Shown: one piece after another, positions 1-64,000 of the stretch
Numbering within the stretch: position 1 is the first letter of the stretch
Layout: each line of letters starts with the position of its first letter
Source: Ceratodon purpureus
Lineage: Eukaryota > Streptophyta > Bryopsida > Pseudoditrichales > Ditrichaceae
Direction: 5' to 3'
Assembly: GCA_014871385.1 (NCBI GenBank)
Contig: CM026426.1
Location: 63,240,324 to 63,304,323, forward strand
Length of the DNA stretch: 64,000 bases
Translations under genes and position numbers: made by a program
Notes under the pieces: generated by a model
Told to the model about the DNA's origin: nothing
The model's database searches: none
Seen by the model: only the letters and a program-made list of their open reading frames with translations

Positions 1-1149
1 GAATGACCCGAACAAGCCGAACTCGCTGAAACAGAATAGAGATTTTCTCGACAAGGGACGCGTCGGACGTCTGCCCAGACCCACGCAGGAGTGACCCCAC
101 ACACCCGTCTTGTAAAGCTATCCGGAGACCAACCGTAGTTGTGTCTCGGATTGAGACAGCGGGACCCCTACCTTTAAGTTTACCCGCCACCACTCATACT
201 TTCATTTGTTTCTGGCGATGTTGGGTGGGATTCACAGTTACGGTGTTCCAGTCTTTGTAGTTCGCGTTTGGCCTACAACTTGGGTTTGTAGAATGGAGTC
301 CCTGAACTTTAACGTCTTTAATAAGAGGGAAGATCCAATCCCGGGAGTACATCCAAGGGCTTGTCTTGGGTGCCACAGAATGCAGTGATCTCCAAGCATT
401 AAAGGCCGACGCTTTAGAGGTACTCGAGCAATTGTTTTTGGAGGCAGCATATGGTAGAACATCATCGTCTCGGAGAATGACATGTGCCAAACAAAATCAT
501 GTGGATGTCTACCTTAAACCGAGACAATACCTTCGCAGGCACTTCCAACGACCAACAGTTTCGAGACGAGACGGGGTCGACTATGAGCCCCCCACATACA
601 TTGGCATGTGTCTCATCCCTTGGAACCTCACTAGGTCAAGGAGGATGTTGGGACCGTCAGCATTTGGTAAACTATAGCCCTAGATTGTGATGTACCGTCT
701 TCTTTTGTTGAAGTTCTGTCTTGGTTAGAAATTTTCACGAGTGTGTTAGAATTGTCAATACTCTTTCATGCGCAATGTACACAAGTACCATATGTAAAAG
801 AAGCTTTTGTTTCTTAATTAAACGTCACACGGTTTCTTGTGGAATATTTTGTACAAAAGAATTCTTTCTTTCCTCTCTAGCAACCCCTGTAAGCTAAGCA
901 TCCCACATCCGAGACAGTGAGCTCCCAACTACTTACAGCGAGTCTACTACAAACGAGAGGCGAGACAGTCCCTCCCCTTCTTTGGACTGTCTCGGACTAT
1001 TCCAATCATCTAGACACTGTAATTGTGTCCTTTAATTGTGCATAACATCTCTACACGTCTATGTCTTGCTCCCATCCCCAAAACTGGTAATCTATACCCC
1101 GCAATCATGTACAAAACTCCTGCCTGTCTCCCTCTCAAAATTATACACT

Positions 1150-2347
1150 CTACAGCCGTCGTGTCGATGAGTCTGAAGGAGACTGGAGCATCTTCTCGAA
1201 CATCTCACGCTTAGACTTCCTGGACTTAGTGCCGCTTCCGAGCCTCTTCTTTGTGTCTTTGTCCTCCTCGGAAGCTAGTGCTAGTGGTTGACGGATGTGG
1301 AACGCATCCACGGTGTACCTGGTCTGTCTCATCACAGGCAAAATACCGTACACCTGGACCCCGCCTTTAAGTACGATGTAGTCCGGGACAACGATATCCA
1401 CCTCCATCAAGTTTGGCAAATCCTGCAAAGAAGTCTTGCAGATTCTTGGTTTCGGGAATCTGTCATCGGCTTGGGCTGTCCCGATGTACACCTGCTCAAT
1501 GAACCACAATTGCAATTTGCTGCCCACTCCATTTCACCCATTGTTTCTTCCTCACTTTCTCCGCAGGCTTAGGGAAACGACAAGCAGATCCACGGATGAC
1601 CATGTACTACCAGAATTGGAAACTCATCGCGTAACCGCACTCCCATGAGTCCTTCTGGTTGGGAGCCTTTAGCGAGACACATCCGCGAGACACTAACTTC
1701 CACCAGTTCTGCGAGCCTGGAACAATTCCCTAAGAGCTCGCCCACACAATGTGCACCAAGATCACGAAGTTGTCTCTGGCCTCCGTGTCGTGTATGTGGA
1801 GGAGCGATCCAAGGTGATAGGTCGTGGCTTCCTCCACAACAAACAGAGTCCAGTGATCCTTATCGCCATAAGGAATCACCAACGTGTTCTCCTCGCCAAT
1901 GCAATCTGAGAGCAAGCGGATACCAAAACTTCCCAGCCATTCCCAGTCCTCATTGCACTCTAGGATATGAGCGGTCAAGACAATATTGATATTGGATTCT
2001 GCCACTACGTTTTGTCTCGCGAAGTTGTTTGGCGATCGCTTAACCAAGAGCCGAAGGAGTAAGTCCACGAATGGCCCAATCATGCACGCACGTGGTCTCA
2101 GTACGCACTCCCACTCTTGGACCTGGACGGGGATCTTCACGGCAATTTGTGGGTCGTCACCGAAGTAGATGATGTAATCCCCGTATTCAGTGTCGTCCAT
2201 ATCCCCGTGCTTGAAATACAAGACAGTAATCATGTTAGATCCGAGGCAGGATACGACATGGAGAGCGCTAGACGAATGTGCTTTTGGGACACCGCAATAC
2301 ATATCCAAGAATAAAAAACAGGGACACAACAATCCTAAACATACCAC
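1150..2347 (-). pseudogene. Ulp1/C48-type SUMO-protease-like catalytic domain (broken)
   Basis: Ulp1-family cysteine proteases remove SUMO, and relatives are often carried by plant DNA transposons. Reading leftwards from 2,347 the frame holds a stretch ending DKDHWTLFVVEE (catalytic His region), then a stop TAG at 1,730-1,732, and continues in the same frame to APNQKDSWECGYAM, which matches the family's Gln-x(n)-Cys-Gly oxyanion/nucleophile motif; the Cys codon is at 1,637-1,639. The residue expected to be the catalytic Asp (HLDS in the family) reads HLGS, so the His-Asp-Cys triad looks incomplete. A stop follows at about 1,570, and a second frame (1,150-1,527) may carry the C-terminal tail, ending in a Lys/Arg-rich stretch. 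With one internal stop, a lost Asp and a frame change, it is probably not active. Confidence 0.65.
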
Positions 2348-2374
2348 AACTAATAAAACATACCATTCACGAAC

Positions 2375-4145
2375 TTAAGAACTTACTTGAAGCAGCCAAC
2401 GTGGAATGGAATCATCAAGAACCCAAGCACCGCCTTCCAATCCATTTGACTCCCTTCGAGACAAGCTCCGTCTTGTAATCCTTCGGGGGCTCCATTGTGT
2501 TCGGAACTGGCCTGGCTCGGTCCATGAATTTAAAAATCCACTGAGTCTCGGGTCTGATTTTACTCGGCGGTACATGCGAGTCGGTGTCGAGGTCTCAAAT
2601 CTTCAAGCCTTTCTGTGCTGACCCAAAGCCAGAGGGCTGTCCCTCGTCCGACTCGGGCTCGTTGTCCTCCTCAACCACTGTCTCGGACGCCGCCACTGTG
2701 TCTAGTAAAGACTCAATATTGCAACCCTCGTTAATGAATGTCCCTCTGGACACTGTATAATGAGTGGGTGTGCAAGAAAGTAATTGCGAGAATCCGAGAC
2801 AGTCCATCTGGGATGCACAGGGAATGCCATCGCCCAATGGCAGAGAACTCAACCCGTCTCGCAATTCTTGGGTCCATGTTCCGGGACACTCACCTCTGGG
2901 TTTCGCGGCTGCCACCGTCTCGAATGAGGCAGTCTCCTTTCGCGGGCTCTGGTTCCCGGCGAGGCGAATCCACGGAGGCCAGGTTCACTTCTTCATACAT
3001 GTCGACGTGGTCTGGGGATGAAGGGCTCGCTGGCTCAATCCCTTCCGAGTCTTGTGCAGGTTCATCGACAGGTATCTGGTGACCACGAACGTTCAAGTGG
3101 CCATAAACCATTCTGTCTCACAACAGCCCGTCGACAGACGTCTCGGCTGCGGACCACCGGTCTTGAGCGACCATTTCAGAAAGTGCGCACTGACAACGCA
3201 CTGCATAAACCAGAAACCCACTCCGGCCCTGCATACAGAGTCCACCCCGTTAGCTTCGGAACGGCTGAATGGTTTCCGAGACATTCTTACTAGAAGACAT
3301 CAAAACATGGCCATTGCGTCGGATATGAACTCACCATCCGCAAAAAGGATCTAACGGAGATCTAGGTCCTCTCATTGACTTATTGCTTGTTGCAAAATCT
3401 TCAAGCAGTCAGGGAAATCCTCTTCTGAGACAGGAGCCGTCACCTGCAACGCCACCATGTAGGACTTCGTTTCGGAAGCTGCAAAGTCTTCTAGTGCGCG
3501 TGCCTGGACTGTCAGGAGCCATGTCTACGTTGCCTCCAAGACACCGCTCTCGAGGGACGTGCATGCTGCTAGAATGGCGTCTGACATCTTTGTCTCGGCG
3601 ACTAGATCACCACCAAATAGTGTACTTCCGGCGGCTTCAACAAGTTACCTGGCTGTGTCTAGAGCTCTCGGCAGAGACAACTTCTCTTGGACACTTCAGT
3701 CCAGCGCCCCTTGTAGTGGGTCCACATAGCTAGTATACCAAAGCACAAGGAAAATATGAGGGACCTGAGACGGTTTTTTTTTTAACTGAGCTTGAATTGG
3801 AAAAAGTAGCTCAGGATGAAAAAAAACAAAAAATGGCAAGCACACTATACTGACCTGTACCGTATATTGTGGACGAGGAGGAAAACGTGAATGATCTTGG
3901 GCTCCAGACCTGCTCCGACTGGCAAGGTCCGTCTTGTACCAAGTGCCGTGACCACGTCTCGCGCCTCTATTTCGTTGTGCTTCCAGGGCATGGGAGGTAG
4001 CCTCTCAGAGACAGCGGGGTTCTTCCAGCATATGTGGTACAAGGGATTCCAACCCCATGACACTTCCTCCAACTCTCCAGCCATGGACTCCACCCATGCT
4101 GCAACCCTACCCGAGATGAATTTCTCCTTCAGACTGGCATTATGA
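2375..4145 (-). pseudogene. Middle part of the Ulp1-like gene, badly decayed
   Basis: Short minus-strand frames run through this stretch without one long ORF. At 2,595-2,915 there is an acidic segment (VVEEDNEPESDEGQPSGFG), and a neighbouring frame downstream gives a Pro-rich stretch reading about PPSKIRPETQWIFKF. At 3,845-4,093, a segment containing ELEEVSWGWNPLYHICWK looks like real protein. The strand and order fit linkers between the N-terminal region and the Ulp1 domain of one gene. I recognise no domain. Splicing cannot be resolved by eye, so exon limits are not given. Confidence 0.35.
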
Positions 4146-4486
4146 AGGCGTTGGGCATCTACACCTCCTCGTGTTTCTTCCAGTCGTGGACATTGACGTA
4201 GTAGTCTATGGATGCGTTCGCGAGACGGTCGAGCTCTGTCTCCGACATTTCCCCGGTGTCCAAGACTTCAGAAAGATCCGCCGCTAGACCGCTATCCCTC
4301 TCGGAATATAGAGAGTTCTACAATTTAGAGTATGGCAGTCCTTCATCGTTAGCAACCGTGAGTTACAGATTGAAGTGTGAGACAAGTATGAAAGATAGAG
4401 GAATAGAAATGAAAATCTTGAAACATATTAACGACAAGAACAAGTTATAATTAAATAAATAATTTGGAAACTTACGGGAAGAGATG

Positions 4487-5415
4487 TCATACCTTTTGAT
4501 TCAACTTCTGGAATCGGAAGTAGGTAAGCGTGATGATTGTCTCGCGCCCCTCCTTCTTCAAAAACTCCCCCAGTTTGGTCCAAAGAGTTCCCATGTCCCA
4601 CGTGTGGAACTCCCTCTCCTCTCCAAAAAGCCCGTAATCCATTAGGATGGTGAGCCCCGTGTGTTCCAAGCGTGTCTCGGGCTGGCGAATTGGACTTAGT
4701 GTGAATAGAGACTCCGCTGCCTCTCGAGCTTCCTCCACAACCTTCTCCTTGTCTTGCATTAAGGCGGACGTTGGGCTCAAGGGGACCTCCATTGGGGCCT
4801 CGTGACCACCATAGCCTCTGCTCCAGTGTCCTTTGTGTCGACAGTGGGACTCGAGACGGGCGTAACCAAGACAGGTGTCTCGGCCCGGGTTGGGGATGGC
4901 AGTTTGCTCTCCGATGGTTTCGTTCGCTTCAAGGCCATCGTGTTTGTCTCGCTCCTTGCCGCTGGGAACTTCTGTGCCGAGGTTGTCTTGCGTTTGTTTT
5001 TCCGAGCGCCAAACTCTCTCTCCTCGGGTTCCTTTACCTCCTTCCACGCCTTTGTACTCAAATCTTGTCCACAAACGGGTGGTCAAGGAGGGAACCTTGC
5101 CCAAGGAACAAGGATAAAGTTATCCGATATAGATCCTGTGGCATCGTCTTTGCTTGCAGATGTGTCTCGCCGGGGAGGTAAGAGGATGATAGATACAATA
5201 GGTGGCGTCGGTGCCGTCTCGGGATTGGCAATAAACGAAGGCCTATTGAGGGGTCCTCTCTCCACCACAGGCGAGTCCAACGCCTCGAAGTCACTGTCTG
5301 GATCTGTCTTGGAGTCTGAACTGCTAAGCACCGTAGTCATCGCCCTTGTAGCCAACCTATCTTTGACTCGTTTTGTCTCGGTCTTCACGGGTTTCTTTGA
5401 CTGCTTCTTCGGCAA
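4487..5415 (-). pseudogene. Charged linker region of the Ulp1-like gene
   Basis: Two overlapping minus-strand frames (5,083-5,415 and 4,487-5,104) give a Lys/Arg-rich part (PKKQSKKPVKTETKRVKD), an acidic serine-rich part (SSSDSKTDPDSDFEALDS) and then a better-ordered stretch with MDYGLFGEEREFHTWDMG and TIITLTYFRFQKL. This order, disordered charged linker followed by a folded domain before the protease, fits the gene downstream. Several Glu-Thr and Arg-Asp-Thr dipeptides here are encoded by the CGAGACA motif in two different frames. No known domain is recognised. Confidence 0.4.
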
Positions 5416-5879
5416 TTTACCAGTTTGACCACGAATCGCAGGGACGCCTTGTTGGTATTTACCGGCTCACCTCGACGCAACATAGCTTGTGTCTCGTTGA
5501 CGTAGTCCCTCACCAACTTCTGGGGCAAGACACCCGCTTGCAGCTTATCAGTGGTCACGTTCTTCTCGAGGAGATTCGGGTACATCTTCTCCGGGATGAC
5601 CCTAGCGTTGGCGTCGACATTTAGGGGGCACTCATGCCACTTATGAGTATTCAGACGCGCCTTCTGAGCACACATTGGCTCCCCATTCTTGCCACGGCAT
5701 TTGTGCTTGCAGCAGAACAATCGACCTCCTAACATCACCTGCGGGCTATGACACTCCAAGAGCAAATTTGTATACTCCTCCTAGGTGTAGTGTTCGGTGA
5801 ACAGCTTCTTGTCGCTTTCGTGGACCTCCGTGACGCTGTTGTCCGTGATCTCGAGGTTCCTCCTATACTCGGGGGCCAT
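5385..5879 (-). pseudogene. N-terminal Cys/His-rich part of the Ulp1-like gene
   Basis: The start at 5,879 (MAPEYRRNLEITDN) follows a plausible splice acceptor, TTTGTTTCAG, about 17 bases upstream. The frame runs to KLFTEHYT, meets TAG at 5,781-5,783, and continues without a shift into LLLECHSPQVMLGGRLFCC, CKHKCRGKNGEPMCAQKA and THKWHECPL. The Cys/His spacing suggests a small zinc-binding fold, as transposase-linked DNA-binding regions often have; the family is not identified. The frame is lost near 5,430, where translation in another frame picks up the KLPKKQSKK stretch. Confidence 0.4.
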
Positions 5880-6410
5880 CTTGGTCGAACCTAAACCTGA
5901 AACAAACACAGGCGGATTGTGAAGTTTATAAGGCCTTCCAAGACAAAGATACATGGGCGAGACAGCATGCGAAGTAAAAACAGTGCACATCAAATTCGGC
6001 GAATGCTGTGGACCACAGTAAGCAGCCTCTACGACGGATCCTTGTCTCGGCAAAACTTGAACGACATATCGGGACAGATATGAAGATTCTATGCACAAAA
6101 ATGGTATCCTCAAAAACTCCCTCCCAATTCCACCGCAAGACACCATTGTAATGGGGGCGACATCGTCGTCCTCAATTCATATTGACATTAACAGCGAGCC
6201 CACCCACAACGACCACAGACAGGAACAATCTGAAGACTATTCCACGAGACACGTCTATCCTAAACCCTAAACCCCAGAACGTCGTGATGTACGACTACTA
6301 AATCAGAAACTTATCTCTGCGACAAACTCCGCAACAAAGTTGCTCTCATCTCTTTGGACCACCATAACAAACAAACTCAGAGAACATGATGAACGTATAC
6401 ATACCTCGAT

Positions 6411-6766
6411 TGTCTTTGTGAAATTGCCTCTGAATTCCTCCTCTGCGCAAATCGCACTAAGTCTTGGATCGCGGCTCCAGCAATAGACTTCGACTCCTCA
6501 GTTCTCCCAGAAAACGCCTCTCTCACAACACTCTCCGCCTCACAAACACTAAGCGGACCACATCCAACAATGGTGCGAGACAACGGAGAAGGAAAGGGAG
6601 AGAAATCGGGAGAGAAATGAGCAAACTTTGACAACGCGCTCAACAAAACCCTCGAACCTCCTCTCGAGGCAACACTTTCACCTTGCCTCGAGACAACTCT
6701 CGCATCTCTCCTCAGGCAATGGCAGAAAATGAGTCCGATTTTCCACGAGGCTGGCAATTTATACAC
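6411..6766 (-). CDS. Possible 5' exon of the Ulp1-like gene
   Basis: A minus-strand frame of about 118 codons ends in RRNSEAISQRQSR exactly at a strong splice donor, CGAG|GTATGT, near 6,410. Position and strand make it a candidate first exon of the gene downstream. It starts MYKLPASWKIGLIF, but the true start is not fixed. No domain is recognised, and it could be a chance ORF. Confidence 0.3.
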
Positions 6767-7299
6767 AGAGCAGGGAGAGATGCCATCATCACACCTACAA
6801 AACCTCAGAAATCAAAATCGAGGAAAAGGCTGCAAGAGACGACGCATGATCTCCACCCACAAAATTCCATCATAACCTCAACATCCAAAACAGCTCCGAC
6901 TAGACAGACTAAAAGCAGAAGTGACACCCACGAAAATGAAACATCATGACCTAAAACCATGAAGGTCATTCGACAAGACGTGACAAATTCTGTCCGTCTC
7001 GGATGGATGAAAATATCCATGCATGCCCATGGGCCATGGTGCCATGAGCTTGTCTCCCGAGACAGCCCATGCATGGGGTGTCTCGTCTTTCTGGGTTCCG
7101 AGACAAGACAAGGTGGAGGATGCGGACGTGGCAGGGAGGGCTTCGAGACGGTGCCCGACGTGGCATCCGGAGCCCGGGCACGGTTCACGAGAGGATGGAG
7201 CGACGGAAAGAATTTTGGAGCGAAAGCAGGGTCCCGCGCCGTGGGCCCTGTCTCGCGTGACCGCCGCGGAAGGGAACAGAATTAGCGAATGTCATTAAG

Positions 7300-8380
7300 A
7301 CGAGGGCAAGGATTATAGTCAGGGCTTGGTTTGTGCAACGCTGACCTCGACTTAAGGATTTCCGTTTACTGCGCTTAGTTCCCTCTTTACATTGGACTTC
7401 TTTAGTAGATTTCAATGGCGTTTACGTTGTTCGTTTTTCCACCATCTCTCTTGTATTACAGGTTGTAATCTTTCTTTAATGCTTTGGGACGTGGTTCGGG
7501 AAGTCGAATTGTCCCCTGAGCCGTCCTTTGCAGGCTTACATGTGGTCCAGTGAAATGATTCGTTGACCACCATTGGCAACGACGACGAAATTTCCCGCCG
7601 AATTATATGCGTCTTTGGTCAATGACGTTGTTTGGATTAATTGGCAAATTGTATTAATTGTGCGTATTGAAATGGATAAATGTGCATGGCTGGATGCACA
7701 AAATTTGTAAACATGCAATGCTACCGCTACAGGTCATACCGTGCCATCTGAGAGAAAGGTGGTCGGCTGTTTCAAGCAATCGAAGGTAATCGGTGCTTTA
7801 GTAATCAATGTTATATTTATGCATGGTAAAACAATGTTCCGAAACATGTCGACCACATAACAGTTGCGGTCCAAAGCCACGCTACCGAGCAAAACAAAGT
7901 CATTTCCTATTTACGGTTTTAATCGTAGTGTCCATGAAATCAATCCTACGAAAACTGGTGTCATTAACTCCAAAACAGAAGCCCCTTCCGACCTTGGAAT
8001 TGTTCGAAATGCAGATGTACTAGAGTCGGTGGTTGATGGGTATGGCTCTGTAATAAAGACTGCATTCTTCATAACACACTAGGTTTGTTCCCCTTCCACC
8101 TCCCTAGTCCGACCTCCACGTAATGTCTCTGATGGAACGGCGCCATTTCTGATTCCACATCCATACATCAGGACAATGCATTGTCGAAGCCGACTCCATT
8201 CCGGTAACAAGGATTAATTTTCTTCAGCCGACATTCCAAAGCACCTGGATCACACTATCTTCAAATTCAGGTCCAATATGAATCGACTATATGAGTGAAT
8301 GAGATCAATCATCCACAAACTAGCGTTAGTCCACGAATATCACCATCTCACATGTGATCGTCTCGAGAAATTAACCTAAA
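7300..8380. other. Intergenic, no clear gene
   Basis: The GTCTCG motif is absent here except one copy near 8,364. A plus-strand frame at 7,864-8,082 (72 codons) reads like protein for a short way (NPTKTGVINSKTEAPSDLG) but has no recognisable relatives and no supporting signals. Nothing else is supported. Confidence 0.5.
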
Positions 8381-8560
8381 GTTGCTAATGTGCTAAAGTG
8401 CCTGGGGGGGCTAAAGTGCCTGGGGCTAAAGTGCCTGGGGGGGCTAATACACAATACTTAAGCCCCTGCTAATGTTTAGTTCGCAATAGCCCCGGCTAAA
8501 GTTGAATTTACAAAGGGGGCGAATCTCATGCCTGTTAGCCTCGGCTAAAGTTGCCTTTTA
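8381..8560 (+). repeat. GCTAAAGTGCC / GGCTAAAGTT short repeats, likely CACTA subterminal region
   Basis: GCTAAAGTGCCTGGGG occurs three times in tandem at 8,392-8,443 with varying G-run length. Related copies CCTAAAGTTG, GGCTAAAGTTGAA and GGCTAAAGTTGCC lie on either side, and two partly palindromic blocks occur (TAGCCCCGGCTA and TTAGCCTCGGCTAA). Clusters of such motifs near element ends are typical of CACTA (En/Spm) transposons, where a transposon protein binds them. This cluster lies 0.4-0.6 kb upstream of the transposase start, as expected. I found no CACTA-type terminal repeat pair. Confidence 0.5.
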
Positions 8561-9006
8561 CATTTTCACTTCCTCTAGATTCAGAGTTTATATTGCAGCG
8601 TTGCTCTGTGCATGTCCGTTTCATCATGAAGACACATTTTTTGCAATCTTGTAAGTATTGTTCTTTAATGTGTGCTCTTCGGTACTTTTAATTTCACCTT
8701 CTCTACTTTCAATTTTACTTTCTCTGCTATTACTTTTAAATTTGTTATTTTAATTCCAACTTTCTACTTTCACTTTTAAATTTGTTATAAATGAAGGAGT
8801 GGAAGTTCATATTTCCATATATTTTATAAGTGGAAAATATATTTCCATATATTTCCAAATATATATGAATGGGTTTTCTTTTTTAAATTAAATAGTGGTG
8901 GAAGTTTTTTATTAAGGTGGAGAGCCCTATTGAGTTATAGCTTCATTGAGCGAGAGATTCCCATCCTACATACATATTTCATTTTAGCAAATCATTTCTC
9001 TTCTTA

Positions 9007-11829
9007 ATGGCGCGACCTATCTGTCCATGTCGCAATAGGGAGGTGAAGTGTAGGTGTTCCAGATGTGTTGCTAATAGTGGATGGCGTGGATTCAGAATGG
9101 TGGATCAACGGACTCGGCAAACACATCACAGAAGAGACATTGATTTACAAAGAGAGAGGGATGCTGAAGTAGGGCCAGAATTGGATGACCAACCTCAAAT
9201 TTTTGAACAAGCTGAGACACCTCCACATGATGAAGCCCCTGAACCCGAGCTCGAGCCCGAGTATGTGCCCGTTGACGAGATGGAAGATCGGAGGGAGTAT
9301 TTACTTAAAAAAATGAAAGATTTGGTCATAAAAATCCAAGCGGAGTGGGACAAAAGAGGCGTTCCAGTGGAGTGCCAAGATTGGACTCTACGTCATATTT
9401 TCTAAGGCTTATCGGGCACAGCAGATGATCATCCAGGAGTTTCCCTTGAAGATAAGTTGGCCCCGTTGATTAAGGCGATGCCTGAGGATTGGAACGGTAG
9501 CTTGGAGGGGCCTGCTTCCATCCCTTCAACTTTCCAAACATTGCTTTGATTATATAAAAGGTGGAGACTAGTGCAACCCAAGAAGTGGAGAATGTGCCTC
9601 GGTACGAGAAAAGACTCTCACGAATCCTTCATTCTGCCACCAGCCGAGGAAGATGGTTATGATGGCAGCCAATATGTAGCATGTACCTGCAATCCACCAA
9701 ATGATATGCAGACGTGTCCCGTGTATATAAAAACATGTCCACATTGCAACCACTCAAGATTCAAAATGATATCATTCGACTATCTCAGCATTGGGGACCA
9801 ACTATCAAGTTCAATGGCTTCCAGGACTTTGTGTCATGAACTGTTGACCATGTAGAGGGCGCATCTGGAGTGGTTGAATGTGCATGAGGCTCCTCCAACT
9901 ATCATAGAAGTGTGGCATGGTGAAAAAATTAGAGAAGTCCAAGACTTTTGGAACCCGGAGGTTGAGTGGGAACTCCCCGAAATTTGTCCAAACACAAAGT
10001 GTCGTAGGGCATACTGTGCATTTCCGATGAAATGCAAATTCTTACGCACTCCACAACATTGGGACGCACAGTCACAGAGTTACAAATTCATGTGTAAACA
10101 ATGTCGGAGGCAGATAGTGGCACCCTAAAAGGTGGTTATGGGCGACCCCCAAAATTTAGGTCTTGCAAGGCATTGGAACGGGTCTGAAGTGTCGGAGAAA
10201 AAACAACGCGGTTGTTGGGTTATGGAGGCCAATGTACTCAATGCAGGCAGGTCATCAAGTTTATCACTACTGCCAGTGTTGTTTATCCCTCTAAGTGAGA
10301 ATCAACCCTATGTTGCTGAACGTATGAGGAAAAACATTATGGCTTTCACAAGGCCTTTCATTGAAGAATTGGAGACCTTGTTCGTGGATGGAATGGAGTG
10401 TAGATACAACTATCCTACGTGCAGGATCAGCAACCTCTTGCCTCGTTGCGAGACCGTGAATGTAAGGGCAGTATTGATGTTGCTGACCGGGGATCATCCA
10501 GCTCAGTGCAAGATTTCAAATCTGAAATCCTCTGGAAAATCGGCTTGTCAAAGATGTAAGATGCATTTGGAGTTGGTTGATGGTCGGTACGTTTATGGCG
10601 ATAATGAAAATCAATTTACCCACCCCCCCCCCCTTATGAGGCGCACTGCTAAGGAATTAAGTCACAGTGTAAATTATTTGACAAGGCTCCAGAATGACAA
10701 GGCGGCCAGAGAGGAATACAGCATGGAATCTGGTGTCTCTGGAGATTCACATCTATGGCGACTATATCACTTATACAGATTTGACATTTCTTGGGACTTA
10801 GTGTACGATGTTATGCACGTTTTCAATCTTAACATGTTTAAAAATTACATCATAAAGTTCTTCGAAGATATCTGTGAACATCCGAAATCAAAAATCTTCC
10901 TAGAACTTGTAGATGCCACTTGCGCCTCTATTACGAAAGCCCGTACTTCCAAATTAAAGCAGGGTCAGTGGCCCGATGATCCCATTAATGATCACAAAAC
11001 CTACATTGCGGAAGAATGTCAGCTTTTTGTGATGTGGATGTTACCTTTTATTCTACACAAATTGGCGTTGAAAAAATATCAATTTTCGAAGAGGCGTAGC
11101 ATGATTGGGCGTTTGCTTGTTGATATAGCTCATTTCTTCTTCAACTGGACTCGAAATAAAGGTTGGAGGGTAGAAGACTTGGATTTTGTTAGTCAGCTAT
11201 TAGAGAAGTGGCATATTCTTTCAGAAGAACTGGATGGGCCAAATGGAAGACCATCAGAGCACGTGGCTGGCGCTGCCCACATTTTAGAAGACATAGTACG
11301 ATTCAACCATTCCGACGTGTATTGGTGTTTTCCGTACGAGAGGGAGGTTAAGAGATACAACAACATCAAGACTAATCAGAAAAATGTGGAAGCGACATTT
11401 GCTAAGTATACCGCAAGGAAGGTATTTCATAAAATTCAACTCTGTATTGCAAAGGAAGCTGACGGGCTGGATACGAGGGAACGAGCTCTCAACGAAGTTC
11501 ATGATGCTATTATGTAACCACAACGAATTAGACATACTCACATCCTGCAATGTCCACGGTGGCATATGAACTACTGTCTGAAAACATCATCTACAAAAAA
11601 AGCAAGACATTTGTGGAAGCTATTTTATCAAGCATCTGATTCATTTTGTTCTGCTATTGCAACATCAAAGGAAATAGTCATTAGTCCTATGAACAACAAC
11701 TATGAACAAGCTTTGGATACGATTTGGTCTTACTTAAGACATCGTTTGGAAGGAATAGATACTACACACTCCCCTTACATACTTATATACAAGGCTTGTC
11801 TAGTGAAAAAAAATTTCACTACGCAGTAG
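9007..11829 (+). pseudogene. CACTA (En/Spm) Tnp2-like transposase, one frame with five internal stops
   Basis: The frame runs 941 codons without a shift but with stops at 9,403 (TAA), 9,547 (TGA), 9,853 (TAG), 10,126 (TAA) and 11,515 (TAA). The N-terminus is Cys-rich (MARPICPCRNREVKCRCSRC), followed by an acidic Pro/Glu region. Zinc-type pairs follow around 9,690-10,110 (CPHCNHS, ICPNTKCRRAYC, CKQCRRQ). The core from about 10,150 has SENQPYVAERMRKNI, then LTGDHPAQCKISNL with a paired CQRC, then WDLVYDVMHVFNLNMFKNYI, matching the order of conserved Asp-containing motifs in Tnp2-type transposases (Pfam Transposase_21 type). Such proteins cut and join CACTA ends in the nucleus. ATG 9,007 is preceded by a short leader. 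The copy cannot make full-length protein as written. Confidence 0.75.
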
Positions 11830-12169
11830 GTGATGATGTGGTGGTAGAAAATGACGAAGCTGGTGGTACTCCGTACAAAGCCAAGATAAGAGAAATCTTC
11901 AGCCATGACCATAACATGCACATTGAAACCTACTTCTCGGCAGATTAATACCAACATGTCTGCTTTCATGAGACAGATGTCGTGGATCCAATCACATATA
12001 TGAATGTGATTAAAAAAAATATCTTCGTTCCATTTGATGATTCCTGTATTTGGCCGATCAGATGCATTAAACACAAATTTTTGTGTATCAAGAATCCAAC
12101 ACAAGGAAACGGAAGATCACTAGCTTATGAGATAGAGGACAATACACTGCGAAATCACTTAGTTATATA
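11796..12169 (+). pseudogene. BAH-like C-terminal tail of the CACTA protein
   Basis: A neighbouring frame takes over near an A(8) run at 11,806-11,813 and reads HYAVGDDVVVENDEAGGTPY, then AKIREIFSHDHNMHIETYF, an in-frame TAA at 11,946, and continues VCFHETDVVDPITYMNVI to the stop at 12,168. The pattern (gD-V-x-V, K-A-K-I-x-x-I-F, then an HxTD-like step and a Cys near the end) resembles a BAH domain, a chromatin-reading fold. It is probably the C-terminal part of the same transposon protein, displaced by an indel, but could be a separate exon. The last residues and stop lie inside the first 57-bp direct repeat. Confidence 0.45.
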
Positions 12170-12217
12170 GTGTAGACTTAGAGGCTTATTTTTAACAATC
12201 CCTAGGATTTCAATCTT
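12161..12217 (+). repeat. 57-bp direct repeat, left copy
   Basis: Matches 13,380-13,436 at 55 of 57 positions, in direct orientation. It overlaps the last codons and stop of the CACTA protein frame. The two copies bracket the UFD2-like gene fragment. Confidence 0.9.
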
Positions 12218-12699
12218 GGGAGAAAGATATTTCATTCATGTATAAATTATTTACAAATGCAATTTCCTAATTTTTTGAAATGATTTAAAATGTTTCATTG
12301 CCTAGTTCAACATAAATGTATTTTTTTTCTAATAATATACATTCAGTCATGCACGGAAAGACTGTACTATTCAATAATGTTACATTTTTATTAATGTAAC
12401 ATTTTCACTCTTGTCCCGAAAGCTCACTATGCATAGGAGGCATATATGTATCTATTCAGAGAACCCATACTAGAAGTGATTATAAAAAACAGTGTGAGAG
12501 AATGGTGAACACACCACTTTCGGGAGTAAGACAGGTGTAGTTTTCTCTGTAGATGTGTACAGGACCATTTTAACATCTTCATTTACCAACATCATGTAAA
12601 AGCATTCCACAATTCACCCAACCATTTTGTGTCTTAGCCACACCAAAAAGAACGAACAGGTATGTAAGAGAACTAATAAGAAATGCCGACCACACTGAG

Positions 12700-13274
12700 G
12701 AATAGTATGTTGGCTCAAAAGCTAGAGACACGATGCTGTACATGTCCTTGTTGATGGTAATGTCGTTCTCTCTCATGTCTTTCTTGGGCTGTTCTTCACC
12801 CACTTGCACTTCTATTTCTTCAAGTTCGGATATTTTCTTTAGGCTTTCATCCAGAAGATAGATACTGTCATTTATAAGTAGATTCAAAACTTCAAATACG
12901 ACCGCTTCTCCTGTTTCATAGCAACCAGTTTGAAGAAAAGAGCCTTAGAATTTAGATGACACAATACATCAAACACCTTTGAAAATAAATAAATTGAATA
13001 AACAACATAGCCCTAGAACATCCAGCAACTACAGAAAACAATCTGGAAGAAATAAAAATAATGATAAAAGCACCTTTCTCCAATAGTTTTGATGACTTGG
13101 TAAACTCCAAAAATACTTGAGCACCTCCACAATGTTTTGACGTATATTGAATTTGTTGTAAAACTGCATTAATGACAGACGTGCAAAGCATGTGCCAAAT
13201 GAAGATAAGGGTGGTGAGAAAATGAACCGGAAAACGAAAAACTTTCCATCTAACCTTGAAAGAAACCCTTGCAT
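12700..13274 (-). pseudogene. Fragment of a UFD2/UBE4 ubiquitin E4 factor gene
   Basis: UFD2-type E4 factors extend ubiquitin chains; plants have one such gene (PUB1/MUSE3 in Arabidopsis). Two adjacent exons of the conserved core are visible. Exon 13,163-13,074 (acceptor ATGCAG, donor GTGCTT) encodes FYNKFNIRQNIVEVLKYFW plus SLPSHQNYWRK. Exon 12,910 to about 12,700 (acceptor GAAACAG) encodes EKRSYLKF, needs one extra T, then gives LNLLINDSIYLLDESLKK and a Glu-rich continuation. Both match the family's core in order and across the usual intron. The C-terminal U-box and the rest of this ~1,000-residue protein are absent. Frame loss and isolation mark it as a captured or duplicated fragment. It lies in opposite orientation to the CACTA gene. 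Confidence 0.8.
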
Positions 13275-13379
13275 GAGTTATGTGAATGCCACAAATTACA
13301 AATTCCTATTAAAACTATGCTTACAAACAAAGATTGCATTGAAGAAGCACAGTTACTTAAGGAGAACTTAAACACCTCT

Positions 13380-13436
13380 AGTTATATAGTGTAGACTTGG
13401 AGGCTTATTTTTAACAATCCCTAGGAATTCAATCTT
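13380..13436 (+). repeat. 57-bp direct repeat, right copy
   Basis: Second copy of the 12,161-12,217 sequence, two mismatches. It lies 1,162 bp after the end of the first and carries no reading frame. Confidence 0.9.
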
Positions 13437-13439
13437 CTT

Positions 13440-16400
13440 GAATGGATTGCGTATTCGATCTCGCGAGTCAGGTTGAACACTCCACCGGTATGTTGCATGT
13501 ACACATTGACTCATGAATAGTCTCTTGAATTGCTACACAATTGCAATTCTATCATGCACTGAGCCTGTGTCATAGAGGCTGGACCAATGCGGAGTGTTAA
13601 CTGGCATTTGACAGCAATTGTGGTGTGATTGTGAAACCAGATCTTTGAAGTTACCTCAAAAAATATAGAATTGTGACAAACTTTTAAATCAATATAATGA
13701 GGTACACTAAAGTATGAATTTAATAGAGCTTTTTGCAATTCATGTTTCAAAAGCATTATTTTTAAATATTTGAGAATAAGTTTGTAGACCAAATCAATTG
13801 TCACCTGTGAAAACTAACTTGGTGCATACAGTATGGAGAAATTTTGGGCTTGCCTTCCATGTTCATGGCTTAAATAATATGCACCAATTTGACGTAATTT
13901 CAACTATTGGATAGTTAATCTTGGTGGTTATTTATTCAAGTAAAGTTTTTGCCACTAGAACGCAACTTTCATGCAAATTACATTATGTAATTTGCATAAC
14001 GAGATAGAATTAAGAATCGAATTTCAAATGAACAGAAAATAATAGCTCCTGATGCAGTCGGTGCCACAAGTACAAAGTAAAACTAATTATTTATGACTGT
14101 ATTATACAAATCAATCATTCATTCATGATGCAACTTCCATTTCAATTTTCTCATCTTGTTTCTCCACTGCTCCACTAGGCCCTCCATTCTATTGATCTAT
14201 TCATTTATCAAAGCCTTCAACCTCAAGACTCAATACTACTATAATTGTAAACCTCAATTTTTATTTTTGGTCGCCAATTTCTTCTCTTGATTTTATGATC
14301 GATATTTGGTTTTTTAGAATGGGCTCATTCAACAGTTTGAAATTAGGTTTTAATGCCCAACCAATTTGCAATGATTCTATGTAAGCTATTCTATGCCATA
14401 CTAGAGTCATTCACTGCTTTATAAATCTATGTTTCTGAGCTTCTACCAATCTTGTTGATCATTGGTCTTTGTTCACCAGGCTCTACAATCATTTCCACTA
14501 AAACTATTTCACCTTCAAATTTGTGTTTTCATGCCATCAATACTAAGTCAGAAGGGTTGCAAATGCTTATCATTCGTTAAAAATGATTTCGAATAAATAT
14601 TGTATGTATTGACAATATAAGGTTTCGGTTTTTTTAAATGATTATATAATTTTATTATAATAGATTCATAGATTGGCCAAAAAAATAACTTTTGCTTTGT
14701 TAAAATGACATTAAATTTTAAAAATGAAACTATTTAGTGCCCTTTCAAAGCTTTGTATTAATATGTTAATTGATTCACAATTACAATAAATATAGTCTTC
14801 AAAGAATGTATTTGTATTTTTTAATTTATTATCATCAATTGTATGGATATGTGAGATGAAAAATCCAAACACCAACTTTAATCCATAAAAATCCAGCTGA
14901 ATCTGGAGGTTCCAATACCCAAAACAGCCATTTCTAACCACCATGTAGAAACAACGGTTCGGACCAAGCTCAATTGTTTTTTTCAGACATCCAACCGTAA
15001 TATATTGTACTTTACCTGATTTAAAAGTACTAATAAAATTTTGAGCCGTTGGATGTTTACCATCTTTGAGAAAATAACATTCAAAGTTGCAGCAAACCTT
15101 TTTTTGGGCATTGCTTGAATGACATAGTCAAAATGATGCAAAGGAAGAGGTGCAGATTTTTACACCATACTTTTTGCTTATATTTTCTTCAATGTAGGTA
15201 ATCAAGTTTGGTACCTCCATACAAAATTTTAGAGACTCATTCCTATTTTAGGACCTTTGTAAAAATTATTTTCTAGAAGCGGGTCTAAAAACGTTGATAT
15301 AGTAAAACATGTATGACTTTACGTATACTTGGTTTTAGAAAAGTCTAAACGGTGGTTAGATGCCTTTATTAATTTTTGATTTTTGGGCTAAATTATCTAC
15401 AAAAAATTTCCAAATCTAAGATTCTGTATAATTCTGAAAGAAGTAATTTAAAAATTTGAAGTTTGTCTATGTAATTTTTGGGTGCGGCCCTTGTAAAACT
15501 GGTATATTTTTTGACTTGGGTCTCTTTGGAATTTGAGTGGTGATTTGGTTGTGAATATATTTCAAGATTTTTTTAATTTAAAAAGCCTTATTTTAAGTTT
15601 TCCATTTTGGACTTGAAAACTAAAATTTCTAGATGAATGTCTTTAAATTGGAATTTAGCCTTGATAAATTTTACCACATACACTTTGCAGTATAGAGATC
15701 ATCCAGTAAAAATCTTAGGTAAAAATATTAATTTAACCTCTTTATCTGAGATGCCCAGAATCGCAAAAAGCTATTCTGGCTTTCATAAATTTTTAGGGGT
15801 TAAACCACTCATGGTTTTAAATTCCTTTAAACTAAATTCTTCCAAATAAATCTAATCTATGATCTATTTCAATCTCTCATCCACAACTTCATGCAATCCC
15901 CTTTTGGACACAACATTGAACATTTCACTAGGATTTCTGAAATATGTAAGAGTGAGGCAATTTTCAGTGGTCTATGATTATGTTCAATAGAGTCAAACTT
16001 GTGGATTTGATCATTTAAAAGGAACTGACATTTAGGTTGTGGAGGTGATATGGAGGGTGTCACTTCTGGAATATTGTGACGGCTTTGAGAATAGGATGGG
16101 GGGTTTTGAGTCGGTGAGGGGTATAGGGTATGTGACGCGTCTTGTAGTTAGTAATGTGTTTGGAGTATGTAGTAAATCCCTTGAAGGATGAGAGGTTTCA
16201 GGGATACATCAGGAAAAATGGTTCTCCTAAATTGCGCATGCACTTTGTATGAAGTTCAGCAGTATACAGAGGTCATACAAATTTCATACTGGAATCTCTT
16301 CCCCCTTCACATCAGATTTGTAGAAATTTTATGTTGTTTAGTATATGTGAAATATACACCTAATTACATATGCACTTCATATGAAAATTACATGTCTATG

Positions 16401-17640
16401 ATACCTTCTAAAATCATACAAATTTTACATCAAATTACATGCATTTCTTACAATAAAGCAATAAAGGTAATGTTCTATTATCCTGATTAATAATAATGCA
16501 TATGATATTTATACCAATTGCATAGGTTATTGGTAACTATCATTTTCATATATATCCAATATTATAATTGTGTGTTGTCCATACATAAATGCTTAATAGA
16601 TTTTAAAATTTATACCTAGTTTTATATGCACTTCATATGAAATTTACATGTCTATGATTGTTACAAGATTTCAAGCCAATTTTCAATATTGAAACTTGTC
16701 ATGATGATTTAGAAGTTGAATTATGGAATTGTGGAGAATTGTTTTGTGGCAATGGCATATTATGTAGAGAAGTATATTAATTCAAAGTTTTATTAAATTA
16801 TAATAATTTAAATTATTTTCAAAACTATAAAGATTTTTTGTAGACTTTGGTGGCATCAATTCTTTAGCACGTGAGCTTAGTAGAAGAATATAAATTATGA
16901 TCTATAAGCTAATAGTGTCCAAAATGTGAGATTACATCATTCATTTGAATGGGTTCTATTATTTAATGGTAATTCTTGAATACATAAACTGCCAACTAGA
17001 TGACTATAAAATCATTGGAAACAACTCTAGTTTGAAATGACCAAGTAGTGAACACACACTAAGCTCAATCTTTAGATTATATTTTAAAAAAACACTAAAT
17101 TCATACAGATTATTGTGCTTCTATTTTTTACTAGAAGAAAGTTATGTAATATTTCTTTCCACTTTATTTTTATAATACAACATTTGATTGAAGGCACCTG
17201 TCAAATATTTTAAAATAAATAAATTAACTTTCCATGCAAATATTATGAAAACAAATTCTAAAAATTTAAACAAATTTGTTCTAAATCCAAAGTTGCTAAG
17301 TGTCGAACACTTGAATTAATGTATGTTGGATTAATAAAGAAACTATAGTCATTTCTTAACAATAAACTAGAAAGTTGGAAATTAGCCGTTGAAAATTTAA
17401 AATTGGGACTTGAGAATCTTGGAAAGCAGTGGACAGATTAAAAGAAAGAAAATTCTAACATAAGGTAGCATTCACTTTTTAGATAAAAGTTGATTTACCA
17501 ATTAAACAAAATGTCCGTATATATTGAGAAAAAAAGTTTGCTTCAATTTGAAAAAAGAATTTTGTGAATCACTTTCACCTTATTTTCAATCACCGAGTCA
17601 AAATACAGTGACCACCTACATCGAATAACTTCACTTTCCT
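13440..17640. other. AT-rich DNA without genes
   Basis: No supportable coding region. It holds an inverted pair, ACATCCAACCGT and GCCGTTGGATGTTT, near 14,988 and 15,045; a diverged dispersed repeat at 15,670-15,800 (see separate entry); and a ~35-bp direct repeat containing ATGCACTTCATATGAAA and TTACATGTCTATGAT at about 16,368 and 16,625. Confidence 0.6.
15670..15805 (+). repeat. Dispersed non-coding repeat, copy 1
   Basis: This stretch (ATCCAGTAAAAATCTTAGG, then GAGATGCCCAGAATCGCAAA, then TTTTTAGGGGTTAA) aligns in the same direction with 32,640-32,760 at clearly above-chance identity with small gaps. It has no coding signal and is probably part of an old non-autonomous element. Confidence 0.55.
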
Positions 17641-17949
17641 CCTCCACTGCCTAAAGTATGAAACTCCAGAAATCATACCCTTCTCCGAAGTGAACGACCT
17701 CGCTTAGGGTTGAACCCACGCACACCCAAAATTGTCTTCGGACCCCCAAACCAACACCATCTACGGCACCCCTACATATCAGAAACTCAAATCTACAAAC
17801 CGCAGTAACGAAGGCGGTTCTGAGTGCGGTGACTCCTTTGGGCTCGCATCCCGCAGCAACGAAATCCCATGGTGAGAGCTCCGGGCTATAGAGATGCCCG
17901 ATCGTTTTGCTGCACCTTGGCCCGTGCGCTCCTCTGGTTTCTGACGCAA

Positions 17950-18540
17950 CTCTTATTGGTGCAAACCCTTCGCCTTTGTCTTGTCGTCTTCTTGCGATCA
18001 AGCTTTTGAATCCCAAATTCTGCTCACTGTGGCCTTCACCGCAGTCTCTGCAATAAACAACAAGCTGGGCAGGGTTTATGGTCCTCAAATCCATCATCAC
18101 GTCGTTGTGGGTACGTATCTCACGCTGGTTTCTCTCCTTTTCCTTCTTCCTGGATTTTGGTTTTAGATATATTTGTTGGTTATGTTTTCTCTTGTATCCT
18201 CTTGCTGGGTTAAAAATTTGGGTTTACTGGGGTTTTGGATTGGAAGGCGGGAGTTGGGGCAGCGTAGATGTGGCAAGAGAGCGAGCGGTTGTATTCTTTT
18301 TCATGGTTTTAGTTGTTGTTGTTGAGTTTGCAGGTCACATATATTCAAGGGACTTATGATGAAGATGAAGGTTATGTTAAATTGAACGAGCAAGTTTCAC
18401 GCCATGAACAAGAAAGGGGTGATGATGGCACCCCGCGCGTAGACTTTTCTACTTGGCTTCGCCCCCTACAGTCTATCCGGTTGCTAGCAAAAGGTTTCAG
18501 AAGCACTGCATGAATCAAAGTACGTTGTCTTATATCACCT
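17950..18540 (+). other. Possible 5' region of the SPPL fragment
   Basis: A frame at 18,313-18,513 opens after a TTTGCAG acceptor near 18,333 (VTYIQGTYDEDEGYVKLNEQ), but I cannot match it to SPPL proteins. A short ATG-led stretch at 18,078 stops at a possible donor (GTACGT). These may be upstream exons, or unrelated sequence joined to the fragment. Confidence 0.25.
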
Positions 18541-18549
18541 CTGTTTTAT

Positions 18550-20098
18550 GTGGGTGCAAGATTTGGCACGCTCATCACGGACCATGAACAAGAAGCTCAC
18601 AATGGCCCCCTGGCAAAGCTGGATCCTGAGGACGGATGCACTGATTCTAACAAGACAGTAAGTCTTCGTCACGTGAGCATGCAAGGGGTTCTTTGTGGAC
18701 ATTGTTTTGACTGATGTCCACACATGGGAATTTGCAATGATCAATTCAAAGAGTTGTTGGTAAGCCCTGACAGCCTAAAGTTGACGAAGAAATCTTTGTC
18801 TGCTGTTTTAGATGGCACTTCGGATTACAATATTTCTTTTTGTTGCCCGTGTCTTGTGAGCTGGAGTAATTCTGAAGCCAAGTGTGTGCATTTTCAGCTT
18901 GTCAGATTTGCAGCCCTCGTTAGACGAGGGAACTATGATTTCACAACTAAGGCAAGAGTGGCTCAGGGGGCGGTTGCTCTCCTGGTCGTGAATGACAAAC
19001 AAGGTTCTCTCCTCTGTCCCTTCCTCCGTGTAGGGTCCTCTGATTTCTCCTTTACCATTTGTTATGGATGCAATCAATGATAGTTATTTTGACACTTGTT
19101 TTCTATTTGAACTACTCCTTTTTTGTGTATTCTCAGGCTCCCGAGATTTGTTATTTGATGGTTGTTTTGTGAGATTTCCCAAACTTGAACTAACCATTGT
19201 ATCTGCACCTGATCACTATGAGAAGCTGGTGCACTGATTGAAAATTATGCCCATCATGCCGGGTATTAAAAAGAGAATAGTTGAGTCGAAGGATATGATA
19301 GGCATCTTGCATAGGTTATGCATTTGTCTGAGCATAGTTTCAATGTACGTGCAGAACTGTACAAGATGGTATGCTCTGATAACGACACCTTCCAGGATAT
19401 CACCATTCGATCTGTCATGTTACCAAAGGTGGCTGGAAACAATCTAGAGGATGCTTTAAATCTCAATGAAGAAGGTATATTCACATTCTAGTGAAGGTTG
19501 GTTGTTAGGATTGACAAATGCTGAATTCTTATGCGATGGGCACTTTGCCGCTACTACATGATTACGAAGTAATTTTTATTCAGTTGTAGCATTGATTACA
19601 GAGGATAGGCATTTCTTCGGAGTTTATTGGTATATTTCTTGGGGATGTTAATCATCTCTGTTGCTGGTGGATTTCAGTGCAAAAGCTGCTCTACTCCCCG
19701 AGGAGAACTCTAGTCGACATAGCAGAGGTGTTTCTGCGGTTGATGGCCGTGGGCACAATCTTGAGTGCTTCATTCTGGTCAGCCTGGACTGCCAAGGAAG
19801 CTGCACAGGAGCATTACCGTCGCTTGAAGGTGAGATGAAGCTACCAACAACTCGTTGGTTGTGTTACTTTGATCTACATCATCATTTTTTCCAAAAGATG
19901 TTGTATTTTAGATGTGTAATTCAGAACGTGAAACTTCTCCATCTCACATGAACACAATCTCTACGTCTCTCAGTAGGAACGGCCAGAAGATCCAGCTGAA
20001 CATATGCCGGTGGAAGAAGGGGATCCTGAGAAAGAGAACAAGGACGTGATTGACATCAATGTGCTGCCAGCGGCGTACGCCCATGTTGTTGCTACGAG
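18550..20098 (+). pseudogene. SPPL: Signal peptide peptidase-like (SPPL) gene, N-terminal part only
   Basis: SPPL proteins are intramembrane aspartyl proteases of the endomembrane system. Five exons are readable. About 18,555-18,657 gives VGARFGTLITDHEQEA and LDPEDGCTDSNKT (donor GTAAGT). 18,898-19,003 gives the PA-domain motif LVRRGNYDFTTKARVAQGAV. 19,355-19,474 gives LYKMVCSDNDTFQDITI and VMLPKVAGNNLEDAL. 19,678-19,829 gives [20 protein letters not shown] and the first membrane segment ([14 protein letters not shown]). 19,977-20,098 gives the linker before membrane segment 2 (NKDVIDINV). Intron borders fit GT-AG. A Cys usual in RGnC is Tyr here. Nothing encodes the later membrane segments with the YD, GxGD and PAL motifs, so it cannot be a protease. 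It may be a gene end truncated by rearrangement. Confidence 0.85.
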
Positions 20099-20228
20099 GT
20101 ACATAAAGTTTGTGGACACTTCGGGTGGATCATCAAAGGGGTTTGATACGTCTGATGAACAAGCTTCGGGATGGACGTTTCGCATAGGTTGCCTGTAATT
20201 AGATTTTAATATGATTGTCTACGCTCCT

Positions 20229-20285
20229 GAGCTTAGATCTAGAGTTTGAGCTTAGATCCAGAGTTCGAGCTTAGATCCAGAGTTC
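20229..20285 (+). repeat. 19-bp tandem repeat, three copies
   Basis: GAGCTTAGATCCAGAGTTC is repeated three times head to tail (first copy with two differences), just downstream of the SPPL fragment. Confidence 0.95.
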
Positions 20286-20399
20286 TCCTAGTAGAATTTG
20301 AAGTTTATTATGACAATTTTGATGTTCTCAAGAAGTTTTTGTCAATCTAAAATCTATGTTATTCCGGAATCTACATAGTTTCAGATCTACATTATCATA

Positions 20400-20510
20400 A
20401 TTAGAAAGGATAATAATTAGAAGTTCTCTTCAAACAAAGAAATAGATGTATAATACAAGGAGGATAGAGTGGCAATGTTGACATTGCACTCCCCACAGTA
20501 CTGAAATGAA

Positions 20511-20541
<31 letters not shown>

Positions 20542-20850
20542 CATGTGATAATTAGATAGGCTAATTATTATAATATTACTTAAAACAACAAAAGGGATGG
20601 ATAATACAAGAATCACATTGAGTGGCAATGATGACATTGTAGTACCCAAAGAACTTGAGAAGAACTAAATAAATAGAAGCACATGTGATTTTTTAAATTT
20701 TTTTTATTTGAAACAAATGGAGCAATTTTATTCCACTGTGAGGAAGAACAAGAGAGCACCACCTCAGCACATGTGATTTTTAGATATGCTAATATTTAGA
20801 GTGTTTCTTAAAACAATTTTAAATAGAGAAAACCTCTGCAAAACAAATAT
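20400..20850 (+). repeat. Degenerate ~155-bp repeats with a 28-A run
   Basis: Blocks such as AGTGGCAATG(T/A)TGACATTG at 20,468 and 20,620, and GGCTAATTATTA- or GCTAATATTT-type segments followed by CTTAAAACA, recur in the same order. A poly-A run lies at about 20,514-20,541. It is old tandem duplication without coding. Confidence 0.6.
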
Positions 20851-20859
20851 CACATGATT

Positions 20860-22200
20860 TTGTGGCTTGTAATCTGTGATGAATATATATCACATGCAGT
20901 GTTTTTTATTTGTACATACTCATGGTTTTGGTTATGATAGCAGCTTTAAGATTAGTGATGGTTTTTCTCTAGTCGATGTTTGTGAATGGTGAAACATTTT
21001 ATAACACATTTCTGATATCAACGATGGATTAGAACCTTGAAGGGATAATCTTCGATAAACAACCAAAAATCAAAAGACGAGCCCAAAGATGAGGAGAACT
21101 GTGAAACATGACAGAAATAAAATTGGAATCACTATGCGTATTCTATAGAGTCTTTTGCCTCGGGAGGCAACTCACTTATTATGGGCACGGTTGTGTGGGA
21201 TAATAAGTCAATTTAGACTACTTATTCCGTTTATAATAACGTATAGTATGCTTCCTTTGACGGAATCAAAATTTAAAATAAATACAATCTTATTAAATGC
21301 TTTATTATAACTTGCACGATAAAAATTTAACAACTAAACAAACTGTAGCACACGAATACATCATAGAAATTCTAAGTGGGATATATAGATGTGTGTGAAG
21401 AACCTTATTATGCATTTATTATGCCCTTATTATAATTTTGTTTTATTATGTTTATAATAAAATTTATAATATGTCTTAAAATATGCATAATAAAACTTCT
21501 TATTTTACATTTATTATATATCATATCCAATTATAGATAAACAATTTTGAAACACACAATACATATGCTGAAAGCTTTCAACGTCTATTTTCTAATGAAC
21601 TATACATCATCATAATCATAATTAATAAAGTCATTGTATTTTGAAAAATAAGATATAATAAATCTTCTTATAATAACTTGGAGTTGCCTCCCCGAGGTCT
21701 TTTGTGCCTACTTATACATATTTGCAGCATATATAGGCGGTGGTAGAGTTGCTCTTAATTACTCAAAAAAATTTGGGAAAAAATATACCATTTATAGTAC
21801 TGACATGGTCTTTCACTAAAAGATTGAACAGCACAACATCATCTTCCAGTCTTGAATGCTCATATACATGTGTAAACCAGTGATCACACTACATATGCAT
21901 AACATAATTTTAGGGGTGAAGGGTTTTAAGGTGAAAGAAACATCATTCCATTTAATGAAACACATGCATAGATGATAGGGGGGAATAGACAGCCTCGAGG
22001 GATTTACATGCGCACATTAACAAAACAAAAATATATTATAATATAGCCTGGTCAAGAAACATGTCGTTACAGTGTAAAATGTCGTTACAGTTATGCATGG
22101 TCATCGGAATGTCAGTGGATTTTTGATACAAGTATATCTGCATCACCGGAGCACATATCTACCACATGGCATTGGAGACACAAAGTGCGTGTTTCTACAT
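20860..22200. other. AT-rich DNA, no gene seen
   Basis: Only short chance frames. It contains (TTA)(TTAT)-like stretches around 21,400-21,550 (ATTATGCATTTATTATG type). Near 22,063-22,092 AATGTCGTTACAGT is repeated once. Confidence 0.5.
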
Positions 22201-22238
22201 GTTCGGTACACTATGAGGTCCCCAATCTAGATTCCCTG

Positions 22239-24175
22239 CTACAGCAAGGTCTCAGCCTCCAGTGCTGCTTTAGCTCCGATTGAACGTATTTCTTCACGCT
22301 CTGCTGTGGAGACCGGATCCACTTTTGGCTCGCATGTTGAGTCTGGATGTGCACGTTTGGGGAGAGGCTTCTCAAAGCATAAACTGTCCGCTTCATGGAG
22401 ACATTTCCTCGCACCAAGTTTCTGAGTCTCTTCTTGGATCAAAGAATTCAGCGCGTCCTCCACCTTCACGCACGCACTTACTACATCCAGAGGCTTCAAC
22501 CAACCTTCTTCGTCCATGCCGGTTCCGCAAGCACAAATTGCGCTACGCATGTCGACGTCGTCGGTACTAAATCCCCACTGGCCTCTCCATAGCCCACCAG
22601 GTGCATGACTGCAAAACGGTCAACGCGGATCCTTCGACAGGACTACTTTGAAAATGCAAAAAGGATGCAGCAAGCATCCACACGGAAGAGAAACAAAAGC
22701 ATTGTCCATCCAAAATCGACCGCAGAGAACACATGGCACAGCTGGTTCTACTTTCACCGACTTCATCCATGCTACAGGGAGGCATGCTAGGAGTTGCTTC
22801 GGACGAATGTTGCTGCTGTCGACAATGACCACATCGATGTCTGCGGTGATGACCTCCACCTCGTCTTGCAGCTCCTTCGTGGTCCGCCGTAGAAGCTGAA
22901 TGCGATCTTGCAGCTCCGCCATCTGTTTTTGAACATTAGCAATGGACTCTGAGATGGTGTTAGCGATTGCTGTCTTTGCTCGCATACCTTCCTCCAGTTG
23001 AGAACTCTCCTCTAATAGCGGCGCGCAATGTTTCGTACTGGCTCGTAACGACACCATGACCTCCCAGTTGGAATCTTCAAAATAGAAAGTTCTGTCTGCT
23101 TGGTGTCTAGAAGTTCAAGTTCCTTTTCTGCATCCGCCAGGTGCTTGATCACGGTGAAGAGCTTTTTCTCTGTCTTCCGTCTCTTCTCTTTTAGTGCTTG
23201 GAGCTTGTCCGGTCTTGCGTTCGGTGAAGGCGCACTTGCAACCGCTTCCACAATGGGACACAATGGAGAAGTCCGTAGAGCGCTAGATCGCTGCTGCCGC
23301 ACTGCCTTGCTACCAGCGGCTGAACCTTGGAGGATTGCTCTCGTTGCCTCTGCACGCACCTCTTTCCGTGCAGGAGGACTACTTTCCGTGGGATCCGCAG
23401 ACCCTTGCTGCCTTGCCGGAAATTCAGATGGCGTGACTGGCAAATTCCCGCGCCTCAACTGTGATGTCGCATCCTCCCGTTCTGCATAAGCGGTCCGAAG
23501 ATAATGCTGGAACAAGTTTATCATAGCTTGGATCTACTCCCTCAAACATGGCGGCGTGAATTTCTGTGGATTGACAAGCGGATTCTGCACCCGCTTCTTT
23601 GCCAAGTTTGCTGCATAATCGGCCCAGTCCACTTGCGTTTGTCGTTGATAGAATAGGACAAGACCTCGAATGAAAGCTGTGCCAAATTCGCCATTGTCAG
23701 GATGCGTTCCACCATACACTCTCTGGTACATGTGCAAAGCGTCTCTTGCTGCGTCACAATCTGTCATCAAACGCAAGGAGTGACGGTTTCCATGCTTGTT
23801 CAGAGGATATTTAGCAAGCAAATCATCAAGTGGCATACCATGCTCGTCCTTCATCAAACTTTCAAATGGAACCCCTTTAGCACAGAGACCACCGACTTTC
23901 TCAAAAAAGTGCTTGTTGTATTTCGCATTCTCAGCGCCCAAGAGGAAGGGTGCTTGCTTCAACAACTCTAGAGTCATAGTCTGCGGAAGCTTCCGAAGAT
24001 CAAAAGGCTCCCGTCAGATGGTGAGGTGATTGGAGTGAAGATCCTCCACGGCCTTCGTTGGCCGCAATGGCCGCTACAATCGTTGGAAAACTTTGTCGTT
24101 GGTATCAGTCGATGACTCAGGAATAGCACGTCGCTTGCCAGCGGCCTTCTCCTTCCGGCTCATCGTGCGGCTCAT
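22239..24175 (-). pseudogene. Coiled-coil RING-like gene, family copy A
   Basis: Order on the minus strand: basic N-terminus (MSRTMSRKEKAAGKRR, start 24,175); conserved domain at 23,977-23,560 with LLKQAPFLLGAENAKYNKHF, FEKVGGLCAKG, YQRVYGGTHPDNGEFG and VDWADYAANLAKKR; Ser/Ala-rich linker; coiled coil (AEKELELLDTKQTEL; later KQMAELQDRIQLLRRTTKEL); then a zinc site VPCVLC...PCGCLLHPFC near 22,670-22,750. The last Cys pair may be ICACG near 22,540 after a frame change. In-frame stops (TAG 24,074; a TGA near 24,016; TAG 23,534) and about two frameshifts break it. The N-terminal domain and layout match the gene at 29,140-30,663. RING proteins usually act as ubiquitin E3 ligases; that role is only inferred here. 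Confidence 0.6.
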
Positions 24176-24279
24176 TCCGAACCTAGAGAGTGTGTTCTGC
24201 AAGACTGCAACGGATACGTACCCCTCCCACGAGCTAGAATGTGCAGAAAACAACTTTACAATCGTGAACAAAGACTACG

Positions 24280-26200
24280 CTTGACAAACAATGCTTCAGC
24301 AAGATCTAAAATTCATGCGTAACTTGCTATGGCTTCATGCGGTAGAAATCAGTTTCACAGATGCCACTTTCACTGAACGAAGGGATGCTTGAATTTGATC
24401 AAGCTAATTGTAAGGGTGCACTGCTCACCACTGCTGGATGCGGTGATAGTGGTTTCCATTTTTAAATAATGTAGATCCACGACCTCGGATGTCTACAAGT
24501 CATGATACTTTGGACATTGTCCTCTGGGTCTTCCCTTATTTTATGCCTTGGTTGTGCCGTCTTTGATGAATTTCAGAAGTCCTGGAGTGTGGACTATATT
24601 ATAGAGTTTGTATTATCTGGATACGCACCACGAATAAGACAGGGTCATGGAGATTGGAAAATAGTAGCAAATGTGACGAACTCCAATAGCTACAAGGACA
24701 TTAGTTGCATCTGTCGGAATGTGAGATGCACTGGCTGTGGCACTCCATGACGCACAATAGTCAACTGGACATGATAACTTACAAGCACGGTGTACTCGAA
24801 CTAGGGACCCTGACGGCGCTAATGAACAAGAAGAGTGCATGAGTACGCATGGTAGTGGACTACGCATCACACGTGAAGGGATATAAATCAAAATGGAGGA
24901 CAACTAGTACAGTGCACACACACAAGTGTATGAGAAGATATATACATGCATGCATATTTCTCTACAACCACCTGTATATGCGTTTGTATTTTTCAGTAAA
25001 TTATATTTTCTACATTTGTAATTTCATCAAAAAGTCTTGTTTCATTTTTTGGCCTCTCTAAATTGAATTTAATAGAACAGTAGTACATCTTAATACAAGG
25101 ATGGCGTCTAAGTTGGTGATTAACCCTTAATAAATATAATAATCAGCCAATGAAAAGTTAGGATTATTATTCATCAAGATATTTGCTTTGTATCGCAATC
25201 CACTATTTAATAGAACATGATTACGTTGATATATCCTATGAATAAAAATTCACTCATCATTTATTAGAAGGTAGTAAGGTACCTAAGGTATTTTTTTCTT
25301 ACCAAGATTATAGAATTTGGTACTACTCATGTAGAAGAACAACCATAAACATTATTTAGGTGGTAGAAGTATTCACTCTACCTACTAAAATATATATTCA
25401 TTATAAAAAATTAATGTACCTTAGACTATAACTGATGTATTTTTTTATTTTGAATTATTTAACTTAACTCCTAAAGATCCTTTTGTTTTTGGGAGCTTGA
25501 AACCTCAAAACTACAATTTTCTACCTCTATATACTCCTGAGGGTTACTACCAAATATTTATTTATTTTAGTCTTTCAACCATATGATCTTGTACATAAGC
25601 CTATTTTAAGTTATTATTTCAAAATTTGAGAAATTCATTACTCTTTTTTGACCTTCATGCAAATTATTTTTTATGAGCAAGTTTGAAAACAATTGTGCCA
25701 ATATCCCTAGTTTTTAATGTCTTGGTTTAAATTTCCAAGGAGATTTGCAAGAAAAAAGCCCGTTGGTTGAACTAACGGGCTCCAACTAACGGGCTCCAAC
25801 TAACGGGCTCCAATCAATTTGAAATGACAGAAAATGTCATCTGCATAATTGCACTTTACATGAACCAACGAGGAAGTGATGTACGTTGTAATAAATGTAG
25901 CGTGGAAATTAAATTTATGTAGGCTAAGTTTCATTATTTGTAAGAGAATACATGTACTTGGCATTCACTGGAAATTCCTCGAATAGGTTGAGAACATTTT
26001 TAGAAACTACTGACCTCAGCAAGATGAAACCTTGAAAACTGGAAATAAGCTTACATATCTAGAAAGCCAAAACGTACCCAATCTCCTGTTACGAGTTAAT
26101 AAGCTGCCTAAAATCTAAAGCCGCAGAAAAGTATTCAAACATTGGAATATCTATGAGGAGTAGGGAAGTATAAATGACCTTGTTATATTTGACAATTTCA
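24280..26200. other. No gene seen; AT-rich after 24.9 kb
   Basis: Short frames at 24,502-24,750 and 24,849-25,061 have no recognisable content. The rest is AT-rich, apart from the small repeat at 25,758-25,811. Confidence 0.5.
25758..25811 (+). repeat. Three 14-bp repeats next to an inverted copy
   Basis: AACTAACGGGCTCC is present three times in tandem at 25,770-25,811. Just upstream, AGCCCGTTGGTT is a near-complement, so the first unit can pair into a hairpin. Confidence 0.9.
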
Positions 26201-26204
26201 AGTT

Positions 26205-27583
26205 CTTTTTAAATTTCAATAATTACAGATATTGTTTTCCACGTTGCCTTGCTTTAGTATTTTTTATTACTTGATTTTTCTGTGCACACTCTTTGAAGGT
26301 CAAGATTAGTTTAGTTTGATGTGAACCTCGAACTCAATTTATCATCCTTCCATTTATCATTCATCCATTGATGGATTAGGTCACCATGCCTTCTCTTTCA
26401 AAATTTCAACAATTAAAGATATTCTTTTTCACCTTGCCTTACTTCAGTATTTTTTTTTATTTGAATTATATTGGATTTAGTTCTGTGCACACTATTTGAA
26501 GGTCGTGATTGGTACAGTTCGAAGTGAACCCGAAACTTGGTTTATTTTCATCCATCCATTTATCATCCTTCCTTCAAAGATTACTTCACCTTCGGGTTCC
26601 TTTTTAATTCCAATGATTAAATATATTTTTTTTCACCTTGCCTTGCTTCTGTTGTTGTTCTTTTTCTTTTTTTCTTTTATTTTTTATTTTTTATTGCATT
26701 TGGATTTAGTTATGTGTACTCTATTTGAGGGTCAAGATTACTTCACTGTGATGTGAATCTGAAGCTGTAGTTTTTCATTTCTCCATTCTATCATCCATCG
26801 ATTGATTATCCATCCACAAAAGATTACTTGACCATGAAGTTTATTTTTATTTTTAGCAATTAAAGATATTCTTTTTCACCTAACCTTGCTTATGTTTGTT
26901 TAGTTTTTTTATTTCATTTGGGTTTAGTTATGTGCACAATATTTCAGGGTCAAGATTAGTTTACTTTTATGTGAATTGGAAACTCTATTTTTCATCCTTC
27001 CATTTATCATCCATCTCCCTATTGATTACTTCATCTTACCATTTCTATTAAATTTCAACAATTAAAGATATTGTTTTTCACCTTACCTTGCTTTTGCTGT
27101 TATTTTAAAAAAAAAATCAAATTAAATTAAATAAAAAATTAAAAATCATTTAGTTTTACTTATGTGCACACTATTTGAAGGTCAAGATTAGTTCCCTGTG
27201 ATGTGAATCTGAAGTTGCAGTTTTTCATCCCTCTATTTATCATCCAAATATTGATTGATTACTTCTCTACAAAGTTTTTAATTTCAACAATTAAATATAT
27301 TTTTTTTCACCTTGCCTTACTTTTGTTGTTTTTTTTTTTTTTTTTAAATTTAATTTTTTATTTTATTTAGTTTTACTTAAGTGCAGACTATTTGAGGGTC
27401 AAGAGTAGTTCACTATAATGTGAATATGAAACTTAATTTTTCATCCTTCCATTTATCATCCATCTATTTATCATCCATCCTTTTATCATCCATCCTTTGA
27501 TTGATTACTTCGCCTTGCCATTTCTTTTAAATTTTAACCATTAAAGATATTGTTTTTCACCTTACCTTGCTTCTATTGTTTTT

Positions 27584-27621
<38 letters not shown>

Positions 27622-28115
27622 ATTTTTTAAAATTTTTTATTTTTATCTCATTTGGGTTTAATTATGTGCACTCTATTTGAGGGTCAAGATTAGTTCACTT
27701 TGATGTGAACGTGAAACTTTATTCTTCATCCATCCATTTATCATCTAGATATTGATTGATTACTTCACCTCGAAGTTTCTTTTTAATTTCAACAATTAAA
27801 GATTTTCCTTTTCACATTGCCTTGCTCTTGCATTTTATTTCAATTTGAATTTTATTGGATTTAGTTCTATGCATAGTAGTTTAGGGTCAGGTTTGATATA
27901 GTTTGAAAATATGAAACTCAATTTATCATCCATCAATGTATCATCTATTTATCATCCATTTTTCTTTGAATTATATCGGGTTTAGTTCTTGTTGTCACAA
28001 TTTGAGATGAAAAACTTGGTACAATTTGAGAGAACCGGAAGCTTGATTTTTCATCCATCTATTTATCATCCATATTTAAAAGATTGCTTCACCTTGCCAT
28101 TTTTTTCAAATTAGC
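26205..28115 (+). repeat. AT-rich tandem array, about eight units of 190-260 bp
   Basis: A block order repeats: ATTTATCATCCATC, then GATTACTTCACCTTGCCA, then AACAATTAAAGATATT, then TTTTTCACCTTGCCTTGCTT, a variable T/A-rich spacer, then GTTTAGTTATGTGCACAC and TTTGAAGGTCAAGATTAG. The AAAGATATT block starts near 26,222, 26,410, 26,608, 26,858, 27,060, 27,289, 27,539 and 27,796. Length variation is mostly in the homopolymer spacer. No coding. Confidence 0.85.
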
Positions 28116-28119
28116 AACC

Positions 28120-29130
28120 TTCTTAGATGGAAATGTTTACGTAGATGAAAATTTTGAATTGGATGAAAACCATCACAAATAATTATGAATGTGCACATAT
28201 TAGGCCTAGTATTTTGGACGTGCTACCCTTCATTTTCCTTAATTTGAAACAATTTGTTATGCATGACAATAATTGTGCTGCATTAGAGAAATCAGAGAAT
28301 GATGCGCATCCAAAAATCATCAAATATTTTTTGGGCCTCCCTGATACGATTTTCTAAGAGTTCCATTGACATTATCTATGGATTAGATTGCGCAAGCTTC
28401 ATTTTTCAAAAGACCCAATTTATTATGACAATTAAAGATTTTATTCATGATTATAAAATGTTTTTCATATTAGTTATGGCATGGCTACAGGCACTCCATA
28501 TTACTTATATAGGCAGTACCATATCATTTTGTGGTCTTCCCACAACGATTCAAGAATGCGCATATTTGAATATGCGGATATTTTGCTTAAGTGACTTAGG
28601 ATTTTAAATAAACTGTATTATCTAAGCTTCTAGTGCTGCTGTAACACATGATAACAAGTATGTAGTATCTGTGTCACGTCACATCCAACCTCATGCTTTT
28701 CAAATTACATTTGACGGCGGAGGCCGTGCGTAACTCACATAGCTGAAGTCATTGTTGAATGATAAACTAGTCCAATGTAGCAAAGCGTCGATGTCAATGG
28801 GAGGCGAGGTGACAGTAACTGTACAGCTGTGATTATTTTTCTTATCGGCCGCCTCTTCCCTGTCCAAGTAACCGTAATCAGAATCATGACTTCGAAATCC
28901 TTGGCCACTAACGGTGTACTTGGAGCTCTACAATGCCTGAATACTCTTTTGCCTGCGCGTTTCACAGCCCACTTTGCTATATGTAATTTGTGTCTTCTCG
29001 CTTTGTGCTCATGGTTTCGTAGTTGTTGCTTTCATCCGCCCGCAATCGTCCCACCATATGTGCTTGTAACATGATCACAGTGTAGGTCCGTCTCTGTTGT
29101 TTAATCTCCACCGCATAGGTTAGACAGTAT
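28120..29130. other. No gene seen; region upstream of RING-like gene B
   Basis: Frames at 28,145-28,607 are AT-driven and unrecognised. The last 300 bp precede a plus-strand gene start at 29,140 and may hold its promoter; I see no convincing TATA box. Confidence 0.4.
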
Positions 29131-29139
29131 CACGCTGCC

Positions 29140-30663
29140 ATGGGAAACATGAAGGGGTTAGAGAAGAAGCACAAGAAACAAAGGTCCGAAGCCACCGAAG
29201 GTCATAGAAGTCCGCAACCTTGCAAGTCATGTAAGTCTGTCCAGAAGGAACTCCCAGAGTCCACCAGCGGAGATAGAGAAACGACTCCAAAGGGCCCAGA
29301 TGTCGAGTTAGTCGAAGTCCCTCCTGCCTTCGAGGTGGAGAACTCCGAGTTTGATGCGGCATTCGACCTTGAAGCAATTCCATTGGCGCTGCGCGAACGA
29401 ATGGTGGCAGCTGCACCGATGTTGCTGGGCCGCAATGCAGAATACAACAACATGTTTTTCCATGACAAGGTGGGGTTGTGTGACAGAGGCCCGACGATAG
29501 ATGATGTTCTAAAGGTTTACCCACATATTCTGGAGTCTGACATCAAGAAGGTATGGCGCCTCGGTTCGCAGCTGAATCGATTTGAGATTGCAAATTGCTT
29601 GGATAAGGAGCAGGCTTAGCTTTTCTTGCAGCACAACTACCGTGTGTATGGCAAATGTCCTGACAATGCCTACTTTGCCATGCGTTTTCTCAAGGCTGCT
29701 TATGCAACATTTGTCCATGGCTTGGACGTGAATTGGGTGGCGAAGGCCACGGTGCGCCGAAGCAAGCGCTTTGCAACCGCATTAAAGAACTTGAAGAAGC
29801 TTGGACCAGTGGGGTTGCGCCGGCAGGTGGAAGGTCTCTGCGAGCTGATGGCTTCAGTGGCATCTGGCACACCAGAGCTCCAGATAATGCCACGAAGTGC
29901 AGATCGTGCACTTAGAGAAGTAGTGGCTGCCAGAGCAACCGCAACTCTAGCACAAACAGCGTTGGAAACGCTTCAGCGAGATCACGACTTGGCATTGGGC
30001 ATTGTGAATGCCTTTACAGATGCAGAGTATAGTCGGCTGGAGTTGGAATGCAATGCGGCAAACACGGAGCTCTCGCGTTTGTTCCGGGAGGGGATTGCAA
30101 CAGAGTACAAGGTTCACGCGGAAATGGCGCGGCTTCTTTGAGCGAGGCTCTCGTTGATGCAAGAGGAGCAGATGATTGCGCGATCTCGAATTTTAGAGGT
30201 CAAGTCGGGTCCCCTTCAAGATGCCACTGCCGCTCATAATCAAGCCCTTGCTGACGTCGCTGCCGCGGAGGCGAGCCCGCTCAAGAGTGAACAGGAGTAT
30301 TTGATCCTGTGCCCACGCTCCGTTTTTGTGTACCCGAGCGCATACTCCGTACCTGCTTTAGTATACCGTATGACTCATATCTGCTCAATCTGCAACAAAG
30401 GTTTTGTCTCCAATGCAACAATACTCGATTCTAGCGGATGCCTCTTCCACAATGTCTGTGTGGCACAACTGATTGACTCTAACCTCTATCAATGCCTCAT
30501 GTGTGGCGACCTCCACCCAGCGTGGGTAGCTCAATTCGACGGCAAACTTGACGACCAGCAGGAGGCGTGGGTCGAAGACACAATGCAGAATCTTAGGAAT
30601 GTTGTGGGAGCACGGAATGGTGCTGCAGTCACCATGCATATGGCCCTGAACCTGAATTCATAA
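29140..30663 (+). pseudogene. Coiled-coil RING-like gene, family copy B
   Basis: One frame of 508 codons broken only by TAG at 29,617 and TGA at 30,139. ATG 29,140 sits in a good context (GCCATGG). A basic start (KGLEKKHKKQRSE) and acidic linker lead to a conserved domain: FDLEAIPLALRERMVAAAPM, LLGRNAEYNNMFFHDKVGLC, NYRVYGKCPDNAYFAMRF. These align with copy A at 23.6-24.0 kb. Long helical, coiled-coil-prone segments follow (ATATLAQTALETLQRDHDL; MQEEQMIARSRILEVK). The C-terminal zinc site reads HICSICNKGF...SSGCLFHNVC...YQCLMC at about 30,370-30,500; compared with copy A one ligand position is Ser. A tail of about 50 residues ends at 30,663. Function is unknown; an E3 role is inferred from the RING-like spacing only. 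Confidence 0.65.
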
Positions 30664-30669
30664 TGTACT

Positions 30670-33640
30670 GACTTCTTACTATCGAAGGAAGGCAATGCAT
30701 TGCCCAGCAAGGAAGCCTTGGCCCAGACTTCAATATCATGTTCTTCAGATACGCATAAACTGTTCGAGCGATCACCTGGAGATCTTCCTTCTGCACAACG
30801 CTGATCAAGACATGGTAGTTACTTACCAGACATCGCCGAGGGCTAGCTTCACCAATCTCCATGTGTCGTCTCTATCCATGCTTACCTTTCCGTACTTAGC
30901 ACTCTAGCTGGTTATTGGTAGGATCGATGGTTATTGATTAGTTACAGTTGCATTATAGTTGGGGACATATTGCCGCATGTCCTAGCTTAAACTACCCTAA
31001 TTTGAAATAGACGGTTTATATGAATATTAAATTACCTATTGTGTTTGTCATACATTCTCTGATACCAAGAGCACCTTCGGAACATGCAATAGTCGGTGAT
31101 GTTGAATTGTTAAATAGTGGACCGTTGTTAAATAGTAGCCTTGTTGTGCTCTTGTTCATCTGCATTTGCAACTGCAATTCTTCCACTACATCTGGCTGCC
31201 GCCAAAATCCCCACGTCGCATTGTTTGTTTCCCCATTGTTATGCAACGAGAACAGATCAAGAGGTGACATTATTCACTCTGATAATGGAAAGGAACGACT
31301 AAAGAATCGTGAAATTCCTACGGCAGTTCAGATTCTACCACTCTGTAACGATAGACCAGGATACGGAATTCAGCGGGTTACTACATCTTTGATGAATGTG
31401 AAGGGGAACAGATAAGACTTCATTGCAGTAAAGAGCGCTAGAAACAGTTGTCACCACTCAAACAAAATAACATAATAGTCTTCTGAAGAAGCAAAAACCT
31501 TATTCGCTGGTCCTACACTTGAACTAATTCGTTTGATGATTTTTCCTTAGTTTTTATTAAGATTTTATCTTCTTACACCATTCTTGGTTGTGTTCTGTAT
31601 CTCTGTTTACAAAAATGTTTTCGTACCTTATCGTCCTTTCCAAAGTTTTTTCCCAGCCATTTTTTTGGTTTTTATTTTTATTTTCTTTATTAAGGTCAAG
31701 TCATTTACTTCAGTTTTGTTATCCTTTAATCTTTGACTACAGTTTTGGTGCTACAAGATCCTGACACAAAACTCACATGTTTTATGGATTCTTTCGTATT
31801 CAACCCGTTATTGAATCGTGCTCACTGTTTTTGGGAACTGTATTTCAACTTTACCTCCTTTTTTTTTCTAGAAACTTTTGTTTAAATCTTTAAGGTCCCA
31901 ATCCATCATTGGTTTCGAAAATGTATAATAAATTTTTTGATGATTCACAAAAATCGAGTGGATATACAAGCAAAACTTTTAATTCTCAATGTGGAGATCA
32001 CATCTATATGTTTAGATTTATTAAAAATGTCATTAATATTTTAAAACTAGTTTTGCAATTTTTAAAAAAAAAAATTCAATTAAAAATCCCAAGTAAACAA
32101 TTTCCTATTGATAATAATTGTTATGAATTTAGATTAACATGTACTATGTGATGGTATAATTTCCATTATTTAATTCCACTTATTCTGGAAAATCGTATTT
32201 AAGATCTCACTTTTTGAACTAGGGATAAAACTTGACATAAATCAATTCTATGATTTTTCAAAAAATCACAAAGTCTTATCTTGAAGATCCACACCGTGGA
32301 AATGGTAGTAACTAACACAAGAATTCAAGAAAAAATCAAAATGGATGAAAAGCATCCAACCGCTCAAAAATAGCGTCGGTGAAAGTCATCCAACGTCCAG
32401 AATTTGGAGTTGGAGCGTTAAAGGGTCAAAGGGTCAATCCATCATCATTATTAACCTTTTATCATAACAATGGTGCTTTGTTAAGATTAAACTTCCAAAT
32501 TAATGAATCTGAAAATTATAGATTCTTTTTCAATTATTTCCAATTTGCTTCAGCAAGGAGGCTTTGGATGTTTCCCTTGAGTCTCTACTCTGGAGATTCT
32601 TTCACACTTGATGAATGTAACTACTAAGATGGTATTTGGGGAAGGGAGTATCCGGTAAAAAATTTAGGAAAAATATTACTTTTAACGTCTTCATCTAGGC
32701 TGCCCAAAATAGCATAAAGCCATTTTGGCTTTCCTGGGCACTTAGGGGTTAATCTTGCCAGAATTTATTATTATCCACATTGAATTTGCAGGTGGGCAGG
32801 GTTTACGACTGTGTCCATACTGAAATTCATGTATTATGTCTATTCAAAATTGTTAAGATTTTGAATAGAGGATTTGTATAACTAATTAAAATAGCGTGGC
32901 CCTCAAATTAGTTCATTGTTTCTAGTTTCTACCGTCCTGTTTTATATAGATGTAAGGAAATCATTTGCTTCAGCATCATGAGGGTAATGAGAAACTTCCA
33001 CTACCAACAAATCTGCAATGGGATATATATGAATCCATATTACAGTACTATAAACAATGAAGAAGACAAGAAACTATATGTGCTTTAACGTGAAATTTGC
33101 AATACTCTCGTGAGGAGTGCACATTCATCCAATGAAGGTCAATCAGGACAAGTTGTTTTAATATTCTTGAGTGTTGTTTAAAATGGATGATTTTGTGGTA
33201 GTTAGGTTTTTTACTGAGGTGGGATTGCATCATTATTCACTTATTGCTTACTCAAAATTTAAATTTCCGTGATTAATTAAAAATACATTAAACATGCAGT
33301 TGATAATGCTGCTCAGTGCTCGGGCACACTTTCTCACAATACTCTGATGCACTTTGAAATAATAGTCAAATTTAAAAAGCATCAAGTTTGAACCTTTTTT
33401 CCATACTCAAAATGACCGTACAAGAATTCTGGGACAATGTGGCTCACATTGCAGACTTACGATATGGCAAACATTGTATGGCAGGACGCATGCTCCATAG
33501 CAAAGCAGGCACCTCCAGATCAAGTCAAACTACAACTCTGTTATGTCGGTGACATGTTCATTCTCCCACTGACCTGTATCAATTGTGGCCTAGGAATCCT
33601 CTTCACGGCCAGGCTGGGTTCTGCGCGTCTTTGCTGCCCC
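30670..33640. other. No gene seen
   Basis: AT-rich from about 31.4 kb. Contains the second copy of a dispersed repeat (32,640-32,760). Frames at 31,020-31,415 and 32,379-32,627 carry no recognised motif. Confidence 0.5.
32640..32760 (+). repeat. Dispersed non-coding repeat, copy 2
   Basis: Aligns with 15,670-15,805 in the same direction: TATCCGGTAAAAAATTTAGG, CTGCCCAAAATAGCATAAAG and CTTAGGGGTTAA match in order. There is no long terminal repeat structure between the two copies. Confidence 0.55.
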
Positions 33641-33652
33641 ATTGCTTATTCC

Positions 33653-36448
33653 TCAAGGAATTTCATCGATGCCTGCACTATTTGGATCAGTGTGAGCCAC
33701 CTTTGTAGAACCACTATTTGGAGCCACCCAGCGATTCCCATCTCTATGACGACTTTGACGCCACACTTCCGAAGCTTCAACAGCTCCAGCGGCCCACCAA
33801 GCATGCCGACGTCTTGCAGCCACAGCTATGGCGCTTGGATCCACTGGAATAGCCCGGGATTCTTCCAATCTCCTCTGCTCCTTTCTAATATACCAATGCT
33901 GAATGCAGCGGTACCACCATTGGTACTGTTGAACAATCACGCTATTGCAAGCAGCTGTCCCTCCATGTTGTGTGTGACCTTGCGTTGCTGCTTTTGCTGC
34001 ATGATGCGACTTTTTCATACCTTGACAGGACCAGACTGACAAACTGCCATAGATTTCAACAAACCATGGTCCATGCTTTACGAGTACGTACTGCACACAG
34101 AAATATAAGAATTTAGGAGTTAGCGCCATGCCATGCCTAGCTAAGTAGTGAACTGAGCCTCAGGTACCATCGTACCTCCATTGCAGCTTCCTATATTAAA
34201 GACGCCAAAGCACATGTTGATCAGCATTTAGAACTGTCCCTTACGATATAGTGGGTAACGTGGGTTTCTCCAAATGCTGTAAGGAAGGGCTTCCCAAAAG
34301 CATCTATCTTCGCCCTACAAGAGTCACGTTGTCCCTACGTCAGCACAAGTCCTGTGAGATACGGCTGTAAATCCTCCAGTGCCTCCCAAACCCGCCATCG
34401 ATTTTGTTGACCTTGCCCCCCTTCGAGGTTGTTGAATTCTGACATGCACACTTCTTTCCACACCTTGTCATACGTGGACCATGTGCTTGGACGGAACAAC
34501 CTCGCAGCCACCTTTCCATTCAAACTAGGCTTCATGACAACATTTGCATTCTTTCTAGACCTCTTCTTATCCTGCTTCAGCTGGCAGATGCCCCCCCCCA
34601 CCCCTATCGCTGACAAAGTCTTCTCAATGGAATCCATAGCCTCTGCTTTCCTCCTCGTATCTTCCATGTTCCAGATGAACATGAAATGAAGGTGCAAGAT
34701 TTTCTCAATAATACGAACCTGGGCATGGAGGGTACATATATGAGTGTGAGATAGCGGAATGGGCAGAATAGGTTTCCACCGTGGGTGCGTCTCAATATCG
34801 ACGGGCTTCGATGGGATCTTCGAAGCAAAAAGCCCACCTTGCCAGTTACCCTTGCACTGTGGCCTGAATTCCCTTGCTGCTGCTGCGCTGCTGCAAGATT
34901 TTGATACCTCATGGATTTGCTCACAATAGATGCATGTCATCTTGCATGTGGGACCGTGCTGAAGCCCATACATGCACTTAATCGTTTTCATATCAGCGGC
35001 TAGGTGCCACTCCACATTAAAACTGCCAACTCCCTCCACTACAAGTTGTTGGCCCGCCATCTGTGCTGCAATCAACTTAGAGAACCTAGTCTTCTCAAAT
35101 GCCCACTTCAGCACATCATAAGACTCTTTCCCTACTTGGAAACATCCTATGGGCCATATCTCTTGTTCGGATTGTACAGAGAAGTATCTCTCATGGTCTT
35201 TTTGGATGCTAGGATCGAAGGCTTGATTCATCAAGGTCAGACTCACTCTCTCGAATTTCTTCCCCTGTAGAACCTCTGCTTCATCAAGCTTCAGCACGAA
35301 GATCAGTGGACCGCCATTGCACTCTGCACAACATGCACATATCATACACCTCGGTCATAGCTCACCTTGAATCTAGTACACTACGATCATAACATAATCG
35401 CTTACGTTTGACTCAGTCCGATCATGCACACGAATGGAAAGTTACCTTCCGTCGTCATTTCGTAGAACATAACCATCGACCGTTGTACAACTTCCAACTC
35501 AACGAACAGATTGTTTTTGCTATCTAGAACAACATCCTTTGCTGTTGTGACCACCTTTCCTCCCACCCGCACTTCTAGGATTGTGCGGCGTCCGTCAATA
35601 TGGTAATATTCCCCAATGAATTGTGGGAGCTTCAAGTTCATTTCTTTTCTCAACGACCCTAGTCGATGTGGCGCCGGCAAAATACCAGATTTTATATCTG
35701 GTGCTACCATTCCAATGCGATTCTTCACCGTCCTGTATATCGCATCATAAGCTCTCACCGTCACTCCAGCGCTGTCGCATGCATCCAACATGCTATCAGA
35801 ACCTATGCTATCCCCGATCTGCCTAATAACATCCTTTACTACACTTGCCTTTGCTTGGAACAGCCTGGGCTGCTCCACCATTGCCGCCGCTTCAGCAAGC
35901 ATGAGGATACTGGCCAAGCATGCCGCCGTCTTTGCTTGCGTCGTAGAATCACCGGCCACTCTCTTCTTACCACCGGCCACCTTGTTAGTGCTCCGAATTG
36001 CCGCCACGACTGCCGGCTCGAGCATGGCTCTTATAAGGGCCCTCAGTTGCTTGACATGGCCGCTACCGCCTGCAAGATCGGCCAAGCTCTTCATCGATTT
36101 CCCGTGTACCCTCTGGTGGAATCCACGGGGAGTTCGAACCATGGAACGGAGCTTCTCCTCTAAATTTTGGTACTCCAGTTTGCATCTCTACAGCTCAGTA
36201 TCCATAGACTCAACTTTCTCACGATGATCCATATCATTCGCATGGGTGCGGTGCTCGCTGCGGGCTAGATTTCCACTAAGCTCCTCACATCTTGCTTTGA
36301 GCCTTTCCATGTCCAGGCAAAGGTTTCTTCGGTCTATCCCATCTTGGGCTGCTGCATCCAACGTGATGATGGCCTCGGATTCAAGCCGCATGCATAAATT
36401 TCGAAGATGTTGAATCTGTCCCTCATACTCCGCGACCAGACCCTGCAA
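33653..36448 (-). pseudogene. Transposase-like gene of an unassigned family
   Basis: Start 36,448 gives a coiled-coil segment (YEGQIQHLRNLCMRLESEA), an in-frame TAG at 36,188, then a basic, Ala-rich region, and from about 35,640 YYHIDGRRTILEVRVGGKVV. An intron with donor AAAC|GTAAGCG near 35,410 and acceptor TTGTGCAG near 35,338 leads into CNGGPLIFVLKLDEAEVLQG, then FNVEWHLAADMKTIKCMYG followed by CKMTCIYCEQ, a pattern of Asp plus zinc pair seen in RNase H-fold DDE transposases. TLHAQVRIIEKIL follows. After TAG at 34,335 the frame goes on to KIDAFGKPFLTAFGE, and a last part gives GPWFVEIYGSLSVWSCQGM plus GHTQHGG. The layout resembles transposase-like proteins I know from several eukaryotes, but I cannot name the superfamily. 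Confidence 0.5.
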
Positions 36449-36459
36449 CGTCGAGACTC

Positions 36460-38070
36460 ATGACTCCAATTCGTGTACACTATTCCTTGTTTTTAAGGGT
36501 TTTGTATAACCAAGCATCCCATTCTCACCTTCACAGAGGAACTCTAAACAATCTTTGTGCTCCTGAAAAATGGGGGTTCCTCAGTTCTAAGATCGGCAGG
36601 CCATATGCGTCCATCCACCCACAGATCGATATTACTCTCACCCCGTGCTCTCCTCAATGGAAAACTACTTCTCGACGCTTAGGTATCCATTGACTTTCCT
36701 CTCCGGATTAGTGGTGCACACTTGCTTGGCAATTTAATCTGCGGAATATACAAACTACATATGTTTGTGACATCAGAGAAAGCCATGCTGCAGCACTTGA
36801 CGTTGCTTACAACGGAACGGTAATTTTCCTAATTAGCAGATCTAGAATCAGAAACACGCACACCCGCCAGAACATTCACTTTGGCGCTAGAGAATGCCAC
36901 GAGACAGTTCTACCGCACTTTTCAGAGACCCCCTTTGCGCTTGAAACTGCCTTGCTGGTCTTTGGAATACTTATTTTTCCTGGGTACAAATGAACCAGAA
37001 ACAATAGTTTGCAGAAACAGTGCGAGGTACACAAAGCTCAAAAAAATATTCTAATTCCTCGGTTTTGGGTACACTTTGTTGACCTTGGAATTTTATATAG
37101 TATCAGTCACTGCACACGTTGGGTGACTCCGATTTTATAATTTGGAAACCTTGAGGCATGGTTGGTACACCATAGCCTTCTCATGATCGATCATCACTTC
37201 CCGAGCCTTGCTGGTTGCTTGCCCACTTCAAAAATTGTATAGAGATTACCCTGCCCCTTAAGCCCTTGCACGGCCTCTCACAAACCCAAAATAATCTGTA
37301 ATGATCAGTTCAGATGTCAAGCAATATTTTACACATGTATGTAGCGTAATTTTTGTGACTTTAATATAGAAGCATTACTGCTCGTATTGTCCAATAAGGT
37401 GACAGCAGTGGGCAACGCCTTCGCTGCAAGCGATTGGTTGGACCCTCCAAACGCCAATTTGGCAACGTGCTGGCACCATTGGTGCCAGCATGTAAAGTGC
37501 ACGGGCATGGCCATATTTTGAGGCACGGATTCTGACCAAAGGCCCATTGCAGACCCCATATTTCCCCTAATGCTTGTATATAAAGACATGTGAGTGCTGT
37601 CGGCATAACATGTGCATTCAAATACAAATTTTTCCAAATAATCTGCTTGCACGCTACATTGCAAACCCCATATTTCCCCTAATGTCACATAAAAAAATAA
37701 ATACATCCCATAAAGTCATTTGCCGAGCCTAGCACGAGTGGTCAGAGATGCTAGTATGCTCTACTTCTGCCTCAATATCTAGGAACCTTTGAGCTCGTCC
37801 GTCGAATAGTTTGGTCCTCGCTATCGTAGATGGTGGTGAGTCCATTGTGCACAACAACTGCGCTTGGTTCACTGCATAAACAGGAATTTGATGCATCACT
37901 ATCGACGGAATAATATTCTAACTACACTCCATGATTATGCCGGAAAGGGGTTGCACATTCGTTTTCCTGCACTCATATGAAATTAGTGACTTTCACTCAA
38001 CATGAGTTATAATGAGATGATCAGAGGATATGATGGAATTAAGCAGAGCAAAGTTACTTACTCGAGCGCG
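36460..38070. other. Spacer between transposase-like and methyltransferase-like genes
   Basis: No coding signal. Contains a perfect hairpin at 37,468-37,490 (TGCTGGCACC-ATT-GGTGCCAGCA) and a 26-bp direct repeat, TTGCA(G/A)ACCCCATATTTC-CCCTAATG, at 37,547 and 37,660. Confidence 0.6.
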
Positions 38071-38077
38071 AGTTTCT

Positions 38078-39838
38078 TCATCTCTTTTTGTCAATGTATG
38101 AGTTTGTGGAGATAGGAGGCTCGGCATCCGTTGAGGTGGTCTTCTCTTCCATGGAGGTGTTCTCTGCAGTGGTAGGCTGTACTACTGCTTGCTTAGATGG
38201 AGCAAGAGAATTCAAATTCATGAAGACATCGTTGAAGATGTCTTCGTCTGCCTCTAATGCAAAGATGTGGCGCCCAGTATCCCGGCAGGCTTTGATTGAT
38301 GCTCCTACAATCCATATCCACTGTATAGTAAGTACCAACATGTACTTCTTCTTAAGCAAAGCAAATTCATGACAATTCGGCAGTAAAACCCACATGTGGC
38401 GGCGGCAATGTTGATGACCACGTCCCCTTCATCAGTCGTGGCGCAAATCAAGCTCTCCAAGAAGAGCTGATCCTTCTCCCTTGATCCGCGTCAAGGTACC
38501 CGATTCCTCATTGCCTAGGTTGCTATCGTTGTCCAATTCTGAATTACATCGTCCTCGGCAATGTCGATTCCATGCCTACAAAACTCTGTCGGTACTGTCC
38601 GAAACTCGAACTTCGAATGAGTAGAATGGGTAATAAGGTGGACCCGAAAACAATTCGTCGTGGATCCGCTCTTCTTCGAAGAGCTGAGCCGCACACGATT
38701 GTATTCTAACCAGGACTTGTGATATGAAAATGGGAAATATTTGAACCACTCCCTTATTTCCTTTTCTACTTCTCCATCGTCAGCACTGTGAATGACGATT
38801 AGAGCGCCGCTGTCATGCTGAATATGTCCAGCAACGCCGAAAACCCCTGCAAGGAAACATTTGTCTCGATTGTTCTATTGTAGAATGTCGATTTGTTGCA
38901 GTGAAACACCTAGAACGCTTAACTTCTTCGGCACATCCGCGATCACGAGATCGGCATAACCTCCTCCACGAACAAGTTTGCCATTCATGTATCTTGGCCA
39001 CTTATTTGTTATGCCCTTCATCCAGTCAAATACAGCATGGAAGCCCTTTGATATCCCCTTGAATTTGCTCAATGCTTGGAGATAGGCCAACCTTCTCCAG
39101 TGTTGTTGTCTCAGCCTTCTCAGTCCCTGGCTTCTATGCCGTCCTCTTTCTTTGCAATGGCTCCTTGCTTTGCGGTGGCTCCTTACTGGTTTCCTTTGAC
39201 GTCGTCTTTGGCTGACCACCTCTCTTTCGTTTTTGCGCGCTGACTTCTCTAGCCCCCGTCTCTACGAACACAGCATGCGCATCTGAGTCGGCTAGAATGT
39301 CTAAATTTGGGGGGAGGATGTCCTCAACAAACTCATACACCTCCTCTTCGCCATCCTTCTTCTTCGTGTGCTGTTCTTTGATTGCCTTCTCCGCTTCAGT
39401 GACCATAGTCTTTGGGCACTCGAGGTACGAGCATCCCTTATTGAGGTGCTGCAAGTTGTATACCTTTCTTTGGTTCACTGTAAACATATACTCCGAGTTA
39501 TTGGTCTCCTTCCAGCTCTCCCAAGCTGCTGGGTACGCATCTACCACTCCAATTGGGATGAGTTCCCGCTTAAAGTACCTATAGACCAGCCTCTTCATAG
39601 CCATGTCTGTTCCAGCCTGGGACGCAAAGGGAAGTGATCTGGAGTAAGGATTAGCACCTGTAAAGAATGCCCCGTAAGCCTTCTTCTATAGGAGCACTCG
39701 CCACTTCTCCACGTAAGTGTCGATGGGGACTCGTTTTGGCCTTACCGTAGGGCCCGTTTCTGACGCCTCTTCTTCCTTTTGAATCGATTCAAGCCAAGTA
39801 ACGCACTCAGCTTCCGCAGATTCCTCAAATTGTAGATT
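38078..39838 (-). pseudogene. DNA methyltransferase-like (N6A/N4C, beta-type order) C-terminal half
   Basis: Minus-strand order: SAEAECVTWLESIQKEEE near 39,830; RPKRVPIDTYVEKWRVLL, an in-frame TAG, KKAYGAFFTGANPYS; a region at 39,604-39,134 ending in a Lys/Pro-rich linker; then FHAVFDWMKGITNKW and YADLVIADVPKKLSVLG near 38,930, at the place of the catalytic (D/N)PP(Y/F/W) motif but reading DVPK; then EKDQLFLESLICATTDEGDV near 38,440; a short intron; and GASIKACRDTGRHIFALEAD, resembling the AdoMet-binding motif (FxGxG...GR...E.D). Catalytic motif before AdoMet motif is beta-class order. Stops (TAG 38,875 and others) and frame changes break it. Activity is unlikely given DVPK. I infer it is the 3' half of the ParB-like gene at 61-62.3 kb. 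Confidence 0.5.
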
Positions 39839-40204
39839 TAATTAGCCCACAGAAAGAGATTAGGGCAGATTCAAAAATAAGATCTCCCATATAAAACGAA
39901 GTGACGAAGGTGGACGTTTACGAAGCTAAGCAGGAGATTATTACATTAGCCCAGAAGGCAGCTCTCGAAAGCCATGGGCCGAGCACATTCTCCGAGCACG
40001 GAGTCACGGGAAAATTTAATGTCTTTCGCAAACTTTCTGACCCGTTCCACATCCTCAGCCACTTTGCCTTTGCTTTTGGTGATGCTTCAGCACTGGCAAC
40101 CATAAGCTACTTGTTCAAACCTCATCTCCATCTTCCTTGGATGTTTGTCATTGTGGTTTTTAATCTGCGAATCCATCCAACTTAATCATCTTCCCAAACA
40201 ATTA

Positions 40205-41590
40205 TGCCAAGAAGTCGTGAACGGACATCAAACTTACACGACATAGATCCCGAAGAAAATGACATCCCCGCAACATTAAAACACCAAAAAAGTCAAGGAA
40301 GGATTCTCCAGAGCAGTTTAGAGATCAAACTTTTTGATGACCCCTCACAATAATCTCAGTTAATTGTCACCGATTATCAAATTTACACGACATGGATCCC
40401 GAATAAAACAACATCCCCACAACATTTGAGCACCGAAAAAACCGATGTCGGGTCTTACAGAGCAGTTTAGAGATCAACCTTTCTGATGGCCCCTAACAAA
40501 ATTCTCGAATACTCGTTACCAAACACCAGACTTAGATGACACGAGAACCTGAATTTAAGACGTCCCCCAAGTTTTAAATTATCCCGAAAACCTCTGTCCG
40601 ATTCTACAGCACGATTCATAGTAGTTAAAACATCACCAGTCTTGCACTTTATGCGCAAATTTTAGCATGTAGAGTTAGTTTTCAACGTCAATATCATGAA
40701 ATTAGGCAAATTTGTCCATTAATTGGGTGATAATATACATGGAACCATACAATCCAATACACTACCGCACATATTGATGGTAAACATTTATGTCTGCTGG
40801 ATCCGATAGCTGAAAACCGAGACCTCGCGATCTCACCAGGGACAACGGATACGTACAAAACCTCCAATATAAATAACTCTAAAAATGATAAGTCGGATCC
40901 GACAGAACAATTTCATGTCCCGAGATAATGGAGACGCCTCCCCAGATTCGTTGAATGAAACAACAATTTTTGAAATTTAAATGTTCACGATATGAGGGTA
41001 CCACGATATTACTTGAACAAAAATACGAATCTCGGATCCGACAAAGCAATTTCCAGGTCCAAGTTTTACGAGACCCCTGCCCCAATTCGAGGACATATCT
41101 CACTGGACAACAGAGATTTTCAACAATAAAATTTGAGGGAGAGACAATACCACGATATTACTTGAACAAAAATACGAATGTCGGATCCGACAGAGCAACT
41201 TCGCCGTCCAAGTACTACGAGACCCTTGCCCAAAATTAGAGACATTCCTCACTAGACAACAGAGATTTTCAACAATCAAATTTGACGGATAGATAATACC
41301 ACGATATTACTTGAACAAAAATATGAATGTCGGATCCGACTGAGCAATTTCCAGGTCCAAGTACTACGAGACCCTTGCCCAAAATTGGAGACATACCTCA
41401 GTGGACTAGAGAGATTTTCACAATAAAATTTGACGGACAGATAATACCACGATATTACTTGAACAAAAATACGAATGTCGGATCCAACAGAGCAACTTCT
41501 AGGTCCAAGTTTTAAGTGACCCCTGCCCAAAATTGGAGACATACCTCACTGGACAACAGAGATTTTCCACATTAAAATTTCAGGGACAGA
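40205..41590 (+). repeat. 149-bp satellite, left part of the array (older, diverged units first)
   Basis: Clear units from about 40,880: CCACGATATTACTTGAACAA recurs at 41,001, 41,150, 41,299 and 41,447, that is every 148-149 bp. From 40,205 to about 40,680 there are strongly diverged 150-bp units (TTACACGACAT.GATCCCGA at 40,228 and 40,378; CAGAGCAGTTTAGAGATCAA) that align with the same monomer. The array is cut at 41,590 by a hAT-type insertion and resumes at 58,311 in the same phase. Confidence 0.9.
41583..41590 (+). repeat. 8-bp target-site duplication, left
   Basis: GGGACAGA, part of the satellite consensus GAGGGACAGACAATACC. It pairs with GCGACAGA at 58,311-58,318 (7 of 8). Eight bases is the hAT length. 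Confidence 0.8.
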
Positions 41591-41699
41591 CAGGGTTGTC
41601 ACACAGATCGGGGACGCTCGGGACTTCGGGACGTCCGGGGACATCCGCCAGCGCCCTCGGACGTTTTGTTACTTAGGGAAAAAAAACACCCGCACAGGT

Positions 41700-42110
41700 T
41701 TCACCCCGGGGTGAAACCACACCTTGAACGCGGGGGAGGGGTTGCGGGGGGAGGGAGCGCCCGTTGCCGCGGAGGGGGGGGGGGGGGCGGTCCGCGGCGA
41801 CCGCCTCTTGCCGTCGTCGGCGACGGCCCCTTGTTGTCGCCGCCGTGGGGGGGACATCCCTGGCGACAGCCCCTTGCCGTCGCAGTAGTGGGGGGCGGCC
41901 TTCGCCGAGGACGGCCCCTTACCGTTGCCGCGGAGGGGGGGGCCTTCCCCAACGACGGCCCCTTGCCGTCGCCGCGATGGGGGGGGGGGGGGGGTGGAAG
42001 GGCGTCCCTGAGGACGGCCCCTTCCGTCGCTGCGGAGGGGAGGCTTGCCGCGGCCGCGTCGAGGGGGGGGCGTCGGCGGCGACGGCCGTGACAACCCATG
42101 ATCTGACGGC
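41700..42110 (+). promoter_or_regulatory. GC-rich ACGGCC repeat block 1, upstream of hAT transposase
   Basis: Degenerate tandem units of about 50-60 bp with core GACGGCCCCTTGCCGTCGCC alternate with G-runs (14 G at 41,774; 16 G at 41,979). Open frames on both strands here are due to composition. A TATA-like sequence follows at 42,187. Confidence 0.7.
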
Positions 42111-42185
42111 CCCTCGCTTGACTTACGGCCTCAACGGCCGTCCTCCCTTGATTTTTAGGGCTTACTCCCTGGCATTTCATAAGAT

Positions 42186-42195
42186 GGATATAAAG
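42186..42195 (+). promoter_or_regulatory. TATA-like box of the hAT transposase
   Basis: GGATATAAAGGA lies about 75 bp after GC block 1 and 230 bp before the first clear coding sequence. Confidence 0.45.
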
Positions 42196-42417
42196 GAACC
42201 CTCCTCGAAGTTGGCATTACACTTTTGAATTGTACTCCATGTGCTACTAGTTGCACTAATATACGTGTGTATCTGTTGCATGGTGAACGGCGGCGTTCAG
42301 AAGTGTGTTGAATTGGAGCTTCTTCAGAGGCTCTAGTTCTCTTAAGGACTTGTTACCCCAATTTTTTGTAGTTTTTCGGGCGATCTATCAAGTGTAGTAA
42401 TCGCGTCTAGAATTTAC

Positions 42418-45385
42418 TCACCATGGTATACCAAAGTTCATGTGATTGATGCGGAGAAGAAGAAGATTGAGATGGTTCACTATATGCTATGCAAGAACAC
42501 TTTCGTAAATAGGATTGAGCGGATGCTCAGTCATTTGGGCTATGACAAAGTTCTAGGGGTACGGACTAGTGGTGTAGGTCGTTGCACTAATTTGTCACCC
42601 GCTATACAATCCTTGTTCAAGAATTGCGGTGGCATATTCCCCAACGACTCCCGAATATTCATGTCGGACGACATTACTTCCTCCGTGACTTGTGGCAATA
42701 TATCCCCGAGAGTGAACACTCCCATGGATGTGGACTCATGCGCTCAATCTAGGGTTTCAACTCCAAAGAATGAACCCGTCTTATTGGGTGAGGGTCTACC
42801 TTCCATTTCCACTCTTCTGGGGGAAGGTAGTGGACAGTTTCCTCCATTGAAGGCAAAGAGGCAATCTACCCTTCAAGAGGGCTTCGAAGAGACTCAGAGG
42901 CGGGAATGCGACAAAGCATGGGCCACATGTTTTTACGAGAACAGTATCCCGTTTAACGTGGCTCGGAGTGCCTCTTTCAAGGACGCGGTGAAGAAGACGT
43001 CCAACATGAAGAGATCATACACACCTCCATCTTTCCACCATCTCCGAACAAATTTACTAACCCAAGCAAGGACTGATTTGGAGACTTCCTTGAATGATAG
43101 GACTTTTTCCAGTGTTAGGAAGTACGGGGGAACGTTGGCCCTCGATGGATGGACTTCTGTTCAGCAGTCGCCCTCTAATAAATGCAATGCTGGTATCTCC
43201 TGCTGGTGAGTTATTTTTGGGAGCCGTTGACACGAGTGTGAAAGAGAAGGATGCCGTCTTCATAGCGACCGTCATTGAGAAGTTTATCCAACAAGTTGGA
43301 AAACAGAACATCATTCAAGTATGCTACGATAATGCTCAGGTGATGCTTAATGCCGGAAAGTTGGTCCAAGCACTCCATCCATCCATATTTGTCCAAGGAT
43401 GTGCTGCCCATGCGATGGACCTTTTGCTGGAGGACTGGAGTAAGATCTAGTGGGTCAAGGATCTACTAGATCGGGCTAAAAACTATGGTTAAGTTCATAA
43501 AGATAAGGCAAATGCCACTCTCGGTATATCAAAAGCACGAGGCAAAACTTAGCTTGCTGATGCCTAGTCAGACTAGGTTTGCATGGCACTACATTATGAT
43601 TTCGCGTCTACTGAAGGTTAGAGGAGCACTCGAGCAGAGCGTTGTGGATCCTCACTGGAGAAACTAGGAAACAAAGAAGACCTTATCTGCCCGTGACCAA
43701 GCAAAGATCTCACGTGATGTTAAGAGGGTTGTCTTGGATGAGGTTTTCTGGGAGCAATGTGAAAACTTCAAGTCGATGACGAGTCCCGTTGTATATGCCC
43801 TACGAGAGTTTGATGCAAAAGAATCGGCATTACGTAAAGCCTACGTTGTTCTCTGCAACCTTGAGAAGCATGTTCGCTCTTTACGCCATGAGCCCCTCAA
43901 ATTGGACTCTGACAATGTTGATCTGTGCGAGGAGTCATTCTATGAGCATAAAGCCATGGTCAAATCACCCTTACAGTGTGTTGCTGCGCTTCTAAACCCT
44001 TATCTTATTGACGATGAGGACCTTCACAATGATACTCATGCGATGGCATTGGCGAAGGAGGTCTTGTTGTCGATGGCTCCTGCTACATTGAAGGAAGTGG
44101 TTATTGAAGAGTTCTTCGCATTTCGTGAAGCTTATCCTCCGTTTCGTGATGTACGTGACTCCTCTAAGTCACAATTGCCGCCTTCTGGTTGGTGGGATAT
44201 ATACGGATCCATTGGTAAATTCATTTCTTCAATTGCAAAAAGGATTTTAGCTCAGCCCCTGTCTTCTTCTTTATGCGAGCGGAATTGGAGTAGCTACTCC
44301 TTTGTCCACGACAGGAAGCGAAACCGTTTACTTCCGGAAAGGGCTAATGACCTCGTGCTTGTGTATACAAATTCCAAGATAATTTCCTAGTCCAAGTTAA
44401 GTGCCTTAGGGAGGTTCCATGGGGAGTTGGAGGGGAAGGAGGATCCGAAGGCCGTGGAAACCGAGGACGTTGACTACTCTAGTGAGTCTGATGTTGATCT
44501 ACCCTTCGACGATCTATCAATTGACCCCCCTAATGACAACCCAGTTGACGACCTCGAGGTTTCATGGAAAGGGAAATCCTGTTGTTCTCCTGCGCTGATG
44601 GAGCGTGTTTTCGAGTATGATGATGTCGAAGAAGAAGGTACCAACGAGGAGGATATGATTCCTCTTGCTTCCCTTCCGAATGGAGACAGTTTACTAAACA
44701 GTGATAAGATTCTACGGGGAGGATCATCTCATACTACCGTAGGTTTGGTCGTAGCAAAGAAAGAGGAAGACCCCACCCTTCATACTTCTAAGGTTGTTTC
44801 TCCAGACTTTAACCGCATAAAGGAGGAAATGGTTCCACCCTCTACAAAGGAGGAAGTGCCCGTACCTGTACCGGGTGCGTCTCGGACATTGTTTGGAACC
44901 GCAAAGACTAGGGTCCAAGTTGGTGGGTTCGAAACGTCCACGAGGTTGGTTGACTTGTCTAAAAAAATGAAGGCTGATGCTAAGGTTGTTGAAGTAGCGG
45001 AGAAATGTAGGAAGAGATTGGCCCGAATCAACAAGCGGACTCGAGCATTCTCTCTACTGATGACGGACTACCAATTGGGCATCTCTTTGGGTAGAAGTTG
45101 GCTTTGGGAAAACCGGACATATTTCCTGAAAAACCCCCTGCTAGAGCCATGTTCAAGCGGAAAGCTGAAGATAAGACTCAGAAGGTGTTGGCTTTCAATC
45201 CTGGGAAGCCAAAAACTCCTTTGGATGTTGCGAATGGCCCAAAGAAATTCATGAACCCATTTGAGTCAAAGAAGAAGACTAAGGGGAGGGTGAAGAAGGT
45301 AAGCGAGAGCAATGGCGATGACGAAGACGATTCTTCCGGTCCTACTGGGGCTGAAGTGAAGGACGACAGCGATTATGTGGCATGA
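42418..45385 (+). pseudogene. BED/hAT transposase with acidic C-terminal extension
   Basis: SPWYTKVHVIDAEKKKIEMV and NRIERMLSHLGY form a BED zinc-finger remnant (W, Cys and His kept, one Cys not seen). PPSFHHLRTNLL, ALDGWTSVQ and RPLINAMLVSPAGELFLG are DUF659-type core motifs, with a frameshift at about 43,165. VCYDNAQVML and GCAAHAMDLLLEDW follow, then TAG at 43,448. TRFAWHYIMISRLL, TAG at 43,665, PLSSSLCERNWSSYSFVHD is the hAT dimerisation motif. After TAG at 44,388 the frame stays open for an acidic region (DVDYSSESDVDLPFDDL) and a Lys-rich tail reached by a shift near 45,095. Such enzymes cut and paste hAT ends in the nucleus. It is inactive as written, but is the likely driver family for this insertion. 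Confidence 0.85.
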
Positions 45386-45790
45386 TTGCGCACGATAGTT
45401 AGAAGGCAGCATTTCCAGTGCACCACCTTAGAATGCCACTCTTTTATGAATGTCCATTTCTAGAAACCATTATCATATTATATACATTTAAGCGGTGGTG
45501 CTTGCCTCTTCAATATTGTCCTCCACGTTGCGTACTTATGTTTACTTTGATTGTACTTCTTGCAATTTCTTTCTCGTAATGAATGTACAAAATCTACATA
45601 TGAAGTTCGATGCATCTAAGTACTAACAATTCTTTCAACACAAATGCAACTCCGAGAAAACATAAATGAAATTGTATCAAAACCAGAAGTAATTTTTGCA
45701 AGTACATATAGAGGTAGAGTAAAGTCCATACATCCGGCTACGCAACCAATATATATACTGCTCTAAATACGACTATCACCCAGTGTATTG
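45386..45790. other. Convergent spacer, likely shared 3' region
   Basis: AT-rich, with AATGAATG- and AATAAA-like stretches. No ORF. Transcripts from both sides should end here. Confidence 0.4.
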
Positions 45791-48700
45791 TCACATTAAC
45801 CGTAGTAATGCGGGTACCATGTCCAACGAAAATACTGTACTCAACGTCCATTGTTTGCATTTGACCTCCGAGTTTGGCGTCGCTCGCTTGGATGTGTTTT
45901 TTACCCTCCGATAATATTCTTCTTGCACGCGTTCCAACGAACGACGATTATCTTCCCCCCATTCAGGGTCATCTTCATAAGGACCGTCCCGATTGCGCTT
46001 CTTGGAATTCTTCCCGTCCCACAACTCCTTTGCCTTCTCAATCTTGGCTACTGTTTCTTGCACAATCTTCTCAATACTAGCGCGTGACCAACGAGAAGAA
46101 TTGCCCTCCGCACGTAGTGCCCTTCTCGAGTCACAAACTATTTTCTGAAGGGCATCGTCAGACTTCTTAATGATCACCCAGTAGTCTAGGTCCGAATATT
46201 TGAAGGATTCCTCTCTAAAAGTGCGACGATGCCGAATGCCTTCTTCTAGTTTGCTCAATACAAGTGCCCTCCCAACCGGGGTTTTGTCGTACATCTTGTA
46301 CTCATCAAGTTGCCCATAGTTCCGTTCTACTTCTCTTCTTTTACCATTGGCATCTACCACAACTTCCGGTTTTGGAAACCGGAAGAAGCGATTGCCATGT
46401 ACACTCCAATGTCCACCGAAGTTCCTACAAAAAAATTCTCGCTCCTTAGCATCCAAAATTTCAAGTGCCCTCATCTTCACCTCATAGTCGTGTGTCATCC
46501 ATGAAAGATTGTCCAATTCGGCATTGCCCGCCGTAGATAGTTGGTGAGTCATTGTCTCCGGGTTCGAAGCAAGTGATTTGCCCCAATCAAAATAATTCAC
46601 CTCTTTCTTAGGTAGTTGGTCTAGTGGTAAATTCCACCGATCAAACTCATGCCCAGGCGGCAATACGTGTTGTAGTCCCAGCATCTCGTAAAAATGTGAA
46701 CTAATTGGGGAGCGGCACATAACACACTGGTTGTTGTTTAAAGCAGCCTTCGCGATGCAGGTTATGTGGAACTTGTGATTACAATTTCCCATCTCAAAGG
46801 CCCCTTCCGGCCCAAAATATTGTTAACAAATGGGACACGTCTCCTTCAAATATTTGCTCCATCATTTCTGAACTATGTAATGTGCGCTCCATCATTTCTC
46901 CTACATTGCGCCATATCGTGATTTTTGTAGCATCCTCGCCGCCCTTGGCTGCTGCCTTGTTATACTTCTGTAAAGATGATTGGATAGCTTCTTCAACATC
47001 CATGGAAGTAATTGCACATTTCTTCATATCCTGTTGTGCTCTAGAGACTATTGTCTCCTTATCTCGTAGTTTGTGGACCCAACCAAGCCATGATAATGCC
47101 CTTGTGGAAGATGGTGTATCATCTACCATCTGTATAGTGGTCTTCAGCTTTTCCAGTTCTGTACGGGCCTCGTCTCTTTCCCTTCTAGCCACCTCCAAAT
47201 CCCGTAAAAGAATGTCTACTTCTTTTTAATCATCCATTGGCCCTTTTCCTCTATCCTCATGTCTTGGTGTTGGTTGGCTAGAGCCAATGTCCAATGGAAC
47301 TGGACCAGATGTCCTTTTAGACTTTTGAGACGCCATCCCTAGTGTGGCCCCATCTCCACTCTTATTGAGAATTTAGAAAGGCCGAGGTCATTGGAATCCT
47401 CATCATCGCTCAGTACTTCAATGACACGATCCTTTCCTTCCACCTTCACCGCTTCCTTCTTCACCCTAGGCCTCACTTCTTCTATTTTTCTTTTCTTCTT
47501 ATCTTTCGGGTGGTACTTTTCGCACTCTTCCAATTGTGCACGCCAACTCTTCTTCACATTGTCCAACCTTTCTGTCAATTTCTCGATTTGTTGTGTTGCC
47601 TCCATTGAATCCTTACTCAGCGTCACGTTCTCTTCCCCTAATTGCACACGGTCTTCCAGAAGAGGCTTAATGGAAGATACCAAAGTCTCAAAGCCGAGGG
47701 CACTGTGTATCATGCCCGGAGTGATACTTCCAAATGCATGAGCCATGTTTAGAAGATCTAGTGCCATAGCGCCTAATACGGAAGCCCCTTCTTTCAGGGT
47801 GTGTGCAATCTTCAACACATTATGAATTTGTTGCACTTCCTACGTGGTTTTTCCTACATCGCCTCCCTCCGTGGTATTCTCCAAGCCCCCACGCCGTTCA
47901 TCAGAGCACACCTCCGTCCATTTGATGCTAAAATGTAGTAACTCCTTCAATGATTCGTTGTTTGGCATTGACTTCATTTGCTCCATAATCTCCGAAATGG
48001 AATGAACTGCATCCTCTGTGCTATCTTCTTCGGTAGGCACTTGTACTATTGGCAAGGAACTTGGACCATCATCCACTGAACGAGGGTTGGAGCATCCAGC
48101 TTCCGCAGCCGTAAGATGTGTTGAACAGTCATTGTCCACCTCAACTTCCACCTCATCCACGGCTGCCTTGCCCTTTGTATCGTTGGAAGATTTCAGCGTG
48201 ATTCCCAAGGTCTGCTCTAGGAATAACAGGGACATTGGTTACCGTGGCAGTAGGGAACATCGTAGCGATCACATTGGAAATGGCAACGGGCTTCCTTTCC
48301 TCTGGACGATGTGGAGTTTCATTATGTAAGTTCTTTACTTCATTCTTCGGGGAAACTCTTCGGATGTGGCCACTGCCCCTTTCGGAACTCCGCTACGACA
48401 TTCTTTGCTTGCAAAGGATCGATCAGATATAAATCCGGAATGTCTCTTATCATCCATCCAATTTGCAACGGCCTGTCTTTTGTAGTGGGGTACGTACACC
48501 AACTAATCTTCCGCTTCAATATTAGCTCGGCATATACCATACTACAAATGGTATAATTGAAATGGCCTTTGGTAGGCTTACGTTGCTCAAAGAGAGTAGT
48601 CCAGACCTCATATGCTCGATGCAAGAAATGGTCATCCATGCATGACCAGGGCTTGCAGGTAAAACTCCGTGTGTTCAAATCGTGTTGTTCTCGGGGCCAC

Positions 48701-48906
48701 AACTTATCAATGTGATACATCTTCACATAGGTCTTGCACTCCTTGTGCGTCCAGTAAATGTCCCCCACAGATTCCCAGCCTTCTTCCGCTATGATGTTTT
48801 TGTTGTCTAGCATCTCCCACGAAAAGTTGTGGCATGCTCCCTTCGGCCTATTCTTCTTCCCGGTTCCTCCAATCTCATCATGTTGCGGATCCGCCATAAT
48901 AACCAC
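45791..48906 (-). pseudogene. Gene with CK-YVKM domain, coiled coils and RING-H2 site
   Basis: Start 48,906. Residues 1-188 hold AEEGWESVGDIYWTHKECKT followed by YVKMYHIDKLWP and VYAELILKRKISW, homologous to the gene at 53.5 kb. Next come an acidic region and helices (48,235-47,840, TAG, 47,836-47,339) with coiled coil EATQQIEKLTERLDNVKKSW and a Lys-rich part, then coiled coil ARRERDEARTELEKLKTTI. A one-base shift leads to YLKETCPIC, TAA at 46,823, then GNCNHKFHITC and QCVMC: spacing C-x2-C-x14-C-x-H-x2-H-x2-C-x10-C-x2-C, a RING-H2. A 290-residue charged tail follows (DRWNLPLDQLPKKEVNYFDW). It is convergent with the transposase, 406 bp apart. An E3 role is inferred from the RING spacing. Stops and shifts break it. 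Confidence 0.65.
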
Positions 48907-49001
48907 GTTTTAAACAAAAACGTTATGGTTTTGTTTTAAAGAAAACAAGGAGTTGATAAATGACGGTTTACAAAATAACGAATATAGAAAATTCAAAAAC
49001 T

Positions 49002-49019
49002 CCCCCCCCCCCCCCCCCC
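49002..49019 (-). repeat. 18-C run in the presumed 5' leader of the RING gene
   Basis: Eighteen C on the plus strand, preceded by AAAATTCAAAAACT and followed by ACAATAAAAATGGACCCC. The kinase gene's leader has a matching 18-C run with similar flanks at 57,471. Confidence 0.85.
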
Positions 49020-49135
49020 ACAATAAAAATGGACCCCATCTCCTCACCCCCTAGTACCAACAAGCTCCCAACTGAATTAAGAAACTGTAGCAGTACGAAG
49101 GGGACTATTGACGAGAGTGAAGTGAGGAAGATGGA

Positions 49136-49640
49136 GACGGCCGTCGCCATATATGGCGACGGCCTCCAATCCTATGGCCGTCCCCCCGAGCCTAGGGCCG
49201 TCGGCCCCCGACCCTACGGCCGCGGTCAATGGCCGTCGTCCCGATCCTGACGACGGCCGTTGGGGGCCGTCGGGTCGGGGGCCATGGTTACGGCCGCGGG
49301 GGTCCGTGCCTCCGCGGCCGTCCGATCCGGCCGTGTCCTTGGCGACGGCCGAACGATGGCGGCCCTCGCTGAGGGGACGGCCGCGAAGACGGCCCACGAA
49401 GGAGCGGCTGCCGGCCGTCTGATCGTGGCCGTCTCCGCGGCCGTCGTTGTCTGATGGCGGCCGACCGCGCGGTGACGGCCGCGAAGACGGCCCCGTCGGC
49501 GACGGCCCGCGGCCGTCTTATCGGGGCCGTCTCCAAGGCAAGGGCCGTTTGATCACGGCCGTGGTCGAGGGGCCGTCTCCGCGGAAAGCCCCTGGCGGAG
49601 ACGGCCCCAGGCCGCGGAGACGGCCCTCGGCCGCGGAAAA
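49136..49640 (-). promoter_or_regulatory. GC-rich ACGGCC repeat block 2, upstream of the RING gene
   Basis: Very dense (A)CGGCCG/GGCCGT motifs on both strands. GCCATATATGGC at 49,146-49,157 could serve as a TATA-like site facing the RING gene, about 240 bp from its start. Confidence 0.6.
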
Positions 49641-52430
49641 CTTTGCCGCTCCCTTTTTAAAATCAAAAAAAAATCAAAAAACATATAATGTTAGAACTTC
49701 CGACCACATATTAAACTAAAACAATTAATTTCTTTCACCAATTAAAATCAGAACAGCATTTAATGTTAACATGAATTTAAAGACTTCATGGTATGCAAAC
49801 CATCTAAATTCTTCAACAAGTCATTATTCCGTACACTCCCACCAACTTAATGTATGTGTCATTTATTGGAATCTTTCGTTTCGTTATTTTTTTCCATATA
49901 TTTCATACAGTCTACCATCCCATTCTAGAAGTTCTCTGCTGAAATCCAAGTCAATTAAACCCGTTTAAGAATATTTAATCTTAATAGTCCTCCATCTTCA
50001 TATTCTCCGCTTTGATTTTTTTTTATTTTTTTTAAAAACAGAAATACTTCTACTATTCTTTCACTAAATGGCTTCATATTCTCAATTTAATTCGGGTTAC
50101 CATCTCTTTATGTACTTTTAACGTTCCTCCCTCTCCACAATTTCCACTCTCGAATATGTTTTTCATTTACTTTTTCTTTATTTTCCTCTATGTTTTTTCC
50201 CCTCTATGTTATGCCCTTTTTTTTTATGTGTAATTCGTCTAATCTACCACTGTATCCCTTGAAGTTCCTAAAATGTTCATGTTGAATTTCTTTCTTTTAT
50301 ATCATTTCGAACGTTCCTATTTCAATTTATTTCCTCCATGACCCATGTTAAATAATATTTTAGTAATTCTAGCACTATTCCACCATACCCGTTCTCCATT
50401 TACTGAAATTCGTTAGATCTTGAATATGTATTTATATTTGGTTCTTTCACATGCTCCTGAGTCCTCCATCATTCGAGCTTGTTTTTTCTTGTTTCTCTTT
50501 CCTTCTGCTACCCATTCCACTACTCTTTTATCTTGATTTTAATTTTTTGGAAGGTGATATTCATCCCCCTCGTTACGTTCATGGCCTTTCAAACATTTTA
50601 TTACCATAATATTTAAATCCGGTCATTGTTTCATTGTAAATCTCTACATCTGCCACTCTTTCAATATACCCCTTCAATTACGTATAACATCGCAACCCTC
50701 AAGCAACCACACTTTATTTTGGTATTTAAACATTCCTTTATAATTTCTTGCACTCCTCCATTTGTTAAATTTTATACCTCCCATCGCACAACTCTATTAC
50801 CCTACTGCTTTAGTTTTTATTGACTATTGTACCCCTCTTTCATATATATGTTTTGAACTCCCCATGTATCACTACGTCATGGCCGTCGTCTATTTATTTT
50901 AATAATTATAATTTCGTTAGTTTCCCTCTCTACCTCTACTTTTTTCTTATAATATTTCGATGGTTCACTCATTTGTTTACTTATGAATATACTTCTACTT
51001 CACAATCTTCCCCAAGTATAGCAAAATATATAATTTTTTAATGTTACAACCGTCGTCATTATAGTTCTAATATTCATATCCATCCTCAACCTTCTTATTC
51101 TTTGTGTTGTTGATTAATTTAATTACTTACTATTTTGAAACAATACCACCCCACCAAACATTTTTCATCAGTATTTTTAGTATCCTAATAATATATTTAT
51201 TTCTAAAATTATGTCCCATCAATATACGTTCCCGTGTAATAATTTTATTTCCGTACTTGTAGTTCCAAGTATTTCACGCCGTGCCTTTTTAATTTTTCCT
51301 TGGTACACTATATGTCTCTAGGAATTATCGTGTTTGTTTAATTTTCTCATTGTGTCATTAGTTAGTGATTACTTTTGTACGTATATACTATACAAGTTGG
51401 AATCCAATTTTATATTTCTATTTATGTTAAAGTGTATGTATAAACATATATTCCAATAGTATATAATGTAAATGTCTTTTTTAATTTATTTATTATATTT
51501 CATATAAGTTACAACTCAATTCTGGGCGTGAGAAACTAGAATTGTTTATAAAAACAATGATTTCAATTTTATTCGTTCACAAATTTCCATTATTCAATGA
51601 CAATTGAATGTTTTATTTTAATTTTTTGTTTTATATTATTATCCCTCTTTCATCTTATAATGTGAACTACTATTTATGTTTTTTTAATATTATCAGAATA
51701 CTTGGGTATGGGAGTGTGTAAAATAAAAGACATAAAAGTGCAAGAAGAGTTTTTATATTTCATAAAACTCTAAACTGGGCGTTAGAAATTAGAATTGGTA
51801 ATAAAAACAATGATTTGAGTTTTATTTCTCCCCTTATTTCCATTATTCCAAGACATTGAATGTTTCTTTTTTTTTAATTTACTATTATCTCTAGCTTATC
51901 TCATAATCTAAACTACTATTTATGTTTATTTTTTATTTTATCAAAATACTAAAGCACGGGAGTATGTAAAATTAAAGAAATAAAAGTGGGAGAAAACATT
52001 CCATAAAAAATTAGAGTTAAAGAATTCAAGTAAAAAATTTCATTGTATACCACTAATCGAGAAGAAACTGGATCTGTTTTTCTAAGAGATTTATGAAACG
52101 GTAAACCGGTAAAATATAAATGCAAATCTCTTAACTATGTAAACATAATCTGCACCGCATGAAAAACCAAGTGTTTACATGAATTTATGCTGTGAATTAC
52201 ATTTAATGCATTTTGACCACGATGTTCCTTTTATCATCTCGTTGTTGACATTTACTCTTCCGATTCGTTATTATAAAATGTTAATTTATTACCATTTGCT
52301 AAAACATGAGTAACTTGGTTTCTTTAAATGAAAATCGGTTCAAAATGTTTTAGTATACCCACAATGTTTACGGTTCTTTCCATTCAATAGGATATATATT
52401 CTTCTTCATAAACGTGTTCACATTATTTGT
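49640..52430. other. AT-rich internal spacer of the hAT insertion
   Basis: Low-GC DNA without genes. At 51,490-52,000 a unit of about 252 bp is tandemly duplicated: GGGCG(T)GAGAAACTAGAATTG at 51,525 recurs at 51,777, with (A)ACTACTATTTATGTTT and GGGAGTGTGTAAAAT-type blocks following in both. Confidence 0.7.
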
Positions 52431-52595
52431 AGATCCTAGGGGGTTATCGACCCCCAAAGAACCAAAATATCACATAATTCATTGGATCCCAATTCTAAAC
52501 GTCGACCCCACCTCCCCGATCACAGGATCTTCAGGACATTCCCCACAATATCCGAGATATGTCAGAATTTTCCATTTTGGAGCAGATACGCTTTG

Positions 52596-52621
52596 CAAAC
52601 AATCCCAAGTGGGATTGTTTG
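52596..52621. repeat. Perfect 12-bp hairpin
   Basis: CAAACAATCCCA-AG-TGGGATTGTTTG. It is followed directly by a long purine tract (GGAGAGAGAAGAGTAGGGGA type, to about 52,680) and a C-rich tract to 52,735. Confidence 0.9.
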
Positions 52622-52734
52622 GGACGAGAAGGAGAGAGAAGAGTAGGGGAGGAGAGGGGGGGAGGAGAGGAGAGAAAACACAAGGGGAGGTGAGTTTCTT
52701 GGACCCTCCCCCCCCCCCTCCCCCCCCCCACCCC

Positions 52735-53104
52735 CACGGCCATCCGCGCGGACGGGGGGCCGTCGCCCTCGGCAGTCGGATCTTCTCCGCCAAGAAGATC
52801 CTACGGCTGCGGGCGACGGCCCCCGACCGCGGGGACGGCTATCTCCGAACCCGCGGTTGGAGGGGCCGTCCGCGTGGTCGGCCGTCCCGACTGCGGGGCG
52901 GCGGTCCACCGAGGCACCCTTTCGAGAGCGTTCGCGGCCGCATGACCAGTCGCGACTGTGATCCTGAATGGCCGCGATGGATCCCGCGACGGACCACTTA
53001 CGGCCATTGGATTCTCCATCGGCCGAGATCCAACGGTTGTAGGGGGGCCACCGTTTGACCTAACTGGCCGTCTAGGGGTTCGGGCCAGCATAAAATGCTG
53101 GCCC
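52735..53104 (+). promoter_or_regulatory. GC-rich CGGCC repeat block 3, ending in a hairpin
   Basis: Dense CGGCC/GGCCG to about 53,070, then a perfect hairpin GGGCCAGCAT-AAA-ATGCTGGCCC at 53,082-53,104. The loop CATAAAATG is TATA-like. It lies upstream of the plus-strand gene at 53,440. Confidence 0.6.
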
Positions 53105-53439
53105 TGCATCCTTTTTTTTCACTTGGGTGCTCGTGCTACATGTGCTGGATTTACTTCAGCTCAGTTGCGTTCCTCCAAGCTTTTTCTACTTCCCCACAGG
53201 TTATCGTGGGATTGTGTTCAGGGTTATCAGGACCGTTTGTTGGTTATTATGAAACCAACAAACTAGTGCTTCATACCTACAGTTTTTTGGCAGGAGTTCG
53301 GGGTTTTGTTTTGGTCCTTATGCACTAGATATATACGAGATTAAATCAACTTTTATACAGTGGGGAGAAGTTACAGCCGTTGTTACAAGGTTGGTTCAAT
53401 ACACGGTATTCACAAGTACTCGCTTACCTGACATTTGCC

Positions 53440-54932
53440 ATGCCTCGTTACGACCAGGGAGGATCCTCGACTCCAAAAAGAAACACCCCTAGGATCCATA
53501 CGCTACAAATGATCCTGATTGCGTAGCAGAGTTTGGATGGGAGGAGGAGCCATCACCATGGAGGATGGTTACTTGCAAGGAATACGTGAAGATGAAGCAC
53601 CTCATGAAGTTGATCCCAGTACATCTACGTACCGAGGCTGCGGAGAAACATGCAACACGCGGTGAGATCAGGGTCGACAATTGTGAAAGTAATCATTTCA
53701 CTATTAGATATAACGAGATTTTTCAAGCAGCACAAATCCAAAACTCCCGACGTCATATTATGTTGTATTCGAATATGGCAATGGTGTGGGCGGAGATAGT
53801 CTTACACAAGAGGGTCGACTGGCACACAATCTCGGGCCTGAGGACAGATAGAATGAACAGAGAAAGCATGGATCTTGACACAGCCTGGGTTGGACATAGC
53901 GATTGTCCTCCACTACATATTTCAAACCGTCGGAGTCCACCAGCACAAGATGCTGAAATACAAACTCTAGCCATCGAATATAATGATGAAGAACAGGAGA
54001 GACGTCGTCTAAGCTATGATGATGATGACAACTATCGAGGACGTTGCTCAAACAAAAATCCCAGGAATCGCAGAGGGCGTCGTGGCAGAGAGTCATCACA
54101 TACCAACCATGAGGAGTATGGACAATGCTCTGCCCACGTGGGACACTATTGGCGAGATTATTAAGACGTGGGACCCCACGAACGAGGCCATGGCTACGGG
54201 AAACCCGAAGGAGTGCCCATAACCTCTGACTTCGCGTTGGATGTGTATGGCACCTTTGGGGGAAGTCCTTGGCCGGATTATGCAACGGGATCAAGATACT
54301 ATTACGACGGCTGGTCGGAAATACCGAGTCCTCTAAGGAGTGCTAGTCCGCGCCATCAAACACCTGCAAGAGAGGTACCTCACAGTTATTCCCTAGATCG
54401 CGAAGGAGTTGCGCAGAGACTAGGACGTGATCATTATGGAACGCCCCCTCCATACCGCGGATATGGTGGTCATGCTACCCCATTTGCCCTTTTTGCAAAA
54501 GATGATTACAGATCATCTTCACAGACTCCGCCTGGAATATTTCCTCCACCTCTAGATTATCACAAAGACGGTACTGATCACAATAGCGGAGAAAACCGCA
54601 ACGTAATTCATCCCGATGACGGAGTACCACCTCCTCCTTTTGGATACCCTCCCGGTCGAGTTGTAAGAGATAGCTATTTTGAGGAAGAATGAGAGTTGGA
54701 GCAGACAAGGAAAAATTATGTACAACAAATGGAGAATCATGTGTTTCACCTTAGACGGGATAATCGAAGATTGATGGAGGAGAGAGAGAGACTTTTGAGA
54801 GCCTCGACAAATTCTACAGGGCACGGGCCACAAGAAACGTACGATCGAGGAGGTCCAAGCAAACTCCCCAATGATGGGAACTATTATCATCCATATGACT
54901 ACAATGGATTAGGGTGGAGGGGAGACTATTAG
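53440..54932 (+). pseudogene. Gene with CK-YVKM domain, disordered middle and coiled-coil tail
   Basis: ATG 53,440 reads MPRYDQGGSSTPKRNTPR; after a one-base shift near 53,490 the frame DPYATNDPDCVAEFGWEEE stays open to 54,932 except for TAA at 54,162 and TGA at 54,690. VTCKEYVKMKHLMKLIP and YSNMAMVWAEIVLHKRVDWH match the N-terminal domain of the RING gene at 48.3-48.9 kb. Then come an Asp/Arg-rich region, a Pro/Tyr/Gly-rich disordered part (GYGGHATPFALF, PPPPFGYPPGR) and a coiled coil (ENHVFHLRRDNRRLMEERER). There is no zinc site. The domain is not one I can name. It is convergent with the kinase-like gene, as the transposase is with the RING gene. Confidence 0.6.
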
Positions 54933-54939
54933 AATGGGG

Positions 54940-55860
54940 TGCATGGTAGTACTTTCTACAGCATCGGAGCGTACCGAGTCTTTAATGTGGACATCGCATA
55001 TTACAAATTTACAGCATAAAGTTACAGATGCAAGCATAGTGTGTACGTAGTTTGTAGTTTTGTAGGTGGAGGTTTAAGATGTACGGACTCAAGAAAATTG
55101 GCACGTGCCACATATTGCAAATGGAATAGATAGAATTAGTGGAATAGAGTGTAGTTGTGTTGTCTTCTATATTGTAGTTGTCTTGACATTTGAAATGAAT
55201 TTGTCTTTTTAATCTTCTCCTGACGGTATTCTAAGTGCACATTAATATCAATATCACTATTTTTCAAATGACAACTTACCATTGACATGGGTTACGACCG
55301 GTTGAATATTCTAAATCTCAAGACAAGTATGCACAATAATTTTCAAACATATTTTTTGCTAAATTAATAAGAATATCGTGAATGATCCTTTTTGAGGGAT
55401 GCATATTTATACTTAAGCTATTTGTTTGTACCGAGGATTATGAGCAATCATGTTATGCGGCCCTTACGCTTTTGTCTTCACAAAAAGAACTTCAGTATAC
55501 GCTTGCCAATATTTCTAAGAGTAAAACGTACAAAGCATAATGGTACAATTCACATATCACATCATTTTCATAATTAGAATTGAGACTATTGAGTTTTAGA
55601 TGGATGTGTGGAGCAAATCCTTTTTCCAAAGAGTACGAGCGGCAGAAATAGACCAATCTCAGTACACGAGACCAGATTTGAACCAAATGCAAATAAAATT
55701 TATAAACAAAATATTGACCGATGTACAAAAATTGAGATTCCAACATCTCATCATAGTTTAGAATCTAAATACAACTATTCACTACTGAGAGCTATGCCCA
55801 CCGTCTGGTAAGAAAAAAAACATTATGAAATTATAGAAATTCAAAAAGTTGGATATGCCT
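54940..55860. other. Convergent spacer
   Basis: AT-rich, no supported ORF; presumably the 3' regions of both flanking genes. Confidence 0.4.
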
Positions 55861-55867
55861 CTCCATA

Positions 55868-57268
55868 TCAGGACCCCACGCCGTAGTGCTCGTTGGGAGT
55901 GGGCCTGTTGTGTGTATCTCTGAAACGGTTAACAAGATGTTCAGGTCCACCTATCCTTCCCCTATTGTTTTGGCAAACTTTATCAAGATAACCTTCGAAA
56001 ACTGTAGCGAGGTCTCCGATACTCTCGAAATGCCGTGTTTCTACTAGCTCCGCTTCGTGGTATGCCGTGCACATGTTGCCGCCGTTGATCTTTGCCGCAA
56101 TCTTTGCAGTTGCGAAATCCTCCGATGCAGCCGTCAAATCTGGAACGATTCTAATATCTTGGCTTTCCTTGTGTACGTATACCACGCGAGGATCCACCCA
56201 GTATCGCCTCCTCATAGTCTCCTCCATCTGATGGGCACTCTCAAGAATCCAAGGCGACCTTCTGTTCTCCTCTATCTTTGTCATCAAGCCCGAATCACAA
56301 ACCCTGATGTAGATCTTGGACTCATCTTCCGGAAAGTGAAGTAGGATGTTGTCCGGTGACAAGTCATTGCGGAGGTAACCATATTTGTGCACAGCATCTA
56401 TGATGTTACACAATGCCCAAGCAAGCTCTGTACGCTTACTTCGGAAAAGTCGGAGACGCTTTCCTTGAATCGGACTGTCCTCTGGATTCCTATTGAAGAT
56501 GTAGTGGATGTGGAGATCATCCAGGGCCTCATTGTCCCTCCGTAGCATAGCTCGAAGGGTTCCACCGTTCCACCAGTACATGAATCCGACATGTTCCCTC
56601 TGATGAATGGCCATGAAGCAGAGGACACCAGGATGGGGAATCCTTATCGCAAGAGATTCGTTGTTGTGGTCCACACGTGCCAAATCCGGCCTCATAGACC
56701 AATTGAGCGGCCGTTTCTCAGGAAACTCCCAGAATGGTGGGATTTCCGGGTTTCCCTCGATACAAACCCTACGTATGGTAGCATAACCACCCCTCTGAAC
56801 TTCCTTGTCCAAGTAATAGAAAATTGCAAAGTCTGCCAAGATAGTTAAATGCCGTCTATGTAGGTCGGCCGCCGTCTCCCTCCCAATTGGAGAATCCCAC
56901 CATTTAATAGAGCAACGTCGATGCTTTCTTAAGCTTAGGGGCGCCATTAGTCTCTGGAAGCAATCTGCCTTTGAAATAACATCCTTGAAGGCCTCGACTC
57001 CCTCGCTTTGCTCCCTTGCATACTTAGACACAACGTCACGAGCATTCCATAACGCATCATGTGCACGCTGTGACACGAAATGAAGGTAACCAGGCTTCTG
57101 TCTCTCTGAATGCCAGTGCGGATGCATCAAACGATCCATAATCTTTTGCTCCATCTCTGACTTGAATTTCTTGGGCCCATCTTCCTCATACCGAACGTAA
57201 CAACTGTTCAATGAAGGGTGTTCCGCTCGTAAAAATCCACGATGAATGCCGGAACGAAATCCTTGCAA
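55868..57268 (-). CDS. Intact 466-residue protein-kinase-like protein
   Basis: This is the longest uninterrupted, recognisable ORF of the window. The C-terminal two thirds look like a kinase fold: a Gly-rich stretch QRGGYATIRRVCIEG (about 158-172), a hinge-like MYWWNGGTLRAM (230-241), helix LAWALCNIIDAVHKYGYL, catalytic loop RNDLSPDNILL (300-310, with the HRD His replaced by Asn-adjacent residues but Asp and Asn kept) and DSG (325-327) at the DFG position. The usual VAIK lysine is not evident. Residues 1-155 are helical and unrecognised. ATG 57,268 is chosen as the first in frame after a leader with an 18-C run and a TATA-like box at 57,613. A role in phosphorylating the element's own or host proteins is possible; with changed motifs it could be a pseudokinase. 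Confidence 0.7.
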   Translation of the reverse strand: MQGFRSGIHRGFLRAEHPSLNSCYVRYEEDGPKKFKSEMEQKIMDRLMHPHWHSERQKPGYLHFVSQRAHDALWNARDVVSKYAREQSEGVEAFKDVISKADCFQRLMAPLSLRKHRRCSIKWWDSPIGRETAADLHRRHLTILADFAIFYYLDKEVQRGGYATIRRVCIEGNPEIPPFWEFPEKRPLNWSMRPDLARVDHNNESLAIRIPHPGVLCFMAIHQREHVGFMYWWNGGTLRAMLRRDNEALDDLHIHYIFNRNPEDSPIQGKRLRLFRSKRTELAWALCNIIDAVHKYGYLRNDLSPDNILLHFPEDESKIYIRVCDSGLMTKIEENRRSPWILESAHQMEETMRRRYWVDPRVVYVHKESQDIRIVPDLTAASEDFATAKIAAKINGGNMCTAYHEAELVETRHFESIGDLATVFEGYLDKVCQNNRGRIGGPEHLVNRFRDTHNRPTPNEHYGVGS

Positions 57269-57470
57269 CGTAAGCTCGGTTTGTCATCATATTTGTCCAC
57301 CCATTCCCCCACATTCTTCTACTTCTCGTTCTTCGGCATCGTGGAAAGCCTTCAAGGCTTCAAGCAATCGAATACGCAACTCCAAATAAACCCTCAATTC
57401 CCACAAAGAGGAATCAGAGCAATTGAAACTAAAAAGGTTTTGAAAAAAATCGTTTAAAAATTCGAAAAGT

Positions 57471-57488
57471 CCCCCCCCCCCCCCCCCC
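57471..57488 (-). repeat. 18-C run in the presumed 5' leader of the kinase-like gene
   Basis: Same length as the run at 49,002, with similar flanks: AAAATTCGAAAAGT before and AAATAAAAGACCCC after. Confidence 0.85.
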
Positions 57489-57611
57489 AAATAAAAGACC
57501 CCTTTCCTCCCGGTGAGATCGACCAACGGAGAAGGAGCGAATCCCCGAGTAGTAGCAATTGGCCTCACTCGAAATGAAAGAAAAAAGATAAAAAATGAAG
57601 AGGCGGCTTCC

Positions 57612-57622
57612 CCTTATATAGG
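57612..57622 (-). promoter_or_regulatory. TATA-like box of the kinase-like gene
   Basis: CCTATATAAGG on the minus strand, about 345 bp before the ATG and just inside GC block 4. Confidence 0.5.
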
Positions 57623-57634
57623 CAAAGCAGACCT

Positions 57635-58090
57635 CGCGGCCGTCCCCACGGCCGTCCCCGCGCCCGTCGGATCTACGGCCCCCGCGGCTGTCGGATCGTG
57701 CGCGACTCCGCCTGAAGGCACCGGCCGTCCGATCGTACGGCGGCGTCAGGGGATGGAGCCAGGCGACCACGCGGTCAGCCACGCGGACGGCCGTCGGATC
57801 TCGTGGCCGTCCCCGTGGCCGACCACGGAGACAGCCGCAAGATCGGACGGCCCTCCCAAGCCGACCATGGCGGCCGGGGGCCATTGGGGAACGCCCAATC
57901 GCCGCGGCCGACCGCGGGCCGTTGGATCCCGCGGCCGTCCACGTGGCCGTCTCGGCGATTAGCCACAGCGACGGCTGCCGGATCGGAAGGCCGAGGAGGG
58001 CCGATCATAGCAGACAGCTCGCGATGAGCCAATACGGCCGCATCTTGGCCGTTGGATCGATGTGCGGCCGTCTCCGACGACTACGCAGTC
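57635..58090 (-). promoter_or_regulatory. GC-rich CGGCC repeat block 4, upstream of the kinase-like gene
   Basis: Dense GCGGCCGT/ACGGCCG motifs, like block 2. Open frames on both strands here are composition artefacts. Confidence 0.65.
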
Positions 58091-58310
58091 GTCTTTGCAT
58101 TCCTCCCCGCGATCTGATTGCCGAGATGGAGCGTGGTGTCAAGATAGGCCAATCGGACGGTTGGGAGATGTTTTTACCCCCCTCGTGTAGGAAAATTATT
58201 ATCGCAACGTAATTATCGAGCGTCGGGGACGCCACGTCCCGGCCAAGGGACGTCCGGGATAGACGTCCAGACGTCTAGAGCCAGGTCCGACGTCTATTTA
58301 AACAACTCTG

Positions 58311-58318
58311 GCGACAGA
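58311..58318 (+). repeat. 8-bp target-site duplication, right
   Basis: GCGACAGA, matching GGGACAGA at 41,583-41,590 with one change. The satellite continues directly with CTATACCACGATATTAC. Confidence 0.8.
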
Positions 58319-60807
58319 CTATACCACGATATTACTTGAACAAAAATACGAATGTCGAATCTGACAGAGCAACTTCCAGGTCCATGTTTTACGAGACCAC
58401 TGCCCAAATTGGGAGACATACCTTACTCGACAACAGAGATTTTCAACAATAAAACTTGAGGGACAGAGAATACCACAATATTGCTTGAACAAAAATACGA
58501 ATGTCCGTTCCGGCTGAGCAATTTCCAGGTCCAAGTACTACGAGACCCGTGCTATAATCAGGAGACATACCTCATTAGACAACAGAGATTTTCAACAATA
58601 AAACTTGAGGGACAGAAAATACCACCACATTACTTAAACAAAAATACGAATTTGCGATCCGACAGAGCTACTTCCAAGTCCAAGTTTTACGAGACCCCTG
58701 CCCATATTCGGAGACAAACCTCACTGGACAACAGAGATTTTCAACAATAAAATTTGAGGGACAGACAATACTACAATATTTCTTGAACAAAAATATGACT
58801 GTCGGATCCGACAGAGCAACTTCCTGGTCCAAGTTTTACGAGACCCCTGCCCAAATTCGGAGACATACCTCACTGGGCAACAGAGATTTTCCACAAACAA
58901 ATTTGAGGGACAAACAATACCACGATATTACTTGAATAAGAATACGAATGTCGGACCTGACAGAGCAACTTCCAGGTCCAAGTTTTACGAGACCCCTGCC
59001 CATATTCGAAGACATACCTCACTGGACAACAGAAATTTTCAACAATAAAATTTGAGGGATAGACAATACCACGATAGTACCTGAACAAAAATACAAATGT
59101 CGGATCCGATAGAGCAACTTCGAGGTCCTAGTTTTTCAAGACCCTTGCCAAACTTTTGGAGACATACTTCACTAGACAACAGAGATTTTCAACATTAAAA
59201 TATGAAGGACAGATAATACCACGATATTATTTGAACATAACTTCGAATGTCGGATCCAACAGAGCAACTTCGAGGTCCAAGTTTTACGAGACCCCTGCCC
59301 AAATTTGGAGACATACCTCACATGACAACAGCAATTTTCCACAATAAAATTTGAGGGACAGACAATGCCACCGTATTACTTGAATAAAAATACGAATGTC
59401 GGACCCGATAGAGGAGCTCCTTGGTCCAAGTTTTAAGAGAAACGTGCCCGAATTCGGAGACATACCTCACAGGACAACAGAGATTTTGAATAATAAAATT
59501 TGAGGGACAGACAATACCACAATAATACTTGAACAAAAATACGAATGTCGGCACCAACTGAGCAATTTCCAGGTCCAAGTACTACGAGAGCCCTACCCAA
59601 ACTCGAAGACATACCTCACTTGACAACAGAGATATTCCACAATAAATTATGAGGAATAGATAACACCAAGATATTACTTGAACAAAAATAGGAATATCGG
59701 ATCCGACAGAGCAACTTCCAAGTCCAAGTTTTACGAGACCATTGCCTATATTTGGAGACATACATCACTGAACAACAAAGATTTTCAACAATAATATTTA
59801 AGGGACAAATAATACCACGATATTACTTGAACAAAAATACGACTGTCGGATCCGACAGAGCAACTTCCTGGTCCAAGTTTTACAAGACCCCTGCCAAAAT
59901 TTGGAGACATACCTCACTAGACAACAAAGATTTTCCACAATAAAATTTGAGGGACAGACAATACCATGATAATACTTGAACAAAAATACGAATGACGGAT
60001 CGAACAAAGCAAGTTCGATGTCCAAGTTTTACGAGACCACTGCCCTTATTCGGAGACATACCTCACTGGACAATAGAGATTTTCAACAATAGAATTTGAG
60101 GGATAGACAATACCACGATTATACTTGACCAAAAATACGAATGTCGGATCCGACAGAGCAACTTTCAGGTCCAAGTTTTACGAGACCCGTGCCATAATCT
60201 GGAGACATACTTCACTAGACAACAGAGATTTTCAACAATTATTTGAGAGACGGATAATACCACCATATTACTTGAACAAAGATACGAATGTCTGATCCGA
60301 CAGAGCAACCTCTTGATCTAAGTTTTACGAGACCCTTGCCCAAATTCGGAGACATACCTCACTGGACAACAGTGATTTTCAACAATAAAATTTGAGGGAC
60401 AGACAATACCACGATATTACTTGAACAAAAATACAAACTTTGGATCTGACAAAGCAACTTCGAGGTCCAAGTTTTACAAGAGCCGTGCCCATATTCACAT
60501 ACATACCTCACTGGACAACAGAGATTTTTAACAATAAAATTTGAGGGACTGACAATACCTGGATATTACTTGAACAGAAATTCAAATGTCGGATCCGACA
60601 AAGCAACTTCCAGGTCCAAGTTTTACGAGACCCGTGCCCCAATTCGAAGACATACCTCACTGGACATCAGAGATTTTCATCAATAAAATTTGAGGGACAG
60701 ACAATACCACGATATTACTTGAAGAAAAATACGAATGTTGGATCCGACCAGGCAACTTCGAGGTCCAAGTTTTACGAGACCCATGCCCAAATTTGGAGAT
60801 ATTCCTT
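58311..60807 (+). repeat. 149-bp satellite, right part of the array, about 17 units
   Basis: Monomer blocks in order: ACAATACCACGATATTAC, TTGAACAAAAATACGAATGT, CGGATCCGACAGAGCAACTT, CCAGGTCCAAGTTTTACGAG, ACCCCTGCCCAAATTCGGAG, ACATACCTCACTGGACAACA, GAGATTTTCAACAATAAAAT, TTGAGGG. Starts are every 149 bp (58,325, 58,474, 58,623 and so on). Units differ by scattered substitutions. Long minus-strand frames here are satellite artefacts. Confidence 0.95.
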
Positions 60808-61034
60808 TGCATGAAACGGTCTTTCATGCGCGGAGTTTGCAACCGACTGCTCCTTATTGAACATGCTTTTTAGCTTATCCTTCGCATCTTTGGTTGTTCT
60901 CTCTCGACAACATTTTTTATCTCAGCTGTTGTGTCTTTGTCTGAGTGGTCTGTTATCTAGAGCTGCATTGCGTCGTCATCGACTCGGGCGAGTGTCCACG
61001 TAGTAAATCGACATGTCAATATTCCTATCTATAC

Positions 61035-62349
61035 CTCAATGAACCATTCATCATCTTCGGAATTCAAAAGTTCTGAAGTACTGATCGTGTCAAGAAAGGA
61101 CACAAAGACGTCCTGCGGCATGGTATGCCACGACCTTTTTGAAACTGCCTTCGTTCGGGCCATGAGATCTAGGGGCAATATACCACTCTTCTCTAATTCA
61201 TTAGCGGTCATGGTTCCATAGGTTTGAATCTTGTGCAGTGTGGAGGCAGTCTCTCTTTGATGAACGCTTCCTCGTTAGCTCTCCAATGGGAGAGAAATTA
61301 GTGAGGATATGAATATGAACAAAGTGAGCACCCTGTAATGCATAAAGATGGAACAAACTGAAACTCAAAGATCTTACTTGTTGATCGGGTGCATAGCTAT
61401 CACTAGCGCTTCGCGATTGTCCTTCACCTCCAACAGTATGCAATCCGGTCTCCCATTCGCTTTCGCCTAGTCATAGTCATCTGGGTATTTGATCCCGATA
61501 AAATCACGCCACGCCCTTGTTTGATGATTACCATCAAAGATGTAGAACATCTTCCCGCTCAGATCCCGAGTTTCCTCGTGTTTCAATAGCTCCGCCTCGA
61601 ACATGTTGTTCAAGGTATGCCACACTGAACACCAGGAAGACTTCATCTCTTCGGTCACATTATTATGATTCATCACCCACATGCAACGTAGCCGCAACGT
61701 AGAATGCCCCTGAGCCGAGCCTTATCCCATTGGAGAACTCGGCTTGCAATTTCTGAACATCACTAAGCATAGCGGGTCCATTAAATCACATGGCATTAAA
61801 CGACATAGAGGTATCTTAATCAATGACAACCTGTCTGGTTTATGCCTCATTCTTAAAAGTGCCGAATAGGGATCCGGCTGCATTTCAGAACGGATCTGTC
61901 TTTGTGCTTCGCTAACCCCAACTCGCCTCGCAGGTTGAGCATTGACCGCAGCAGCACCCTCCCCCGTTCCTACCTCGACCGACATGCTAATCAAAGCTTC
62001 AGCACCTAGCCTGTCGCAACCTCAGCCTCACCTTCGCCTGTTGCAACCTCGGCCTCACCTTCGCCTGTTGCAACGTCCGCGTCGGCATTGTTCTTGTCGT
62101 CGGGTTCTTTGGGCTCTTTCTCCCGTGTTGGAAACATGCTCTCATGTGGGTTATCCGATTCCGCATGATCGTCCCTATCTGCAAAGTCCTCCATATAGAC
62201 GTCGGTGGCTACTTGACCACCAACACCAAGGATCTGTGGTTGTGAGCTCTCTACATACTCGTCCCGACATGATCCCTTCTGTGAGTCTTGCAACACGCCG
62301 TTGACAGTGGCCGCGTTCTCGTCAACGATACCAGCAGAGTAGGTGATCG
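61035..62349 (-). pseudogene. ParB/Srx-like N-terminal half of the methyltransferase gene
   Basis: An exon begins at acceptor TCTGTGCAG near 62,350 with GTITYSAGIVDENAATVNG. An acidic linker and a tandem VATGEGEAE repeat follow, then after a shift RRVGVSEAQRQIRSEMQPDP. A stretch in another frame near 61,720-61,780 (MLSDVQKLQAEFSNGI, GSGAFYVAAT) also looks real. The key motif MFYIFDGNHQTRAWRDFI (61,500-61,560) resembles the DG-x-HR loop of ParB/Srx-fold proteins, with Gln for Arg. After TAG at 61,467 the frame gives RPDCILLEVKDNREALVIAM and a donor GTAAGA. A last exon, MTANELEKSGILPLDLMART to SEDDEWFIE, ends at donor GAG|GTATAG (61,035). In bacteria, ParB-like and DNA methylase domains are sometimes fused, which supports linking it with 38.1-39.8 kb. 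Confidence 0.4.
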
Positions 62350-62399
62350 TTCCCTGCACAGACACTCGGGTACAGCCAAAAACGCCGATGAATAGAACA

Positions 62400-64000
62400 T
62401 CAACTCTCGAAACAACATGCCAGGAACCCTAAATAGTGATAAACCCTAACTCATCTCTTCCTCCCTATATCCGCGACGCCACCATTTTGGTTACCTCCAT
62501 TACTTTTGCATGCACCACAAAGTCGTTTCGGAACGCTGCTCAACGGAGCGCTCAGACCTTGAAACCAACAATGCAGCAGTTGATCACCAATACCCACCAA
62601 CAAGGGATCACCAGTACCCTACAACAATGCAATCCCTCCACCCTGGATGTATGCACACTGTGTCCTCCGTAAGGATATGCCTAAACCTAAGTATCTCCTA
62701 ATGTTCCATAACCTTGCATGCTACAGAGCTAACAACAATTCAAGTCGCTCGACCAATAGAACCGTGCAACCGCCCTCAAGCTTGACACAACCCTAGAACA
62801 ATGGAGACATGTTTCTCTTATCACACTCAAAGGTTCTCCTCACTCTTTCGTCTCACCCAAACCCTTATCTATGGATAGCTCACGGGCTCCTCCTCGCCAT
62901 TTATGCTCCTAACTAGCCAGCAATAGCTTCACAACTACACCTTAGCGATCTGGCGGCTATCGTTTCCAACCCTAACCGCGAGACTATCGTTCTTGCCACC
63001 AACCCTCAATGATGACTTCCACCAACCATGATTGAATGCAGTAACACTAGAGGCTGCCGCGTACTATTACCCACCAAACAATGATGACTATACTCAAAAC
63101 CATGATTCTTAAAAAACCATTAACATCACATCACCGGAAGCCGCGTTTCGCACTTACCATTTCATGATCATGGGTACTTTCGAAGGGTCCTAGTCACATC
63201 ACTGTAGGTTTCCGCTAACGCGTATCACTAAGCTATCATGAATAGAAGCTGTCCAAACAATCCTGAATTTACAAAGACACCCATTCTCTCTATTCCTAAA
63301 TCCCAACTCTGCCAAGAACCACTTGTGAAGAACGTACCAAGAAGTCATGCAGGGAAGCTTACATTTGAATGAGGTCTCTCATTCACCACAACAGCGTGGA
63401 GGTCATGCACCACCCCGGTCGAAACGGCAATCGCCACTTGTCCTTCTGAGCGATAGTTGCTGCTTACTTCGGTGGTGGATTCCCGAGTGTTTGAGCTCGG
63501 ACAGCCCCCTACATCACATCGAGGGTCCGCAAGAACAGATGTGACGGAACGGGTTCCCTTACTGAGCTCACTATTACTTTGCTTACTACTGCTGTGCTTC
63601 CTATCCGTCAGTTTCAACCCCCTCTTCTCTGTCGACCTCTTCCCTTTCGCATGTGTAGCTCAACTCCCCCGTGCAGCGTGACTTAGGCATTGTTGACGGT
63701 GAGACCTGTCAACCCAGTCGACGACTCCGCTCATTTTAGTCTGAGACCAAAGGTATGGAACGAGAGAAGTGAGGACATTACTCCACTCGGATAGAAGAAT
63801 GAGACGACAGAATGCCAAATACTGGATGTGGTAAAATTTCACTATGTGCCAACATCACAAATTGCATTTATGACATCTGCTTTGACGGCTCCTAGTAAAA
63901 AGCGCAGCGTGATTAAAAATCACCTTCTTCATAAGTCCTTCTAATATAAATAATTGTCCTCCTTCATAAGTCCCTAACCGATTTCGTTCACCTATATTTT
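62400..64000. other. No gene supported
   Basis: Frames at 62,436-62,701 and 63,345-63,681 have no recognisable motif. The start of the ParB-like gene (first exon and promoter) should lie here but I cannot locate it. Confidence 0.4.

Follow-up and report, generated by a model that had tools for sequence, protein, structure and literature searches.

Transposons of the hAT superfamily are generally regarded as small elements with a single gene, and maize Ac carries one gene. Maize MuDR, which belongs to a superfamily other than hAT, has convergent genes driven from its terminal regions. Ac itself measures 4.6 kb (PMC3260210). Captured gene pieces have been reported in maize Ds elements (PMC3260210) and likewise in maize Pack-hAT elements, which are called non-autonomous (PMC8903248). 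Among fungal elements, IS3EU with TET has transposase, TET/JBP and alpha-kinase genes, and hAT7 has TET/JBP (PMC12730594). Accessory genes in DNA transposons, kinases included, are already known; the combination described below would be new. The term 'hAT' is absent from the main text of a 2019 review of giant eukaryotic transposons, the scope of which is >20 kb (PMC6431247), and no plant hAT with such a gene set was recognised in the limited, mainly non-subscription literature covered, judged by titles and the starts of abstracts.

Here we analyse a 16.7-kb element with four genes in a 64,000-nucleotide stretch of Ceratodon purpureus DNA (the window). With Ac/Ds elements it shares an 8-bp target duplication, the hAT C-terminal dimerisation region, repeated motifs close to the ends and short ends that we take to be of the CAGGG type; unlike Ac, it has arrays that are internal as well as near the ends. 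Convergent genes driven from terminal regions also recall MuDR, from whose superfamily the element differs. Maize Ac macrotransposons are likewise large hAT-ended units with an 8-bp duplication (PMC9910405), and Pack-hAT elements, too, combine hAT ends with genic DNA and 8-nt duplications, whereas the cargo of the present element shares a promoter motif with its own transposase gene (PMC8903248 for Pack-hAT). Fungal hAT7 and IS3EU are comparable as DNA transposons carrying accessory genes, with target duplications of 7 bp and 6 bp, respectively, compared to 8 bp here (PMC12730594); neither TET/JBP nor alpha-kinase occurs among the Pfam matches of the element's proteins, in which the kinase match is a weak one to Pkinase. 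Our interpretation, at a probability of about 0.53, is that the element is a multi-gene hAT transposon, here in a decayed copy that its own transposase can no longer move; all conclusions at the level of the element rest on one copy. It would count as a new hAT variant provided that other copies confirm it.

Borders of the insertion in the satellite

A tandem satellite with a 149-bp unit spans ~40.2-60.8 kb of the window, and the element lies within it, together with the following border features.

40,227-40,506, 40,999-41,590 and 58,313-60,806: satellite, from the tandem-repeat listing
41,583-41,590: target site duplication, left copy GGGACAGA, in satellite register
41,591-58,310: inserted element, 16,720 bp, delimited by excision bringing back the 149-bp spacing
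41,591-41,600, forward strand: left terminal inverted repeat CAGGGTTGTC
58,301-58,310, reverse strand: right terminal inverted repeat CAGAGTTGTT, 8/10 against the left end
58,311-58,318: target site duplication, right copy GCGACAGA, 7/8 identical to the left copy

The satellite anchors that flank the element, at 41,445 and 58,322, are 16,877 apart, corresponding to 149 + 16,720 + 8, and spacings of 148-150 result throughout the joined stretch when either 41,591-58,318 or 41,583-58,310 is deleted. On the left, per-position identity to the local satellite consensus extends as far as 41,590, and on the right it begins again at 58,311, with eight satellite positions (41,583-41,590 and 58,311-58,318) occurring on both flanks of the element. 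Going by phase and identity alone, the overlap could be 8 to 9 bases, since the satellite is also matched by CA, the opening dinucleotide of the insert; an overlap of 8 bp was chosen because it gives the ends CAG...CTG, which we take to be short inverted ends of the hAT (CAGGG) type. The 8-bp target duplication typical of the hAT superfamily is present, with one mismatch. The original prediction had proposed that excising 41,591-58,310 plus one 8-mer would rejoin the satellite in phase, and had placed the borders, target duplication and hAT-like ends accordingly; the restored 149-bp spacing, the position-by-position satellite identity (eight positions on both sides, 7/8) and the agreement of the ends at 8/10 positions bear out each of these proposals.

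The junction structure is what a single insertion event leaves behind when the transposase cuts with an 8-bp stagger. Satellites are prone to misassembly, which lends some initial appeal to an artefact in which unrelated sequence was joined into the array; however, the 149-bp register, the 8-bp duplication and the matching ends on both sides argue against it. Misassembly fits least among the rival explanations, and we regard it as barely credible. The insertion into the satellite is confirmed as real.

Genes of the element

The element contains one transposase gene and three further genes.

42,421-45,385, forward strand: hAT transposase gene, broken (Pfam DUF659 4.4e-22, Dimer_Tnp_hAT 2.2e-9)
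43,138-43,155, 43,322-43,336 and from 44,274, forward strand: transposase motifs DGW (within the first), YDNA (within the second) and CERNW, respectively
45,791-48,906, reverse strand: RING gene, broken, with N-domain, coiled-coil-like middle, RING-H2 and basic C-terminus
46,712-46,837, reverse strand: RING-H2 finger, with an in-frame stop within the finger
48,343-48,906, reverse strand: N-domain of the RING gene
53,440-54,931, forward strand: N-domain gene, broken, with N-domain, charged low-complexity region and short coiled-coil-like end
55,868-57,268, reverse strand: kinase-like ORF, 466 codons open from TTG

The transposase gene starts ~0.8 kb from the left end of the element. Its DUF659-type core and C-terminal dimerisation region were both matched, on broken frames, in keeping with the hAT transposase that had been predicted inside the insert. 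The motifs DGW, YDNA and CERNW presumably mark the places of the catalytic D, D and E, as judged from known hAT motifs rather than from an alignment, and an acidic/basic C-terminal extension follows from about 44,394. At least five stops or frameshifts interrupt the 656 codons of the core, and two disabling events fall in the 330 codons of the extension. An autonomous element requires an intact transposase; the frame is interrupted here, so that mobilisation of this copy by its own transposase is not expected.

The three further genes that had been claimed were all recovered; they are a RING-H2 gene, an N-domain gene and a kinase-like ORF. The prediction had overlooked the broken state of the transposase, RING and N-domain genes, the kinship of two of the cargo genes, the motif array common to the four promoters and the weakness of the kinase assignment, and is in this sense supported in part. 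The RING gene matches zf-RING_2 at 1.3e-7 (32.3 bits, above the cutoff of 27.3, when X replaces the internal stop), a match through which the C3H2C3-type zinc ligands of the RING-H2 finger are recognised, and it has at least six disabling events over 1032 codons. The N-domain gene has at least three over 497 codons. The N-domain is common to the two genes, which align in this region across about 105 residues at 30% identity (blastp 1.7e-8 in a set of 14 sequences; tblastn on the window 1.6e-7). No Pfam family was found for the N-domain of the RING gene, and Pfam on the N-domain gene returned only an unrelated match at 0.53, further along than the N-domain. The coiled coils of both genes were judged by eye.

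Two genes outside the element, at 29,119-30,660 and 24,013-22,500, have a similar layout of N-terminal domain, coiled coil and RING. Their likeness to the element's genes is one of layout, the sequence matches being weak and falling in the RING itself (blastp 0.03-0.05). Equivalence of the N-domain with the N-terminal domain of these two genes was considered and is not supported by hhalign (0.2%, E 0.26, from two-sequence profiles).

The kinase-like ORF had been described as intact, a claim that holds for the frame, which is open for 466 codons, but not for the start or for the strength of the kinase assignment. The first ATG is codon 39, at 57,154, leaving the start doubtful, and the frame of an ATG in the upstream leader meets a stop and differs from that of the ORF. 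The best Pfam match, to Pkinase, is weak at 5.6e-4 (19.8 bits compared to a cutoff of 31.7), and that to PK_Tyr_Ser-Thr (0.0013) is also under the Pfam cutoff. The best solved-structure sequence (E 0.0057) aligns around the catalytic loop, which reads RND..N for HRD..N, with DSG for DFG, as assigned by eye; the fold prediction (pLDDT 32) was unusable. Selection on the ORF, as might be inferred from its openness, was weakened as an explanation when set against the decay of its neighbours. Pooled, the other genes have at least 16 disabling events in 2515 codons (5/656, 2/330, 6/1032 and 3/497), a rate at which about three would be expected in the 466 kinase-like codons, and the Poisson probability of zero is about 0.05; if the leader ATG is counted, the frame has one disabling event in 489 codons. 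Insofar as the neighbours' decay rate predicts about three events, openness is suggestive at most.

Relatives were also sought in other sequence collections. For the kinase ORF, three pattern matches in viral contigs and four in prokaryote genome contigs yielded none confirmed, and phage records contained no relative. Among viral contigs, 11 pattern matches to the C-terminal ORF of the RING gene and 43 to the N-domain pair were likewise not confirmed, and the C-terminal ORF of the transposase gave no pattern match; PHROGs returned no family for any of the five proteins. Because these collections are bacterial, archaeal and viral, such misses say little about a eukaryotic element. No RNA families or tRNAs were found within the window.

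A shared motif upstream of all four genes

Upstream of each gene lies a GC-rich array, and a long AT-rich spacer separates the second array from the third.

41,591-42,170: array P1, upstream of the transposase gene, 7 GACGGCC, 71% GC
42,189 and then 42,242: P1 promoter, TATAAA followed by TGCTAC
48,988-49,045, reverse strand: RING gene 5' leader, including a long single-base C tract
49,092, reverse strand: P2 promoter, TGCTAC
49,140-49,640: array P2, upstream of the RING gene, 21 GACGGCC, 74% GC
49,650-52,400: AT-rich spacer, longest open frame 79 codons
51,490-51,746 and 51,750-51,994: two-copy repeat of about 257 bp in the spacer, 77%
52,735-53,085: array P3, upstream of the N-domain gene, 5 GACGGCC, 70% GC
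53,089 and then 53,134: P3 promoter, CATAAAA followed by TGCTAC
57,457-57,509, reverse strand: kinase gene 5' leader, homologous to the RING gene leader
57,620 and then 57,557, reverse strand: P4 promoter, TATATA followed by TGCTAC
57,625-58,110: array P4, upstream of the kinase-like gene, 10 GACGGCC, 71% GC

Counted on either strand, the motif GACGGCC has 46 occurrences within the element and is absent from the other 47.3 kb of the window. All except one of these occurrences (45/46) are in four arrays of 7, 23, 5 and 10, one upstream of each gene; with narrower array borders the counts are 7, 21, 5 and 10, and GACGGCC is the commonest 7-mer common to all four, with none outside. The expectation per array, from 500 first-order Markov simulations, has means of 0.26-0.49 and maxima of 3-4. 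In addition, TGCTAC is found 45-66 bases past a TATA-like box in all four promoters. For ranges of 0-80, 20-80 and 30-90 bases from the box, any common 6-mer was obtained in 10, 2 and 1 of 5000 sets of four stretches drawn at random from the window, respectively, and in 15, 25 and 13 of 5000 shuffled sets; the test was partly post hoc, in that the pattern listed no TATA-like box for the RING gene, where CATATATGG was picked by eye, and the TATA-like anchor of the N-domain gene is just CATAAAA. The leaders of the RING and kinase genes are 86% identical over 58 bp (E 1e-10 and 1e-12 in two comparisons).

These features bear on whether an ordinary hAT captured unrelated host genes, as Pack-type cargo, and decayed later. 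Kinase-like and RING domains are both common in host genes, RING-type genes of similar layout occur outside the element as described above, and maize Pack-hAT elements with captured genes are in print (PMC8903248). However, capture does not readily accommodate the GACGGCC array of the transposase promoter at every cargo gene, the leader shared by two genes and the domain shared by two, or the absence from the rest of the window of both the motif and any blastn match to the element. Because of these two absences, the outside RING-type genes have neither array nor leader. The arrays and leader read as one control system for four genes, which would be hard to reach via one-by-one capture; they favour a multi-gene hAT over random capture, a history that we consider quite improbable.

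If the multi-gene hAT is the correct reading, the GACGGCC arrays may represent a shared control region of the four genes, and they could also be docking sites bound by the transposase itself. The transposase of Ac binds AAACGG repeats near the Ac ends (PMC3260210), and by our own comparison GACGGCC shares ACGG with this site. A preference for CGG or CGC triplets is frequent among proteins whose DNA-binding domains derive from hATs, and for four hAT-encoded proteins the motifs were matched in the subterminal regions of their own elements; some insect hATs have AT-rich motifs, so the CGG/CGC preference is not general (PMC8097297). Published Ac binding to AAACGG and the preference of hAT-derived domains for CGG/CGC make a docking or promoter role for the arrays plausible.

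In its active stage, the transposase would have excised and pasted the whole unit via the outer ends, and the RING-type, N-domain and kinase-like proteins may have been accessory factors acting on the element's expression or on host silencing. A role of the RING-type and kinase-like proteins in the service of the element is a guess based on the genes that they accompany. A broader and less likely possibility is a giant-hAT lineage with a stable four-gene set (transposase, RING-type ligase, N-domain adaptor and kinase-like protein), in which one motif array, recurring internally as well as close to either end, is both transposase docking site and shared promoter and the element has its own small anti-silencing regulon. 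Three coordinated accessory genes in one hAT, if real, would prompt the question of whether DNA transposons use ubiquitin-ligase-like and kinase-like proteins against silencing.

Mirrored modules, spacer and internal end-like sites

The element is laid out as two mirrored modules, each with two genes facing one another between flanking arrays, on either side of the spacer, in which GC content is 24-33% in 500-bp bins from 50,001 to 52,500. Because two mirrored modules flank AT-rich DNA, the strongest rival explanation is a macrotransposon, composed of two linked hATs of the same family (about 8 kb and 5.6 kb) and 3 kb of AT-rich host DNA, moved by the outer ends, with inner ends since lost or already defective. 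Common descent of the modules would give shared promoter arrays and leaders, and there is precedent in Ac units measuring 10.3 and 28 kb, for which 8-bp duplications or footprints are described (PMC9910405), and in an Ac unit moving about 100 kb (PMC3260210). Ac macrotransposons have recognisable Ac/fAc ends around other DNA, whereas the present element has no inner ends in the stretches scanned: inner-end matches in 49,550-50,150 and 52,250-52,800 were at chance (1 and 1, compared to 0.9 and 0.8 expected), a scan that strongly degenerate ends would escape. The right module also lacks a recognised transposase, and its two genes are not full copies of the left-module genes. We judge a macrotransposon to be unlikely.

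The same composition might instead reflect a smaller hAT in which a second, different mobile element is nested, occupying 49.4-57.7 kb or part of it. The abrupt AT-rich shift at about 49,650, reversed at about 52,600, is what such nesting would suggest, as is the one long-range inverted pair (49,368-49,393 and 57,627-57,652; 26 nt, 81%). However, the arms of the pair fall within P2 and P4, arrays in which the repeated motif would by itself produce a match of this kind, and a search within 6 bases of the arms for a target duplication (7-10 bases, up to one mismatch) found none. The arrays and leader of the left module also recur in the right-hand module, and nesting is accordingly regarded as very improbable indeed.

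Sequences resembling the ends of the element also occur internally. Sites within one mismatch of CAGGGTTGTC number five in the window, all inside the element, being the left end and four others compared to about one by chance. At 41,853 an inverted CAGGGATGTC is followed by GCGACAGC, which matches the left target copy at 6/8. Among pairings with a minus-strand end-like site, the outer ends have the best target match (7/8); 41,591 paired with 41,853 is second (target 6/8, ends 9/10, 272 bp apart) and was rejected as the insert border because the satellite does not resume after 41,862. The subterminal stretches of the two ends have in common a 12-bp GGGACGTCCGGG in direct orientation, with a score reached by 1/500 shuffle pairs, which is given no weight because the core of the motif is palindromic; a weaker inverted match between the same stretches had a score reached by 18/500 shuffle pairs.

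RING-like genes outside the element

Two RING-like genes lie outside the 16,720-bp hAT-type element:

22500-24013, minus strand, RING-like gene
29119-30660, plus strand, RING-like gene

The two are mutually related over 155 residues (2e-16 to 6e-16, blastp among 14 sequences) and share a layout of N-terminal domain, coiled-coil-like middle and RING-like C-terminus, with a Pfam match of the plus-strand gene to zf-RING_2 at 0.05. They may represent a dispersed RING-type gene family of the C. purpureus genome.

Other open frames in the window

The ORF at 10129-11514 (plus strand) matches Transposase_21 (tnp2) in Pfam at 7.5e-6, its score of 25.7 bits falling slightly under the cutoff of 28.6 for that family, and is preceded by a cysteine-rich frame at 8950-9402. 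Two long open frames of 339 and 261 codons at 34338-36187 (minus strand), for which Pfam searched up to E 1 returned no match, are perhaps an unrecognised mobile-element gene.

End-like sites and a spacer repeat within the element

Two internal sites match the element's left end with one mismatch:

41853-41862, minus strand, end-like site
53219-53228, plus strand, end-like site

The former pairs with the left end at 41,591, the two being 272 bp apart with flanking 8-mers 6/8 alike; this pairing is possibly a miniature-element-like coincidence within array P1, one of the element's four GACGGCC motif arrays. In the element's AT-rich spacer, a ~257-bp unit occurs as two head-to-tail copies of 77% identity (51490-51994).
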